Below are positions 1 through 61,873 of a stretch of 61,873 nt of DNA, piece after piece. The stretch comes from Methyloversatilis sp. Lineage in GTDB: Bacteria; Pseudomonadota; Gammaproteobacteria; Burkholderiales; Rhodocyclaceae. Under the pieces are notes generated by a model. The model worked only from the letters and a program-made list of their open reading frames with translations. It made no database searches and was not told where the DNA came from. Both the position numbers and the translations under genes were made by a program. The stretch's first letter is position 1, and every line of letters starts with the position of its first letter. The stretch spans positions 1-61,873 of the forward strand of contig JAEUNO010000017.1 of the NCBI GenBank assembly GCA_016791045.1, read 5' to 3'.

Positions 1-302
1 ACCTCGTAAATCCAACCGAAAATTAGATAGTCGCCAACGACGAATCTTACGCTCTGGCCGCTTAAGGCCGGACGCTGCACCGACTGATTAGCGGGTCGGG
101 CCGGGCAACCGGTCGCAGCGCCATTAACAGCTAAAGTAAGGATGCACTCCGCCGCGTGGTGCATCACGAAAATCAAGCGGATCGCCTTTCATCAGCCTGC
201 CGGGTCGGCGGGTGACGGGTTAGACCAAATGGCCAGGCTAAGTATGTAGAACTGTCTGTGTAGGGCTTGCGGACGCGGGTTCGATTCCCGCCGCCTCCAC
301 CA
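1..302 (+). ncRNA. ssrA: tmRNA (ssrA), 5' part cut by window edge
   Basis: Transfer-messenger RNA, which rescues stalled ribosomes and tags the nascent peptide. The tag reading frame is visible at 33-65: codons for A-N-D-E-S-Y-A-L-A-A followed by TAA, preceded by the conserved TAGTC before the GCC resume codon. The 3' end has the tRNA-like T arm (GGTTCGATTCC) and ends in an encoded CCA at 300-302. The 5' acceptor half and first pseudoknot lie before base 1. The 3' end is the insertion site of the downstream integrative element. Confidence 0.95.
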
Positions 303-303
303 A
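289..303 (+). other. Putative attL (ssrA 3' end)
   Basis: The last bases of ssrA, CGCCGCCTCCACCAA, recur at 7815-7828 with one missing T, as CGCCGCCCCACCAA. Between them lie an adjacent integrase gene and an element-like gene set. A duplicated 3' end of ssrA flanking an integrase module is the usual footprint of site-specific integration at tmRNA. The repeat is short and imperfect, so the exact core is inferred. Confidence 0.6.
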
Positions 304-327
304 AAACACTTCCAGCAACATCCAGAT

Positions 328-369
328 AAGGCCGGACACCCAATAGCATCAAGGGTTTCCGGCCTTTTT
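328..369 (+). terminator. Rho-independent-like terminator supplied by the element
   Basis: A 9-bp perfect stem (AAGGCCGGA at 328-336 with TCCGGCCTT at 358-366) is followed by a T run. The loop is long (21 nt). It lies just after the ssrA CCA end and inside the element, so it probably terminates tmRNA transcripts now that the original terminator has been displaced to 7838. Confidence 0.6.
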
Positions 370-415
370 CTTTCCATGTGCGTCCCGGTGCATCCTTGCG
401 TTTCCACGCAAAAGG

Positions 416-473
416 CGGGTAACTTCTCGGGTAACTGCTTGTTCCCTGTTACCCAATCGGCCGGAGTTACCCA
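416..473. promoter_or_regulatory. Arm-type repeat cluster before the integrase gene
   Basis: Two direct copies of CGGGTAACT (416-424 and 428-436, 12-nt period) are followed by two inverted copies, GTTACCCA at 448-455 and AGTTACCCA at 465-473. The same direct pair with the same period occurs inside the other end of the element at 7746-7766. Repeats of this kind near both ends are typical of integrase arm-binding sites. Their position directly before the integrase start also suggests a role in controlling int. Confidence 0.55.
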
Positions 474-475
474 TC

Positions 476-1741
476 ATGGCGACGAATCTGCTATCGGAGG
501 CTGCGCTCCGCAATGCGAAGCCCAAGGCGAAGCCGTACAAGCTGAACGACGGTGCCGGGCTCGCGCTTCTGGTTCAGCCGAACGGCTCGCGCTGGTGGCG
601 TCTGCGTTACAGCTTCGGCGGGAAGGAGAAGATGCTTTCGCTGGGCGTCTATCCGGACGTGCCGACATCCACGGCAAGGCGACGAGCTGCCGAGGCGCGC
701 GCACTGATCGCAGAGGGCCGCGACCCCAGCGAACAGCGGCAGGCAGACAAGGCCGAAGCACTCCGCCAACAGTTCGCAACCGAACGGGCTGCAGCCGGCC
801 TTCCTGAAGATGACAGCTTCGAGGAAGTGGCGCGGGAGTGGTTCGAAAAGCAGCGGGCAACGTGGGCGGACAATCACGCCGAACGGATCATCCGCCGGCT
901 CGAGCGCGACCTTTTCCCGGGACTCGGGCGGCGCGCAGTCGGATCGATCGACGCGCCTGATTTGCTCGCTGAGTTGCGCAAGATCGAAGCGCGCGGAGCC
1001 GTCGAGACAGCGCACCGAGCCCTCCAGAATGCCGGACAGGTCTTCCGCTACGCCATCGCAACCGGTCGGGCAAAACGTGACCCCTCGGGCGACCTGAAAG
1101 GCGCCCTGCCCCCGGTCAAGGTCAGTCACATGTCGGCGATTACCGACCCGAAAGATGCGGCGGGCCTTCTTCGCGCTATCGATGCTTACCGCGGATCAGC
1201 GGTGACGCGTGCGGCGTTGAACCTCGCTCCGTTGGTTTTCGTGCGGCCAGGCGAACTTCGGAAAGCCGAATGGTCGGAAATTGATCTTGACGGTGCGCAG
1301 TGGAACATCCCGAAGGAACGGATGAAGATGAGGGAGCCGCACTTGGTCCCGCTATCCGCTCAGGCTGTCGCAACGCTTCGAGACATCCACGCGCTCACCG
1401 GCTCGGGCCGCTATGTGTTCCCCGGGGCTCGCTCCAGTGATCGGCCTATGTCAGACAACACGATCCTGGGCGCGCTGCGGCGAATGGGCTTCGGCAAGGA
1501 CGAGATGAGCGGTCACGGCTTCCGCGCGCTCGCCCGAACGATTCTTGATGAGGTGCTCGGCGTACGGCCCGACTACATCGAACACCAGTTGGCGCATGCA
1601 GTCCGCGATCCGAACGGCCGCGCCTACAACCGCACGGCTCACCTTGCCGAGCGCCGCAAGATGATGCAGCAGTGGGCCGATTACCTCGACCGGCTCAAGG
1701 CCGGTGCCGACGTGATTCCGCTGCACGCAGGCGCAGCGTGA
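476..1741 (+). CDS. int: P4-type tyrosine recombinase/integrase
   Basis: Site-specific recombinase (421 aa) that should integrate and excise the element at ssrA. The N-terminal about 90 residues match the arm-binding domain of P4-like integrases (a LNDGxGL-L-V start and a LGxYPDV motif). The catalytic domain shows R257 (VRPGEL), H347 and R350 (GHGFR), H374 (HQLAH) and the presumed tyrosine nucleophile Y384 (AYNRT), so it looks intact. The ATG at 476 directly follows the repeat cluster. The stop codon overlaps the GTG of the next gene. The length is normal for the family. Confidence 0.95.
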   Translation: MATNLLSEAALRNAKPKAKPYKLNDGAGLALLVQPNGSRWWRLRYSFGGKEKMLSLGVYPDVPTSTARRRAAEARALIAEGRDPSEQRQADKAEALRQQFATERAAAGLPEDDSFEEVAREWFEKQRATWADNHAERIIRRLERDLFPGLGRRAVGSIDAPDLLAELRKIEARGAVETAHRALQNAGQVFRYAIATGRAKRDPSGDLKGALPPVKVSHMSAITDPKDAAGLLRAIDAYRGSAVTRAALNLAPLVFVRPGELRKAEWSEIDLDGAQWNIPKERMKMREPHLVPLSAQAVATLRDIHALTGSGRYVFPGARSSDRPMSDNTILGALRRMGFGKDEMSGHGFRALARTILDEVLGVRPDYIEHQLAHAVRDPNGRAYNRTAHLAERRKMMQQWADYLDRLKAGADVIPLHAGAA

Positions 1742-2301
1742 TCGATAGCGGTCTGTTGACCGCTGCAAGGTTGATAGCGCGCAGGTTCGGGTTCAAGTCA
1801 TCTCTGGCGCTTGCGCGCGATCTGGAAACCATCCGCAGGCGCACGGCCAGCCGTCGGCAGCGCATGGGAGCAACCGCGAAGCGCGAATCGTCCGCCAGAC
1901 TGAACCGGGCTCGGCTTGGCGATAAGCCGGACGAAGCGGGCATCACGGGGCTGGAAATCGCGGCTCTCGCGGTCGAGGGATGGATCTACGGATCGCCCCA
2001 TCCGCAGGCGCTCAAGCTCGCAGCCAAACGGGCAAGAGCGCGCCTGAACAGCCGGCCGAACAGGCGAGAGCCAGACATCCACGTCGACTACGCCCTGCGC
2101 GCACTGCTGATGACGTTCGAGAAAGGAACCGGGCAGCGTGCCACCGCGACCGGAAGCGACGGCACCCAGCAGCGCGCGTCCGATGCGGTGGATTTCATCA
2201 TCGCCGCTTGGCCTCTCACCATCGGGACAGAGCCGCCGAGGTCCAGTTGGCTGCGTCAGCGCATCGCCCCTCTTTTGCGCGACCTGCACGCCGAAGGATG
2301 A
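1738..2301 (+). CDS. Hypothetical element protein
   Basis: 187 aa from a GTG at 1738 that overlaps the integrase stop (GTGA), indicating translational coupling. The protein is basic and Arg/Ala-rich in the first half, with no transmembrane segment or motif I recognise. A longer reading frame starting at 1672 would run inside the integrase gene, so the coupled GTG is preferred. It keeps an open frame with codon use like its neighbours. Function unknown; its place between int and alpA suggests an accessory element function. Confidence 0.6.
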   Translation: MIDSGLLTAARLIARRFGFKSSLALARDLETIRRRTASRRQRMGATAKRESSARLNRARLGDKPDEAGITGLEIAALAVEGWIYGSPHPQALKLAAKRARARLNSRPNRREPDIHVDYALRALLMTFEKGTGQRATATGSDGTQQRASDAVDFIIAAWPLTIGTEPPRSSWLRQRIAPLLRDLHAEG

Positions 2302-2473
2302 CTCCTGCCTGTGGAGCGCCACCCCCGGAAACCGTTACGGGGCATGGATTTTACGGACCGAATAACCTACATACCAATCGAAGATCGAAGGCAATTTAAT
2401 CCACCTGCGACCAACGCGGCGCACGTGGATATTCCACCTGCGCCAACCGGCAACACGCAGGAGGATTTCCGCT

Positions 2474-2713
2474 GTGACTACGAAACCGACGAGGCTGATC
2501 CGCCTTCCTGAAGTCCTGAACCGCGCGGCCATGTCGAAAAGCCGCTTCTATCAGGCAATCAATCCGAAACACCCGAAGTACGACGAACGCGCTCCGCACC
2601 CCGTGCGGATGGGAAGCACTGTTGCGTTCGTGGAAACCGAGGTCGAAGAGTGGCTGCAAACATTGGTGCAGCGCGGGCGCCAGCCGACCCCGGATAGCAA
2701 GGAGGCCGCGTAA
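2474..2713 (+). CDS. AlpA-family regulator / excisionase-like protein
   Basis: 79-aa DNA-binding protein. The N-terminal pattern R-L-I-R-L-P-E-V followed by S-K-S-R-F-Y is the winged-helix signature of AlpA/excisionase proteins that act in P4-like elements. The GTG start at 2474 is supported by AGGAGG about 9 nt upstream. It is followed 2 nt later by the next gene. It probably controls element gene expression or excision with the nearby integrase. Confidence 0.85.
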   Translation: MTTKPTRLIRLPEVLNRAAMSKSRFYQAINPKHPKYDERAPHPVRMGSTVAFVETEVEEWLQTLVQRGRQPTPDSKEAA

Positions 2714-2715
2714 CC

Positions 2716-3039
2716 ATGGCCGCCAACAAGACCGCCCCGGCCGGCTGGACCCCGGCACGAGGCGATGACCACATCCGCGAGCCTCTCGATTCTACCGCCC
2801 ACACGACAAGCACCGAAGCTCAGCGCGGCCGCATGCTGGCGGCACTGAAGCGCGGCCCGGTCGATACCTACCATGCTCGCCAGCGGCTGGACATCGCACA
2901 CCCTGCCGGCCGCGTGCGCGAGCTTCGGCGCGCCGGCCACGACATCACCACGCAGATGCAGGAACGCACCAGTCCAGCTGGGGAGCGGCACCGCGTCGGC
3001 GTGTATCGGCTCGCCGATCAGGGGAGGACAAGCCTTTGA
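2716..3039 (+). CDS. Small helix-turn-helix protein
   Basis: 107 aa. Residues about 35-85 (QRGRMLAALKRGPV, then ARQRLDIAHPAGRVRELRR) resemble the winged-helix HTH domain of small proteins encoded in phages and genomic islands. A strong AAGGAGG lies before the ATG. The 3' end overlaps the TTG start of the SSB-like gene. It is probably DNA-binding and part of the replication or regulation module; the exact role is unknown. Confidence 0.7.
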   Translation: MAANKTAPAGWTPARGDDHIREPLDSTAHTTSTEAQRGRMLAALKRGPVDTYHARQRLDIAHPAGRVRELRRAGHDITTQMQERTSPAGERHRVGVYRLADQGRTSL

Positions 3040-3413
3040 TCCGCGCACTCATTACCGGCACGCTGTTCAACGAGCCACAGCAGCGCACCAGCAAGGCCGG
3101 CACTCAATACGTAACAGCCCGAATTTCTGTCACGACGGAAGACGGTCGCCTGTTCGCGTCCCTCGTAGCGTTCAACGAGGACGCGGTGGTGCGTCTGATG
3201 CAGTTGCGGGTCGGCGCATCGCTGGCCGTGTCCGGGGTGCTGAAGGTCGGCGTCTACACCGCGAACAACGGCCACGCTTATCCGAACCTGGACATCGTGG
3301 CGGATGAAGTCGCAGCGACCACACCCCGACCGAAAAAGCCAAAATCGGCGCGCCGGGCCGGCGCAGCCCATGACGGAAGCCTTCCGGACGGTTCTGACTG
3401 GCTGGCCGCATGA
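3036..3413 (+). CDS. SSB-like single-stranded DNA-binding protein
   Basis: 125 aa. The first about 95 residues have the OB-fold pattern of SSB proteins (an I-x-G-T-L start, then Y-V-T-A-R-I-S-V, a hydrophobic F-A-S-L-V-A-F strand, and L-A-V-S-G-V-L-K-V). The linker is basic and the tail is short (DWLAA) instead of the canonical DDDIPF. It starts with TTG at 3036, overlapping the previous stop, and its stop overlaps the primase ATG (ATGATG), so the three genes are coupled. It likely coats element DNA during replication. Confidence 0.8.
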   Translation: MIRALITGTLFNEPQQRTSKAGTQYVTARISVTTEDGRLFASLVAFNEDAVVRLMQLRVGASLAVSGVLKVGVYTANNGHAYPNLDIVADEVAATTPRPKKPKSARRAGAAHDGSLPDGSDWLAA

Positions 3414-5461
3414 TGGGACGGCGCGAGTTTGATCCAACCCGCGAACGCGAGCGCGCGTTATCCGCGTTGCATCACATTGATCCGGGCCTGCCTCGTGATG
3501 AATGGGTGCGTGTCGGCATGGCAGCGCAGGCCGCCCGCCTCGACTTCGACGAGTTTCACCAGTGGAGCGCAACCGCCGGCAACTACAAGTCGGAGGCAGA
3601 CTGTCGTGCAGCGTGGCGCAGCTTCAAGCCCGGCAAGGGTATTGGAGCGGGAACGCTGTTCGACATCGCCATGAAGGCGGGGTGGCGCGCTGAAGACCCA
3701 CGCCAACCGATGCGCGCTGCACAACAGCCTGTTTTCGAATCGACAAAGCCGTCGCCGTCGGAAGCTGATCGGCTCGCTTCAGCTTTCGCCGGTATGGATC
3801 CAGCGCCGGCAGATCACCCCTACCTTGTCCGCAAAGGCATGGCGCCCGACGGGCTGCGCATCTTCCCGAAAGGCGCACCCATTGCCGGCCGGGACCGAGC
3901 GGGTTGGTTGGTGCTGCCGGTCTGGGACGCGGAAACGTGCGCCATGCAAAGTTGGCAGCTCGTAAGCCCCGAGCCCGGTATCAACAAGCTGTCGTTGCCC
4001 GATCACCCGATCAGCGGAGGCGTGTTGGTCATTCATCCAGACGCGCCAGACGGGCGGCCGGGTGAAGCGGCTTTCACCTCTGGGCTGGCCTACTTGTGCG
4101 AAGGCGTGGCTACCGCTGCTTCCGCCTTCCAGGCGACAGGCACCGCGGCTGTCTGCTGCTTCGGCAAGGGCAATCTGAGCCGGGTTGCCACAGCGCTCAG
4201 GAAGCGGTTTCCAACTATGCGCATCGTGATCTGCCCAGATCGGGGCGCGGAACCCCAGGCGGCAGAAATCGCGCGCCAGATCGGAGCGCCGTCCGCCTGG
4301 GTGGAGCTTTCCCCCAAGTTGCCGCTGAACACGGACCTGAACGACATCGCCACGGCAAGCGCAGACGGGCCGTCCGAAGTCCGCGAGTTGCTGATGGAAC
4401 ACCAGCACGAGCCGGTGCAGAATCAGCCGCGCTTTCTCCTCCGTGCCGCCTCCGACCTGGCGGCACTGCCTCTCGCCGCTTGGCTGGTCCGCGGTGTGCT
4501 GCCGCTGGCTGGCATTGGTGCCATTTACGGTGCCAGCGCGAGCGGCAAGACCTTCCTCGCGTTGCATCTGCTGGCTCACGTTGCGGAGGGTCGTGCAGAC
4601 TGGTTCGGTCATCGCATCGCGCGGCCGGCATGCGTGGTGTATGTCGGACTTGAGGGCGAGGCCGGGCTTTCTGGCAGGGTGCGCGCGTGGCAGGAGCAAC
4701 ACGGGCCGATACCGGCCGGCTTCCGCTTCCTGACCGGGCAACCGTTCGAGTTGCTGTCTGATCAGGATGTGACAGACCTTGCAAGCGCGGTGCGCATCGC
4801 CGCCGGCCCCGGCGCGGTGATCTGCATTGACACGCTCAACGCTGCGGCCGCCGGTGCCGACGAGAACGCCAGCGAGGATATGAGCCGCATGATCGCCGCC
4901 GCGAAGCGCCTACAGGCTGAAACCGCCGGCCTTGTGCTTCTGGTGCATCACTCCGGCAAGGACACCAGCAAGGGCATGCGCGGTCATTCGTCGTTGTTCG
5001 CCGCCTGCGATGTGGTGATCGAGGTCGCGCGCACTGATGATCGCCGGGCGTGGAAGTTGGTGAAGTCCAAGGACGGCGCCGACGGCGTGGAACACCCCTT
5101 CCGACTCGACGTGGTGGAAATCGGCACCGACCCCGAGGACGGGCAGGCCGTCACGTCCTGCGTGGTAGAGCCAGTAGCCGGCGACGGGGCAGGCATGCGC
5201 CGTCCGAAGCCGCCGCGCGGAGGGCACCAGAAGATCGTCTATGAAGCCATGGGCGATCTGCTGCGCGAATCTCCGCTCTCTGGCATGGCGGGTGCGCCAC
5301 CGAACCGGCCATGCATCGAGCTCGAGGACGCCATCAACCGGACGTGCGACCGGCTTCCGTGCGAGGCGAAGCGACGCCCTGAGCGTGCCAGAGAAGCACT
5401 CACCAGCCTGGTGAGCAACGGCGTCTTGATGCTGCGCGACGGCTGGCTGTGGCATCCATGA
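3410..5461 (+). CDS. Primase-helicase (PriCT/Toprim/RepA-like ATPase)
   Basis: 683-aa replication protein. The N-terminus (about 10-90) matches the PriCT primase-associated domain (DEWVRVGMA, YKSEADCRAAWRSF). A Toprim-like region follows (about 190-300: L-C-E-G-V-A-T-A, then M-R-I-V-I-C-P-D). From about 350 there is a RecA/RepA-like ATPase with Walker A GASASGKT (374-381), a Walker B-like strand (VICIDTL) and VLLVHHSGKD. This layout matches primase-helicases of P4-like elements. It suggests that the element replicates autonomously after excision. Confidence 0.88.
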   Translation: MMGRREFDPTRERERALSALHHIDPGLPRDEWVRVGMAAQAARLDFDEFHQWSATAGNYKSEADCRAAWRSFKPGKGIGAGTLFDIAMKAGWRAEDPRQPMRAAQQPVFESTKPSPSEADRLASAFAGMDPAPADHPYLVRKGMAPDGLRIFPKGAPIAGRDRAGWLVLPVWDAETCAMQSWQLVSPEPGINKLSLPDHPISGGVLVIHPDAPDGRPGEAAFTSGLAYLCEGVATAASAFQATGTAAVCCFGKGNLSRVATALRKRFPTMRIVICPDRGAEPQAAEIARQIGAPSAWVELSPKLPLNTDLNDIATASADGPSEVRELLMEHQHEPVQNQPRFLLRAASDLAALPLAAWLVRGVLPLAGIGAIYGASASGKTFLALHLLAHVAEGRADWFGHRIARPACVVYVGLEGEAGLSGRVRAWQEQHGPIPAGFRFLTGQPFELLSDQDVTDLASAVRIAAGPGAVICIDTLNAAAAGADENASEDMSRMIAAAKRLQAETAGLVLLVHHSGKDTSKGMRGHSSLFAACDVVIEVARTDDRRAWKLVKSKDGADGVEHPFRLDVVEIGTDPEDGQAVTSCVVEPVAGDGAGMRRPKPPRGGHQKIVYEAMGDLLRESPLSGMAGAPPNRPCIELEDAINRTCDRLPCEAKRRPERAREALTSLVSNGVLMLRDGWLWHP

Positions 5462-5478
5462 CATCAGTGACACTCCGG

Positions 5479-5570
5479 TTTCCCGTTTTCCCGGCCCCCT
5501 AAAGGGTGGCCGGGAAAAACGGGAAAATCCCGGCCTCCCGGACTTTCCCGAAACGGGAAAAAACGGGAAT
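5479..5570. repeat. Hairpin and CGGGAAA repeat block, candidate origin
   Basis: Directly downstream of the primase-helicase, CGGGAAA occurs four times directly (5511, 5520, 5554 and, as CGGGAAT, 5564) and three times inverted (5479, 5488, 5544). Positions 5479-5496 and 5508-5526 form a near-perfect 18-bp inverted repeat with an 11-nt loop and one bulge; 5544-5560 forms a second perfect hairpin with AAA at its centre. The location and structure suggest a replication origin or single-strand initiation site. It could instead act as a terminator for the primase operon. Confidence 0.45.
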
Positions 5571-6025
5571 GCGGTGAACGCACCATCGATACGTTGTCGC
5601 CGAAGAAAAAAGCACCACTTTTGACTGTTCGGGCACCATGCCCACCCGCCATACGGAGGCGTATGGTTTGCCCCTTTGCTTGCCGTCCGCCTTAGCTCTC
5701 CACGGGCGATTCCCGCGCGCGATGACCGGCAAACTCCACGCATGGAACGCGCCACGTGGAAACCGACCAGCGAGGACAGGGAAAGCCACTAAGGGAAAAC
5801 CCTGATTCACGCACTTTACAGCCCACAGCGGCCTGAACAGTCTGTTCAACAGCAGCGCCTCGCCACTCAGAACGCGCCGATTGTTGCCGCAATGACCAGT
5901 CACGGAACGACAGCCAAGCGCCGTTAGGAAAACAATCGGCTGCTTGCGGTGGCAGTGAGTTTAGAACGCTGGCAAAGTGACGGAAACATGCGTGACGCAT
6001 GCCAACGGAGCGGGCAGAACGACAG
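5571..6025. other. Intergenic part of the element
   Basis: Together with the repeat block this makes about 560 bases without a convincing gene. The only ordered feature I see is a palindrome, TGAACAG-T-CTGTTCA, at 5834-5848, which looks like an operator. Reading frames here on the minus strand have no recognisable protein features. Confidence 0.4.
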
Positions 6026-6469
6026 ATGCAAAACGGTGACCAGCACGAGCTTTTCCCCGAGCCGCACATCGGGCGCCCCATTCATCGCCCGGAGCCTGCG
6101 GACATGTTCGGTTCCGGCGTGGCGAGCCTCGATGCCGACGCGATCGTTCGCGGTTTCCTGGCGGTGTTGTCGCCCAGCAGCGGCAGCGTCTGTGAGCGCG
6201 AGCGGGCCGGAGTTGATGCCGTTCGTACCTGGGTGATGCTCGACAGCTTCACCCGGCTGCACCAGAACCGCCCCGCGGTACCTGACGCCAAGCAGCGGAT
6301 CATGCGGCACATCAGGGAGGCGGCAGCGCTTCAAGCCCTCATCAACGACGGGAACGACAGCCCCGAGGCTCGCGACGTGCTGGACGACCGGCTGAGGGCT
6401 GCACGCGCCGAGCTGGTGGCGGGCTTCCCCGGCGTTGAGCACCACGCCTTCATTGTCCTGTTGGACTGA
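6026..6469 (+). CDS. Hypothetical element protein
   Basis: 147 aa from the ATG at 6026 (MQNGDQHELFPEP); an in-frame ATG at 5999 would add 9 residues, and neither has a clear ribosome site. The protein is mostly charged and helical (for example residues in AALQALINDGNDSPEARDVL), with no membrane segment or known motif. It lies in the same direction as the replication module, after the repeat block. Function unknown. Confidence 0.55.
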   Translation: MQNGDQHELFPEPHIGRPIHRPEPADMFGSGVASLDADAIVRGFLAVLSPSSGSVCERERAGVDAVRTWVMLDSFTRLHQNRPAVPDAKQRIMRHIREAAALQALINDGNDSPEARDVLDDRLRAARAELVAGFPGVEHHAFIVLLD

Positions 6470-6510
6470 AGATCACTTGAGGCACGTCAGCCGTGCTGGA
6501 GAGGCAACAG

Positions 6511-6978
6511 ATGGAAATCGCAATCGACGTGCGCCAGCGGATGAACGCCCTTGATGGCTGGCAACGCCTGGGGCTCGTGCTTGGCTGCGCGCTCGCGCTG
6601 ATCGTCGTTCTCCATTCGCTCATCGACGGCAGACATCCCTATGTGAAGAGCATTAACGATGCCATCGTTCCGTGGTACGGGATCGCCTGGAGCACCGACA
6701 CTATTGACTGCGCCAGGTATCGGTTCGCGGATCTGCTCAGGGACTGCCAGCAGTTCGCTACGCCAGTGCAGGCCGAGCCCGAGCAGCGCGGAAACATCTT
6801 CGATCAGTTCGATGCGCCAAGTGCCCCGACTGCCAATGCCTTTGTCGAAATCGCCACGCAGTATTACGACCTTCGCGTCGTGCTGACACTGGCGGTGCCT
6901 GCGCTCGTCCTGCCTTCGCTTCTCGTCGCCTTGGCTCGTTGGATTTCTGCGGGCTTTCGCCGTCGCGACCATCTGTAA
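6511..6978 (+). CDS. Small two-helix membrane protein, unknown
   Basis: 155 aa from an ATG at 6511, chosen because GGAGAGG lies about 7 nt upstream; a GTG at 6493 is the alternative. Two hydrophobic segments (about residues 16-36, RLGLVLGCALALIVVL, and near 130-150, VVLTLAVPALVLPSLLVAL) flank a soluble central domain containing two Cys residues, so a periplasmic loop is likely. No family is recognised. In a mobile element such a protein may modify the host envelope, but that is only a guess. Confidence 0.55.
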   Translation: MEIAIDVRQRMNALDGWQRLGLVLGCALALIVVLHSLIDGRHPYVKSINDAIVPWYGIAWSTDTIDCARYRFADLLRDCQQFATPVQAEPEQRGNIFDQFDAPSAPTANAFVEIATQYYDLRVVLTLAVPALVLPSLLVALARWISAGFRRRDHL

Positions 6979-7447
6979 CCCTGTCCCGAAGGTTTCCGGC
7001 GCCGGCAAATTTTGGAACCGGGGCCTGATGATGTGTGGCGGGCGCGCAGTCACCCCTCCCCGGCGGGGTCGGTCCGGCTCGTGGTGGGCTGTGCACCGTG
7101 GCGCCGCTGATGTCACGCATGTCACGCCATGTCACGCGTACCAGACCGGCCCGATGCTAGCCCGGTGCTCATCCGGTGCTTGTTCCATGCTCCGTTCATT
7201 GTTGCCCTGCGGATGGACTGGTCCGGCCGTCGGCGGCCGATCGTCCGGGCATGACGCAGACAACAGCCTGTCACAGGCTGTTCTTCGATTCTGGCGTCAA
7301 TGCGACGTTTCAGCGTCACGGTGCAACGTCACATTACGGGCTTGCGGAACGGATCGAACAAGGGCAATCTAGCCTCCCTGTGCTGATGTCAATGTCACAT
7401 GGACACGGTGCAGCGGGGATCCTTCAACAGCCTGTGGAGCCTCGACC
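6979..7447. other. Intergenic region with tandem TGTCACGC repeats and a palindrome
   Basis: No convincing gene. ATGTCACGC is repeated three times almost end to end (7110-7118, 7119-7127, 7129-7137). A palindrome AACAGCCTG-TCA-CAGGCTGTT occupies 7262-7282, and its half-site AACAGCCTGT recurs near 7425. These look like protein-binding sites, perhaps iterons or operators for the small gene downstream. Confidence 0.45.
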
Positions 7448-7693
7448 ATGAACACATTCACGCCCGACCGCGCAGCACTGCGCACCATCGAAACCACCTG
7501 CGCAACCGCGCGACTGCTTGCCGCCGTCGATATGCTGCTGGATCGCCTGCCCGATGGCCTGGGCGATGCCGACGCGGCCACAGCGCGCACCGCGCCCCCG
7601 GCTGAGTACATCGACACACACGCGGGGCTGATCGAGTGCGCAGCGGCCGAACTGGAAGTGCTGGCGCGCCGCTTGCCGAGGCCGGCGCGATGA
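7448..7693 (+). CDS. Small hypothetical protein
   Basis: 81 aa, ATG at 7448 with a weak TGGAG upstream. The product is largely alpha-helical by composition (ARLLAAVDMLLDRLPDG, then GLIECAAAELEVLARRL), with no membrane segment. It is the last gene of the element before the right end. No family is recognised; small helical proteins at this place can be regulators or directionality factors, but nothing here proves that. Confidence 0.45.
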   Translation: MNTFTPDRAALRTIETTCATARLLAAVDMLLDRLPDGLGDADAATARTAPPAEYIDTHAGLIECAAAELEVLARRLPRPAR

Positions 7694-7745
7694 GCAGTCA
7701 CCAGCACGCAGCCGGCGAGGCAAGACACACCAGCGGCAGAGGCGA

Positions 7746-7766
7746 CGGGTAACTATTCGGGTAACT
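7746..7766 (+). promoter_or_regulatory. Second arm-type repeat pair near the right end
   Basis: CGGGTAACT at 7746-7754 and 7758-7766 repeats the 9-mer and 12-nt period seen at 416-436 next to attL. The pair is about 50 nt inside the putative attR. Matching pairs at both ends support a role in integrase binding. A short inverted repeat (GTAGCGG/CCGCTAC) follows. Confidence 0.55.
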
Positions 7767-7814
7767 CGTAGCGGCACCGCTACGAAACGGCGCGCACAAG
7801 CCAGATTCGGTAGT

Positions 7815-7828
7815 CGCCGCCCCACCAA
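7815..7828 (+). other. Putative attR
   Basis: CGCCGCCCCACCAA repeats the ssrA 3' end at 289-303 with one base missing. It marks the far end of the integrated element, followed directly by what looks like native terminator sequence. Confidence 0.55.
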
Positions 7829-7837
7829 TCGAACGAT

Positions 7838-7865
7838 AACCCACTGATTCGTCAGTGGGTTTTTC
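7838..7865 (+). terminator. Rho-independent terminator, probably the original ssrA one
   Basis: A perfect 10-bp stem (AACCCACTGA with TCAGTGGGTT) with a UUCG tetraloop, followed by TTTTCGTTTTT. It sits about 10 nt after the putative attR. No gene of the element reads closely into it, so its likely origin is the ssrA transcription unit, displaced 7.5 kb by the insertion. Confidence 0.75.
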
Positions 7866-8000
7866 GTTTTTAATGGCTGGTTGAACGCTTCTGCACTGAG
7901 CCGGTGTGCTCGCTCGCGCCTGACCGGCCGGTCCCAGTTCATCCGCCGCGATCCGGCGCTCGCGCGCGTCAGCGCTGAATCGGGGCCGTTCGACCCCGCC

Positions 8001-10418
8001 CTATCCAGGCAGCGCTTCTGCGGCGCGCATCGGCTCTGCGGTCCCGGTGCCATTGCGTTCGCGCACCACCCGCATGAAGGCAGACGAGTCGCAGGGGCGC
8101 GAGAACAGAAAGCCCTGGTAGGCATCGCAACCTCGTTTTTCGAGGAAGGCGACCTGAGCCCGGGTCTCGACGCCTTCAGCCACCGTGCGCAAGCCAAGCT
8201 TCTGGGCCAGTGCGAGGATGGCGTCGACCAGCACATCGTCGCTGGCATCGACTTCGATGTCGTGGATGAAACTGCGGTCGATCTTGAGCGTGCGCACAGG
8301 AAACTGCTTGAGCTTGCTGAGTGACGAGTAGCCGGTACCAAAATCATCGATGGTCAGGTGAACACCCAGTGCAGCAAGTCGGTGCAGGGTTTCGAGCGCC
8401 TGATCGACGTGTTCCATGATCGAGCTTTCGGTGATTTCAAGATGCAGCAGCGACGCCGGACACTGGCTGTCCGCCAGGGCCTGCGCGACGGATTCATCGA
8501 GCGAAGGCACGCTGAACTGACGTGCCGACAGATTGACGGCCACCGGGATGTCGCCCAGCCCGAGCGTCCGCCAGATCTGCACCTGGCGGCAGGCTTCACG
8601 CAGCACCCACTCACCGATCGGTACGATCAGCCCGGTTTCTTCTGCGATCGGGATGAACTGCATCGGCGACACCAGTCCGCGCTGTGGATCCTGCCACCGG
8701 ACCAGCGCTTCGGCCGACGTAACCTGGCCGCTGCGCGCGTCGATGATGGGTTGGAAGTGCAGGCGCAGTTCGCCCTGATCAAGCGCTCGACGCAGGCCGG
8801 CCTCGACCTGCAGACGTTCGACCATGGCCTGCATCATTTCCGGCGTGAAGAAGGCCATCGCGTTCCCGCCCTGATCCTTGGCGCGATACATCGCGGTGTC
8901 GGCGTGCTGCAGCAACGCATCGGCGGTGGCACCGTCACGTGGAAACACAGCGATGCCCAGGCTGGTCGTGACCGACAGGACCTGCAGACCGACCTCGACC
9001 GGCGCTGCAAGTGCGCACAGTATCTTCCGCGCAACCGGCACGATATGGTCCGCATCGGCCATGTCGGCGAGCACGACGACAAACTCGTCACCGCCCAGGC
9101 GCGCCACGGTATCGCCCTCGCGCACGCATCGGCCGAGACGACCGGCGACCTCCTGCAGCAGCAGATCGCCCTGGCTGTGGCCGAGGCTGTCGTTCACGGT
9201 CTTGAACCGGTCGAGGTCCAGCATCAGCACGCCTGCCACGCGATCAAGCCGCTGCGCCTCGGCCAGCGCGTGGCCGAGCCGGTCAGTCAGCATATGGCGA
9301 TTGGCCAGGCCGGTCAGCGGGTCGATGCATGCCTGCCGCTCCAGCGCCTCGTTATTGCGGGCGATCTGCTGACGCTGCTGGTCAAGAGAGCACGCCATGC
9401 GGTCAAGCGCCTGCATGACCTCGCCCAGTTCGCCACGCGGATACTGCGCATCGCCCGGTGAGCTGTAATCGCCGGCATCCACCCGCGAAATGGCCTGCAT
9501 CAGCCGCATGGCCTGGCGTCGCACGGCAAACTCGCCCAGCAGGGCCGCGCTGGCAAACATGAGCGCGGCCAACGCAACAAGTGCGCCGAGTGCTCGCCGG
9601 AACTGGCCGTCTATCCGTTCGTTCAGATCGGCTTCGGGCACACTCAACGCCAGATGCAGGTCAGCGGCGGGCGTACGCGGCAGTGCGCTACGTGCCCAGA
9701 TGCGTGCGTTTGCTCCTGGATCCAGGGTTTCGGTGCGTTGGGGATTGGTTGCCAGCATGAAACGCCGCTGCGCGGGCCCGATATCCATCGCGGTCTGCTG
9801 TGCCCCGGGGAAATCCATCACGATGGAGCCGTCATGGTTCCACACCTGGAAATGCATGCGCGCATAGGGCAGCGCCTTGGCCACCGCACGGCCGTAATTG
9901 TCCATGTCTAGCGACGCCAGAAGGATGAAGCGCAGCGCGCCGTCGGCCGCACGCACCGGATAGGCGATCTGCAATACGCCCTTGCCGGTCAGGCGCCCGA
10001 TCACAGGTTCCACCACCGGTCCGTCCGAGGTCAGCGCCTGGCGGAAATAGCCACGATCATTGAGCTGAAGCGTACGACCGCTGCGCAGTGAATCACAGTA
10101 CAGCCGGCCGTCAGGCAGGATGGTCAGGATGCCCGTGTATTGCGGATGTTCCTTCAGCACGTCTGCGAGGAAGGCCGAGCAGGCAGCCTTGTCATCACTG
10201 CCGACGACGGACACGCGCCCGAGCCCGAACAACAACTGGACCGTGCCGGCGATCCGGTCGTCGAGTTCGTTCGCAATGATGTCGGTGCGCGCGATGAGTT
10301 GCTCGCGCGCCTGCGCGACCGTGGCGCTGCGGTTTTCCAGCAGCAGCCAGAGCATGGCGAGCACCGGCAGCACGGATGCCGCAAGCGCCAGCAGCAATAT
10401 GCGCATGCGCAGGCTCAC
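8001..10418 (-). CDS. Sensor diguanylate cyclase/phosphodiesterase (GGDEF-EAL)
   Basis: 805-aa membrane-bound c-di-GMP enzyme. A transmembrane segment near 6-27, a periplasmic double-Cache-like sensor (about 35-270) and a second segment (about 277-297) are followed by a HAMP-like linker, GGDEF (442-446) with an inhibitory RxxD site at 433-436, and an EAL domain (EAL at 570-572, DDFGTGYSSL later). Both catalytic signatures are intact, so either synthesis or breakdown of c-di-GMP is possible. The start is a GTG at 10418; an ATG at 10406 is the alternative. It is a single gene. Confidence 0.93.
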   Translation of the reverse strand: MSLRMRILLLALAASVLPVLAMLWLLLENRSATVAQAREQLIARTDIIANELDDRIAGTVQLLFGLGRVSVVGSDDKAACSAFLADVLKEHPQYTGILTILPDGRLYCDSLRSGRTLQLNDRGYFRQALTSDGPVVEPVIGRLTGKGVLQIAYPVRAADGALRFILLASLDMDNYGRAVAKALPYARMHFQVWNHDGSIVMDFPGAQQTAMDIGPAQRRFMLATNPQRTETLDPGANARIWARSALPRTPAADLHLALSVPEADLNERIDGQFRRALGALVALAALMFASAALLGEFAVRRQAMRLMQAISRVDAGDYSSPGDAQYPRGELGEVMQALDRMACSLDQQRQQIARNNEALERQACIDPLTGLANRHMLTDRLGHALAEAQRLDRVAGVLMLDLDRFKTVNDSLGHSQGDLLLQEVAGRLGRCVREGDTVARLGGDEFVVVLADMADADHIVPVARKILCALAAPVEVGLQVLSVTTSLGIAVFPRDGATADALLQHADTAMYRAKDQGGNAMAFFTPEMMQAMVERLQVEAGLRRALDQGELRLHFQPIIDARSGQVTSAEALVRWQDPQRGLVSPMQFIPIAEETGLIVPIGEWVLREACRQVQIWRTLGLGDIPVAVNLSARQFSVPSLDESVAQALADSQCPASLLHLEITESSIMEHVDQALETLHRLAALGVHLTIDDFGTGYSSLSKLKQFPVRTLKIDRSFIHDIEVDASDDVLVDAILALAQKLGLRTVAEGVETRAQVAFLEKRGCDAYQGFLFSRPCDSSAFMRVVRERNGTGTAEPMRAAEALPG

Positions 10419-10694
10419 GCCAGCGCGCCCGGGGAGGTTCGATCCGCCTTCATGACTGCGCAGGCCCCCCTGATCATGGTCGGGAATTCAGTTCGTGATC
10501 ATGATATCGGCTTGAGCCTGCAACACTGAAGCATCTGCGATGTCGCCGGTTGCGGACCCGGGGAAGACCCGCTGGAATCGATGCGATCCTTTACCTCGCC
10601 GTTCCGGCTCACGCTCATGTCGAAAGCAGACACCCGCGCAGAAAGGCATCCTTTTCACATGGACGTCATCCCGGGTCTGTCACACAGGCACTGG

Positions 10695-11684
10695 TCAGTT
10701 GCCCCGGACCATCGCCATCACCCGACCCATGTCCAGTGTTTCGGCCTGCTGCCGGATCTGCGGCAGGTACTGGGCCTGCATCTGCTTCGCTGGCCCAAGC
10801 AGGTTCTGGAAGGTGTCGCGCAACATGGCCGCACTCATCACGCGACCGCCAGCGTAATAGCGTTTCGCCAGCTGGCCGAGCGCATACGTGGTGGCGAACG
10901 AGAACGCCATGCCGGTCGCCGCGCCGCCCAGCTTGCCGAAAGTCTTGCCGGCCGCCTTGCCGAGCAGGCCGCCAAGCAGCTTGCGACCGAACTGTTCGAG
11001 GTATTGCGACGTCAGCCCGACGCCGGCCGCGGCAATGAATTCCCGGATGTGCCCCTGGTCCAGCGCCACACCGTGCGCCTTGCCGATGCCATAGACCATC
11101 TTGACCTGCAGCGGAATGATGGCCATCGACGCCCACGACTGCGGCAGCAGTTCCAGCGCGCCATTGATCAGCGAATGGTTGAGTATGGACTTGTCGAGCT
11201 CGGCTTCCGGGACCGACGACTGGAACACCGTCGCCGTCGCGGCAGCGGGTGCCGCCGCGACGGGGCGCTGTGCCCCACCGACCGATAACGGCACCGCGCC
11301 CTCACTGGAAGCCAGGATGGCTTCGGCTTCGGCATCGAAGGCGGCCGCCTGCTCGGCGTCGAGCTGCAGACGCGTCTTCAGGTCGCCGAGGAAACGTTGT
11401 TCCGCTTCGCTCTGCCGGCCATCGGCGTCGCAGACGCATACCGCCATTTCATAGGCAAGCTGGCGCTGACCTGCGTCGGTCAGCGCGGCAATGCATGCAT
11501 CCAGCGACACCCGCCGGAGCAGCACATCCTGATAGACGCGGCCCAGATCGGCGCCACCCGCCTCCCCCGAAACGGATTCGGCGATACGGCGTATTTCGTC
11601 GCGTTCGCGGTCATGCTTGTTGCCGTCGGCGAGCGCCGCATGCAAAACGATGGCCAGCAGGGCGCTCTGTTCTTCGGGCTTCAT
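10695..11684 (-). CDS. TerB-like / DUF697-like membrane-associated protein
   Basis: 329 aa. The N-terminal about 130 residues are acidic and helical, like the TerB tellurite-resistance fold (ADGNKHDRERDEIRRI, CDADGRQSEAEQRFL). The C-terminal half is Gly/Ala-rich and hydrophobic, with the pattern IIPLQVKMVYGIGKAHGV and GGLLGKAAGKTFGKLGG seen in YcjF/DUF697 proteins. It is probably membrane-associated. It is followed in the same direction by the upstream boundary of the GGDEF gene and preceded by htpX 43 nt away, so htpX may be co-transcribed. The role is unknown; a stress link is suggested only by context. Confidence 0.6.
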   Translation of the reverse strand: MKPEEQSALLAIVLHAALADGNKHDRERDEIRRIAESVSGEAGGADLGRVYQDVLLRRVSLDACIAALTDAGQRQLAYEMAVCVCDADGRQSEAEQRFLGDLKTRLQLDAEQAAAFDAEAEAILASSEGAVPLSVGGAQRPVAAAPAAATATVFQSSVPEAELDKSILNHSLINGALELLPQSWASMAIIPLQVKMVYGIGKAHGVALDQGHIREFIAAAGVGLTSQYLEQFGRKLLGGLLGKAAGKTFGKLGGAATGMAFSFATTYALGQLAKRYYAGGRVMSAAMLRDTFQNLLGPAKQMQAQYLPQIRQQAETLDMGRVMAMVRGN

Positions 11685-11727
11685 GTCATCACTCCGGTTC
11701 GGTTAATCGACTGCACTGCCGACGTGC

Positions 11728-12603
11728 TCACTGCGCCGCCTTCAGCGCAGCGATGCGTTCTTCCAGCGGCGGGTGCGTCATGAACAGGCGCTTGAGACCC
11801 ATCGCACCGCCACCGGCGATGCCGAAGGCGGCCATCTTGTCGGGCAGCGGCTGCGGATGCATCGCATTCAGACGCTCCAGTGCCGCAATCATGTTCTTGC
11901 GACCGGCCAGCTGTGCGCCACCGGTGTCGGCACGGAATTCACGGCGCCGCGAAAACCACATGACGATGATGGACGCGAGGACGCCGAGAATCAGTTCGGC
12001 GACGATCATCGTGACGAAGAAGGCCGGGCCGTGACCGTCTTCATTCTTGAAGACGACCCGGTCGACCGTGTGGCCGATGACGCGCGACAGGAACATCACG
12101 AATGTATTCACGACGCCCTGGATCAACGCGAGCGTCACCATGTCGCCATTGGCGGCGTGCGCGACCTCGTGACCGAGCACCGCTTCGGCTTCTGCGCGCG
12201 TCATCTGCTGCAGAAGGCCGGTCGATACGGCGATCAGCGAACTGTTCTTGCTCATGCCGGTGGCGAAGGCGTTCACATCCGGCGAGTCATAGATGCCGAC
12301 CTCCGGCATCTTGATGCCGGCTTCTTCCGAATACTTGCGCACGGTTTCGTAGAGCCAGAACTCGGTCGAATTGGCGGGCGTTTCGATGACCCTTACGCCC
12401 ATCGATTTCTTGGCCGTCCATTTCGAGATGGCGAGCGAAATCAGCGAGCCGCCGAAACCCATCACCGCGGCAAAGATGAGCAGCGATCCGAGGTTGAGTC
12501 CGTTCTCGTTCAGGTAGGGCTCGACGCCCAGCAAGCGCATGGTGATGGACAGGACCAGCACGATCGCCATGTTGGTGGCGAGAAAAAGCACGATGCGTTT
12601 CAT
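11728..12603 (-). CDS. htpX: Protease HtpX (zinc metalloprotease)
   Basis: 291-aa inner-membrane M48 protease acting in membrane-protein quality control. Membrane helices near residues 5-22 and 33-55, the zinc motif HEVAH, and two further helices downstream match HtpX in order and length. The ATG at 12603 is chosen because AAGGAG lies just upstream and the protein begins [11 protein letters not shown], as in HtpX; a longer frame would lack homology. Confidence 0.95.
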
Positions 12604-12926
12604 GGTGTAACTCTCCTTGTATGTCCGGAAGCCGGTGGCGCGGATAACCGTCGTCACTTCGATGACCGATTGCCAGTGATGCTAAGCGTCACCCCGACTT
12701 CCATCAAGACGAACATATCTACGCTTTACTTCCAAAATAACGAAGTCAGGACGAGTGCGCCAAGGGCCTTTCCCGCCATGGCTGCGCTTTGCCAACCGTG
12801 CTCGACGACCATCCTTGTCAGACAGGCGGATCAGCCATCTGTCCATCTTGCTTCGTGCGCTTCAAGCCGCTATACCGTCGACGCCGGACACGAGCCGGCA
12901 AGGATGGTACGAGTGGATCGAACAGA
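12604..12926. other. Intergenic region between divergent htpX and the hydroxylase operon
   Basis: About 320 bases with no convincing gene. An AT-rich stretch (about 12703-12745) is the likeliest place for promoters of either direction. I cannot assign a specific -10/-35 pair. Frames running through here into 12927 and 13370 are extensions upstream of the real starts. Confidence 0.4.
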
Positions 12927-13373
12927 ATGGCCACAACGCACGCGCGCACAACTCCCGCATCGACAGGCCTACTCTGGGGGCTGACCGCCCTGTTCGCCTT
13001 GCGGGTGTTCGCCCAGGCCTTGCAGTACTGGGCACCGATAGACAGCCTGCCGGACGCCGCTGCGTTTCAGGGCAGCAATCTGCCTTATCCGGTGCTGCTG
13101 TCCAGCCAGCTTCTGATCCTGCTGCTGATGTGTCGGGGCAACTGGCTGGCTGGCCGCGGCAGATTGGTCTGGTCCGATGGAACCCGTTATCGCGCGAAGC
13201 TGGCCGGCCGCATCTATCTGGCAGGGTCCATCGCGCGCATCGGTGTCGGTGTACTGATACCCGCGGCGCCCGCCTGGTTCAGCAGCTGGATCCCCGCCAT
13301 CTTCCATCTTGTGCTGGCCGCCTTCGTGCTCGCGCTCACCCATCACGCATCGCCTGCAACGCCCTTCCGATGA
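12927..13373 (+). CDS. Small multi-pass membrane protein
   Basis: 148 aa from the ATG at 12927 (MATTHARTTP). Four hydrophobic stretches are visible: near residues 14-30, 53-70, 92-110 and 120-140. No motif is recognised. The stop overlaps the ATG of the hydroxylase-GH3 gene (ATGA at 13370), so the two are translationally coupled and it is probably a partner of that enzyme at the membrane. A function cannot be assigned from sequence. Confidence 0.7.
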   Translation: MATTHARTTPASTGLLWGLTALFALRVFAQALQYWAPIDSLPDAAAFQGSNLPYPVLLSSQLLILLLMCRGNWLAGRGRLVWSDGTRYRAKLAGRIYLAGSIARIGVGVLIPAAPAWFSSWIPAIFHLVLAAFVLALTHHASPATPFR

Positions 13374-15901
13374 ACACCGCACTGAGCCATGGCCTCTATC
13401 CGGCCGGTCTGACCGGTGCCGCGCTGTTGTTCTCCGTTCTGCTGTCAGTCGGCGCACCCCTCACTTTGGCCAGTCACCTGCCCATCGTACTGACCGGGGT
13501 CGCCATCCTGCTGCTCGAGCAGCGATGCTTTGCCCGCGCCGACTGGAAGCCGCATGCTGCAGACCTGCGTACCGATGCTGCCTTCATGGCCACCGTACAG
13601 GTCGTCTGGCCGTCGCTGCTGGCGGCGGGTTTCGTATTTGCGCTGGCTGATTTCAGGCATGACGCCGGTCCGGACGGGCCATGGCCGCATGACTGGCCGC
13701 TGCCACTGCAGATGCTGACCATGGTGCTGGCGGTGGACCTGATGCGTTACTGGCTGCATCGAGCCTGCCATCACTTCCCGGCACTGTGGCGGCTGCACGA
13801 GGTACACCATTCGCCGGACATCCTTTACCTGCTGAACGTCGGACGCTTTCATCCGCTTGAAAAAGCGTTGCACTTCTCGCTCGATACCGCGCCCTTCCTG
13901 CTGCTCGGCGTGGCACCCGAGGTGCTGGCGGGTTATGCCCTGGTGTACTCGGTCAATGGCTTCTTCCAGCACAGCAATCTGGCACTGCGCTACGGGTGGC
14001 TGAACTACGTGGTGGGCAGCGCGGAAACCCATCGCTGGCATCACGCGCGCGACCCGAAAGTCGCGGCCTGCAATTTCGGCAGCACGACGGCCGTGTGGGA
14101 CGTGCTGTTCGGCACCTGGTATCTGCCGCCCGGGCGCGAGGTCGGCGAACTGGGCATACCGGACCGGCACTATCCACAGGGCTTTCTGGCTCAGATCGCT
14201 GCGCCGTTCCGGCACGTCCGCCACTCGCCGCTGCAGCCGGTGAGGCGGCAGCTGCTGCACCTCGGCCTGCGCTGGATTCGGTGGCGGGCCGAGCGAAGGC
14301 TGGCACAGGTGACACGCGACCCGATGCGCGCGCAGGACGCCGTACTCGCGCGCATCCTGCGCGACAACCGCGATTCCGCATTCGGCCGGCAGCATGGCTT
14401 TGCCGCGCTCGAGGGTTACACGGCCTATGCCAGCACGGTGGATGTGCAGGACTACGAAACGCTGCGCCCCTACATCGAGGCCGAAATCGCACGCGGCGAG
14501 GCGGCGCTGACCCTGGCGCCACCCGCAGGCTACGTCTGCACCAGTGGCACCACCGGACAGCCCAAGCACGTGCCGGTGACCGCCGCCCATCTGGCCGAAC
14601 TGGGGCAGCTTCAGCGGACCGCGGTCGCGTTCCAGCACGGCGTATGCCCGCACGCATTCGACGGCACGCTGCTCGTCATCTACAGCCCCATACATGAAGG
14701 GCTGCTGGCCAACGGCAAGCCTTTCGGATCGGCGTCGGGCATCGTCGCGCTGAACTCACCCGGACTCGTGCGTGACCGCTTCGTCGTGCCGCCGGAGGTC
14801 ATGGCGATTCCTGACAGCCGGGTCAAATACCTCACCATCCTTCGGCTCGCCGTCGTACGGCGCGATGTCAGCTATCTGGGTACGGCGAATCCGAGCACCC
14901 TGCTGCAGCTCGCGCGGCTCTATCGCGCACATTCAGGCCAGCTGGTCAGCGATGTGCGTCAGGGTGGCTTCTTCCTGTCGGACGCCCTGCCCGGAAACGT
15001 GCGAGCAGCGCTGGCCGGCCGGTTGCAGGCCGACCCGGCACGGGCGGATGTCCTGGCGAAGCTCGACGCGTGCGAAACGCCGCCGAAGCTGGCCGATCTG
15101 TGGCCCGAGCTGAAACTGGTGGTGACCTGGACCTGCGCCAGCGCCGGTGTTGCAGCCGACGCCTTGCGCGCCGAACTCGCGCCGGCTACCCGCCTGTTCG
15201 AACTGGGGTACATGTCGAGCGAATTCCGCGGCACGATCACGCTCGGCCGGAATCGCGGCAGCGGCCTGCCGACGCTGGACACGCACTTCTTCGAGTTCGT
15301 CGAACGCCAGCGCTGGGACACCGGCCAGCCGGCGTTCCTGACGATCGACGGTCTGCAGAAGGGCCACGAGTACTACGTGATCGTCACCACGCCGTCCGGG
15401 CTCTACCGCTACTTCATCAACGATGTCGTCAGGGTGACCGGCTTCCTGCACCGCACACCCCTGTTGCGTTTCGTCCAGAAAGGCAAGGGCGTCACCAGCA
15501 TCACCGGCGAGAAGCTGTACGAAGCGCAGGTGCTCGACGCGGTGCGACAGGTAATGGCACAGCACGGCCCGCCGGCCCGCTTCGTGATGATGCTGGCCGA
15601 CGAAACACTCAGTGCCTATCGGCTGCATGTGGAACCCGACCCGTCGCTGGCGCTCGATGCACTGGCCTTCGGGCAAGCGGTCGATGCGCAGCTGTGCCGG
15701 CTGAACATCGAGTACGGCGCCAAGCGCGAAAGCGGGCGACTGGGTGCGCTCGAGGCGCACTGGCTCGCGCCAGGCACCGGTGAGGCCTACAAGGAGGACT
15801 GCGTGCGACGCGGCCAGCGCGAAGGACAGTTCAAGGTGGTCGCGCTGAACTATGCACGAGACATGCGATTCGACTTCCGGCCGCACCGGCGAACGGATTG
15901 A
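13370..15901 (+). CDS. Membrane fatty-acid/sterol hydroxylase fused to GH3-type ligase
   Basis: 843-aa two-domain protein. Residues about 1-280 are a membrane di-iron hydroxylase of the sterol desaturase type: histidine boxes HRACHH (130-135), HEVHH (143-147), H201 and HRWHH (221-225), with several transmembrane helices. Residues about 305-843 are a GH3 (acyl-acid amido synthetase, ANL superfamily) domain: TSGTTGQPK at 391-399 and the motif YRYFINDVVRV. The reading frame is continuous. The domain pair suggests hydroxylation of a lipid-like acid and its ATP-dependent conjugation to an amine or amino acid. It is coupled to the gene before and 4 nt from the epimerase after. Confidence 0.85.
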   Translation: MNTALSHGLYPAGLTGAALLFSVLLSVGAPLTLASHLPIVLTGVAILLLEQRCFARADWKPHAADLRTDAAFMATVQVVWPSLLAAGFVFALADFRHDAGPDGPWPHDWPLPLQMLTMVLAVDLMRYWLHRACHHFPALWRLHEVHHSPDILYLLNVGRFHPLEKALHFSLDTAPFLLLGVAPEVLAGYALVYSVNGFFQHSNLALRYGWLNYVVGSAETHRWHHARDPKVAACNFGSTTAVWDVLFGTWYLPPGREVGELGIPDRHYPQGFLAQIAAPFRHVRHSPLQPVRRQLLHLGLRWIRWRAERRLAQVTRDPMRAQDAVLARILRDNRDSAFGRQHGFAALEGYTAYASTVDVQDYETLRPYIEAEIARGEAALTLAPPAGYVCTSGTTGQPKHVPVTAAHLAELGQLQRTAVAFQHGVCPHAFDGTLLVIYSPIHEGLLANGKPFGSASGIVALNSPGLVRDRFVVPPEVMAIPDSRVKYLTILRLAVVRRDVSYLGTANPSTLLQLARLYRAHSGQLVSDVRQGGFFLSDALPGNVRAALAGRLQADPARADVLAKLDACETPPKLADLWPELKLVVTWTCASAGVAADALRAELAPATRLFELGYMSSEFRGTITLGRNRGSGLPTLDTHFFEFVERQRWDTGQPAFLTIDGLQKGHEYYVIVTTPSGLYRYFINDVVRVTGFLHRTPLLRFVQKGKGVTSITGEKLYEAQVLDAVRQVMAQHGPPARFVMMLADETLSAYRLHVEPDPSLALDALAFGQAVDAQLCRLNIEYGAKRESGRLGALEAHWLAPGTGEAYKEDCVRRGQREGQFKVVALNYARDMRFDFRPHRRTD

Positions 15902-15905
15902 CGCC

Positions 15906-17021
15906 ATGCCGCTCGACGCCCTGACCGCACGTCCGCTCGATCTGCCGTTCCGCGAAGCCTTCCGGCACGCGTCGGCCGAGCGCTCGTCCATGCAGAGCCT
16001 GTGGGTGAGCGCATGCGGCGGCGGCTTCATCGGCCACGGCGAAGGCTGCCCGCGCGAGTACGTCACCGGCGAAAGCCTGGCCGGCGCGCAGACCTTCGTT
16101 GCGTCGCACGTCGACGAATGGCGGTCGAGCATTCACGATCTTGCATCGCTGCGTGACTGGATCGAGCGAAACCACGCGCTCATCGATCGCCACCCGGCGG
16201 CCTGGGCGGCGGTCGAACTTGCGCTGCTCGATCTGTTCGCGCAGCAGCAGGACGACCCGGTCGAACGCCTGCTCGGACTGCCACCGCTGTCCGGCCGCTT
16301 CGAATACAGCGCTGTGCTCGGCGACGCCGAAACCGGGCGCTTCGCCGCGCAGCTGGCGCGTTACGTCCGGCATGGCTTCCGCGACTTCAAGATCAAGCTG
16401 TCCGGGGATGCGGTGCGCGACCGGCAGAAGATCGAGGCGCTGACCGCTGCAGGCATCGCGCCAGACCGGGTACGTGCCGACGCGAACAACCTGTGGCGTG
16501 ACCCCGCCATCGCTGCGGATTTCATCACCGCGCTCGGCATGCGCTTCGGGGCACTCGAAGAACCGCTGGCTGCAGGCGACATCGACGCACTGGGCCTCCT
16601 GGCCGAACGGCTCGACACGCGCATCATCCTTGACGAGAGCCTGCTGCGCATCGATCAGCTCGACCGGCTGGCCGACGCGCCGGCACGCTGGATCGTCAAT
16701 GTCCGGGTGTCCAAGATGGGCGGTCTGATCCGCTCGCTGGCCCTGGTCGAGGCGGCGCGGTCCCGTGGCGTATCGCTGATCGTCGGTGCCCACGTGGGCG
16801 AAACGAGCCTGCTGACGCGCGCTGCACTCACCATCGCCGATCACGCCGGGGCTCGATTGCTGGCACAGGAAGGCGCAGTCGGCACACATCTGCTCGAAAC
16901 CGACCCGGTGCAACCGTCGCTGATGTTCGGCGCCGGTGGCGTGCTGGACATCGAATGCCTCGGCATCGCTGCGCGGCCCGGCTGGGGCCTGACAGTCGCC
17001 GCCCTGGATGCAGCCACCTGA
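15906..17021 (+). CDS. Enolase-superfamily epimerase (dipeptide/N-acyl amino acid type)
   Basis: 371 aa. The capping domain (1-115) and barrel show the expected catalytic set: the KxK base pair in FKIKLSG, the metal ligands D (RADANNLW), E (ALEEPL) and D (ILDESL), and the opposite lysine in VSKMGG. This KxK/K arrangement is that of L-Ala-D/L-Glu epimerases and N-succinylamino acid racemases. The ATG at 15906 lies 4 nt after the GH3 gene. In this operon a natural substrate would be an amino acid or amide made by the ligase, which is an inference. Confidence 0.85.
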   Translation: MPLDALTARPLDLPFREAFRHASAERSSMQSLWVSACGGGFIGHGEGCPREYVTGESLAGAQTFVASHVDEWRSSIHDLASLRDWIERNHALIDRHPAAWAAVELALLDLFAQQQDDPVERLLGLPPLSGRFEYSAVLGDAETGRFAAQLARYVRHGFRDFKIKLSGDAVRDRQKIEALTAAGIAPDRVRADANNLWRDPAIAADFITALGMRFGALEEPLAAGDIDALGLLAERLDTRIILDESLLRIDQLDRLADAPARWIVNVRVSKMGGLIRSLALVEAARSRGVSLIVGAHVGETSLLTRAALTIADHAGARLLAQEGAVGTHLLETDPVQPSLMFGAGGVLDIECLGIAARPGWGLTVAALDAAT

Positions 17022-17070
17022 CGATTGCGTGCCGCGCCGCACGCCTGCTCCCGGGCGCGGATCACACAGG

Positions 17071-17089
17071 GTTGTTGCGACGCAACAAC
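17071..17089. promoter_or_regulatory. Perfect palindrome, operator-like
   Basis: GTTGTTGCG-A-CGCAACAAC has perfect 9-bp arms with one central base. It lies 43 nt before the start of the depolymerase-like gene. This is the form expected for a dimeric repressor site. Control by a PHB regulator such as PhaR is conceivable but unproven. Confidence 0.6.
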
Positions 17090-17131
17090 AGCTTGCGCAT
17101 ACTTGGACCTCCGATCCGTTCAGATTCCGCC

Positions 17132-18268
17132 ATGCCCATCTTCTGCCTCATCCGCCGCACATTCGTCGCAGTCGCCCTGCTCGCCAGCGCGTCGGCCGCT
17201 CCGGCACTTGATTCACCACCACCGCTGAACCTCGATCACCGGCATTTCACCGTATCCGGCCTGTCGTCCGGTGCCGCCATGGCGGTGCAGGTGGGTGTGG
17301 CGCACTCGTCGCGGGTGCGCGGCATCGGCATCGTGTCCGGACCACCCTATCTGTGCGCGCAGGGATTCGTCACCAAGGCGACCAATGACTGCCTGACGCT
17401 GGGGCGCACCTGGTTGCGCGAACTGTTCGGACCGATGTTCGGGCTGTCGCTGTTCAGTTCGGGCGAGCGCGACATCGAGGTGCAGGACCTGATCGCCGAC
17501 ACGAAGAAACTGGCGCAGCGCGACCGCATCGATCCGGTCGCCAACATGGCCGGGCAGCGGATCTGGGAATACCGCGGCAGCGAGGACCGCGTGGTCGGCG
17601 CCAAGGCATCCGCGGCGCAGCACACCTTCTTCCTGCATTTCAACGGCCTGATCGTGCGCGGTGAGCCGCGCGCCACGCCGCATACGCTGCCAACGAACGA
17701 CCCGGCGCAGGGCGCGTGCGACGTCAGCGACGAGGATTTCGTCAGCGGCTGCGATTTCGATGCCGCCGGCTTCATGCTGCGCAGCCTGTACAAGAAACCG
17801 CGCGCCCGCGCGGATGACGGTGCCGGCCAGTGGTACGCACTGCGTCAGGCCGACTACGTGCCGGTCACCCCCGGCATGGCCGATCCCGAGGCCGCGATGC
17901 GCATGCTGGGTCTGGCCGAATCGGCCCATGTCTTCGTGCCCGAGCGCTGCCGGGACGAAAAGTGCGGCATCCATGTCGCGCTGCATGGCTGCCAGCAGGG
18001 CATGACGGACGAAGCGTTCCAGGCCTTCAGCGAAGGTGGGGGCTACACGCGCTGGGCCGGGCCGCTGCGTCTGGTGCTGCTGTTTCCGCGCGTCGACGCC
18101 ATCAAGCCGCTGGAACGCGGCAGCTGGGACAGCGTCGGCAATCCGATGGGCTGCTGGGACTGGTGGGGCTACACCACGCCGACCGATCTGCATGGCTACG
18201 CCACACGCGATGCGCCGCAGATCCGCACGCTGATGAATATGGTCGACAAGCTGGGCAAGGCCGAATAG
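17132..18268 (+). CDS. Secreted poly(3-hydroxybutyrate) depolymerase-like hydrolase
   Basis: 378 aa with a cleavable signal peptide (hydrophobic 10-25, then ASAAPA). The lipase-box-like GLSSGAAM sits near the N-terminus (about 42), while the oxyanion-hole-like VALHGCQQG is near residue 285. That order matches the circularly permuted type 2 catalytic domain of extracellular PHA depolymerases. Several Cys residues are present and the C-terminal GCWDWWGY is typical of the family. It may hydrolyse exogenous PHB or oligomers; the physiological substrate is inferred. It is preceded by the palindrome at 17071. Confidence 0.8.
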   Translation: MPIFCLIRRTFVAVALLASASAAPALDSPPPLNLDHRHFTVSGLSSGAAMAVQVGVAHSSRVRGIGIVSGPPYLCAQGFVTKATNDCLTLGRTWLRELFGPMFGLSLFSSGERDIEVQDLIADTKKLAQRDRIDPVANMAGQRIWEYRGSEDRVVGAKASAAQHTFFLHFNGLIVRGEPRATPHTLPTNDPAQGACDVSDEDFVSGCDFDAAGFMLRSLYKKPRARADDGAGQWYALRQADYVPVTPGMADPEAAMRMLGLAESAHVFVPERCRDEKCGIHVALHGCQQGMTDEAFQAFSEGGGYTRWAGPLRLVLLFPRVDAIKPLERGSWDSVGNPMGCWDWWGYTTPTDLHGYATRDAPQIRTLMNMVDKLGKAE

Positions 18269-18295
18269 GCACCGCCGCCGAGACCGGTCGAGCGC

Positions 18296-19297
18296 TCAGG
18301 CGGCCTTCGCCTGAACCGGCGCAACGGCCGCCAGCAGGATGCGCTCGATGTCATCGTTGGCGCGCACTGGCCGCAATTGCTGATACAGCACCTCGGCCTG
18401 GGGATACGTCCGCCGCAGCAGGTTCAGCCATTGCTTGAGCCGGCCGGCTGCGTGGCGCGCTTCCACGTGGCCGAGCACACGCCGCCAGTACTCGGCCAGC
18501 AACGGCGCGAACTGCAGCCAGTCCTGCGCCGGCGCGGTCGCCGCCTCACCCCGGATGTGCCGTCGGATGCGTTCGGCCAGCAGCGGGTCGGCCACCGCGC
18601 CGCGACCCAGCATCACGTCAGCGAGGCCGCTTTCCGCGCGGCAACGCAGGTAGTCCGCCACCGTCCAGATTTCGCCATTGGCGATCACCGGCACCTTCAC
18701 CGATTCGGCAATGCGCGCGATCCACGGCCAGTGCGCCGGCGGACGGTAGCCGTCGGCCTTGGTGCGGGCATGCACGACAATCATCTGCGCGCCCCCATCG
18801 GCCAGCGCCTGCGCCGCCTCGATGGCGCGCGCGGTGTCGTTCACGCCGAGCCGCATCTTGGCGGTGAAGGGTACGCGGCCGGCCACCGCACGGCTGACTG
18901 CCCGGACGATGTCGAACAGCAGTTCCGGTTCGTCGAGCAACACCGCCCCACCGCGGTGGCGGTTCACCGTCGGCGCGGGGCAGCCGAAATTCAGATCGAT
19001 GCCCGCCGGCCGCAGCTGCGCCAGCAGATCGGCGTTGTCGGCGAGGCAGGCCGGATCCGAGCCGAGCAACTGAACGCGCAGCGGCACCCCACCGGCCGTT
19101 GTCGACTGCGTGAGCAGTTCCGGCGCAACGCGCGTATAGACGCGTGCGGGCAGCAGCATGTTGGTGACACGGACGAACTCGGTCACGCACCAGTCGTAGT
19201 GCGTCACCTGCGTGACGACTGCACGCAGGCGTGCGTCAAGCAGACCTTCCATTGGCGCAAGCAGCAATCGGGGTGAATCGGACGACGGGACGGACAT
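18296..19297 (-). CDS. dusC: tRNA-dihydrouridine synthase (DusC type)
   Basis: 333-aa flavoenzyme that reduces uridine in the tRNA D arm. It begins with the FMN-binding LAPMEGLLDARLR pattern; the catalytic cysteine lies in NFGCPAPTVNRHRGG, followed by TAKMRLG and VHARTK. The MEG start and the NRHRGG motif point to DusC (U16) instead of DusA or DusB. The length is usual. It is convergent with the depolymerase-like gene (27 nt apart). Confidence 0.88.
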   Translation of the reverse strand: MSVPSSDSPRLLLAPMEGLLDARLRAVVTQVTHYDWCVTEFVRVTNMLLPARVYTRVAPELLTQSTTAGGVPLRVQLLGSDPACLADNADLLAQLRPAGIDLNFGCPAPTVNRHRGGAVLLDEPELLFDIVRAVSRAVAGRVPFTAKMRLGVNDTARAIEAAQALADGGAQMIVVHARTKADGYRPPAHWPWIARIAESVKVPVIANGEIWTVADYLRCRAESGLADVMLGRGAVADPLLAERIRRHIRGEAATAPAQDWLQFAPLLAEYWRRVLGHVEARHAAGRLKQWLNLLRRTYPQAEVLYQQLRPVRANDDIERILLAAVAPVQAKAA

Positions 19298-19390
19298 GCG
19301 GGGCGGTGGCGCCGGCAGGGCGCGCTACGCTGGAAGGAGCGTGATTATCGCCGCATCAGGCGGCGCACGGTGATGCGCACAATCTGTGTG

Positions 19391-19475
19391 TGGTGCCCGG
19401 AGCGGGGATCGAACCCGCATGACTTGCGTCGAGGGATTTTAAGTCCCTTGTGTCTACCAGTTTCACCATCCGGGC
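19391..19475 (-). tRNA. tRNA-Leu(UAA)
   Basis: 85 nt including the encoded CCA. Acceptor stem GCCCGGA/TCCGGGC, anticodon loop with TAA in CTTAAAA, a long variable arm (about CTCGACGCAAGTCATG) as in class II tRNAs, and T arm GGGTTCGATCCCC. The D arm GGTGAAACTGGTAGAC is typical of leucine. Confidence 0.97.
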
Positions 19476-19556
19476 CAGAACGCGCATGCCCTGCCGCTGC
19501 ACCGGCATGCCGCCCGGAAAATAGCATGTGTGCGCGCCTCACGGCGCGCTCGCCGG

Positions 19557-20630
19557 TCAGCGCTGACGCACGCTCAGTCGCGGTGCATCGCGTTTGCCGC
19601 CGACCTCGCCGATGACCGCCGGCGCGGAAAAGCCATGGCGGTCGAACACGGCGCAAACGGCCTCCAGGCTGGACGGTTCGCATGTCACAAGCAGGCCGCC
19701 GCTGGTCTGCGGATCGGTCAGCAGGGCTCGGTCTTCGGCGGCGAAGCCTTCCGGCAGCAACACTTCGTTGCCGTAGCCCCCCCAGTTGCGACCCGAAGCG
19801 CCGGTGACGCAGCCCGCAACCGCAAGCGCGCGTACGCCATCGAGCAGCGGCACCTGCGCCCAGTCGATGTGCAGGTCGCAGCCGGCCCCGCGCGCCAGTT
19901 CGAGCACATGGCCGGCGAGTCCGAACCCGGTCACGTCGGTTATCGCATGGACACCTGGCAGCGCGGCCAGATCAGGCCCGGGCGTATTCAGTTTTGTTGT
20001 CGTGGCGATCATGCGGGCGTAGCCGGCGTCATCGAGCATGCCCTTCTTCAGCGCCGCCGACAGAATGCCGACCCCGAGCGGCTTGCCGAGCACCAGCAGA
20101 TCGCCCGGCCGGGCATCGGCGTTGCGTCGCACCTGCTCCGGATGCACCAGCCCCATGGCGACCAGACCGTAGATCGCTTCGACCGAATCGATCGTGTGAC
20201 CGCCCGCCACCGGAATGCCGGCATCGCGGCACACGCTGGCGCCGCCTTCGAGAATGCGGCCGATGGTGGCAACCGACAGCACGTTGATCGGCATGCCGAC
20301 CAGCGCCAGCGCCATGATGGGCCGCCCGCCCATGGCATAGACATCGCTCAGCGCATTGGTGGCCGCGATGCGACCGAAGTCGTACGGATCGTCGACGATG
20401 GGCATGAAGAAATCGGTGGTGGCCACCAGCGCCTGTTCGTCATTGAGCCGGTACACGGCAGCATCATCGGCCGTTTCGATGCCGACCATCAACTCGCGCG
20501 GCATCGGCATCGCAGGCATGCCCTTCAGGATGTCGGACAGAACGCCCGGCGCGATCTTGCAGCCACACCCTCCACCGTGCGACAGCGTGGTAAGGAGGGG
20601 TTCGGTGGCGGGTTGCTGTGCGGTGCTCAT
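19557..20630 (-). CDS. selD: Selenide, water dikinase (SelD / SenC)
   Basis: 357 aa; makes selenophosphate from selenide and ATP. The catalytic HGGGCGCK motif places Cys22 and Lys25 at the positions of E. coli Cys17 and Lys20. Later motifs (DDAAVYRL, TTDFFMPIV, ATNALSDVYAMGG, GGHTIDS) match AIR-synthase-related kinases. The active residue is Cys, not selenocysteine. It lies 24 nt downstream of senB in the same direction, which makes it the SenC component of a selenoneine cluster; whether it also serves selenoprotein synthesis elsewhere cannot be told. Confidence 0.92.
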   Translation of the reverse strand: MSTAQQPATEPLLTTLSHGGGCGCKIAPGVLSDILKGMPAMPMPRELMVGIETADDAAVYRLNDEQALVATTDFFMPIVDDPYDFGRIAATNALSDVYAMGGRPIMALALVGMPINVLSVATIGRILEGGASVCRDAGIPVAGGHTIDSVEAIYGLVAMGLVHPEQVRRNADARPGDLLVLGKPLGVGILSAALKKGMLDDAGYARMIATTTKLNTPGPDLAALPGVHAITDVTGFGLAGHVLELARGAGCDLHIDWAQVPLLDGVRALAVAGCVTGASGRNWGGYGNEVLLPEGFAAEDRALLTDPQTSGGLLVTCEPSSLEAVCAVFDRHGFSAPAVIGEVGGKRDAPRLSVRQR

Positions 20631-20654
20631 GATGGAATTCCTGGGTCACGCGGT

Positions 20655-21647
20655 TCATCGGGACGGTGTTGCCGTCGGGGGTGCGTCAAAGGATGCCAGA
20701 CATTCGTCGATCAGCGCATGCAGCGCCGAGCGTTCGTGTTCGCCCGAAAAAAGTGACGACTTCGCCTCACACTGACGCGCAAGATGCGCCAGCCAGTCGG
20801 GATCGTCGCGCGCACGTGCCATCAGCACCGCCAGCGCGTGTGCGTCGCCCGGAGCGCAGTAACCATCGTAATCCGCACCGAGCAGGCCGACATTGCCGTC
20901 GATGCGCGATGCCAGAACCGGCACGCCGCTGCGGATCGCCTCGATCACCGTATGCGCGCCGCCTTCCATGCGGCTCGGATGCACCAGCACGCTGGCACGC
21001 TGCAGGCGACGGCGCGTGGCGTCGTGCGACAACCCGCCCAGCCAGCGGTAGTCCGGGCACTGGGTCATCAGGCTGCGCGCCGCCTCGCCCAGCGCCGGGT
21101 CGAGCGCACTGCCGATGTGGTCGATGCGTATGTCGCGTCGCGCAGCCAGTTCGCGCGCCGCGTCGAACAGCACATCCGGTGCCTTTTCGGCTCTCAGGTG
21201 ACCTATCATCAACGCGCGCAGACAGCGCGTCGGCGGCGCCTGCCGCACGCGCGCCGGACAGGACTGCAGCACGACGCGGCAACGCGGCTGCAGCGCTTCC
21301 GGCAGCGCATGCGGGCCGAGCGTGTTGAGCGTGACCAGCCGGTCGGCGATGTCGAGCGAGCGGCGGGCGGCCGCATCGGTCGCGATGTCGCGGTACAGAT
21401 CGGTGCCGGTGAGCACGACGATCAGCGGCCGCTCCGGCTGCCGCGCATGCCACGCGGCAGCCGACGCAGCGGAACGACGGGCGTGCAGCGCGATCATCAT
21501 GCTTTCATCGCCACCGTTCCACGCCGCGGTCAGCCGCACGTCGAAACGGTCGCGCAGCATCGACGCCCAACGCCGCGCGGTTCGCCAGTTGCCGTTGTTG
21601 GCATCGGCCAGCGCCGGCGTGACGATGACCACCTTGAGACGCGACAT
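20655..21647 (-). CDS. senB: Selenosugar synthase SenB (GT4-like glycosyltransferase)
   Basis: 330 aa. A GT-B glycosyltransferase-like protein: N-terminal KVVIVTPALADANNGNWRTARRWA (strand plus donor-loop region) and C-terminal HPSRMEGGAHTVIEAIRSGVPVLASRIDGNVGLLG, the nucleotide-sugar site. SenB uses selenophosphate and a UDP-sugar to form a C-Se bond, giving a selenosugar. Assignment rests on the overall fit plus neighbours senA, selD and egtD. The ATG at 21647 has GGAAAG just upstream; an ATG at 21662 would overlap the start of senA. Confidence 0.88.
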   Translation of the reverse strand: MSRLKVVIVTPALADANNGNWRTARRWASMLRDRFDVRLTAAWNGGDESMMIALHARRSAASAAAWHARQPERPLIVVLTGTDLYRDIATDAAARRSLDIADRLVTLNTLGPHALPEALQPRCRVVLQSCPARVRQAPPTRCLRALMIGHLRAEKAPDVLFDAARELAARRDIRIDHIGSALDPALGEAARSLMTQCPDYRWLGGLSHDATRRRLQRASVLVHPSRMEGGAHTVIEAIRSGVPVLASRIDGNVGLLGADYDGYCAPGDAHALAVLMARARDDPDWLAHLARQCEAKSSLFSGEHERSALHALIDECLASFDAPPTATPSR

Positions 21648-21660
21648 GGAGCTTTCCGTC

Positions 21661-22878
21661 ATGAATGTTGTGCAGTCATCGACCGGCGCCCGCTGCGGCG
21701 GCAGGGCGCTGCTGGTTCAGGCACTGCAGGACAGTCGTGCCGACACACTGGCGCGCTTCGCCGATTACCGGCGTGCCTTTCCGGATCTGCGCATTCCGTT
21801 TCACGAAACCCTGAACCCGCCGCTGTGGGAGCTGGGACACATCGGATGGTTCCAGACCTGGTGGACATCACGCAACCCGCAGCGCGCGCTCGGCTGGCGC
21901 GCCGATCCCGATGCCGCACGGCTGCCGGCCGCCCGCGCCGACGCCGATGCGCTGTTCGATTCGAGTCGCGTGGCGCACGCCCTGCGGCCGGGGCTTGCGC
22001 TGCCCGACGCAGCCGCCATGCTCGACGACCTGCAGACCCAGCTCGGTGACGTGATCGCGCTGCTCGAGCAGACGCCCGAACACGATGAAGCGCTGTACTT
22101 CTTCCGCCTCGCACTGCTGCATGAAGACATGCATCACGAAGCTGCGCTGTACATGGCGCAGCAACTGGGCATCGCACTCGACGACGCGCGCTGGCGGCCC
22201 GTCGCGGTCGCACGCGGGCAGACGCGCGGCGCACTGCACTGTCCTGCCGGTACCTGGACGCTCGGACATTCCGGTGAAGGCTTCGCGTTTGACAACGAGT
22301 GCGCGACCCACCCGGTCGGTCTGCCGGCCTGCGACATCGACCGGGCCGTGGTCACCTGGCGCGACTACCTGCCCTTCGTCGACAGCGGCGCGCATGAGGA
22401 CGCGCGCTGGTGGAGCGATGCCGGCTGGCGCTGGAAGACCGCTCAGGACCGGCGGCATCCGCGCTATCTGCGCCGGCACGCGGGCGGCTGGGAACAGCTC
22501 CTGTATGGCCACTGGTTCGAGATCGATCCGGATCATGCCGTCAGTCATGTCAGCGCTTACGAGGCCGAAGCCTGGTGCCGATGGGCCGGCCGGCGGCTGC
22601 CCACCGAAGCGGAATGGGAGCGCGCCGCCGTTGACGAGCCTGCCGCATTCGAATGGGGGCACGTATGGGAATGGACCGCCAGCACCTTCCTGCCCTACCC
22701 CGGCTTCACGCCGCATCCTTATCGCGACTATTCCGCGCCCTGGTTCGGCGACCGGCGCGTGCTGCGCGGGGCGTCGTTCATGACCCAGCCGCGCATGCAT
22801 CACCCGCGCTACCGGAATTTCTTCCGCCCGGAGCGCGACGACGTGCCGGCCGGCTTCAGGACCTGTGCAGCGGGCTGA
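21661..22878 (+). CDS. senA: SenA (EgtB-like nonheme iron enzyme of selenoneine synthesis)
   Basis: 405 aa. The N-terminus has the DinB-like four-helix domain of EgtB (iron ligands expected in LWELGHIGW and HEDMHHEAALY). The C-terminus has the formylglycine-generating-enzyme-like fold, with SAYEAEAWCRWAGRRLPTEAEWE and a terminal RNFFRP pattern. SenA couples hercynine to a selenosugar oxidatively. It is shorter than typical EgtB and sits next to senB and selD, which favours SenA over sulfur-using EgtB. The ATG at 21661 has GGAG 9 nt upstream. It converges with egtD 9 nt away. Confidence 0.87.
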   Translation: MNVVQSSTGARCGGRALLVQALQDSRADTLARFADYRRAFPDLRIPFHETLNPPLWELGHIGWFQTWWTSRNPQRALGWRADPDAARLPAARADADALFDSSRVAHALRPGLALPDAAAMLDDLQTQLGDVIALLEQTPEHDEALYFFRLALLHEDMHHEAALYMAQQLGIALDDARWRPVAVARGQTRGALHCPAGTWTLGHSGEGFAFDNECATHPVGLPACDIDRAVVTWRDYLPFVDSGAHEDARWWSDAGWRWKTAQDRRHPRYLRRHAGGWEQLLYGHWFEIDPDHAVSHVSAYEAEAWCRWAGRRLPTEAEWERAAVDEPAAFEWGHVWEWTASTFLPYPGFTPHPYRDYSAPWFGDRRVLRGASFMTQPRMHHPRYRNFFRPERDDVPAGFRTCAAG

Positions 22879-22887
22879 ATGCATGGC

Positions 22888-23856
22888 TCACGCCGGCAGC
22901 GCCAGAAAGACGCCGAAGCGGACCTGCGCATCCATCCAGCACGACACCTCGCCGAAACCCGCTTCGCGCAGCAGCGTCTCGAAGGCGATCGACGTCCACT
23001 TGTAGGAGTTTTCCGTGTGGATGCGTTCGCCTTCAGCGAAGCGCCGCTCGCCGCCTGACCAGCGCACGGTCACCGCACGACGCGCCTCCAGATGCATTTC
23101 GATGCGCGATGCCGCGCCATCGAAGCGTGCGACGTGCCGCCAGCCAGAGACGTCGAAGTCAGTGCCCGCAACGCGATTCAGGTGACGCAGCACATTCAGG
23201 TTGAAGGCTGCCGTCACACCCAGCGCGTCGTCGTATGCCGCTTCGAGCTCCGCCGTGTCCTTGACCAGATCGACCCCGATCAGCAGGCCACCGCCACGCG
23301 TTGCCGCACAGGCTTCGGCAAGCAGGCGGCGGGCATCCGGCGGTGCGAAATTGCCGATGCTGGAACCCGGGTAGAACACCAGCGCAGGGCCTTCGTACAG
23401 GGTATCCGGCAGATCCAGGCAGGCCGAAAAGTCGCAGCCGACACCCAGCATGTCCATGGCCGGATGCGCGCGCTGCAGACATTCGATCGACTGCCGGAGA
23501 AACTCGGCGGAAATGTCGATCGCGACGTAGCGGCGCGGCGCGAAGGCATCGAAAAGCGCTGCGGCCTTGGCACAGCTGCCGGCACCGAGATCGATCAGGT
23601 CGAAGGCGGTGCCGGCATGTGCGCGGAAGCGGTGTGCCATGTCGTGAGCGTGCGCGGCGAATATCGCCGCTTCGGTGCGCGTCGGGTAGTACTCGTCCAG
23701 CGCGGTGATCGCCTCGAACAGACGCGAACCGAGCACATCGTAGAAGTATTTGGGCGACACCGACGCCACGGGCTGCATCAGCCCGGCCAGCACATCGTCC
23801 AGCCGCAAGGTATCGTCGATCGGCTGCAACTGAATGAAACGCGGTGTTCGCATCAT
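22888..23856 (-). CDS. egtD: L-histidine N-alpha-methyltransferase EgtD
   Basis: 322 aa. SAM-dependent enzyme that trimethylates histidine to hercynine, the backbone of ergothioneine and selenoneine. Visible: KYFYDVLGSRLFEAIT near the N-terminus, the SAM motif IDLGAGSCAKAAALFDA, and FYPGSSIGNFAP. The C-terminal region ends with IHTENSYKW and a short cap. The ATG pair at 23856/23853 follows AGGA. It is convergent with senA and divergent from an ATP-grasp gene, with a 99-nt gap. The length is normal for the family. Confidence 0.92.
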   Translation of the reverse strand: MMRTPRFIQLQPIDDTLRLDDVLAGLMQPVASVSPKYFYDVLGSRLFEAITALDEYYPTRTEAAIFAAHAHDMAHRFRAHAGTAFDLIDLGAGSCAKAAALFDAFAPRRYVAIDISAEFLRQSIECLQRAHPAMDMLGVGCDFSACLDLPDTLYEGPALVFYPGSSIGNFAPPDARRLLAEACAATRGGGLLIGVDLVKDTAELEAAYDDALGVTAAFNLNVLRHLNRVAGTDFDVSGWRHVARFDGAASRIEMHLEARRAVTVRWSGGERRFAEGERIHTENSYKWTSIAFETLLREAGFGEVSCWMDAQVRFGVFLALPA

Positions 23857-23955
23857 GGTCCTATCGCACGCCTGATATTTGTCGGTCGGGCGCAGCATAT
23901 CGCACGCTGCACCTCCATCATCGGCTGGCCGCACGCTCTGCTCACTGGACGATCA

Positions 23956-25305
23956 ATGCCCCCAATCCGCCGCATCGGTCTGCTCTTCGCCTACGACTGG
24001 GACCGCATCGGCTTCGAACGGCACGGCTCGCGCTACAAGTTCTACCGTGCCGGTTTCGATCTGTTTTCCTTTCCGGACAATCTGCGACTGACCGGTTTCG
24101 ATCTCGATCGCTTCGCCGCGCGCACGGCCGATCGCGCGAAGCGCCACCGATGGTCGGCCGTGCTGTCGCATCACGAGCCGTTCGGCGCGCTGGCAGCCGC
24201 CATGGTGGCCGAGCGCCTCGGCCTGCCCGGCGTGCCGCCCGAGGCGATTCTGGCTGCGCAGCACAAGCTGCATGCCAGGCGGGTTCTGGCGCGCGTGGCG
24301 CCGGAGGCCTGCCTGGCATTTGCCGGGCTCGATCTGGATTACGGCGAACCGGTACCGGAGCGACTGCCCGGGGATTTCGAGTATCCCGTTTATGTGAAGC
24401 CGATCAAGGCGGCATTTTCGGTGCTTGCACGCGAAGTCGGCGATCGGTCGGCACTGCAGGCGCACATCCGCTTCGACTGGCGGGAGCTCTGGGTGATCCG
24501 GCATCTGGTCGAGCCCTTCGATCGCGTATGCCGGGCACGGCTGCCGCAGGCCGGGAGCGCGCATCGCCTGCTGCTGGAGGCGCCGGTTGATCCGGGTACA
24601 CCGCAGTTCAACCTCGATGGCTGGGTATTCGACGGACAGGTGCACGCACTGGGCGTCGTCGATGCGATCATGTACCCGGACACCCAGGCCTTCATGCGCT
24701 GGGAGGTGCCGAGTCGCCTGCCGGAATCGGTGCAGGCGCGCGCGCTTGATGTCGCGCGGCGTTTTCTCGGTGCAATCGGTTATTCGCTCGGTTTCTTCAA
24801 TCTGGAGTTCTTCTACGACACGGCCACCGATCGGCTGACCGTCATCGAATGCAATCCACGCCTGGCCTCGCAGTTCTCGGATCTCTACCGCCGCGTGCTG
24901 GGCATCGATGCACACGCGTGGTCGCTGGCGCTGGCGCTCGGCGAAGATCCGAGGTTGCTGCACCGCGAAGATCCCACCGACCGCGCAGCCGCCAGTCTCG
25001 TCTATCGTGCCTTCGACGTCGATGGCTTGCCCGCCATGCCTGACCGGGCATTGCAGGGCGCGTGGCAGCGGCAGTTTCCCGACGGACTGCTGTTCGCGTT
25101 CGGGCGTCGCGGATACAGCCTGCGACGCGATCTGAAATGGACCGGCAGCCACCGTTACGGCATCGTTCATCTGGGCGCACAGGATGCGGCACAGCTCGAG
25201 GCGCGGGCCGAAGCGGCCAGCCGCATGCTGGGCTGGCCGGTGCCCTACGCCGGAGATGCTCGCCTCGAGCGACAAAACAGCCCGAGCACGCGCGAAGTTG
25301 CCTGA
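23956..25305 (+). CDS. ATP-grasp ligase of unknown substrate
   Basis: 449 aa. The ATP-grasp signature is clear: VYVKPIKAAFSVLA (ATP lysine), a central glycine-poor strand region, and NLEFFYDTATDRLTVIECNPR, with the metal-binding E-x-N pair. Such enzymes join a carboxylate to an amine or thiol through an acyl phosphate. It faces egtD across 99 nt, so shared regulation is likely, and it may modify a histidine-derived product. That is inference from position only; it could be an unrelated amide ligase. The C-terminal about 120 residues have no motif I recognise. Confidence 0.8.
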   Translation: MPPIRRIGLLFAYDWDRIGFERHGSRYKFYRAGFDLFSFPDNLRLTGFDLDRFAARTADRAKRHRWSAVLSHHEPFGALAAAMVAERLGLPGVPPEAILAAQHKLHARRVLARVAPEACLAFAGLDLDYGEPVPERLPGDFEYPVYVKPIKAAFSVLAREVGDRSALQAHIRFDWRELWVIRHLVEPFDRVCRARLPQAGSAHRLLLEAPVDPGTPQFNLDGWVFDGQVHALGVVDAIMYPDTQAFMRWEVPSRLPESVQARALDVARRFLGAIGYSLGFFNLEFFYDTATDRLTVIECNPRLASQFSDLYRRVLGIDAHAWSLALALGEDPRLLHREDPTDRAAASLVYRAFDVDGLPAMPDRALQGAWQRQFPDGLLFAFGRRGYSLRRDLKWTGSHRYGIVHLGAQDAAQLEARAEAASRMLGWPVPYAGDARLERQNSPSTREVA

Positions 25306-25404
25306 TCACACGTACTGACTGAAGGTCACTTCGACACGCTGTGTAAGCAATCCGCTGATGCGGCGGTCCGTTCTGGTTGTTCGACTCAACCGAAGGAGAC
25401 CCGC

Positions 25405-25788
25405 ATGAACCGCTTCATCCGCCTCACCGCAATCGCCGCCGTTTCGCTCGCGGCCAGTCTGGCCCACGCGCTCGACATCCAGCCCTACTCGGCGGCGGCG
25501 CTCGGCGCCGCACAACAGGCCGGCAAGCCGGTGGCGGTGCACTTCCACGCAGAATGGTGTTCCACCTGCAAGACGCAGGAGAAGGCACTCAATGCGCTGA
25601 AGGCCGAAAAGGGCTTGGACATCACCGTCCTCATCGCCAATTACGATGAAGAGAAGGATCTGAAGAAGCAGTACAAGGTGCGCAGCCAGTCCGTGCTGAT
25701 CGTATTCAAGGGCGAGCAGGAAAAAGCGCGCCTCGCCGGCGACACGGACATCGAGAAGATCCGCAGCGCGCTGCAGGCCGGTCTGTGA
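25405..25788 (+). CDS. Periplasmic thioredoxin-like protein
   Basis: 127 aa. A signal peptide (hydrophobic 5-20, cleavage near SLAHA-LD) precedes a thioredoxin fold with the redox motif WCSTCK. AAGGAGA lies before the ATG. The stop overlaps the GTG of the ccdA-like gene, so this is a translationally coupled pair: a membrane electron conduit and its periplasmic acceptor. The usual cis-proline region may be the QSVLIVFKG strand; it lacks an obvious cis-Pro. Confidence 0.85.
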   Translation: MNRFIRLTAIAAVSLAASLAHALDIQPYSAAALGAAQQAGKPVAVHFHAEWCSTCKTQEKALNALKAEKGLDITVLIANYDEEKDLKKQYKVRSQSVLIVFKGEQEKARLAGDTDIEKIRSALQAGL

Positions 25789-26510
25789 GTTCGGCGGCCG
25801 AGCTCGGGCTGGCGCTGGCTGCGGGCAGCCTGACGACACTGTCGCCCTGCGTATTTCCCATCCTGCCGCTGGTGGTGGGCGGTGCGGTGCAGGCGAACCG
25901 TCTGGCACCGGTGGCGATGGGGCTCGGCATGGTCGCATCGTTCGCGCTGCTGGGCGTGCTGGTCGGCGTACTCGGCGACGCACTCGGGCTCGATGGTGAT
26001 CTCATCCGCACAGCCGGCGCCTGGCTGCTGATCGCCTTCGGCATCGTCATGCTGGTGCCGGCGCTGAGCGACCGCTTCAGTCTGCTGATGAGTCCGATCG
26101 CAGCCACCGCGCAGCAGGCCAGCAATCACGTCGATGCCGGCTCGCTGCGCGGAAGCTTCCTGCTGGGCGCGGTGCTCGGCATGGTGTGGAGCCCCTGTTC
26201 CGGGCCGCTGCTCGCCTCGGCGCTGACGCTGGTTGCCAGCGAAGGCGGCGCCGCACGCGGTGCGCTGATACTCGGCCTGTTCGGTCTCGGCGCTGCGACA
26301 CCGCTGGTCGGTTTCGCCTACGCGTCGCGGGCCGGCTTCATGCGGTCACGCAACTGGGTGCTGGCGCACATCGACCGCATCAAGAAGGGGTTTGGCCTGC
26401 TCATCCTGCTGGCGGGCCTCGCCGTGCTGCTGGGCTGGGACAAGCAGCTCGAAGCAGCGGTGCTGAACTTGCTGCCGGACGGCTGGGTCCGGACGACCGT
26501 CATGTTCTGA
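25785..26510 (+). CDS. ccdA: CcdA/DsbD-type transmembrane thiol-disulfide transporter
   Basis: 241 aa, GTG start overlapping the thioredoxin stop. Six hydrophobic segments; the cysteines in LSPCVFPILPL and WSPCSGPLL are the paired redox residues of the CcdA/DsbD membrane domain that move electrons from cytoplasmic thioredoxin outward. It probably reduces the upstream periplasmic thioredoxin. The system may serve cytochrome c maturation or another periplasmic reduction; no cytochrome gene is adjacent. The symbol is used in the broad family sense. Confidence 0.85.
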   Translation: MSSAAELGLALAAGSLTTLSPCVFPILPLVVGGAVQANRLAPVAMGLGMVASFALLGVLVGVLGDALGLDGDLIRTAGAWLLIAFGIVMLVPALSDRFSLLMSPIAATAQQASNHVDAGSLRGSFLLGAVLGMVWSPCSGPLLASALTLVASEGGAARGALILGLFGLGAATPLVGFAYASRAGFMRSRNWVLAHIDRIKKGFGLLILLAGLAVLLGWDKQLEAAVLNLLPDGWVRTTVMF

Positions 26511-28148
26511 TCACGGCTGCGCAAACGCACGCAGCATCATCGTGGTCAGATCGTGCAGACCGCCGCGCGGCTCGCGTGGCGGTTCCAGCCCGGCGTGAAA
26601 ACCCTGCGCGGCGAAGCGTGCGAGCAGGTCTGAATCGCGCGACACGATATGCACCGGCACGTCCCACGAGGCACCTTCGCCACTCACACTGGCAGCGGGC
26701 TGGTGGTCGCCGACCAGAATGTAGGTCGTCTCGCGCGGCGGTGGCCGGCGCAGGTGGTCGCCGAGCCAGCGATAGGTGTATTCGACCATTGCCACATAGC
26801 CCGGAAACATGTTCAGCCAGTCCGGCTTCACGGCCAGCGCGCGCGCGCTGTCGTCCGGATCGAACGGGGTGTCGCCGAGCAGCTTCCGCGGGTCGGACTG
26901 ATACGGCGGTACCGGGCTGAACGGCAGATGGCAGGTGATCGTCGGGAAAAACACAAATCGCGGAGGCGAGTGGGCATCGCGCGGGAACAGTTGCTCGAAG
27001 CGCGCAGCGGCGTACTGGTCGGGAATTTTCCAGTAGCCGAATTCAGGTCCCGGGTAACCGAGATCGCGGCCTTCCACGAACTGGTCGTAACCGTAGAACA
27101 CGCGCTCAGGCCAGTCCCAGAACAGGGCCGGGTAGAAGCCGAACGTGCGGTATCCGTTGGCGCGGAACAGCGTGATCAGTGTCGGCCGGTCCGTGGTCAG
27201 CAGCAGATCGTGGCGCAGCGGATCAGTCAGGTCCAGCCCCGACAGCATGCCCAGTTGCGCAAGATCCGATGCACCACCGAAAGTCGGCGAGCGCATGAAG
27301 GCGGACACCACGCTGAAGCCTCCTGCCGCAATGTCGGCCGCCAGTCGCTCGCGCGCCGGCTTCAGGCGGGCTGCTGCCTCGGGGTTGTCGTAGGCCACCG
27401 CGCCATAGGATTCGAGCGGCATCAGATAGACATCGCTGCCGCGCAACGCGGCCAGCGCCGTACCGGGCGGTGCCGCAAGGGCCGCATCGAGCGCGTCGGC
27501 GCGCGGCAGGATCTGCCCGACGCGTTGATCGGTGAAGGTGGCCGTCAGCAGAATGGCCTGCCGGAAATAGGTGGGCACGATGGCGCGCGATACGACTGGC
27601 CACGTTGCGCGCACACCGACGATGTTGGCGATCACCAGCACCACGGCCAGCGCTGTGACGACATGCGCCCAGCGCGTTCGCAGCGCATAGGGAACGGCTA
27701 CGAGCGCCGTGATGCGGATGAGCACGCCGAACAGCCGGTAGATCGCGTATGCGAGCAGCACGACGGCTGCGACGGCTGCCAGGCTCATCCACCACGGCAG
27801 ATTCTGCGCCGACACCCACAGAAAGCGCGGAATCTGCTGCCCGTCCCAGTAAAGATTCACCGGCCGTCCGAACAGCGCGGGTACGGTGACGTCGCCGTAG
27901 CGCCCGAGCACGAGCAGCGTGAATACCAACGTGAATCCGGCCAGCACGCGCGGCGACGGCGTGCCCCGCTTCGCTACGAACAAAAGCAGGCCGAGCCACA
28001 AACCGACGAATTCCGGAGCCAGCCGGTGGTCGGGCACGATGGCTGGCGTGGGCCACACGTTGCTGAAGCTGAGGAGGGCATTCAACAGCAGCAGCGCGAG
28101 GACGGCCTGCGCACCGCAACGCCACGAAGGCAAGGCAGACGTGGTCAC
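26511..28148 (-). CDS. LtaS-like membrane phosphoglycerol/phosphoethanolamine transferase
   Basis: 545 aa. The N-terminus has about five transmembrane helices; from residue 250 a periplasmic sulfatase-fold domain follows, with PLESYG and SPTFGGASDL (the Thr being the probable nucleophile), FFPTITCHLPFSP and ILVGDHQP carrying metal ligands. It resembles membrane enzymes that transfer phosphate-linked groups from lipids to glycans or lipids. The GTG at 28148 overlaps the stop of the methyltransferase gene (GTGA), giving translational coupling. The substrate cannot be told from sequence. Confidence 0.75.
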   Translation of the reverse strand: MTTSALPSWRCGAQAVLALLLLNALLSFSNVWPTPAIVPDHRLAPEFVGLWLGLLLFVAKRGTPSPRVLAGFTLVFTLLVLGRYGDVTVPALFGRPVNLYWDGQQIPRFLWVSAQNLPWWMSLAAVAAVVLLAYAIYRLFGVLIRITALVAVPYALRTRWAHVVTALAVVLVIANIVGVRATWPVVSRAIVPTYFRQAILLTATFTDQRVGQILPRADALDAALAAPPGTALAALRGSDVYLMPLESYGAVAYDNPEAAARLKPARERLAADIAAGGFSVVSAFMRSPTFGGASDLAQLGMLSGLDLTDPLRHDLLLTTDRPTLITLFRANGYRTFGFYPALFWDWPERVFYGYDQFVEGRDLGYPGPEFGYWKIPDQYAAARFEQLFPRDAHSPPRFVFFPTITCHLPFSPVPPYQSDPRKLLGDTPFDPDDSARALAVKPDWLNMFPGYVAMVEYTYRWLGDHLRRPPPRETTYILVGDHQPAASVSGEGASWDVPVHIVSRDSDLLARFAAQGFHAGLEPPREPRGGLHDLTTMMLRAFAQP

Positions 28149-28798
28149 GCCCGGACACGCCCGGATGCGATGTACCCCATGCCGTATTGCGTCGGCGTCA
28201 GGCGCCAGCCATCGAGTCTCGGTGCGATGCGGTCCCACGGCGAGCGCAGCGCTCCCGGCGACCCGTTGTAGCCGTGGTTCTTGTAGTAAACCCAGATGTT
28301 CAGCGGCGCCAGCCAGAACGGAAAGTACTTGATGCCGGCAATGGCGACCGCCGCTCCCGGTCTGGCGCAGGCCAGAAGCCGCTCGACGGCAGACGGCGAA
28401 CGCAGCACATCATGCGTGTAATGGAACAGCAGCGCGTCGACCGGCGCCGGGAGGACCAGGCCCTGGGCTGGCGTTTCGTAAAGATGAACGTTCCGCCAGC
28501 CGGCGGTCGCCACGCGGTCACGCGCCTGCCGGAGCATGTCCGGACTTTGATCGAACGCGTACACGCAGCCCTCATCTCCGACGCGTTCGCGCAGTCGTGC
28601 GAGGCTCAGTCCGGTACCGCAGCCGACATCAAGAACCGCCTGTCCGGGCTGCAGATCGAGCAACGCTATCGTCCGCTCGCGTATCGGCCACGTCGGACCG
28701 CACGTCGAATCGTAGCCGGCTGCGCGATGACGATACTTCTCGATGGAGGCGGCACGGATTGCTTCGTCGGACAGGCCGGCAGGTGATCGGACAGTCAT
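28145..28798 (-). CDS. Class I SAM-dependent methyltransferase
   Basis: 217 aa. SAM-binding motif I is VLDVGCGTGLSLARL, followed by AFDQSPDMLRQAR (acidic loop) and FHYTHDVLRS (motif IV). It has the general fold of ubiquinone/menaquinone-type methyltransferases and a hydrophobic, Trp-rich C-terminus (YFPFWLAPLNIWVYYKN), suggesting membrane association. It is coupled to the LtaS-like gene, so the pair probably modifies the same membrane lipid or glycan. No specific substrate is assigned. Confidence 0.8.
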   Translation of the reverse strand: MTVRSPAGLSDEAIRAASIEKYRHRAAGYDSTCGPTWPIRERTIALLDLQPGQAVLDVGCGTGLSLARLRERVGDEGCVYAFDQSPDMLRQARDRVATAGWRNVHLYETPAQGLVLPAPVDALLFHYTHDVLRSPSAVERLLACARPGAAVAIAGIKYFPFWLAPLNIWVYYKNHGYNGSPGALRSPWDRIAPRLDGWRLTPTQYGMGYIASGRVRA

Positions 28799-28856
28799 CG
28801 CAGGTCGGGTAGCGCCGGGGAGAAAGGGGCGGGCAATGCAGCGTGCCCGCCCGGAT

Positions 28857-30587
28857 TCAACTCAGACGTCCGGCGCGGCGAAGGGTTTCCACTGTCTGCT
28901 CGATCTGCTCTTCCTGCGTGCCGGCAGGAATCAGCAACGTGCTGCCGTCTGCATCAAGCAGTGGCTGCCCATGCCCGGGGACGATCATCACCTCGACACG
29001 TTCGCCCGCAGGGACAACTGCACCAAGACTGGGCGGCTGGGCCGAATCCGCATCCACCACCACGATGAGGCCGGCATCGAGCAGGATGCCTGCGATGCGC
29101 AGGAGGTCCGCCGTCGCCGCCGGCAGCACGATGGTGTGACGTCCGATCGACATGAGCTTCTGCTCAAGCCGGCGACCGTCGACGCCCTCGCCCGCCCAGA
29201 GCATCAAAGGCGTCTGCTGCTTGAGCGCAGCGCGTGCTTCGCGGCCGGTTTCGAGCAAGGTCCAGCCGAGGTCGCGCGGACGTTTGCGCGCACCGTGCAG
29301 CAGACCGGCCGCGACCGTGTTGTTGCTCAGACGGTCGATCAGGATGAAGCTGCCTGTGTCGCGCACCGATTCATAGGGGTCGAACGCGATCAGTCGATCG
29401 GTCACCAGCGCGACGCGGCCGATTTCGTTCAGCGCCAGCGCGGCTGCCTCGCCGCGCTCCATCGTATTCACATTGACGCGGTATTCGATCGCATTGATCG
29501 TGGCGCCAACGGTGCGCGTGCCGCTCTTCATCAGATAGCTGCGGCCGGTGGCGAGCGCTTCATCACTCATCCACACCAGCGTGGCGTCGAAACTGTCGCC
29601 GGCGCCGGATGGTTGCGCCGCGGCGACGATGACGTCGCCGCGGCTGCAGTCGATCTCGTCGCTCAGGGTCAGCGTGACGGACTGACCGGCCACTGCTTCC
29701 GGCAGATCGCCGTCCGACACGACAATGCGCTCGACCGTACTGTCGCGCCCGGAAGGCTGCACACGGATGCGGTCGCCGGGACGCACGGTGCCCGAAGCGA
29801 TCAGGCCGGAGAAGCCGCGGAAGTCGAGGTTGGGTCGATTGACCCACTGCACCGGCAGGCGGAACGGGCCGCTCGTCTGGACGTCATCGATCGGCACGGT
29901 TTCCAGGTGTTCCATCAGCGTCGGGCCGGCATACCAGGGCGTGCGGTCGCTCTTGTCGGTGATGTTGTCGCCCCGGAGCGCCGACATCGGAATGCACAGG
30001 ATGTCGTTCAGGCCGATCTGCGCCGCGAAGGCGCGGTAGTCGCGCTCGATGCGGTCGTACACGTCCTGCGAAAAGCTGACCAGATCCATCTTGTTGATCG
30101 CGACCACCACGCGCCTGATGCCGATCAGCGACACCAGGAAGCTGTGGCGGCGCGTCTGCGTCTGCACCCCGTGACGGGCGTCGACCAGGATGATCGCCAG
30201 ATCGGCCGTCGATGCACCGGTCACCATGTTCCGCGTGTATTGCTCGTGGCCCGGCGTGTCGGCAACGATGAACTTGCGCCGGTCGGTCGAGAAGAAGCGG
30301 TAGGCCACGTCGATCGTGATGCCCTGTTCGCGCTCGGCCGACAGGCCATCGACCAGCAGCGCGAAGTCGAGATCGCCGCCCTGCGTGCCGGCCTTTTTCG
30401 AGTCGGCTTCCAGCGCGGCCAGCTGGTCTTCGAACAGCATTTTCGATTCGTACAGCAGGCGGCCGATCAGCGTGCTCTTGCCGTCGTCCACGCTGCCGCA
30501 GGTGATGAAGCGCAGCAGGCTCTTGTGCTCGTGCTGCTTGAGGTAGGCACCGATGTCTTCGGCGATCAGGTCGGAAACGTGTGCCAT
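28857..30587 (-). CDS. cysN: Sulfate adenylyltransferase subunit 1 (CysN) with extra C-terminal tail
   Basis: 576-aa GTPase subunit of ATP sulfurylase, which makes APS. The G-domain motifs are intact: GSVDDGKST, DTPGHEQY and NKMD. EF-Tu-like beta-barrel domains follow to about residue 435. The last about 140 residues are extra relative to stand-alone CysN and resemble an APS kinase (CysC) domain that has lost its P-loop. It lies downstream of cysD in the same direction. No cysH, cysI or cysJ is nearby. Confidence 0.93.
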   Translation of the reverse strand: MAHVSDLIAEDIGAYLKQHEHKSLLRFITCGSVDDGKSTLIGRLLYESKMLFEDQLAALEADSKKAGTQGGDLDFALLVDGLSAEREQGITIDVAYRFFSTDRRKFIVADTPGHEQYTRNMVTGASTADLAIILVDARHGVQTQTRRHSFLVSLIGIRRVVVAINKMDLVSFSQDVYDRIERDYRAFAAQIGLNDILCIPMSALRGDNITDKSDRTPWYAGPTLMEHLETVPIDDVQTSGPFRLPVQWVNRPNLDFRGFSGLIASGTVRPGDRIRVQPSGRDSTVERIVVSDGDLPEAVAGQSVTLTLSDEIDCSRGDVIVAAAQPSGAGDSFDATLVWMSDEALATGRSYLMKSGTRTVGATINAIEYRVNVNTMERGEAAALALNEIGRVALVTDRLIAFDPYESVRDTGSFILIDRLSNNTVAAGLLHGARKRPRDLGWTLLETGREARAALKQQTPLMLWAGEGVDGRRLEQKLMSIGRHTIVLPAATADLLRIAGILLDAGLIVVVDADSAQPPSLGAVVPAGERVEVMIVPGHGQPLLDADGSTLLIPAGTQEEQIEQTVETLRRAGRLS

Positions 30588-30603
30588 TTAGAAGGCCTCC
30601 TGC

Positions 30604-30650
30604 CGGGCCGCCCCAATGGAGGCCTCAGCCCCCTCGGGGGGCAACGAACG
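30604..30650. repeat. Palindromic intergenic repeat between cysD and cysN
   Basis: A GC-rich inverted sequence centred on GCCCCCTCGGGGGGC, preceded by GGAGGCCTC. Such short palindromic elements occur as dispersed repeats between genes in betaproteobacteria; I recognise the general form but cannot count copies in this window. It might form an mRNA hairpin separating expression of the two subunits. Confidence 0.5.
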
Positions 30651-30670
30651 AATGTGAGTGTGGGGGCGCA

Positions 30671-31573
30671 TCAAAAATACCCTTCCTGCTTCTTCTTTTC
30701 CATCGAACCGGTCGAATCGTGGTCGATCACCCGGCCCTGTCGCTCCGAAGTCGTCGTCAGCAGCATTTCCTGGATGATGTCGGTCAGCGTGGCAGCGGTC
30801 GATTCGACCGCGCCGGTCAGCGGATAGCAGCCCAGCGTTCGGAAGCGCACGCTCTTCATCTGCGGCACTTCGCCCGGGCGCAGCGGCATGCGGTCGTCGT
30901 CGACCATGATCAGCGTGCCGTCGCGCTCGACCACCGGACGCTCTGCCGCGAAATACAGCGGCACGATCGGAATGTTTTCCAGGTGGATGTATTGCCAGAT
31001 GTCGAGCTCGGTCCAGTTCGAGATCGGAAACACGCGGATCGATTCGCCCGGATGCTTGCGCGCGTTGTACAGCTTCCACAACTCGGGGCGCTGGCTCTTC
31101 GGGTCCCAGCGGTGCTGCGCGGTGCGGAAGGAAAAGATGCGTTCCTTGGCGCGCGACTTCTCTTCGTCGCGCCGCGCACCCCCGAAAGCGGCGTCGAACT
31201 TGTACTTGTCCAGCGCCTGCTTCAGGCCTTCGGTCTTCCACAGATCGGTGTGCAGCGCAGACCCGTGGTCGAACGGGTTGATGTTGCGCGACTTGGCATC
31301 GGGATTGATATGCACGAGCAGATCCATGCCCAGCTTGCGCGCCATCGCGTCGCGGAATTCGTACATCGCCTTGAATTTCCACGTGGTATCGACGTGCAGC
31401 AGCGGAAACGGCGGCACCGACGGGTAGAAGGCCTTGGCTGCCAGGTGCAGCATGACCGCGCTGTCCTTGCCGACGGAGTAGAGCATGACCGGGTTTTCGG
31501 CCTCGGCCACCACCTCGCGCATGATGTGGATGCTTTCGGCTTCCAGCCGTTGCAGGTGGGTCAATGTAGTCAT
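30671..31573 (-). CDS. cysD: Sulfate adenylyltransferase subunit 2 (CysD)
   Basis: 300-aa catalytic subunit of ATP sulfurylase. It has the PP-loop motif [13 protein letters not shown], later [15 protein letters not shown], and the [15 protein letters not shown] region. The start is at 31573 ([20 protein letters not shown]); an upstream extension is not conserved-looking. Its last residues, KKKQEGYF, match the family C-terminus. It forms a pair with cysN, 83 nt downstream. Together they activate sulfate for assimilation, or possibly for sulfation. Confidence 0.96.
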
Positions 31574-32149
31574 CGTGATGAAAACCGGGAAGCGGGGTTG
31601 CGCGCCGACCCGATGGTGCTGGCTGACGCGGAAGGACGGAGATTTTACAGTGCGCGCGTGCCCGTGGGTACGGCCGCCCGATTTGCAGGGCCATACAGGC
31701 TGCTGGATCGGCTCATTCGAGCGACCAGATTGCACCTGAAGCAGGGTATCCAGTCAGCCCGCAGACCGCATATCTGCACGGACGCGGTCCGCGAGCCGCC
31801 GGACACTCCGTCCTTTGCGTATGGGCATCGGCGCGTTGCTTGCCGCCGCGGCGGCCCCAACCCTAACTTGGCGATCCGCGAGTGAGGCAGTCCGGCCCCG
31901 AGGTCACCTGCACCACGACCTGCCAATCGACGGCTACTGCATTGTCGCCAGTTCCACGTCAAATTATCTGCAACATGACTCTGCCGGACTCGCGCGCCTG
32001 CTGCACGGCTTGCTCAAACATTGCGCGGTTCCTTGGACATAGACGGCGCGCGCCGTGACCTTTTCACAACGGAGGCGAAGCAGCCAAATAAGTCATGCAG
32101 GTGCATCACGCAAAGGAGCTGCAACTCTAGGGCTACAGCTTCTGATGAA
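31574..32149. other. Non-coding stretch between cysD and the polysaccharide cluster
   Basis: About 575 bases with no convincing gene on either strand. It contains the upstream region of cysD (promoter presumed here) and the 3' end of the polysaccharide cluster. Short frames in it lack ribosome sites and family features. No terminator hairpin stands out. Confidence 0.4.
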
Positions 32150-33028
32150 TCAGGAAGAGCTCTTCAGATCATCGGGAGTTGGTGCAAACGTACGGGGCGA
32201 AAATCCTAGATCGCGGACAGCATCGCTGTAGTCGAAAACCATATCGACATTCATCCGCTCCACCATACCAAACGACAACGTTGACCTTGGACGAGCCACC
32301 GACCACGCTGACACCACACACCGGAAAATCCAGTGTGGCACCTTGACTAACCGCGGCCGTCGCGTCATTCCAATGAAGATGCGTTCGATCATTGTCCGGT
32401 AAGTCAACCTCTCTTTGCCACACAGGTCGTAGCAACGCCTTGCAGCGGCGGGCGACCACCCAGCCGCGACGACTGCATGCGCAAGATCCTCGGCATGTAA
32501 CGGTTGGCGCAGCCCGCGCGCGGAACCCAGTAGAGGAAAGAACCCGAAACGCCTTATGAAGGCGGCTACGGCACCCACATTCTTGTCTCGTCCGAAACCG
32601 TAGATCAGCGTCGTGCGGAGGATGACCCATTCGACGCCATTGCTCTCCGCCCATGCGATCAACGCACGCTCGCCGTCGATAAGCCGCTTCACGGTCAATT
32701 GCTCACGTGGATCGGAAGAATCAAGCTTCGTAAACCGGCTCGTCGAGGATACGGCAACCACACGCTTGGCTCCGCTCGCAAGCACGGTTGCCAGATACTC
32801 CGGAAGTATCCATATCGGCGCGAGGCAAAACCATACTTCAACCCGGTCAACGTTAGCGACATTGAGTTCCGCGGTCGGTCGCCACGCCACGGACTCGATC
32901 TCACACACCTGCGCGCCGCGCGAATAGGCAAGGATCGCGCAACCCTGCTCGCGCAGACTTTCGAGCAGTATCGGGCCAACCAGTCCACGCGCCCCCAGAA
33001 CTGCGACTGTAATCCTCTCAGCGATCAC
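32150..33028 (-). CDS. NAD-dependent epimerase/reductase, nucleotide-sugar type
   Basis: 292 aa. The Rossmann glycine motif is VLGARGLVGPILL, close to the GxxGxxG of extended SDR enzymes. A serine-threonine pair in VAVSSTSRFTKLD and the following ERALIAWAESNGVEWVILRTTLIYG fit the family, although the usual YxxxK is not obvious (E-R-A-L instead), so activity may differ. It starts at a GTG at 33028, overlapping the end of the next glycosyltransferase gene. Being last in the cluster, it may supply or modify a sugar nucleotide. Confidence 0.75.
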   Translation of the reverse strand: MIAERITVAVLGARGLVGPILLESLREQGCAILAYSRGAQVCEIESVAWRPTAELNVANVDRVEVWFCLAPIWILPEYLATVLASGAKRVVAVSSTSRFTKLDSSDPREQLTVKRLIDGERALIAWAESNGVEWVILRTTLIYGFGRDKNVGAVAAFIRRFGFFPLLGSARGLRQPLHAEDLAHAVVAAGWSPAAARRCYDLCGKERLTYRTMIERIFIGMTRRPRLVKVPHWIFRCVVSAWSVARPRSTLSFGMVERMNVDMVFDYSDAVRDLGFSPRTFAPTPDDLKSSS

Positions 33029-33935
33029 CTACTCTCCCACGGAGACCACGGATGAAATGAACCGACGCCAGCAGGGCAAATCGTGTCCAGACGCCGACGG
33101 CCACAATCCACATGAGAAGACCTGGATACTGATGGCGGAAAAACTTTCGGTAGAACCGCATCATGCCGCGATGCTTGTGCCACTCAACAAAGATAGGGCG
33201 ATTACGGCTGCATGCCCCAAGTGCGTGAACAACGCGCGCCGTCGGCACGAACACGATGCGCCACTCCCTTTGGCGGAAGCGCATGCACCAGTCCAGATCC
33301 TCGCAATGCAGGAAGTAGCCCTCATCCCAGTTGCCAACATCGTCGACAGCGGTTTTGCTGACAAGCATGCATGCGCCGGAAATCGCTTCGACGTCGATCG
33401 GAGCCAAGGGCAGTGGCTGCTTGTGCAGATAGAAGTCGAAGAATAGCTTCGGCCAGCGCGACGAGAAACGGCTCAGTCCGGTCATGCGCACCAACGACCG
33501 CCAAGGGGTCGGCACTGCACGACGCCCGCCGCCCTGCTCACTTCCATCCTCGTTGAGCAAGAGCCCACCAACTATCCCGACGTGGGACTGCTCTGCGAAA
33601 ACTTCCAGCATTCTCGCGATCGCCCCAGCCTCAAGGCTGCAATCCGGATTAAGGAAGAGGATGTACTCGGTAGAACAGGCCCGCAGACCCACATTGCAGG
33701 CTGCGGCAAATCCTGCGTTGTACCCGTTTCGGATGCAACCAAAGTAGGGGTCGCTGCCGAACTCGCGTTCGCACTCGACCAGACTGCCGTCCGTCGAATC
33801 GTTGTCGACCACCAGCACCTTGCGAGAGCCTGCCAGTGCGCCACGCACGCACTCCGTGAGCAGCGAACCGGCGTTGTAGTTGACGATGACTACAGATAAG
33901 TCGTCCCGACCAGGCAACACTACGGGCGTCGTCAT
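33018..33935 (-). CDS. Family 2 glycosyltransferase (rhamnosyltransferase-like)
   Basis: 305 aa. The GT2 start SVVIVNYNAG, donor-binding VVDNDSTDGS, the aspartate in LFLNPDCSLE and the acceptor-site HCEDLDWCMRF are present, matching WbbL-like rhamnosyltransferases. The start overlaps the stop of the preceding gene (ATGA at 33932-33935). A hydrophobic C-terminal segment suggests peripheral membrane association. It should add a sugar during polysaccharide repeat assembly. Confidence 0.88.
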   Translation of the reverse strand: MTTPVVLPGRDDLSVVIVNYNAGSLLTECVRGALAGSRKVLVVDNDSTDGSLVECEREFGSDPYFGCIRNGYNAGFAAACNVGLRACSTEYILFLNPDCSLEAGAIARMLEVFAEQSHVGIVGGLLLNEDGSEQGGGRRAVPTPWRSLVRMTGLSRFSSRWPKLFFDFYLHKQPLPLAPIDVEAISGACMLVSKTAVDDVGNWDEGYFLHCEDLDWCMRFRQREWRIVFVPTARVVHALGACSRNRPIFVEWHKHRGMMRFYRKFFRHQYPGLLMWIVAVGVWTRFALLASVHFIRGLRGRVGDR

Positions 33936-34924
33936 CGCGCGGACTGCCGGGACACACGGAATCCGGCCCCTGGGAAAAGTGACTTGTCGAGTGCAATCCA
34001 GACGTCCCGCACGGTCGCCCTGCGCACGCGCTGTATCGCCTTACGCTGCACCCAGACGGCCGGCAGCGCCCGCACTGCGTCGCGCTTGGCTCGCATCATG
34101 ACCGCCGCCTGCCCCGAGCGCATCGCAGCAGCCAGATAGGCAAAGTTCATCAGAAGATGCAAAGGTAAAAGAAGCCAGAACAATGTGGAAGGCATGTTTT
34201 TAACATAATTGAAGATGATGTTTCGATGCCCGTAATAAACCGCGAAATCACTTCGCCGCCCGGTCAATGCGGAACCAATGTGTCGCACGATCGCGTCGGG
34301 GACGTAGCGGCAACCGTATCCGGCCAATCGGAGCCTGAAGCCGAGGTCGACATCTTCGAGATAGCAAAAAAAATTCTCATCGAAACCACCGCACTCCATC
34401 AAAGCAGAGCGGCGATATAGCGCCGCAGCCGCGCACGGCGCGAAAACCTCCTCCTCGACCAGAAAGCGGGCTGCGGCGGCGCCGCCATGCCCCCGTCGGG
34501 CAGGCTTTCCGCTGACCGACAGAACGTCACCGGCACCATCCAGCCTGCAGGCATTACCATGATCGAGCATCCGGCTTGCAAAGCTGGCGCACGACGGATT
34601 CTCGCTGGCCGAACGGAGAAGTGCCTGCAGCCAGCCAGGCGCGGGAAACGCGTCCGGATTGAGCAGAGCCACGTACTCGACGTCACTGCAGCGTGAAATG
34701 GCAAGATTGTTGGCTGCGGCAAAGCCGAGATTTTCGGGCGACAGAACCAGCTCGCACAGCGCGCGGCCGCGGACGACCGCCTCAAGCCGGTCTGCATCGG
34801 CGCTGCCGTTGTCAATTACCAAAATGCGAAGAGGCTGAACTGTCTGCGTATCGAGTGCGTCGAGCACGCTACCCAGCAGCCCGCTGGCGTTCCACGTTAC
34901 GATGATCACGGCGACAGTTGTCAT
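33932..34924 (-). CDS. Family 2 glycosyltransferase
   Basis: 330 aa from the ATG at 34924, supported by AGGAGGT upstream. It has VAVIIVTWNASGLL, VIDNGSADAD, LLNPDAFPAPGW and FFCYLEDVDLGFRLRL, the standard GT2 rhamnosyltransferase-like set. A hydrophobic stretch (STLFWLLLPLHLLMNFAYLA) in the C-terminal part suggests a membrane anchor. It is a close structural relative of its downstream neighbour and translationally coupled to it. Confidence 0.88.
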   Translation of the reverse strand: MTTVAVIIVTWNASGLLGSVLDALDTQTVQPLRILVIDNGSADADRLEAVVRGRALCELVLSPENLGFAAANNLAISRCSDVEYVALLNPDAFPAPGWLQALLRSASENPSCASFASRMLDHGNACRLDGAGDVLSVSGKPARRGHGGAAAARFLVEEEVFAPCAAAALYRRSALMECGGFDENFFCYLEDVDLGFRLRLAGYGCRYVPDAIVRHIGSALTGRRSDFAVYYGHRNIIFNYVKNMPSTLFWLLLPLHLLMNFAYLAAAMRSGQAAVMMRAKRDAVRALPAVWVQRKAIQRVRRATVRDVWIALDKSLFPGAGFRVSRQSAR

Positions 34925-35826
34925 GTCGACCTCCTGCGGCGCCACCAGCGCACCAGAGGCGAGCGGAAGTACGAGCGCGCGAGCAGCGCACGCACAGAGG
35001 CTGCTGGAGTTGTCCAGGGCTGCGCTTTCCCGGTATTCATGCTTTTGAAAGGTGCCACGAACTTCCGATCCAGCGCGCGCATCGCCGCTGGCAATGTTAG
35101 TGGATCGTCCATACCGGCTTCGATCTGTGCTACCAGAGAGGGGCGGACATGCCCGGCATCAACTTCGCGACGAAGTTCGTCGAGCGTAACGAAGCCCGCA
35201 TCCAGCGCCCGCCGCAGGCATGCGACCCAGAGGATCCCGTTCCCGTTTGCGCACGAGATCCAGGGCTGGGTGTTCATGTCTGTGTAGTGAAGCAAACGAG
35301 TACTCCCCGGCTGGAATTGCTCCAGCGAATTCCAGGCGGCGGGCAAGACTCGCCCGATCGCACTGGCGACGCGCATCTCGTACATTAGGCCCGCGTAGTT
35401 GAGTTCGCCCAAGTCAAGCCTTTCCACGATGTCCTCGATGCACCACGACAGACGCTCACAGTTCAGCAGCATGACGCTGAATTGCGGACGTCGCCTTGAG
35501 TCGCCCTCCTCGACGGTCAGCAGATCGCTGCCCACAAAATCGCTGTCCCAGACCTCACGTATGTCACCAAATACCTGCATGTCAGCGTCAAGGTAGATGG
35601 CCTTTCCCGCGTAGCCACAGAGTTCGGGAATCAGGAAGCGCTGAAACGAAAACGGGGTACGTGGACGGTTCTCAAGATCGCGAGGAAGCGGGATTTCCCT
35701 CCGAAAAGAGTACAGCGTGCGGAACAGGATCGGTGACGCGGTCGTTTCAGACGTTGAGAATTCGAGGACTCTTGCGGGCAGCCACTCAGCCTCGGTGCAT
35801 GCGATAAACACCTTGATTTTATCCAT
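34921..35826 (-). CDS. GT8-like glycosyltransferase (paralogue A)
   Basis: 301 aa. The DxD metal motif is intact in IYLDADMQVFGDIREVW, followed by FSVMLLNCERLSW, LPAAWNSLEQF and RLLHYTDMNTQPW. The pattern of a short retaining GT-A enzyme is clear. It has a diverged paralogue at 37416-38147 and another at 44367-45293. Its 3' end overlaps the next gene. It probably transfers a hexose during polysaccharide synthesis; donor and acceptor are unknown. Confidence 0.8.
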   Translation of the reverse strand: MDKIKVFIACTEAEWLPARVLEFSTSETTASPILFRTLYSFRREIPLPRDLENRPRTPFSFQRFLIPELCGYAGKAIYLDADMQVFGDIREVWDSDFVGSDLLTVEEGDSRRRPQFSVMLLNCERLSWCIEDIVERLDLGELNYAGLMYEMRVASAIGRVLPAAWNSLEQFQPGSTRLLHYTDMNTQPWISCANGNGILWVACLRRALDAGFVTLDELRREVDAGHVRPSLVAQIEAGMDDPLTLPAAMRALDRKFVAPFKSMNTGKAQPWTTPAASVRALLARSYFRSPLVRWWRRRRST

Positions 35827-35922
35827 CGTTGCGTCTGAGCTCCCCTAGTGCGGCGCGAGCGGCGGCTCCAGATAATGTCGACGCCCGGACAGCGTACTCA
35901 CTCCACCCGCTAAACCTGAACA

Positions 35923-36234
35923 TCAGCCCGAAAACCGAAGGAAAGCCTGACAATAGAAAGCCGCCAAGCAAGCCAAAGTCCTGCCAGAATCCGTTGACGA
36001 CGCCGGCGGGACTTTCAGTACATTGGTATCGCCAGTCCAGTCCTTGACTCCGAGACGGGCACCTTTCTTGACCTCGCCCTTCTTGGACGCTGAAATCTCC
36101 GCTTCCCAGTTGCTCAGACTGGCCATAGGAAGGCCCAAAGCGCTGGCAACTCCCGCAGTGACCTGACCGGGACGAACCAACTGCACCGCTTCCATCACGA
36201 ACTCCTGCGAGTACGGCGCGCGAATTTCTGACAT
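35923..36234 (-). pseudogene. Remnant of IS3-family transposase OrfA
   Basis: 103-aa frame whose first about 50 residues (SQEFVMEAVQLVRPG, then ASALGLPMASLSNWEAEI) match the N-terminal HTH of IS3-type OrfA. The rest bears no resemblance to OrfA and the OrfB part is absent, so this is a decayed fragment. It interrupts the polysaccharide cluster between two working-looking genes. No clear terminal repeats are visible. Confidence 0.65.
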
Positions 36235-36363
36235 GTCTTGAGTCCCCGTCGCGGTGTAACTATGAACAAAAATAGTTGCAATGCGTCTTCATGACAAACC
36301 TCCCCCAGTCGAAAGTTTGCCTAAAAACTCACGCTTAAAGTGGTCCGAATCCACGCGGGCACA

Positions 36364-37398
36364 TCACCGTCCGCAAGACCGGTCAATCAGGGCCATGAGC
36401 CACCTTCTGAGCGGCCCCATGCTCGGGCGCTCGATAAGGTAGTAAGAGACCGCGGAAATTCCCATCGCCATCGCGACGAAAAGCCCCCCCCGGATCCAGT
36501 CATTGGCGGACCAGCCAAAACTCAGCCAGTGCAATGCGCGCAGCCCCGTCTGCGTGCCCAGAATATTGATGAACAGGTAATGCCAGATATACAGACTGAA
36601 TGACACGACACCCACCCACCGGAGAGGCGTTGTCAGCCATTGACCCCGAACCGGCGCGGCCAACGCGGCCATGAACAGGCCCCCGGCTGCCAGCCGCGCT
36701 ACGATCTCTTCGGCGGCATACGGCTGGCCGGTGGCCTGCATTGCCGTAAAGACCAACAACGCTAGTCCGCCCCAGACAACCCGCCGTTCTGCTACCAAGA
36801 TGCCCACTGTGAACAAGTGGAACAGCGCCAGAAAACTTGCCATCGTCGAAGGCGTCCAGGACAACACGATGGCCGCCGCGCCAAGCAGGGGCAGAAACGC
36901 CGTGGGCAGCATCAGGAGCAGGGGAACCAGCACATAGAAGACAACCTCGTGGGTCAGCGTCCACAACACCGGGTTCAGGTCCCGGCTGACCGAAGGATTC
37001 AGGTCCTGCGTGAACGAGAGGTGGCGAAGCAAGGTCTCCGGCGTCACCTGCGCCTGAAAGGCCGAGTCGAAATGCGGTAGTGCCCAAACCACGAACGCAA
37101 TGTTGACAAGGTACAACGGCACCAAGCGGGTCGCCCGGTGTATGACGTAGGTCGTGAGCCCGCCCACGCGATGAATTCGCTGCGCACTGCGCCAGATCAG
37201 GAAGCCGCTGAGAATGAAGAATAGATAGACCCCGAACCGGCCCAGAAACACCTTGAGCGAAGTACCCATGGCAATTTGCATGAGCCCGGCATGGTCGGCG
37301 TGGGACACCATCACGGTCAAAGCCGCGATTCCGCGAAGGACATCGAGGTAATGGCTCTGGATGATTTCCGTCTGAGTGGTGTCCCTGGGCGTTGTCAC
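36364..37398 (-). CDS. Acyltransferase 3 family membrane protein
   Basis: 344 aa. It has about ten hydrophobic segments and the acyltransferase 3 signature: YLDVLRGIAALTVMVSHADH with the catalytic histidine, then FFILSGFL and YLIERP near the end. Such enzymes acetylate polysaccharide or lipid headgroups. The start is uncertain: a GTG at 37398 is used, and a TATAAT lies about 8 nt upstream of it on this strand; no strong ribosome site is seen. It is downstream of the decayed GT8 gene. The fit in a polysaccharide cluster is natural. Confidence 0.82.
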   Translation of the reverse strand: MTTPRDTTQTEIIQSHYLDVLRGIAALTVMVSHADHAGLMQIAMGTSLKVFLGRFGVYLFFILSGFLIWRSAQRIHRVGGLTTYVIHRATRLVPLYLVNIAFVVWALPHFDSAFQAQVTPETLLRHLSFTQDLNPSVSRDLNPVLWTLTHEVVFYVLVPLLLMLPTAFLPLLGAAAIVLSWTPSTMASFLALFHLFTVGILVAERRVVWGGLALLVFTAMQATGQPYAAEEIVARLAAGGLFMAALAAPVRGQWLTTPLRWVGVVSFSLYIWHYLFINILGTQTGLRALHWLSFGWSANDWIRGGLFVAMAMGISAVSYYLIERPSMGPLRRWLMALIDRSCGR

Positions 37399-37415
37399 CG
37401 CCGGATTATAGAGCG

Positions 37416-38147
37416 TCACTGCGGCTGCAGCAGCGTACGCACCAACCTGCGCATGAACGCCCACCGGCGCCATTTGTGCCCCGCGAGGCGCCGGTACGGC
37501 GCAACGACTACACAGTCGAGATGGCGCATGGCAACGTGCAACTCGGCAGGATTGTCCACAGCTGCATTGATCTGCGCGGTCAGGGACGGACAGACGTGGC
37601 CCGTCGCCACTTCATGCTGCAGCTCTACGCGGGAGATGAAGCTGGTCGCCAGCGCACGGCGCAGCGATACCATGCACAGATCGGTGGGAGAGTTGGTGGT
37701 CGCGACCCAGTACCGCCGATTCATGTCGGTGTAGTGCAGCCGCCGTGGCACCCGGACCTCATAACGCTCCAGGTTTTTCCAAACCGGCGAAATGGTGCGC
37801 CTGACGCTGCGGGCCAAACACATGCTATGCAGCAACCGTTCGTGGGTACCCCACAGGTCTGCGATGTCCGAGAACACCTGCATGCTCGTGTCCGGGTAGA
37901 CCGCACGGCCCTGGTACGCACAAAGCTCGAGGATCAGGAACCTCTGGAGCGAGAAAGGCGTGCGGGGAAGATTTCCCCGGAGCGTCGGTATCGGGATGGC
38001 GTGTCCGAACGAGGCGATCGCGCGTACCTCGACCGGCAAATCCGTCACCTCGCGCATGGAAAATTTCAGAACGCGGGTGGGCGACCGTTTGCGCGCAGTG
38101 GGGGCAACGAATACGCGTACGGGCGATGAAGTAGCGAGATTGCTCAA
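37416..38147 (-). CDS. Diverged, shortened GT8-like paralogue (possible decay)
   Basis: 243 aa from a TTG at 38147 that has AGGAGG 7 nt upstream and overlaps the previous stop. It aligns by eye with the 301-aa gene at 34921 ([46 protein letters not shown]), but the DADM metal motif reads DTSM and about 45 residues of the centre are missing. Loss of the DxD predicts loss of transferase activity. It could still act as a partner subunit or be a pseudogene in progress. Confidence 0.6.
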
Positions 38148-38779
38148 GGTGACGCCTCCTCATCGGAAGGTCCACGAAATTTGAGCAGACTGGCTGGCAC
38201 GCCGCCCACCACTGCCCGTCGCGGAACGTTCTTCGTGACGACACTCCCTGCAGCCACCACACAGCCATCTCCAATCGTGACTCCGTCCAGGATCCTGGCT
38301 CCACCACCAATCCAGACATCACTGCCAATGGTGATTCCCTGTTTGGTCAGCCCTTGTTTTGCGATGGGCTTGTCCAGCGAGGAGAACATATGGTTTGCCG
38401 GAATGATGATGCTGTGTGCAGCTATACGCACGTAATCGCCCATGGACAAACCTCCATGGCCATAGATGACACAGAATGGATTGACCGAGAGCGATCGGCC
38501 CGAACGGATGGAGCCGTTCGGGCCGGTATCGAGCACTGCATACGGATGCAAGATTGCGCCGTCGCCCAGCGCAATCACTGCACCCTCCCCGGCGCACACG
38601 AGCCGCGCGCCCTCACCGATATGCACTCCTCTGCCGAGGCTGATGCCCCGGCAATTTCCGACAAAACGTGCTCGATGGCCGATGCGGCAACCGGCCGCCA
38701 CGGCACCGAGGCCGAATCGCCACCGGTACCATCGCACCCTCAGACCGTCGAGAACCAACGACAATGAGGCTAGAGGCAT
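38144..38779 (-). CDS. Hexapeptide-repeat acetyltransferase
   Basis: 211 aa from the ATG at 38779. It has left-handed beta-helix repeats ([64 protein letters not shown]) with the LacA/WbbJ-like catalytic HMF region. It should O-acetylate a sugar in the cluster's polysaccharide. It starts 4 nt after the previous stop, and its own stop overlaps the start of the next gene. Length and motifs are normal for the family. Confidence 0.85.
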
Positions 38780-38783
38780 GTCA

Positions 38784-39542
38784 TCAATACTTGACGATGT
38801 AGGTTTTGGTTCGATTGGACCCGTCATCGCCTGTACGGAGATGAAAGAGCAGTTCCGGCTTGTCACGCATAAACTGATCCACCGCCGCGCGCGCCATCGG
38901 AAACTCGCGTGAGCCGTAATCATCGAAAAATATCACGCCCCCACGCGCCATACGGGGGTAGAAGAAATCCAAGCATTCGATGTGAGGTTCAAACAGGTCG
39001 CAATCGATATTGACGAAGTGGTATTTGACATTCGGCAAGTGCTGCAACGTGTCCGCAAAAAGACCCTTGTGGAAGACCACTGAGTCCGACAGCCCGGCGT
39101 CAATAACGCGCGACTTGACGGCCTCGAATGAGGTGTCCGCAAAGAGCTTTTGGCCCCGGTACGGCGCATTTTCGGGCGCAAGCCTCAGGTCGATTTCCGA
39201 CAGATCCGGAAGACCACTGAACGTATCCAGCGCATGAAACCGCCCCTTTAAGCCGCATGCACGCACCATCTGAGCGCAGGCAACCAGACTGTTCCCCATG
39301 TAGACACCACATTCCGCCGCGTGAAACGCAAGATCATTCCCCACCAAGCACGCACGCGCCTTGCGATACAAGGACAGGGACTTCCTGGCCGATATAGCAT
39401 GGTGCAGAGCCAGTGAAAACGCGTGGATCAATGGCAAGCGCTCAGCGAACAACCCGTCGTAAGGAAGGTTCGCACTAAAGGGAAGCCTTGAATTAAATTT
39501 GGGCTTCGCCGCCAATTTGGCAGTATGGTTTACGATATCCAT
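38784..39542 (-). CDS. TylF/MycF-type O-methyltransferase
   Basis: 252 aa from the ATG at 39542 (GGAAAG upstream). It has [18 protein letters not shown] (SAM motif), [37 protein letters not shown] and [15 protein letters not shown], the metal-binding pattern of macrocin-type sugar O-methyltransferases. It overlaps the wzt gene by a few bases at an unusual junction. It may methylate a sugar hydroxyl, possibly the chain terminus. Confidence 0.82.
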
Positions 39543-39546
39543 AACG

Positions 39547-40746
39547 CTACTTTCCGAATTCAAGGGTCATTCCCAGATTGGCAATTCCAGCCATCTCGTC
39601 AGTGCCCGTGACGTCAAACGAGAGCACATTCTGGTACAGGCTCAACGGCTTGGCGACATCCCCCCGGAGTTCATGTACGACAGCACTGAGAAAATAGCGA
39701 CCTGGCAACAAGCGGTTGAAGAACTTCATGTGGATCACCTGAGTGGAACCGGCGACAATCCGCCCCGCATGACCAGCGCCGCCAACGCCGTTAAAAGAAC
39801 ACACCACTATCCCCTGCTGGCTCGAGATTCCGAAGTTGATCGCCACGTTGTCAACATCTTGGTGCGCCTGTAAAACGCATGTGACCGTGAACGGTGCTCC
39901 GTGCGAGTCGCCCTGGTCCAGCAGCCGAAACCCAGAAAGGGAGACCTCATTGCGCAAAGATGCGGCATGTGTGCTCGCACTGCGCACGGCGATATCCGAA
40001 TCCCCCAATTGCTCTGTTCGAACCCGCTTGTAACACTCCACGGCGTCAAAAGTGGTCCCGTCGAAAACCTTGCGTCCCCCCTCGATCACAATCCCCCGGG
40101 TGCAAAAGTTCGCCACCAGATTCTGGTTGTGACTTACCAGCAAAAATGTCTGGCCGTCCTCCTTCATCTTGCGGATGCGGTCGTAACACTTCATCCGGAA
40201 GTTCGCATCACCAACCGCCAAGGTTTCATCGATAATGATCAAGTTGGCATCCACGTGCACCGCGCAGGCAAACGCCAACCTGGATTGCATGCCTGACGAA
40301 TACGACTGCAAGGGCATTTCAAAGTAGCGTCCCAGGTCTGCAAATGCCTCGATTGCACCGATGCGTAAATCGGTCCCGGCGCGGTCGATACCTTGAATGC
40401 TGCAAAAGAGATAGGCGTTCTCTCGACCCGAAAAGTTGGGGTTGAAGCCGGCTGTCAGACCCAACAGGGTAGCTATTCGGCCATGCCGCTCTACGGTGCC
40501 GGTGGTGGGCTGAATAACATTGCCGAGAATTCCCAGCAAGGTCGTCTTGCCCGCCCCGTTGCGCCCCATGATCCCTACAGTTTCGCCACGTCTGATCTCG
40601 ATATCGATATCGGAGAGCACAAGAAACTGGTCGGCGCTATCGGTCTCTGTGCCAAACAGGGCATGGCACAGCGTCGACAAGGGCCGCTTACTGCCGGCGT
40701 AAACCTTGCTCAAACTAGTGGCGCGCAACAACAGATCAGACGACAT
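39547..40746 (-). CDS. wzt: Polysaccharide ABC exporter ATPase (Wzt-like)
   Basis: 399 aa. The ATPase domain (1-250) has Walker A GRNGAGKTT, signature SSGMQSRLAFA, Walker B LIIIDETLAVGD and H-loop VSHN. The C-terminal about 140 residues form a beta-rich domain (DIAVRSASTHA to the end) in the position of the Wzt carbohydrate-binding domain that recognises a modified non-reducing end. It pairs with wzm, whose stop it overlaps. It should export the finished glycan across the inner membrane. Confidence 0.9.
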   Translation of the reverse strand: MSSDLLLRATSLSKVYAGSKRPLSTLCHALFGTETDSADQFLVLSDIDIEIRRGETVGIMGRNGAGKTTLLGILGNVIQPTTGTVERHGRIATLLGLTAGFNPNFSGRENAYLFCSIQGIDRAGTDLRIGAIEAFADLGRYFEMPLQSYSSGMQSRLAFACAVHVDANLIIIDETLAVGDANFRMKCYDRIRKMKEDGQTFLLVSHNQNLVANFCTRGIVIEGGRKVFDGTTFDAVECYKRVRTEQLGDSDIAVRSASTHAASLRNEVSLSGFRLLDQGDSHGAPFTVTCVLQAHQDVDNVAINFGISSQQGIVVCSFNGVGGAGHAGRIVAGSTQVIHMKFFNRLLPGRYFLSAVVHELRGDVAKPLSLYQNVLSFDVTGTDEMAGIANLGMTLEFGK

Positions 40747-41518
40747 CCGAAATGACCCCCTTGACCCGGCTGAACACCCATGTAGCCAGACACAAAAGCA
40801 GCACCGAGACAAGCGCAAATCCGGACATCACTCCAAGTGGCGCCATATGCCCGAAAACCAGTGGGGCACGCAGGAGTTCCACCATGACCGTAAGAGGATT
40901 GAGCCACATCCAGTCGCGGAAGGCAGTTGGAACCATTGTGAGTGGATAGGTGATGGGTGTCGCGTAAAAAAGCACGCGCAACAAAAGCCGCATCGCCTCA
41001 GAAATGTCGCCAATGAAGGGCCCCAAGGCTGCCAGCAACAGCGACAACGCGCACAGAAAGACAGCGCAAAGACCCACGCCCAGGAAAAACCAGGCAATTC
41101 CAGTGACGCTGACGCGCTGTTGGAGAAATGCAAGTCCGAGCAGAAGCACAAGCAGGACAATCGCATGCACCGTTGCGCGAAACAGGTTCGAAACCCACAA
41201 CACCCAGATTGGGAACGGCGATTTGACGACGAACGTCCGTTTGCTGACGAACAGGACGGTGGACGAATTGACGATATCCGACAGGAAAAGATAAATTGAG
41301 AGGCCCACAAAGAAAGGCAGTACAAACCCTGCGCTCACGCCGCCATGGGCCATCGGCGGTTCCCAAGTGACGCCAAATATGCGCCCAAAAATCAGCGAAT
41401 ATATTCCCAGTAGGCACAGCGGTGTGAGCACAAGCCAAGCGGAACCGATGATGGAGCGGCGGTATTTGGCTATGAGATCGCGCCGCGCCAAGTCCCATGC
41501 CAAAATAAAATTCCGCAT
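40736..41518 (-). CDS. wzm: Polysaccharide ABC exporter permease (Wzm-like)
   Basis: 260 aa from the ATG at 41518 (MRNFILAWDLARRDL). Six hydrophobic segments, an N-terminal amphipathic helix (RRDLIAKYRRS) and the ABC-2 pattern FYATPITYPLTMVP are typical of the Wzm/KpsM family. It overlaps wzt at its 3' end. Together they define ABC-dependent export; I see no Wzx flippase or Wzy polymerase in this window. Confidence 0.9.
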   Translation of the reverse strand: MRNFILAWDLARRDLIAKYRRSIIGSAWLVLTPLCLLGIYSLIFGRIFGVTWEPPMAHGGVSAGFVLPFFVGLSIYLFLSDIVNSSTVLFVSKRTFVVKSPFPIWVLWVSNLFRATVHAIVLLVLLLGLAFLQQRVSVTGIAWFFLGVGLCAVFLCALSLLLAALGPFIGDISEAMRLLLRVLFYATPITYPLTMVPTAFRDWMWLNPLTVMVELLRAPLVFGHMAPLGVMSGFALVSVLLLCLATWVFSRVKGVISDVV

Positions 41519-41585
41519 TACGAAATCAGCTGGAGGCGAGGCTCCGATGCTCCGTGAAAAGACACCCGAACGAGCCGGAGGGCCA

Positions 41586-42371
41586 TCAACCACGATCTGC
41601 AAATATCAGGGCCCGTGCCCCGTTGCGTTCATCACGCAATTCCGCGACATCGACATTCAAAAAACCAACCGCCTTGAGTATCGACACCAGTGTATCTAGT
41701 GGAAGCCATTTGGCATGGTCGTACATTCCCGCAAACGCTTCCTCGCGGCCGCCTTCCCGGTAGTGCTTGTAACGGTATGAAACCCCACCAACCTCGTAGC
41801 TCTGGACGGCCTCATCCTCGCGCGCGTAGTGGGTATCCAGCATGATGGCCTTGCGGGTCCGCATCGCCAGTTTCTGGAGGTGCGTCACTGGATCGACCAA
41901 GTGGTAGAGCACCCCCATGTGATGGGTGATATCAACGTTTGGTACTTTGGCAAAATCGACATCCTGTTCGACGTCGCACTTGAAAACCGTCGCTTCGAAG
42001 CCGAAGCTCCAAGTCCGAACCATCGTTTTGGCGACGTTTTCGATCCGCGAATCAATCCCAACCACCTTGGCACCATAACCGGCGAGCGCAATGGTGTGGA
42101 CACCTTCGAAACAACCGACCTCCAGAACCGATAGTCCACTCAGCGGAAATCGCCGGTTGAGTTCAGTGATTCGGTGATCGGGAATGGCTTGGGGCAGGTT
42201 CCTCTTCTTGGACGAAGCCTGCTTGCCGAAGCGCCGGCCATTTGAATCCAAGGTGAAACACTGCCATGGCAGCAGGTCGTTCAGTCGACTGAGGTCCGCG
42301 TCGCTCAAATCATCTACGTACTTGGTTTGAGTACGTCCATCACTGTCCGTTCGAATGGGAAATACGTCCAT
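41586..42371 (-). CDS. SAM-dependent methyltransferase
   Basis: 261 aa. SAM motif I is VLEVGCFEGVHTIAL and motif II VVGIDSRIEN; HHMGVLYHLVDPVTHLQKL is typical of the DUF1698-like/class I methyltransferases found in glycan clusters. The N-terminal about 70 residues are a non-catalytic extension (QTKYVDDLSDADLSRL). Together with the TylF-like enzyme and the next gene it gives three methyltransferases in one cluster. Target unknown. Confidence 0.85.
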   Translation of the reverse strand: MDVFPIRTDSDGRTQTKYVDDLSDADLSRLNDLLPWQCFTLDSNGRRFGKQASSKKRNLPQAIPDHRITELNRRFPLSGLSVLEVGCFEGVHTIALAGYGAKVVGIDSRIENVAKTMVRTWSFGFEATVFKCDVEQDVDFAKVPNVDITHHMGVLYHLVDPVTHLQKLAMRTRKAIMLDTHYAREDEAVQSYEVGGVSYRYKHYREGGREEAFAGMYDHAKWLPLDTLVSILKAVGFLNVDVAELRDERNGARALIFADRG

Positions 42372-42407
42372 TTTGGGTCCTCTGGGGGTCTTAAGCTAAA
42401 CCGTCAT

Positions 42408-43505
42408 TTACTTTTCAAGGACAACGAAGAAGTCCTTGTGATTGGGCTGGCAGGTGATCGAAAACCGCTGGAACCCTACTTGGGCTGCGGTCTGGCCGAG
42501 CAAATCTGCCATCGTCGATGGAGTATAGAAATGAACATGAATAGAGCGGCCACTGGCCATCAGGTCTTCAACCGTCGATTTTGGCATCTGGACCTTGCCC
42601 CAACGCCTGAAGTGCTCTGGCGTCACTTGCATATCGCCAGTCCGCCACTCGGCGACAATCTCGGCAACGGTCGAGGCGGGGAAAGTGTAATCCTGACAAC
42701 CGTCCCGGTCGGGAATGACCGCGGCCACAAAGCCACCGGGCTTAAGCAACGAAGCCCAATACGCAAAATGCCCCAAAGGGTTGGCCAAATGCTCGACAAC
42801 GTGGCTGGAAAAGATGAAATCAAGCGAGCCCTTCTCGACAGGTATCTTGTCCGCAGTCCCCACGACATAACGTTTCCAGAGGTTCTTGTCGACAGGTGTC
42901 GGCGTCTCCTTCCCGTACAGACTCTGCCACATATCCGGTGTTGCCTGCTCGACATACCGGACGCGCCGCTTCCAGGTCGGGAGTGCCTGCGGCTTGGGGC
43001 CCGGACCGATCTCCACTCCGTCCCCTTTCATCCGGGAGAACAACTCGGCGCGATCGAGCATCTGGTGCACCCCTAGAAAGACCGGTGTCGAGTTCTCCGC
43101 TCCAGCAGCAATGACCAGATCGTGGTACCCCTCAGGTGCTGGCGGTACTGAAAAACGAACCATATCCGCCCCGGACGAAACCACCGTCACGGGAGCTTTG
43201 TCCTCACCACACTGCCAGCCGACGGTAAGTGCCGAGGGCTTGCCGGACGTGCTTCTCATCTGGAAGCTCCCCAATCCCCGAACGAAGTTGGGCCAGTAGA
43301 GCGCGGCATCCTTAATCAAAATGCGTGACCTTGCCGGCATCGCAACACCGCGCACGTTGCGACGACTCAGCACGGACGAGTCGGAGGAATACTTCTTGAG
43401 CAATTCCCGGGGAAAGGGCACGGACGTCCAGCAAGAGCCACTCTCCGCTTTGAACTGCAAGAAAAAACGTTTGTCAGGCTTGAGCAGCATGTCGATGATG
43501 TTCAT
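42408..43505 (-). CDS. Methyltransferase-domain protein with N-terminal extra domain
   Basis: 365 aa from the ATG at 43505. The first about 170 residues form a beta-rich domain of unknown role (SSGADMVRFSVPPAPEGYHDLVIAA). Residues about 190-360 have a methyltransferase-11-like core (LDFIFSSHVVEHLANPLGHFAYWASLLKPGGFVAAVIPDRDG, the motif IV and V region). The classical GxGxG motif I is present only as VEIGPGPKPQ. It may recognise the glycan or act as a chain-length factor; function unproven. Confidence 0.7.
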   Translation of the reverse strand: MNIIDMLLKPDKRFFLQFKAESGSCWTSVPFPRELLKKYSSDSSVLSRRNVRGVAMPARSRILIKDAALYWPNFVRGLGSFQMRSTSGKPSALTVGWQCGEDKAPVTVVSSGADMVRFSVPPAPEGYHDLVIAAGAENSTPVFLGVHQMLDRAELFSRMKGDGVEIGPGPKPQALPTWKRRVRYVEQATPDMWQSLYGKETPTPVDKNLWKRYVVGTADKIPVEKGSLDFIFSSHVVEHLANPLGHFAYWASLLKPGGFVAAVIPDRDGCQDYTFPASTVAEIVAEWRTGDMQVTPEHFRRWGKVQMPKSTVEDLMASGRSIHVHFYTPSTMADLLGQTAAQVGFQRFSITCQPNHKDFFVVLEK

Positions 43506-43533
43506 GGCATTCGGGTCCCGCGTGAGCAAGGGT

Positions 43534-44364
43534 TCATTGAATCGATGCACGCACGCGTGCAATGACCGCCCGCCACGATCTGCTCAGACGCGGCTTGGTC
43601 AACACATTTTGTGCTCCATGGCGCCAGCGCCCGTCGGGCCCCTGGCGCCACTCCCGATGACCAAAATACCTGAAGGGCTGCACATCTACCTGCTGAGCAC
43701 GCAGGCCAAGCGCCTCCACGCTCTTCGTCGCCGCGATTTCTGCAGCAATACATTCGCCAAAGTTGTCGCCCTGCAGGAAACCGTTCATGGCGACCAGCGT
43801 GTGTCGATTCGCGAACCAGACCAGCGAGCGAAGATGCCCGGCCTTCTGACCCGTCGCCACACCTCGGCGCGACATGAATTCCCGATACACATCCACTCGG
43901 TTGGCGGCTATGCCGTCGATGTCATGCCCCGGCATGCGCTGCCCTTCGACGGCGATTTTCATGGCGTCCCAGGATCGATCCCAGCCATCGTTCCAACTTT
44001 CACCGATCAGCCCGGTGCCAGGCGCACTCGCAGCATCCACAAAGGGTTTGAGCCAGCATTCCGACTTCAACTCGCATTCGTCTTGCAGAAACAAATAGCC
44101 GTCATATTCCGGAAAGTGACGCCATCCATGGTCCCAGGCACCAATGTTCATGCCTTGATTTGGTCGATCGACCACCGTCGTGACTGCACCGATCGAGACG
44201 GGCAGCGCCAACCTACCGGACGTCGTGCGGTTCACCACCACCACGATGTCGAAGTCGGCGCCCGCAGGGGTATGCGACAACGCATGAACCAGTCCCTCCA
44301 GGGGGGCCATCGGACGTGGCTCGAAAAACGAAACCACCACCAGAAAACGTTGCGCCGCTATCAT
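43534..44364 (-). CDS. Probable glycosyltransferase, GT-A type
   Basis: 276 aa. The N-terminus is FLVVVSFFEPRPMAPLEGL, followed by DIVVVVNRTTSG, then YDGYLFLQDECELKSECWL, in which the DE pair could serve as the metal site of a GT-A fold. FGHREWR lies near the C-terminus. No family is matched with confidence; the closest feel is GT2-like enzymes in polysaccharide clusters. It follows the GT8-like gene by two bases, so it is surely co-transcribed. Confidence 0.6.
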   Translation of the reverse strand: MIAAQRFLVVVSFFEPRPMAPLEGLVHALSHTPAGADFDIVVVVNRTTSGRLALPVSIGAVTTVVDRPNQGMNIGAWDHGWRHFPEYDGYLFLQDECELKSECWLKPFVDAASAPGTGLIGESWNDGWDRSWDAMKIAVEGQRMPGHDIDGIAANRVDVYREFMSRRGVATGQKAGHLRSLVWFANRHTLVAMNGFLQGDNFGECIAAEIAATKSVEALGLRAQQVDVQPFRYFGHREWRQGPDGRWRHGAQNVLTKPRLSRSWRAVIARVRASIQ

Positions 44365-44366
44365 GA

Positions 44367-45293
44367 CTAGGCATCGCCCGGTGATCCAGCACCGGTGCTC
44401 TCCAAGTATTCCTGGAGCGCGCGCGCGCGCTCCTTCTTTGCTGCGTACACCGCCTTATGGGGTACAAAGCCGGATGCACGGTCAGCGCGCCGATTGTAGT
44501 TGTCGAATGCAGGCCTCAGGAACGCAGGGATGCGATGCCGCCAGCGCAGGTCCCGCATTAGCGATGGTCGGAAGTACCCCAGATCTATTTCACGTTGCAG
44601 GTCGGCTAGGGGAAGGCTGCCGTCGAGCAACATCCGGCGAACCTCGGCCAACCAAAGCCCCCCGAATTTGTTTCCCGCGTAGGTCCACGGCTGAGTATAG
44701 ACGTCCGTGTAGTGCAGCAAACAGGTGCTGGCATCGGCATGCTCAAGGCTGTTCCATTCGAACGGCACCCCGTAGTTGATGTCCTTTTCCTCGAGGATGC
44801 ACAGCTCATACATGAGCTGCTCATAGTTGAACCGGCCCTCGTCCATCGCGGCAACCAGGGCATCAATGGTCCAGTCCAAGCGGCTACAATCAAGGAGCAT
44901 CACCGCACACTGCTTTTGGCGCTTCCTCGGGGCGCCAGCTTTGAGTGTCGTGACATCACCGAATTTGACTTCCTTCTGAATGACTACCTTCGCGCCATCG
45001 AAAGGAATATCCCACAGCTCGCGGATATCGCGGAATACGAGCATGTCGGCATCCATGTAGATCGCTTTCCCACTGTAGCCGGCCAGTGCAGGGATGCAGA
45101 ATCGGCTGTACGAAAACCCCGTACGCTGGCCGTTGCGCGGGTCTTTGGGCCGAGGCACCGGCAAGTCCACCATGGGGATGACTTCGACCTTTGCCTTGGT
45201 GTGACGCTGGATCGAATACGCAAGCACGGGCACGGCAAGCATTTGGGAGCGGTCGGCACCCACATAGACACGAATGGTCTGGTTGTCAGTCAT
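44367..45293 (-). CDS. GT8-like glycosyltransferase (paralogue C)
   Basis: 308 aa. It shares the layout of the 34921 gene: IYMDADMLVFRDIRELWDIPF with intact DxD, AVMLLDCSRLDWTIDALV, FEWNSLEHADASTCLLHYTDVYTQPW. The N-terminal IRVYVGADRSQMLAVPVLAYSI is typical of glycogenin-like donor binding. It is probably a working transferase. It has 27 nt to the large glycosyltransferase gene before it and touches the next gene. Confidence 0.82.
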   Translation of the reverse strand: MTDNQTIRVYVGADRSQMLAVPVLAYSIQRHTKAKVEVIPMVDLPVPRPKDPRNGQRTGFSYSRFCIPALAGYSGKAIYMDADMLVFRDIRELWDIPFDGAKVVIQKEVKFGDVTTLKAGAPRKRQKQCAVMLLDCSRLDWTIDALVAAMDEGRFNYEQLMYELCILEEKDINYGVPFEWNSLEHADASTCLLHYTDVYTQPWTYAGNKFGGLWLAEVRRMLLDGSLPLADLQREIDLGYFRPSLMRDLRWRHRIPAFLRPAFDNYNRRADRASGFVPHKAVYAAKKERARALQEYLESTGAGSPGDA

Positions 45294-45320
45294 GCGCAGC
45301 TCCTTGCGTTATGCCCCTTC

Positions 45321-47726
45321 TCATCGAGTCCTCTCCCGTTTTAGAGCGACATGCGCAACCATATTACTGATGATCCGGTCGCCTGCGTCTTCATGGAGAA
45401 GCTTGTTGCGCACGAACTGTCTGCCGCGCTCCACCAATGCGCCGCGCGCATCGGCATCGAGCACCCCGTGCACAAACGCGTCCCAGTCGGCATCGGCGCG
45501 TATCAAGGTCAACGGCTCGTAGTTGGGCAACGCCATGTATTGGGCCACCACGGCGACCGGCAAATGTTGGCGAGCACCATCCACCGCAACGGTCGAGGGT
45601 GACGTGATGATCGCGCTCAGATGCCCCATCAGACTCGGCGCAGTAAACGGCTCCCAGGCGGACGACTGTGGATCGGCAATGACGATATTGTCCGCCTTCG
45701 GACCCTCACCCTTGAAGCGGGACGTCAGCCAGGCACCCGCGTGGTGCGGCTTGACCAGGAAGATCATCCTCGGAAATGCATGCGCCAGCCGTTGCACGTT
45801 TGTAATGAAGGACGTCCTGTACGAATCGCTGTACCGTGCCCAGTGCAGGTTCTCGAACACTCCGATGACGGGCATGCCAGGTGGCAACAACCCGCCCAGC
45901 TCCGCCCGGGCGACGTATGCGGGCTTCGGGCAGCCGATCGGCACACATTTGCGCCGGGTGTCGGGGCGAACCTTGGGGTGCAGAGTGTCCAGCCCCCCCC
46001 AGAGATAAATCCGCTGGGCCGCGAAATCGATCTTATCCACCGCCTGCAGTTCATCGTCATAGGTCAAGCCGATATTCTCGAAGCCGTGCTGCAGGGTAGC
46101 CGTGAACACGCCTTGTGCATTGGCGGCGTCCGTGAGCTTGCGTGTGAACCTGTGCGGCCTCAGGTTGGACTCCGATACCGTCAGCAACATCTTGACCGAG
46201 GCGGGAAATGCGAACGAGCGGTGGAGATAGAACTCTTCCTGCAGCAGTAGCAGCGCAATACCATTTGAATGTAAGGCCGCGACCAGACGCGGAGACTTCT
46301 TGACGAGCGTCATGTTGCAATACGCAGCGACTGAAATCCCCGCTTGCTGCGCCTGCAGGATGATCGGCAACGCCAGATCCAGATCCTGGGTGATGTTGAG
46401 CACCACCACCAGCTCCGCATCCGGCGCAGCTGCCGCCTGGGGTTCGGCCAGGACCCCGTCGATCACCCCCCCCCAGGCCGCGGCAATTGCGGCTGGTCCG
46501 TAAGTGCGCTGTATCAGCTCACGTCCGCGTGCGACGTCGGCCGCCGCCCGATGAGCATCGTGCAGATAGAGACGCAATCCCGCCAGGAAGTCATCGAGCA
46601 CGATACTGCCGGCAAGTGCCCCGAGCGCAGGTGTAGCCGTGGCCACCACGGGTACACCCGCCAGCAAGGCACTGGCAGTCCGGTTGGCGGACTTGCACAC
46701 ACTGAACTCGTCCAACGTGTTGGGCACCACCACCACCGACGCAAGCGCAAGTTGCTTCTTGATCGCGGCCGGTGACCACTCGACATACGTGGACGGAATA
46801 CGGAACGGCTCGATGTGGCGCTCGTATTTGTCCCGGTGGTTGGACACAACCACCAGCTCCACGTTGAACTCGCTCGCAATGGCCTCCAGCGGTATGCGAA
46901 TTTCCAGCAGGTCAAGCATGCCGAAGCGCGCATGGGGAGCCCCATGGATTCCAAACCACAAAATGCGTCGCGCATCGGGATCTGCCTCACGTTGCACCGC
47001 GACGACAGCTCGCGTTTGCCCGGTCCGGCAGGCCACCAATTTGCGCACCGAGTCGAAACGGCGGTAGGCACGCTTGGCCCAGGGCTTCCAGTGGAGTTCA
47101 AGCACGGCCCGATGGGCAAGGCGTTTGGTCAATGGGACCATGGCGACCGACTGCAAGGTCTGCGCGCGTCCAACGAACCGCATGACGCGCTTGCGGAACT
47201 TCTGGGCCACAGTCTTTCGCTGGCTCACGATTGCATGACCCAACCGAGCGCGCATTTGCTCCAGCACGTCGTGGGTTTCCAGCCCGTCCGGAATGACGTG
47301 CACCGGCATAGCAGCGTTCAGCTGGCTACGTACCACCTGTGCCAAAGGCTCCGTGGAGACGACCACGCCACTGGCAAGCCGTGCCATCGCAAGGAACATT
47401 TGCGCAGGGGTCGTAGTAGGCGCCAGTGCGGAAGATCCGTAGCTTGAGATGAAGATGTTATCGCACAGGTCAAGAAGCACCGGCAATCCGCGTGCAGACG
47501 CCAGTTGGGCAAGGGAAAAATCGTCCGCGGTGAAGCTCTTGACAAACACCAAAAGGTCTATCTCGGCGAGTTGCCCGCTGTCTGCATCAGAAAAAATCAG
47601 GCACTTGTAGCCTTTCTGCTCTAGTGCCAGAAGCGGCAACATGGCGCGGTAGCGCACACTCGCAACGCTAAAAGAGAGCGAGGCGACTTTCCAGCCGATT
47701 ACCAGTGGGTTCCCGTTGACACGCAA
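45321..47726 (-). CDS. Large two-part glycosyltransferase
   Basis: 801 aa, TTG start at 47726 with AGGAG about 10 nt upstream. The N-terminal half (to about 430) resembles a GT4-like GT-B enzyme (VVVPNTLDEFSVCKSANRTASALLAGVPVVAT, the donor site). The C-terminal half (about 440-800) is a second GT-B-like fold (VFENLHWARYSDSYRT, LVKPHHAGAWL, IITSPSTVAVDGARQHLPVAVVAQ) reminiscent of CDP-glycerol/sugar-phosphate transferases. It is the first gene of the cluster on this strand. A bifunctional enzyme or a transferase with a modified second domain are both possible. Confidence 0.65.
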   Translation of the reverse strand: MRVNGNPLVIGWKVASLSFSVASVRYRAMLPLLALEQKGYKCLIFSDADSGQLAEIDLLVFVKSFTADDFSLAQLASARGLPVLLDLCDNIFISSYGSSALAPTTTPAQMFLAMARLASGVVVSTEPLAQVVRSQLNAAMPVHVIPDGLETHDVLEQMRARLGHAIVSQRKTVAQKFRKRVMRFVGRAQTLQSVAMVPLTKRLAHRAVLELHWKPWAKRAYRRFDSVRKLVACRTGQTRAVVAVQREADPDARRILWFGIHGAPHARFGMLDLLEIRIPLEAIASEFNVELVVVSNHRDKYERHIEPFRIPSTYVEWSPAAIKKQLALASVVVVPNTLDEFSVCKSANRTASALLAGVPVVATATPALGALAGSIVLDDFLAGLRLYLHDAHRAAADVARGRELIQRTYGPAAIAAAWGGVIDGVLAEPQAAAAPDAELVVVLNITQDLDLALPIILQAQQAGISVAAYCNMTLVKKSPRLVAALHSNGIALLLLQEEFYLHRSFAFPASVKMLLTVSESNLRPHRFTRKLTDAANAQGVFTATLQHGFENIGLTYDDELQAVDKIDFAAQRIYLWGGLDTLHPKVRPDTRRKCVPIGCPKPAYVARAELGGLLPPGMPVIGVFENLHWARYSDSYRTSFITNVQRLAHAFPRMIFLVKPHHAGAWLTSRFKGEGPKADNIVIADPQSSAWEPFTAPSLMGHLSAIITSPSTVAVDGARQHLPVAVVAQYMALPNYEPLTLIRADADWDAFVHGVLDADARGALVERGRQFVRNKLLHEDAGDRIISNMVAHVALKRERTR

Positions 47727-47732
47727 AACGTA

Positions 47733-48620
47733 TCAGCTCCTTTCAGGGATTGCGTGAGGTGTCCCACGTTTTCCGTCATTCAAGCTGTCGCGCACGTCCG
47801 GCCATCTCCTGCCGATTATGAAGTTCGATCGAGTTATGCGAGAACGTGGTCGAGGATAGATACACCAAAGCGGAATGACGGCGGCCCTGGTTGTAGAACA
47901 CGGCGCAATTTGGGAGCAAATCGCTGCCAGCCTTGTTGCGAGTCGCGTAGCGCACTCCATGAACCCGCTCATGCTTAAGGCTGTTGAAGAAGCTCTCGGT
48001 CGGGCGATGCCCGAGACATTACCCTTGCGCGACATCGATACGCACATGCCATATATGATCAGGTCGGCTTGGTAAGCGTGACTGGCGTATTGGCTTCCTC
48101 GGTCTGAATGGAACAGCACATCGGGCCCTGGCCGCCGACGGAACTCAATCATCGACCGCGCACGGAGTACAAAGTCGGCCGTCCTGCGCAGCCTGACCGA
48201 CCAGTCGACCACCTCGCGGTTGGACAGATGGATACCACGACCAGATAAAGCAGCCGTCGGCGGTGACTATGTAAGTGATGTCGCCCGTCCACACGCGATT
48301 CTGAGCCACTGAAGCAAAGCCGCCATCAAGCATACTCGCGGCAGCGGGGCAGGCTGCGGACGTCTTCATCATCTTGTAACGCCGCTTGTGCAGCGTCCAG
48401 ATGCCATTCCCACGCGTTCGATGTGCCGACAGATGCGGTAGCGACGCGCGTACAGTTCGGCGTGAGCGCGTTGTGCGCCATGAGTTGACCGAATCACAGG
48501 CTCAACGTCTTCGGCTGTTTGGACTATGCCGAGAACCTTATCGTTACGCTTCACGGCCTGCTCTTTGAACTCGGTAGAGCGCGACTCCAACGAGATTGAA
48601 GTCATTTCGAGCGTTTGCAA
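47733..48620 (-). pseudogene. Decayed IS3-family OrfB transposase
   Basis: Three frames, read in order from 48620 down, together recall an IS3 OrfB: HGAQRAHAELYARRYRICRHIERVGM, then NRVWTGDITYIVTADGCF, then DVLFHSDRGSQYASHAYQADL with MSRKGN. The frame shifts at about 48370 and 48200 and the loss of the last catalytic region show it is inactive. It lies between the end of the polysaccharide cluster and tRNA-Ala. A complete OrfA is not seen here. Confidence 0.8.
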
Positions 48621-48703
48621 TTCACATTCATAGCCGGTTTTCCCAGCCCGTTCACCAAGATGACGCCGAAGGCCTTTGTTAAATCAAGATTATATAAAAC
48701 GGA

Positions 48704-48779
<76 letters not shown>

Positions 48780-48879
48780 AACGAGCGCGCAGTATAGTGC
48801 GCCTCAGGCGGCTTGTGAAGGAACGTGCGACGCAGAAACCGGTCGCATGGCTGCACGGAATAAAGTGACGGAGCAAACG

Positions 48880-49623
48880 ATGGAATCGGACAAAACACGC
48901 GGGCAGGAACGCCGGCTTTTCATGCGCAACGGCATCGCGCTACTGGCGGCGGGCTCGGTACCGGCCTTGCTGTCAGGCTGCGCGACGGCCGGGCTGTATT
49001 CGAAGGTTGGCGATCACGATGCGTCGACGATTGCGACGGGGGATGAATGGGCCTACGACGAGCTGAACGGTTACAACCGCGAGCGCCAGGCGCAGATTCG
49101 CTACATTGCAGAGGCAGGGGCTTCGCCGGTGCTGCGGCTTGAAGTCGAGGGCAAGCCGCTGAGCGGCCTGCGCCACGACCAGCGCGAGGAATACGACGCG
49201 CCATGGGTCGTCACGCGCGATTCGGTGTACGACTACGACAACCTGTACAACCCGCCGCTGCCGCTGCTGCCCGCGCTGCTCGAGCCGGGCGCACGCGAAA
49301 GCTGGCAGTCGATGGTGGTGCATGACCCGAAGTCGCGTGCCAGGCGCTGGCATGTGCAGATCGACGCCCTGCGCACCGAGTCGGTCACAGTGCCGGCAGG
49401 CACGTTCGAGGCGCTGAACGTGCGCCGGCTGATCAAGTTCGAGCACCCGGATTTCTTCCGCAGCCACTCGGAGCGGGTCGAAAACCTGTGGTACGCGCCG
49501 GCGGTGAAACGCTGGGTGAAGCGCGAATGGCGCGGGCAGTACCTGCAGAAGATGCGCGCCCGCATGCCCTACTTTCGCGAAGACTGGATCGTCTGGGAAC
49601 TGACGTCGTTCAGAGTGGCGTGA
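48880..49623 (+). CDS. Predicted lipoprotein, unknown function
   Basis: 247 aa from the ATG at 48880 with GGAG upstream. The N-terminal RR followed by a hydrophobic stretch and the lipobox LLSGC (cleavage before Cys) predicts a lipoprotein, possibly with a twin-arginine flavour. The mature part has VWWR-like repeats only in the sense of WYAPAVKRWVKREWRG and no enzyme motif. Its last 14 bases overlap the convergent threonylcarbamoyl-AMP synthase gene. Function unknown. Confidence 0.75.
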   Translation: MESDKTRGQERRLFMRNGIALLAAGSVPALLSGCATAGLYSKVGDHDASTIATGDEWAYDELNGYNRERQAQIRYIAEAGASPVLRLEVEGKPLSGLRHDQREEYDAPWVVTRDSVYDYDNLYNPPLPLLPALLEPGARESWQSMVVHDPKSRARRWHVQIDALRTESVTVPAGTFEALNVRRLIKFEHPDFFRSHSERVENLWYAPAVKRWVKREWRGQYLQKMRARMPYFREDWIVWELTSFRVA

Positions 49624-50590
49624 TGCCCGCCCCGGCCAGCGCGCGCTTGAGCCGGTCGTTCACCGCCGACCAGGGGCCGGCCTCCGGCGTCGCCTCGATC
49701 ACGATCATCGCACCACCGCTGGCGTCGGCTTCGCGCAGGGCGGCGTAAAGGCCGTGCGCGTAGCCCGCCGGATCAGCCGGCAGCATGCTCCAGTGGTGCG
49801 GACAATCTGCCAGCGGCGGCTGGGAATGGGCGATCACGGCACAGCGGCGCCCGCTGTGGCGAAAGGCGTTCAGGAAATCGCGCAGGCGTTCGCCGGCGAC
49901 TTTCTTCATCGGCGTGCGCGGCGCGTAATGCGCCGCCAGCGTGCCTGATGCGCGCGGTGTGCCCTGCCCGGCCGCGTCGGCCAGCGGGCGACCGATCACC
50001 GCTTCGATCTGTGCCGCCGATATCGCCCCCGGACGCAGGATGCGCGGCGCCTCACCCGACAGATCGAGAATGGTCGATTCGATGCCGATTTCGCAGGCGC
50101 CACCGTCCAGCACGGTGATCGCGTCGCCGAATTCATCGCGGACATGCGCGGCGGTGGTCGGGCTGATGCGGCCGTAGCGATTCGCCGACGGCGCAGCCAC
50201 CCCGCTTCCGAACGCACGCAACAACTGCAGCGCGACGGGATGCGCCGGAACCCTCAGACCGACCGTGTCCTGCCCGCCGGTGACTTCGTCAGGTACATCG
50301 GCGTCGCGTTTCAGGATCAGCGTCAGCGGCCCGGGCCAGAAGGCATTTGCCAGCGCGATCGCTTCGCGCGGGATGTCGCGCGCCCAGTCGACCATCAGGG
50401 CGGTCTCCGGCAGGTGGACGATCAGCGGATGATCCGCCGGCCGGCCCTTCGCCGAGAAGATCCGGCGCACCGCATCGGGGTTCAGTGCATCGGCGCCCAG
50501 GCCATATACGGTTTCGGTCGGAAACGCGACCAGCTCGCCGGCCCGCAGCGATCGGGCCGCCGCGTCGATATCCGCACTGCCCGCCACCAC
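49610..50590 (-). CDS. tsaC: Threonylcarbamoyl-AMP synthase (Sua5 type)
   Basis: 326 aa; makes the activated threonylcarbamoyl group for t6A37 in tRNA. The YrdC-type core shows LVAFPTETVYGLGADA, IFSAKGRPADHPLIVHL and FWPGPLTLIL; the C-terminal about 110 residues after the ASGTLAAHYAPRTP linker form the Sua5 domain, so it is the long form. The GTG at 50590 (with another at 50587) is used because the purK stop lies at 50596. Its 3' end overlaps the lipoprotein gene. Confidence 0.9.
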   Translation of the reverse strand: MVAGSADIDAAARSLRAGELVAFPTETVYGLGADALNPDAVRRIFSAKGRPADHPLIVHLPETALMVDWARDIPREAIALANAFWPGPLTLILKRDADVPDEVTGGQDTVGLRVPAHPVALQLLRAFGSGVAAPSANRYGRISPTTAAHVRDEFGDAITVLDGGACEIGIESTILDLSGEAPRILRPGAISAAQIEAVIGRPLADAAGQGTPRASGTLAAHYAPRTPMKKVAGERLRDFLNAFRHSGRRCAVIAHSQPPLADCPHHWSMLPADPAGYAHGLYAALREADASGGAMIVIEATPEAGPWSAVNDRLKRALAGAGITPL

Positions 50591-50595
50591 GCGGC

Positions 50596-51741
50596 TCAGT
50601 CCTCGATGCCGAGCGCTGAACGTGCGTTCATCGCCAGATCGATGACGGGCTCGCCGGACTCGCCCAGCACCGTGAAGTGCCCCATCTTGCGACCATGGCG
50701 CGCATGGTGCTTGCGATACAGATGCAGCTTCAATCCGGGGACGCGCAGCAGGCGCGACCATTCGGGCTCGTGCGCATGGTGCGGATCACGCTCGTACCAC
50801 AGGTCACCCAGAAGATTGACCATCACCGCACGCGAATGCTGTCGCGCGTCGCCCAGCGGCAGGCCGCACAGGATGCGAACCTGCTGCTCAAACTGGCTGG
50901 TGACACACGCATCGATCGTGTAGTGACCGCTGTTGTGCGGTCGCGGTGCCATTTCATTGACCAGCAGCCGGCCTTCCGAAATGAAGAATTCGACGCCGAG
51001 TACCCCTACGTAACCCAGTTCGGCGGCGATGCCGATCGCCATTTCAGTCGCTTCGGCGGCCTGCGCGCCGCTGATGCGTGCCGGCGCGATGCTCACGTCC
51101 AGGATGCCGTTGCGATGGCTGTTCTCCGCGATGGGAAAAGGCTCGACTCGGCCGGCCGAATCGCGGGCCAGCACGCAGGACACTTCCATGTCGAGCGTCA
51201 GCATCTTTTCCAGCACGCAGGCTTCGCCGCGGAAACCTTCGAACGCAGCCTTGGCTTCCGCCACGTTGGCCACCCGCGCCTGCCCCTTGCCGTCATAACC
51301 GAAGCGCGCCACCTTCAGCACCGCCGGGAACAGCGCCGGATCGACCGACTCGATCTGCACGGCGCTGGTGACCGCGGCGAACGGCCCGACCGCGAAACCG
51401 CGATCCGACAGGAAAGTTTTTTCGGCGATGCGATTCTGCGCCACGGCCACGCACTCGGCATTCGGACGGGTCGGGATGAATTTGGCGAGATGGTCCAGCG
51501 TGTCTGCCGGCACGTTCTCGAATTCGGTGGTCACCGCCGCACAGCCTTGCGCCAGTCGCTCCAGCGCATCCGCGTCGTCGTAGGCGGCACACAGGTGTTC
51601 ATCGGCCGCCCGCCCGGCCGGACTGTTCCGGTCCGGATCAAGCACGATCACCCGATAACCCATCTCATGAGCGGCCAGCACGAAGAAGCGGCCAAGCTGG
51701 CCGCCTCCCAGCATGCCCAGTGTCGCGGGAGGAAGAATCAT
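50596..51741 (-). CDS. purK: 5-(carboxyamino)imidazole ribonucleotide synthase PurK
   Basis: 381-aa ATP-grasp enzyme of purine synthesis that converts AIR to N5-CAIR. It has GMLGGGQLGRFFVLAA at the start, TTEFENVP, KVARFGYDGKGQ and the RPHNSGHYTIDAC signature. It reads in the same direction as purE (167 nt upstream on this strand) and just precedes the Sua5-type gene, a common association. Length is normal. Confidence 0.97.
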   Translation of the reverse strand: MILPPATLGMLGGGQLGRFFVLAAHEMGYRVIVLDPDRNSPAGRAADEHLCAAYDDADALERLAQGCAAVTTEFENVPADTLDHLAKFIPTRPNAECVAVAQNRIAEKTFLSDRGFAVGPFAAVTSAVQIESVDPALFPAVLKVARFGYDGKGQARVANVAEAKAAFEGFRGEACVLEKMLTLDMEVSCVLARDSAGRVEPFPIAENSHRNGILDVSIAPARISGAQAAEATEMAIGIAAELGYVGVLGVEFFISEGRLLVNEMAPRPHNSGHYTIDACVTSQFEQQVRILCGLPLGDARQHSRAVMVNLLGDLWYERDPHHAHEPEWSRLLRVPGLKLHLYRKHHARHGRKMGHFTVLGESGEPVIDLAMNARSALGIED

Positions 51742-51909
51742 GTGTTGCGACTCCGATGAAAGCGCTTCGTACCGGCATCGCCCATAGATGACGAAGCATT
51801 GCCCGAAGTGGAATGAAATTCAACGAATACAAGAACCTGCACAACGAGAACCCATACGACGTCTGCCAGACAGCTTGCCGATGCCTGCCTGCGGCACCGG
51901 AACGCGTGC

Positions 51910-52416
51910 TCAGCCGTCAAGCTTCATGTCGAGCACGGTCTGGGTCTGCCGCGCGCGGAAGGCATCGAGCGCACGGGCGAGCGCTGCATCTTCGCCCGCC
52001 AGCATAGCAATCGCAAACAGCGCCGCATTGGCCGCGCCCGCTTCGCCGATGGCGAAGGTGGCGACCGGAACGCCTTTCGGCATCTGTACGATCGACAGCA
52101 GCGAATCCATGCCGTTGAGTGCTTTCGATTGCACCGGCACACCCAGTACAGGCACAGTGGTCTTCGCCGCCAGCATGCCTGGCAGATGCGCGGCGCCGCC
52201 GGCCCCGGCGATGATGGCGCGCAGGCCGCGCGCGCGCGCCTGCTCGGCATAGGTGAACAGCAGGTCCGGCGTGCGGTGCGCCGACACGACACGCGCCTCG
52301 AACGGCACGCCGAATTGCTCGAGCAGCGCTGTTGCGGCGCGCAGCGTGTCCCAGTCGGAATTCGACCCCATCACCACGCCAACCTGGGGCGCTCGCGCCG
52401 CTTCAGAAGCACTCAT
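51910..52416 (-). CDS. purE: N5-CAIR mutase PurE
   Basis: 168 aa, class I PurE, which interconverts N5-CAIR and CAIR. It has [36 protein letters not shown] and [22 protein letters not shown]. The ATG at 52416 is preferred to a TTG at 52422. It is first in the purEK unit. The gap to purK (168 bases) shows no gene. Confidence 0.97.
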
Positions 52417-52483
52417 CGTCAAGGTCCTCCGGCAGCCCGTGCCGCCCGGAAAAAGGTGCGAACTTTACACCTGTGCGGCAATA

Positions 52484-52527
52484 AATGAAAAAGCGAAGGG
52501 GCACCGGTTCCCCCGATGCCCCTTCGC
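52484..52527 (-). terminator. Rho-independent terminator after the DEAD-box gene
   Basis: A perfect 11-bp stem, GCGAAGGGGCA (52493-52503) with TGCCCCTTCGC (52517-52527), and on the minus strand a TTTTTCATTT tail. It ends the helicase transcript before purE. Confidence 0.85.
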
Positions 52528-52549
52528 CCGCGCCAGGCTGGTTCAGCGA

Positions 52550-53845
52550 TCAGTCCGGGCGACGTGCCCGGTCGGTGCGGCCACCGCCTGCGCCACCACG
52601 GTAACCCCCTTCGCGGCGCGGTGCGCCACCCGGCTTTGCACCCCAGCCGCCCGGACGAGCCGAGCTGCCCGGACGAGCACTGCGCGGTGCCGTGCTGCGC
52701 GGTTGTACGCGCGGCTCCAGACCCGGAATGGTGTGCACCGGAATGACGTGGCGGATGAAGCGTTCGATCGTCTTGACGCGGCGCACATCATCGCCCGACG
52801 CCAGGCTCACTGCGATGCCGCTGCGGCCGGCACGGCCCGTGCGGCCGATACGGTGCACATAATCTTCAGCCGACTTCGGCAGGTCGAAATTGATCACGTG
52901 GCTGATACCGGCCACGTCGATGCCGCGCGCGGCGACATCGGTCGCCACCAGCACGCGCAGCGCACCACGACGAAGATGACCCAGTGTGCGGTTGCGTTCG
53001 CCCTGATGCATGTCGCCATGCAGCGCAGCCGCGAGGAAACCGTTTTCACCCAGCGTTTCGGCGATCTGATCTGCGTCGCGCTTGGTCGCCGTGAACACGA
53101 TGGCCTGTTCGACGTCTTCACCGCGCAGCAGGTGGTCGAGCAGACGCTGCTTGTGGCCCATGCCGTCGGCGAACAGCAGACGCTGTTCGATCTTTTCGTG
53201 CTGTGCTGCGGTGGCGACGATTTCGATACGCTGTGCATCGCGCGTCAGGCGCTCGGCCAGACGGCAGACACGCGGTTCGAAGGTGGCCGAGAACAGCAGC
53301 GTCTGGCGATTCTGCGGCAGGCGATCAACGATCGCTTCGATATCTTCGATGAAACCCATGTCGAGCATGCGGTCGGCTTCGTCAAGCACCAGCATTTCGA
53401 GGCGGCCGAAGTCAATGCGGCCGCTGTCCATCTGGTCGATCAGGCGACCGGGCGTGGCGACCAGCACTTCGTACGGCTGGGCCAGCAGCTTGTTCTGCAT
53501 GACATAGGATGTACCGCCGACCACGCTGACTGCCTTGGCGTAGCGCATACCCTTGCCGTACTTGCGGCAGGCTTCGGTCACCTGGATCGCCAGTTCGCGG
53601 GTCGGGGTCAGCACCAGCACGCGGGGACCGCGCGCCTTGACCGACGACTCCTGCATCAGGCGATTCAGAGCCGGCCACATGAATGCGGCGGTCTTGCCCG
53701 AGCCGGTTTGCGAAGACACCATCAGGTCACGGCCGGCCAGCGCAGCAGGCACTGCCTTCTGCTGAACGTCCGTGGGATTGGGATAACCGGCCTCGACGAT
53801 TGCGCCAAGAAGGTTTTCGTTGAGACCGAGTTCTGAGAATTCCAT
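52550..53845 (-). CDS. DEAD-box RNA helicase (RhlE-like)
   Basis: 431 aa. Q-motif region (FSELGLNENLL), Walker A SQTGSGKT, PTRELAIQ, LDEADRMLDMGF with DEAD, SATF, and C-terminal ARGIDVAG and HRIGRTGRAGR are all intact. The tail after 370 is basic, Gly/Arg/Pro-rich (RPGSSARPGGWG, GGYRGGAGGG) like RNA-binding tails. The start at 53845 (MEFSELGLNE) is chosen over an upstream frame. RNA remodelling, perhaps in cold or ribosome assembly, is likely. Confidence 0.92.
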   Translation of the reverse strand: MEFSELGLNENLLGAIVEAGYPNPTDVQQKAVPAALAGRDLMVSSQTGSGKTAAFMWPALNRLMQESSVKARGPRVLVLTPTRELAIQVTEACRKYGKGMRYAKAVSVVGGTSYVMQNKLLAQPYEVLVATPGRLIDQMDSGRIDFGRLEMLVLDEADRMLDMGFIEDIEAIVDRLPQNRQTLLFSATFEPRVCRLAERLTRDAQRIEIVATAAQHEKIEQRLLFADGMGHKQRLLDHLLRGEDVEQAIVFTATKRDADQIAETLGENGFLAAALHGDMHQGERNRTLGHLRRGALRVLVATDVAARGIDVAGISHVINFDLPKSAEDYVHRIGRTGRAGRSGIAVSLASGDDVRRVKTIERFIRHVIPVHTIPGLEPRVQPRSTAPRSARPGSSARPGGWGAKPGGAPRREGGYRGGAGGGRTDRARRPD

Positions 53846-54256
53846 GAGTTTTTTCCACACGATGGCCACCGTCCGCGCTGCACGGAGCAGAACGGAGGGA
53901 GCGGGTTGGTCGGGCGAAGTCCCGACGATCTATCGGCACTAACCGATCAACCACGCATGACCAAACAGGCGGGAGAAAAAGACAGGCCAGGGACGATAAC
54001 TTGCTGTGCACGCACCGGAATCACCCGGAAGCCGATCGTAAATCGGCCGCTCTGCACTGAGGGCGGACTTTACAGACGCTCGCGTATGTTTGCAAGTGCT
54101 TTTTCGCATTGCAACATTTCACGCGCCAACCCGAATGCGGTGCGCTGCATCCAGCCTGTCCGGTTTCGGGTATCAGACAGACAAACCGTGTTCTGGCACG
54201 ATCGGCGAGCTTGCTGACATACTTCGGCCGGTTCGCCCCTTCACCCGGATGACTTG
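53846..54256. other. Intergenic region between divergent helicase and sigma genes
   Basis: About 410 bases with no convincing gene. A small hairpin (GTCGGG/CCCGAC, near 53911-53928) may lie in the helicase leader. The promoters of both divergent units must lie here, but I cannot define their elements from sequence alone. Confidence 0.4.
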
Positions 54257-54820
54257 ATGAGCTCACTGACGGACGACTTTGATTTCGAAGCCGCCCTTGC
54301 TGCATGCGTAAAGGGCGAGCGTGGCGCCTTGCATCGCATATACCAGCTGGAGGGTGGCCGGCTGCTCGGTGTCGCATTGCGCATCGTGCGACGGCGCGAC
54401 ATTGCCGAGGATGTCCTGCACGACGCCTTCGTCCGCATCTGGGAAAAGGCTGCAAGCTTCGACGCCAGCCGCGGTTCGGCGCGTGGCTGGATCTACAGCA
54501 TCGTTCGCCACGGCGCGCTGAATCACATCCGGAACCATGCACGAGAAGTGTCGGTAGATGCCACGCTCGAGACCGGTCTCGCAGACGAATCGGGTTCCAG
54601 CGCAGCCGATCCCTACGAACAGGTGTTGCTGTCGTCCGAATCCGGGCAGCTGTACGACTGTCTCGGAAAACTCGATGACGCAAAGCGTTCAAGCATCCTG
54701 CTCGCCTATCTGGACGGTTGCACGCACACGGAAATCGCAAGTCGGATGAAGACGCCGCTGGGTACGGTGAAGGCCTGGATACGCCGCGGTCTGCAGGCAC
54801 TGAAGGAGTGTCTGGCATGA
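54257..54820 (+). CDS. ECF-type RNA polymerase sigma factor
   Basis: 187 aa. Region 2 is visible in DIAEDVLHDAFVRIWEKAASFD and the -10-binding helix, with ARGWIYSIVRHGALNHIR, and region 4 in CTHTEIASRMKTPLGTVKAWIRRGLQALKE. The start is the ATG at 54257. The stop overlaps the ATG of the next gene (ATGA), as usual for sigma/anti-sigma pairs. It should control its own operon and a small regulon; the inducing signal is unknown. Confidence 0.92.
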   Translation: MSSLTDDFDFEAALAACVKGERGALHRIYQLEGGRLLGVALRIVRRRDIAEDVLHDAFVRIWEKAASFDASRGSARGWIYSIVRHGALNHIRNHAREVSVDATLETGLADESGSSAADPYEQVLLSSESGQLYDCLGKLDDAKRSSILLAYLDGCTHTEIASRMKTPLGTVKAWIRRGLQALKECLA

Positions 54821-55527
54821 ATGAGCCCATGGACAACAATGAACTCGCCGGCCTCTATGTACTCGGCGTGCTGGATGATGATGAACATGCGCAGGTGAGC
54901 CGGCGGATGGCGACCGACCCTGCCCTCGCCCGCGCGGTGGCCTACTGGGAGGAACGCCTGCTGCCGCTGGCGGCCATGGTTGAACCGGAGGCACTGCCCC
55001 CGGCGCTGTGGTCGCGCATCGAACGCAGTATTGCACCGATGGCGCGCACGACGCCGGCCGTCGAGCCTTCGACGTGGAGCCGTCTGTGGGACAACCTGGC
55101 CTTCTGGCGCTCCCTCGCGGCAACAGGATTTGCCGCCGCAACGATACTGGCGGTTGCCGGCCTCGCCGGTGCGCCACGCGATGACACGCCGCGCTACATG
55201 GTCGTGCTGGTGGCGCCCGATGACAAGGCACCTGGCTGGGTGATCCAGGCAAGCACCGAACAGTCGCTCAAACTGATCCCGCTGGGCAGCGGCGAAGTGC
55301 CTCCAGCCAAGGCTTTCCAGTTCTGGACCAAGGCAGACAAGTGGAAGGGCCCGGTTTCGCTCGGGCTGGTTCAGCCGGGCCGCACGCTGGATGTGAGACT
55401 GGACAAGCTGCCACCGCTGGAAAACAACCAGCTGTTCGAAATCACGCTCGAACCGGAACAGGGCTCGCCGATCGATCGTCCGACCGGGCCTATCCTTTAC
55501 ATCGGCCGCGCAGTGAAGGTGATGTAA
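54817..55527 (+). CDS. Anti-sigma factor (RskA-like)
   Basis: 236 aa from the ATG at 54817. The N-terminus is an anti-sigma domain without a zinc HxxxCxxC motif (ELAGLYVLGVLDDDEHAQVSRRM). One transmembrane helix (ATGFAAATILAVAGLAG) is near residue 115; the C-terminal part (about 135-236) is a periplasmic RskA-like domain. It is coupled to the sigma gene and should hold it at the membrane. It is followed by a strong terminator. Confidence 0.88.
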   Translation: MNEPMDNNELAGLYVLGVLDDDEHAQVSRRMATDPALARAVAYWEERLLPLAAMVEPEALPPALWSRIERSIAPMARTTPAVEPSTWSRLWDNLAFWRSLAATGFAAATILAVAGLAGAPRDDTPRYMVVLVAPDDKAPGWVIQASTEQSLKLIPLGSGEVPPAKAFQFWTKADKWKGPVSLGLVQPGRTLDVRLDKLPPLENNQLFEITLEPEQGSPIDRPTGPILYIGRAVKVM

Positions 55528-55540
55528 ATACCTCGGCGCA

Positions 55541-55580
55541 AAAAAAAGGAGGCCGGCGGATGCCGGCCTCCTTATTTAAG
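55541..55580. terminator. Bidirectional rho-independent terminator
   Basis: A 12-bp stem AAGGAGGCCGGC (55546-55557) with GCCGGCCTCCTT (55562-55573), a GGAT loop, A run before and T run after. It can serve both the anti-sigma gene and the convergent activator gene. Confidence 0.85.
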
Positions 55581-55588
55581 TCTTTGAA

Positions 55589-57643
<2,055 letters not shown>

Positions 57644-57886
57644 GGCCACCTCCTTTTTTGCACGGAGGCAGACGGATGCCCGGTACGCCACAACATCGCG
57701 TTGCGAAGCACGGGGTCCGACTCCTCCAGGACCCGCGTAGCGATGTACTTCGAGGTACACCGTCTCGCGGGCTGAATTTAAACCTGCTGCGCCGACGAAA
57801 GCGTTTTCGCCGGAAGTACTGAAGCGATCGATACGCGAGCCGTAGCTGGCGATAAATCGCTGGCGTATCCGAAACTTACGTAAAGC

Positions 57887-59095
57887 TTACTCCTGCCACA
57901 ACTCAAGCGCCACTGCCGTGGCTTCACCGCCACCGATGCACAAGCTTGCCACACCGCGACGGCCGCCTGCACGGCGCAGTGCACCAAGCAGGGTCACGAT
58001 CAGGCGCGCTCCGGTTGCGCCGATCGGGTGACCCATCGCGCAGGCACCACCGTGGGGATTCACCTGATCCGCATCCAGACCGAGGTCGCGTATCGCGGCG
58101 AGGGTCACCACTGCAAACGCTTCGTTGATTTCAAAAAGATCGACATCGGCCATCTTCCAGCCGCTGCGTTCGACCGCACTCCGGATCGAAAACGCGGGCG
58201 CCATCGGGAAACGTCGCGGCTCACCCGCGTAGGACGCATGGGCGGCGATACGGGCGAGCGGTGTCAGACCGAGGGCCGCCGCACGCGAGGCGCGCATCAT
58301 CAGCACTACTGCTGCACCATCCGAGATCGAACTCGAATTCGCGGCCGTCACCGTTCCATCCGCCTTGAACGCAGGCTTGAGTGCGGGAATCTTTTCAGGT
58401 TTGGCCGACTGCGGCTGCTCATCGCGCGAGATGACGGTCGGCGAAGCGCCGCGCCCTTTGCCGGCAACCGTTGCCGGCGCGATTTCCCAATCAAAGGCGC
58501 CGCTTGCGGTGGCGTCGCGCGAACGCGTCAGCGAGCGCAGCGCCCAGGCATCCTGGTCCGCTCGGGAGAAGCCGTATTCCTCGGCACATTGTTCGGCGAA
58601 GACACCCATCAACGAACCGCGGTCGTTGTATGCGTCTTCAAGCCCGTCGAAAAACATGTGATCGATGACCCGATCATGGCCGAGCCGGTAGCCGCCGCGC
58701 GCACGCGCGAGCAGGTAAGGCGCATTGCTCATCGATTCCATGCCGCCCGCAGCAACGATGGCTGCGGAGCCGGCGACGATCGAATCATGCGCCAGCATGA
58801 CCGCCTTCATGCCTGAGCCGCACACCTTGCTGACCGTCGTGCAAGCGGTCGAATACGGGAGGCCGGCGCCCAGGGCTGCCTGCCGGGCCGGCGCCTGTCC
58901 CAGACCTGCTGGCAGTACGCAGCCCATGTAGGCCTCATCGATGTCGGTCGCCTGGACGCCCGCTTGCTGCACTGCAGCAGCGAGCGCGATCGAACCCAGT
59001 TGCGGGGCGGTGAGGGAGGACAATTCGCCCAGGAAGCCGCCAAGTGGGGTACGGCGAGCCGCTACGATGACGACAGGATCCTGGGACGAATTCAA
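57887..59095 (-). CDS. Acetyl-CoA acetyltransferase (thiolase)
   Basis: 402 aa from a TTG at 59095 with AGGAG 6 nt upstream. Catalytic Cys in TVSKVCGSGMKAVM, the NEAFA motif in FEINEAFAVVT, and the histidine/cysteine pairs in GGACAMGHPIGATGAR and SLCIGGGEATAV fit biosynthetic or degradative thiolases. It probably cleaves acetoacetyl-CoA made by the neighbouring ligase. The regulatory gene follows downstream on this strand, 243 nt away. Confidence 0.92.
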   Translation of the reverse strand: MNSSQDPVVIVAARRTPLGGFLGELSSLTAPQLGSIALAAAVQQAGVQATDIDEAYMGCVLPAGLGQAPARQAALGAGLPYSTACTTVSKVCGSGMKAVMLAHDSIVAGSAAIVAAGGMESMSNAPYLLARARGGYRLGHDRVIDHMFFDGLEDAYNDRGSLMGVFAEQCAEEYGFSRADQDAWALRSLTRSRDATASGAFDWEIAPATVAGKGRGASPTVISRDEQPQSAKPEKIPALKPAFKADGTVTAANSSSISDGAAVVLMMRASRAAALGLTPLARIAAHASYAGEPRRFPMAPAFSIRSAVERSGWKMADVDLFEINEAFAVVTLAAIRDLGLDADQVNPHGGACAMGHPIGATGARLIVTLLGALRRAGGRRGVASLCIGGGEATAVALELWQE

Positions 59096-59292
59096 ATCAC
59101 GCTCCTGAGAGGGTTGCGCCAAACCATGTCGCGGGACACGCGCCGCGCGATGCTGCTTTCCGCAACATCCTTTCGCCCGCTCGAAGCCCCGCATCAAAAA
59201 TCGATGTCACAAAGTGGATTCCCCGAACATCGACCACTGTAAAGCACCATGCTTCCATGTGTTCGATATTAGGACGCACCAAATTCGGACAG

Positions 59293-61260
59293 TCAAGCCC
59301 ACGCGTTGCGCAAGCTGAGCACTTCGTCAATGGACCGTGGATCTTCCATGCAGGAAAGGTCGCCGATGGGTCGCCCGATGTAGGCGCTGCGCAGCACTCT
59401 GCGCAGTACCTTGCCGTTGCGCATTTTCGGAATCTGGCCGAGGACATGTATGCGTGCCGGACGAAAAGGCTTTCCCAGCAACCGTGCCACGTGATCGGAC
59501 AGTTCGGACTCCCATACACTCCACCCCGTATCGGAATCCGTACGCGCGTCATGCAGGCGGACGAAGCACACGACGGCCTCCCCCTTCACGGCGTCGGGAA
59601 CGCCCACTGCAACCGCTTCGGCGACCAGCGGGTGGGACACGAGCGCCGATTCGAACTCGATCGGGCCGAGTCGCTTGCCGGCCACGCGGATCGTGTCATC
59701 GCTGCGACCATGTACGAACCAGTAGCCATCGCTGTCCATGCTGGCCCAATCGCCATGCAGCCAGGCGTCCGGGAGGCGCGACCAGTATGTTTCCTCGTAG
59801 CGAGCACAGTCCTTCCAGAAACCGCGCGCCATGCCGGGCCAGGGCTGTCGAACGACCAGTTCGCCGACGCTCCCGCGGACCGGCCGCCCCGCGGCGTCGA
59901 CAATGTCCGCCGCCATGCCGGGCACCGGTCCATTGAACCCGCATGCCACCTGGGGCAACCCTGGGAAGCAGGTCAGTATTCCGCCGCCGACTTCCGTACC
60001 ACCCGAATAGTTGATGATGGGCCGCCTGCGTTTGCCGACGGTTTCGAACAACCACAGCCAGGGCGTCTCATTCCATGCCTCGCCCGTCGATCCGAAGACC
60101 TTCAGCGTATCGAGCATGCCGGGCGGCGGCACCGCGTCGTGACTGCCCATGAGGCTGCGCACGAGACTGGGCGAAAAACCAAGGTGCGTCACACCGTGAG
60201 CCTTGACGACGCGCCACAGCCGACCAGGGTCGGGATGGTCAGGGGGCGCTTCGCACAACACGATGGTGCTGCCCAGCATCAGGCCGCCGAACACCATCCA
60301 GGGTCCCATCAGCCAGCCCATGTCGGTCACCCACATCAGGGTGTCGTCGGCCTTCAGATCAAACGCCATCGCGAGATCCTGCGCTGCCTTGACCGGAAAT
60401 CCGGCGTGGGTGTGAATGACAGCCCGGGGTTGCCCTGCCGTGCCCGAGGTGTAGATCAGCAACAGGGTCTGATCCGGTGGAAAGGTCTGCACAGCCGCAG
60501 CGTGAGGCGGCAGCGACTTCAGTGCTTCGTACCCAAGTACGTCGAAGTCGAGCGCGTCCGGGTCACATCGAACTGCTGCGGGCGACGACTTCCGTTCCAC
60601 GACGATGACATGGCGGATCGACGTGCATTGAGACGCAGCGCTCAACGCATCGGAAAGCATGCGTATCGACTGGCCGCGCCGGTCATGGCTGTTCGCACAG
60701 ATCAGCACCGTAGCCCCAGCATCCGCCAGACATCCGGCCACGGCATCGGACGAAAGGCCTGAAAAAAGCGGGACCGACACGACCCCGATGCTGGCTGCAG
60801 CAAGCATGACGACTGCAGCTTCCGGAATCATCGGGAGGTAGATTGCAAGGCGGTCGCCGGCGCCCACGCCGATGGCGAGCAGTCCGGACGCCACACGGGC
60901 GACTTCATCTGCAAGATCACCGTAACTCAGGCTGCGGCATTCCCCCGCATCACCTTCCCAACGGATCGCGATCTTTTCTCTGTTTCGCCTGGCATGCTTG
61001 CCGACGAGATTGTCGACCAGATCCAGTCGGCCGCCGACGAACCAGTCCGGCCACATGATTCCCCCCGACAGATCGAGCGTCTGCCGATACGGGACCTGCC
61101 ATTCCAGGCCGATGTCCTGCAACACCCGATCCCAGAACGTGGCGGGATCGCGTTCCGAGTCTTCCTGCAATTGATCCAGCGTTCCATATCCATGACGTTC
61201 GATGAACTGGGCAAGCCGGGTACCCTTCCATTCGTAATCAGAGGGCGTGAATACCTTCAT
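59293..61260 (-). CDS. Acetoacetyl-CoA synthetase-like acyl-CoA ligase
   Basis: 655 aa from the ATG at 61260. ANL-superfamily motifs: LLLIYTSGTAGQPRAVIHTH, NYSGGTEVGGG, DGYWFVHGRSDDTIRVAGKRLGP, and MRNGKVLRRVLR with the C-terminal lysine. The N-terminal ATFWDRVLQDIGLEW pattern is close to acetyl- and acetoacetyl-CoA synthetases. It is transcribed toward the thiolase, with a 197-nt gap. Together they would channel an acetone- or ketone-body-derived acid to acetyl-CoA; the actual substrate needs proof. Confidence 0.82.
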   Translation of the reverse strand: MKVFTPSDYEWKGTRLAQFIERHGYGTLDQLQEDSERDPATFWDRVLQDIGLEWQVPYRQTLDLSGGIMWPDWFVGGRLDLVDNLVGKHARRNREKIAIRWEGDAGECRSLSYGDLADEVARVASGLLAIGVGAGDRLAIYLPMIPEAAVVMLAAASIGVVSVPLFSGLSSDAVAGCLADAGATVLICANSHDRRGQSIRMLSDALSAASQCTSIRHVIVVERKSSPAAVRCDPDALDFDVLGYEALKSLPPHAAAVQTFPPDQTLLLIYTSGTAGQPRAVIHTHAGFPVKAAQDLAMAFDLKADDTLMWVTDMGWLMGPWMVFGGLMLGSTIVLCEAPPDHPDPGRLWRVVKAHGVTHLGFSPSLVRSLMGSHDAVPPPGMLDTLKVFGSTGEAWNETPWLWLFETVGKRRRPIINYSGGTEVGGGILTCFPGLPQVACGFNGPVPGMAADIVDAAGRPVRGSVGELVVRQPWPGMARGFWKDCARYEETYWSRLPDAWLHGDWASMDSDGYWFVHGRSDDTIRVAGKRLGPIEFESALVSHPLVAEAVAVGVPDAVKGEAVVCFVRLHDARTDSDTGWSVWESELSDHVARLLGKPFRPARIHVLGQIPKMRNGKVLRRVLRSAYIGRPIGDLSCMEDPRSIDEVLSLRNAWA

Positions 61261-61334
61261 TGTTGAACCTTGTGACCATGCAATCACGCAAACGTGGGTT
61301 CCTGCTCACTACTTCTTGATCTCCGCCGGACATG

Positions 61335-61371
61335 AGAAAAAAGCCCGACCCCGCTGAATGCGGGGGCGGGC
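61335..61371 (-). terminator. Rho-independent terminator after the DUF1329 gene
   Basis: A stem GCCCGACCCCGC (61343-61354) with GCGGGGGCGGGC (61360-61371) around TGAAT, followed on the minus strand by TTTTTT. One mismatch in the stem. It separates the DUF1329 transcript from the ligase gene. Confidence 0.8.
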
Positions 61372-61413
61372 GAACATGCCGGGAGGAGGTACCAGCAATA
61401 CTTGCAAAAGAAC

Positions 61414-61873
61414 TTACTTGCCGGTTGCGACTTCTTCCAGCACGTTGAGCGACACGTCGGTTTCCTTGACGCCAGCCGGATTGGACTTCATGTTCGACGA
61501 CCAGTTGGTGGCGTGGCCACGCTTGACGTCGATGATGTGTCCGATCACGGGCATGACCGCCTTGTAGCCGTCGTCGCCGGTATCAGGCCGGTTCTGGAAA
61601 ATGAACATCTTCCAGAACTCACCCTTGCGGTCGAGCGCGAAGCCGAGGTACGGACGCGGGAAGTCCACTTCCATGTACACGGTCTTCTTGCTGTACGGGT
61701 GCTCGTCAGGGCACACGCCTTCGACCACATACACTTCACGCGGCTCCCAGCCGATGTCCGGCGCCGGGTTGAAGTGCGGCGGGATTTCGATGCCGATGCG
61801 CGGGAAGCGCTTGGCCGGCTCGGTGTAGGGCTGCTTCACGTCCACGCTGATTTCCGGGCTGTGCGCGATGGCC
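61414..61873 (-). CDS. DUF1329 family protein, 5' end cut by window
   Basis: About 153 residues of the C-terminal part are in the window, the rest beyond base 61873. Features such as GIEIPPHFNPAPDIGWEPREVYVVEG and YMEVDFPRPYLGFALDRKGEFWKMFIFQN fit outer-membrane-linked DUF1329 proteins, which often sit with alcohol or ketone catabolism genes. The reading frame stays open to the edge. Its own terminator follows at 61343. Confidence 0.75.
   Translation of the reverse strand, partial: AIAHSPEISVDVKQPYTEPAKRFPRIGIEIPPHFNPAPDIGWEPREVYVVEGVCPDEHPYSKKTVYMEVDFPRPYLGFALDRKGEFWKMFIFQNRPDTGDDGYKAVMPVIGHIIDVKRGHATNWSSNMKSNPAGVKETDVSLNVLEEVATGK

Follow-up and report, generated by a model that had tools for sequence, protein, structure and literature searches.

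Background

The closest described system is the sen cluster of Variovorax paradoxus DSM 30034, which encodes SenA, SenB, and SenC. The selenoneine pathway considered here is as presented in PMC9814287 and, in its relevant parts, in PMC10891094. Applied to the present genes, EgtD would convert histidine to hercynine by trimethylation, and SelD (SenC) would produce selenophosphate from selenide and ATP. SenB would transfer the selenium onto a UDP-sugar, giving a selenosugar. The iron enzyme SenA would then join the selenosugar to hercynine with the use of O2, and the selenoxide formed would collapse to selenoneine.

The four sen genes

The window (the whole stretch of 61,873 nucleotides that was analysed, from contig JAEUNO010000017.1 of Methyloversatilis sp., GenBank assembly GCA_016791045.1) contains a complete set of selD, senB, senA, and egtD. 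As the sequence-only reading had proposed, the four open frames lie contiguously at 19557-23856, and all four proteins (SelD, SenB, SenA, and EgtD) score above the NCBIfam cut-offs. The locus is best explained as a complete, intact-looking sen cluster that belongs to the known Variovorax type and additionally includes egtD (probability about 0.94); its product and reactions are predicted from characterised homologues.

The selD/senC gene (19557-20630, minus strand) encodes a selenide water dikinase (selenophosphate synthase), which scores 522.7 bits with NF002098 (cut-off 299) and 421 bits with TIGR00476 (cut-off 125); SHGGGCGCK is found in its N-terminal part. The senB gene (20655-21662, minus strand) lies on the same strand, 24 bases upstream of selD, and encodes a selenosugar synthase (Se-glycosyltransferase). 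Two starts are possible, 21644 and 21662; if the gene begins at 21662, its ATG and that of senA have two bases in common. SenB could have turned out to be an ordinary glycosyltransferase, yet it reached 427.6 bits with the equivalog model TIGR04348 (cut-off 300), and the second-best family in the NCBIfam profile scan gave 103 bits (cut-off 400).

The senA gene (21661-22878, plus strand) encodes a non-haem iron selenoneine synthase, and its ATG at 21661-21663 is conserved in all five aligned Methyloversatilis sequences. The protein scores 507.3 bits with the SenA equivalog model NF041186 (cut-off 420). TIGR04373, which had been named earlier as the SenA family, is in fact an "EgtB-related enzyme signature" model, and SenA scores 92 bits with it (cut-off 71). 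The egtD gene (22888-23856, minus strand) encodes an L-histidine N-alpha-methyltransferase, the hercynine-forming enzyme, with 357.7 bits for TIGR03438 (cut-off 290.9). These coordinates are counted from the ATG chosen in the sequence-only reading; the open frame extends to a GTG at 23934.

The gene order is selD(-) senB(-) senA(+) egtD(-). The genes senA and senB had been described as facing each other, which is incorrect: they are divergent, and the convergent pair is senA and egtD. It had also been suggested that the four genes would suffice for selenoneine synthesis from histidine, SAM, selenide, and a UDP-sugar. All four genes are indeed present, but synthesis from this gene set also requires ATP, O2, and iron. 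As for the reported lack of EgtC and EgtE nearby, neither family matched any of 12 proteins that were scanned in the region 15852-30587 (those of the four sen genes among them); the remaining window was scanned in part.

Layout of the SenA loci

Loci were fetched for 80 of 116 SenA relatives; in 61 of the 80 the flanks extend 3.5 kb or more to either side of the gene, and in 54 the downstream flank is 7.9 kb or longer. Among the 61 loci, senB stands divergently beside senA in 53, selD follows behind senB in 49, and egtD lies convergently beside senA in 24, with 16-179 bases between the matches. The inclusion of egtD and the senA/senB layout had been considered worth recording. Both are common, and novelty on either count was rejected. 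As selD, senB, and egtD are all present in 20 of the 61 loci, sen sets that include egtD are frequent.

No senB match was found near senA in eight of the 61 loci (L014, L019, L025, L044, L059, L062, L065, and L079). SenA homologues at E 1e-60 or better were found in only one of 72,556 plasmid records, from Hydrogenophaga. On plasmid pBPS33-1 of Hydrogenophaga sp. BPS33 (L222, 57958-60069), a divergent pair is annotated as senB and as a SUMF1/EgtB/PvdO family protein. This senB/senA-like pair adjoins chromate and arsenic resistance genes.

Conserved motifs of SenB

Among solved sequences, the Se-glycosyltransferases 8k5u and 8fbx come closest to SenB (333 and 323 bits, respectively). The lysine region GHLRxEKxP is kept as GHLRAEKAP (Lys160), and the NWxT stretch as NWRT. 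The donor motif is EGGAHT; in characterised enzymes, according to section 10 of PMC10891094, it is EGGAHV. A loose motif search was made in the other SenB proteins, which were available from 69 of the 80 loci (those with a SenB match). It found EGGAHV in 44, EGGAHT in five, EGGAHA in three, and two further forms once each, with no match in 15 of the 69. On our reading of the alignment, the SenB residues here probably match positions N20, T23, K158, and E231 in the enzyme that has been characterised.

SenA and its relationship to EgtB

SenA and EgtB are homologous, and EgtD is common to the selenoneine and the ergothioneine pathways. The protein called SenA here might thus be a sulfur-using EgtB, and the locus would then make ergothioneine. 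The profile scores argue against this: SenA gave 243 bits with the EgtB model TIGR03440, below the cut-off of 360, so no EgtB equivalog is called at the locus, and the SenA score is well above its own cut-off. The closest solved sequences are the selenoneine synthases 8ryz and 8k5i (405 bits), followed by OvsA (160 bits) and EgtB 4x8b (148 bits). The protein contains HEDMHHE, an HX3HXE motif.

A tree was reconstructed from 48 proteins (47 from chosen loci and the SenA of the window), with long branches flagged among the outer rows. SenA grouped with the SenA proteins of Methyloversatilis, within the SenA set (branch support 100/98). The OvoA rows and those below the SenA cut-off, which were taken as EgtB-like by their SenA score, fell outside this set. 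Profile scores, nearest structures, and tree thus place the protein with SenA and not with EgtB-like proteins, in agreement with the sequence-only reading. Moreover, senB and selD adjoin senA. The EgtB assignment was rejected on the scores, structures, and tree, and ergothioneine synthesis by this locus is very improbable.

Genome context and selenium use

The genome of the window (G000) comprises 3.54 Mb in 47 contigs and is 91.94% complete; absences from it are therefore provisional. SenA is 95% identical to the SenA of Methyloversatilis sp. XJ19-49. Judged from the characterised homologues, every reaction described above, and selenoneine production itself, would be expected in a Methyloversatilis-like host.

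SelD was found over its cut-off at one place in the genome, and SelU/MnmH was also over its cut-off. SelA gave no match in the genome. SelB-like matches there were below the cut-off only, and the one within the window is CysN. A selenocysteine system was rejected as the reason for SelD on these SelA and SelB results. Since SelD is single, SelU/MnmH is present, and SelA gave no match, SelD would serve both selenoneine synthesis and tRNA selenouridine; it probably also supplies the SelU/MnmH pathway to tRNA 2-selenouridine. The predicted selenium uses of a Methyloversatilis-like host are therefore selenoneine and tRNA selenouridine.

EgtD gave one match in the genome. The SenA model, searched genome-wide, found SenA and one other place, OvoA. 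In other genomes of the taxonomic family, this model also matches proteins at 261-402 bits, EgtB-like ones among them, so an EgtB in this genome would probably have been seen. With a single EgtD, and with only SenA and OvoA found by the SenA model, EgtD should feed SenA. A host with one EgtD and no EgtB detected by the SenA-model search would be well suited to asking what selenoneine does without ergothioneine. At the OvoA place (G000:C24:11817-13103; L002:727-2862), the N- and C-terminal OvoA models are both over their cut-offs, so ovothiol may be a product of this host alongside selenoneine.

Several other features of the window were noted. CysN, the large subunit of sulfate adenylyltransferase, is encoded at 28857-30587 (minus strand), some 5 kb away from the sen genes; this enzyme could act on selenate too. 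A tmRNA at 1-302 is cut by the window start. The region 32001-48000 has a lower G+C content (0.55-0.60), and a glycosyltransferase-like gene at 33018-33935 scored below all cut-offs.

The ATP-grasp ligase beside egtD

An uncharacterised ATP-grasp ligase is encoded at 23956-25305 (plus strand), divergently from egtD; it is a candidate for an accessory gene in some sen loci. By the coordinates, 99 bases (23857-23955) separate the two genes. This gap is a possible shared promoter region; sigma-70-type consensus promoters numbered 0 in it, with 1.0 expected from shuffles.

The predicted fold is of the ATP-grasp ligase type and is nearest to the L-amino-acid ligases BL00235 (3vot), BacD (3vmm), and RizA (4wd3), at 13-18% identity and with PurK-type folds nearly as similar. 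At the family level, Pfam LAL_C2 gave 13.5 bits, below the cut-off of 29.4. The nearness to L-amino-acid ligases is consistent with an accessory enzyme of selenoneine metabolism, in a locus of more than four genes; the ligase would, for example, activate the carboxyl group of selenoneine or hercynine and link it to an amine, which would yield an amide or a dipeptide-like compound. We regard such a role as rather unlikely. More doubtful still is the specific proposal that the ligase is an unrecognised enzyme of some beta-proteobacterial sen loci, which would activate the carboxylate of selenoneine with ATP, couple it to an amino acid or other amine, and make the conjugate the final selenium metabolite. 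In that reaction, the trimethylated nitrogen of selenoneine could not be the attacking amine.

Distribution and neighbourhoods of the ligase

Across the order, 399 genomes were searched, with at most four candidates scored per genome, so misses are possible. A ligase homologue was found in 44 of the 399 genomes, SenA over its cut-off in 89, and both in 33 (odds ratio 16, Fisher p 1.7e-15, over the 399 genomes with kinship ignored). In 12 of the 44 genomes, that of the window among them, the homologue reaches or exceeds 49% identity, and seven of these have it within 11 kb of senA. In another of the 12, G195, the ligase is on a different contig; about 2 kb from it, this contig ends in a piece of EgtD. 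Of the remaining 32 genomes, two carry the ligase no more than 0.4 kb from senA (in one case as a partial match), and a third carries it next to senB and selD. At L163:6304-9771, selD, senB, and the ligase stand together; no senA or egtD occurs in the 15.6 kb read, and boxA/boxB and napA adjoin.

Among the 54 SenA loci whose downstream flank is 7.9 kb or longer, the ligase is present in 17: 15 of the 21 with egtD, and two of the 33 without it. Its position varies. In Methyloversatilis its neighbour is egtD, in Rubrivivax-type loci a putative selenate ABC transporter precedes it, and in other loci it directly adjoins senA or has a YHS-domain protein after it. The co-occurrence with egtD, the variable gene orders, and the transporter neighbourhood all speak for an accessory role in selenoneine metabolism. 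In the family to which the window's genome belongs, seven of 61 genomes gave a match: three contain full-length close homologues, all near senA, a fourth retains a remnant in the vicinity of senA, and the other three gave weak matches only. The remnant at L127 (G018:C1:3855105-3855464) covers query residues 100-224 of 451, contains one internal stop, and lies about 1.1 kb from senA.

The transporter of the Rubrivivax-type sen loci is of the PhnD/C/E/E type and lies between egtD and the ligase. Its profile scan covered the substrate-binding protein of L061 and three components of L064. The L061 protein (L061:10518-11381) passes the putative selenate model TIGR04553 with 357 bits (cut-off 250); this model gave no match in the genome of the window.

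Other observations point away from the sen genes. The ligase is absent from 37 of the 54 SenA loci, and 56 of the 89 SenA-positive genomes have no ligase match at E 1e-20; conversely, 11 of the 44 ligase genomes have no SenA over the cut-off. A distant ligase clade is mostly away from sen genes; because the ligase tree mixes SenA-fetched and ligase-fetched loci, its "sen" labels are biased, and the ligase-first counts are fairer. Distant homologues also occur elsewhere, for example beside ClpA or Mpl genes. For homologues outside the order, a search of 369 genomes of the class was used; besides the window's genome, 18 of them gave a ligase match. Four of these homologues were inspected: the three with readable flanks (L223, L228, and L229) have no sen gene nearby, and the contig of the fourth is too short to tell. 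Among the 72,556 plasmid records, eight match the ligase, all under 60% identity.

A sulfatase-type (PF00884) gene at 26511-28238 (minus strand) of the window recurs near the ligase. Eight distinct loci contain the two genes together, and in two of these (L189 and L223) no sen gene is nearby. As this pairing is partly found without sen genes, other functions of the ligase are possible, for instance in the cell envelope together with the sulfatase-type gene. The locus would then be shared through joint inheritance or transfer of gene blocks. We lean towards this explanation, although the several gene orders around senA across genera are hard to derive from a single passive hitch-hiking event. 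A thioredoxin-like gene and a DsbD-like gene follow the ligase in the window (25405-26510, plus strand); in L182 this pair is located between senA and egtD.

Wider flanks were obtained for 39 of the 47 ligase places of the order search, together with G237, G210, and the G105 stretch; one other place is the window itself. G358 and the second ligase places in G327 and G431 were not separately fetched, and the short G118 locus was excluded from the gene-neighbourhood survey. L059 and L180 have an identical ligase, on contigs of equal length, and are probably one genome. A complete frame of 380-520 residues is present in 49 of the 59 non-window ligase loci, and alignment A1 consists of 34 of these and the window's ligase.

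A link between the ligase and selenoneine was not found in the open-licence PMC literature; the primary sen and ovoselenol papers (2022, 2024) may report the ligase or egtD. The ligase is the sole part of the locus that might be new. If it does act on selenoneine, it would represent a new, testable step in the metabolism of selenium small molecules.

Comparison with known systems

Compared with the EgtB/EgtD loci for ergothioneine, the present locus has an EgtD of the same family, and its SenA is a distant homologue of EgtB. SenA here is nevertheless under the EgtB cut-off and outside the EgtB-like branch. The sen cluster of V. paradoxus DSM 30034 is much closer: it has the same three enzymes and shares the tested motifs, and among PDB sequences, solved SenA and SenB chains are the closest to the two proteins here. 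Two differences stand out against the V. paradoxus system as described in the relevant section of PMC10891094. SenB carries EGGAHT instead of EGGAHV, and egtD lies within the locus, whereas the V. paradoxus cluster consists of three proteins.
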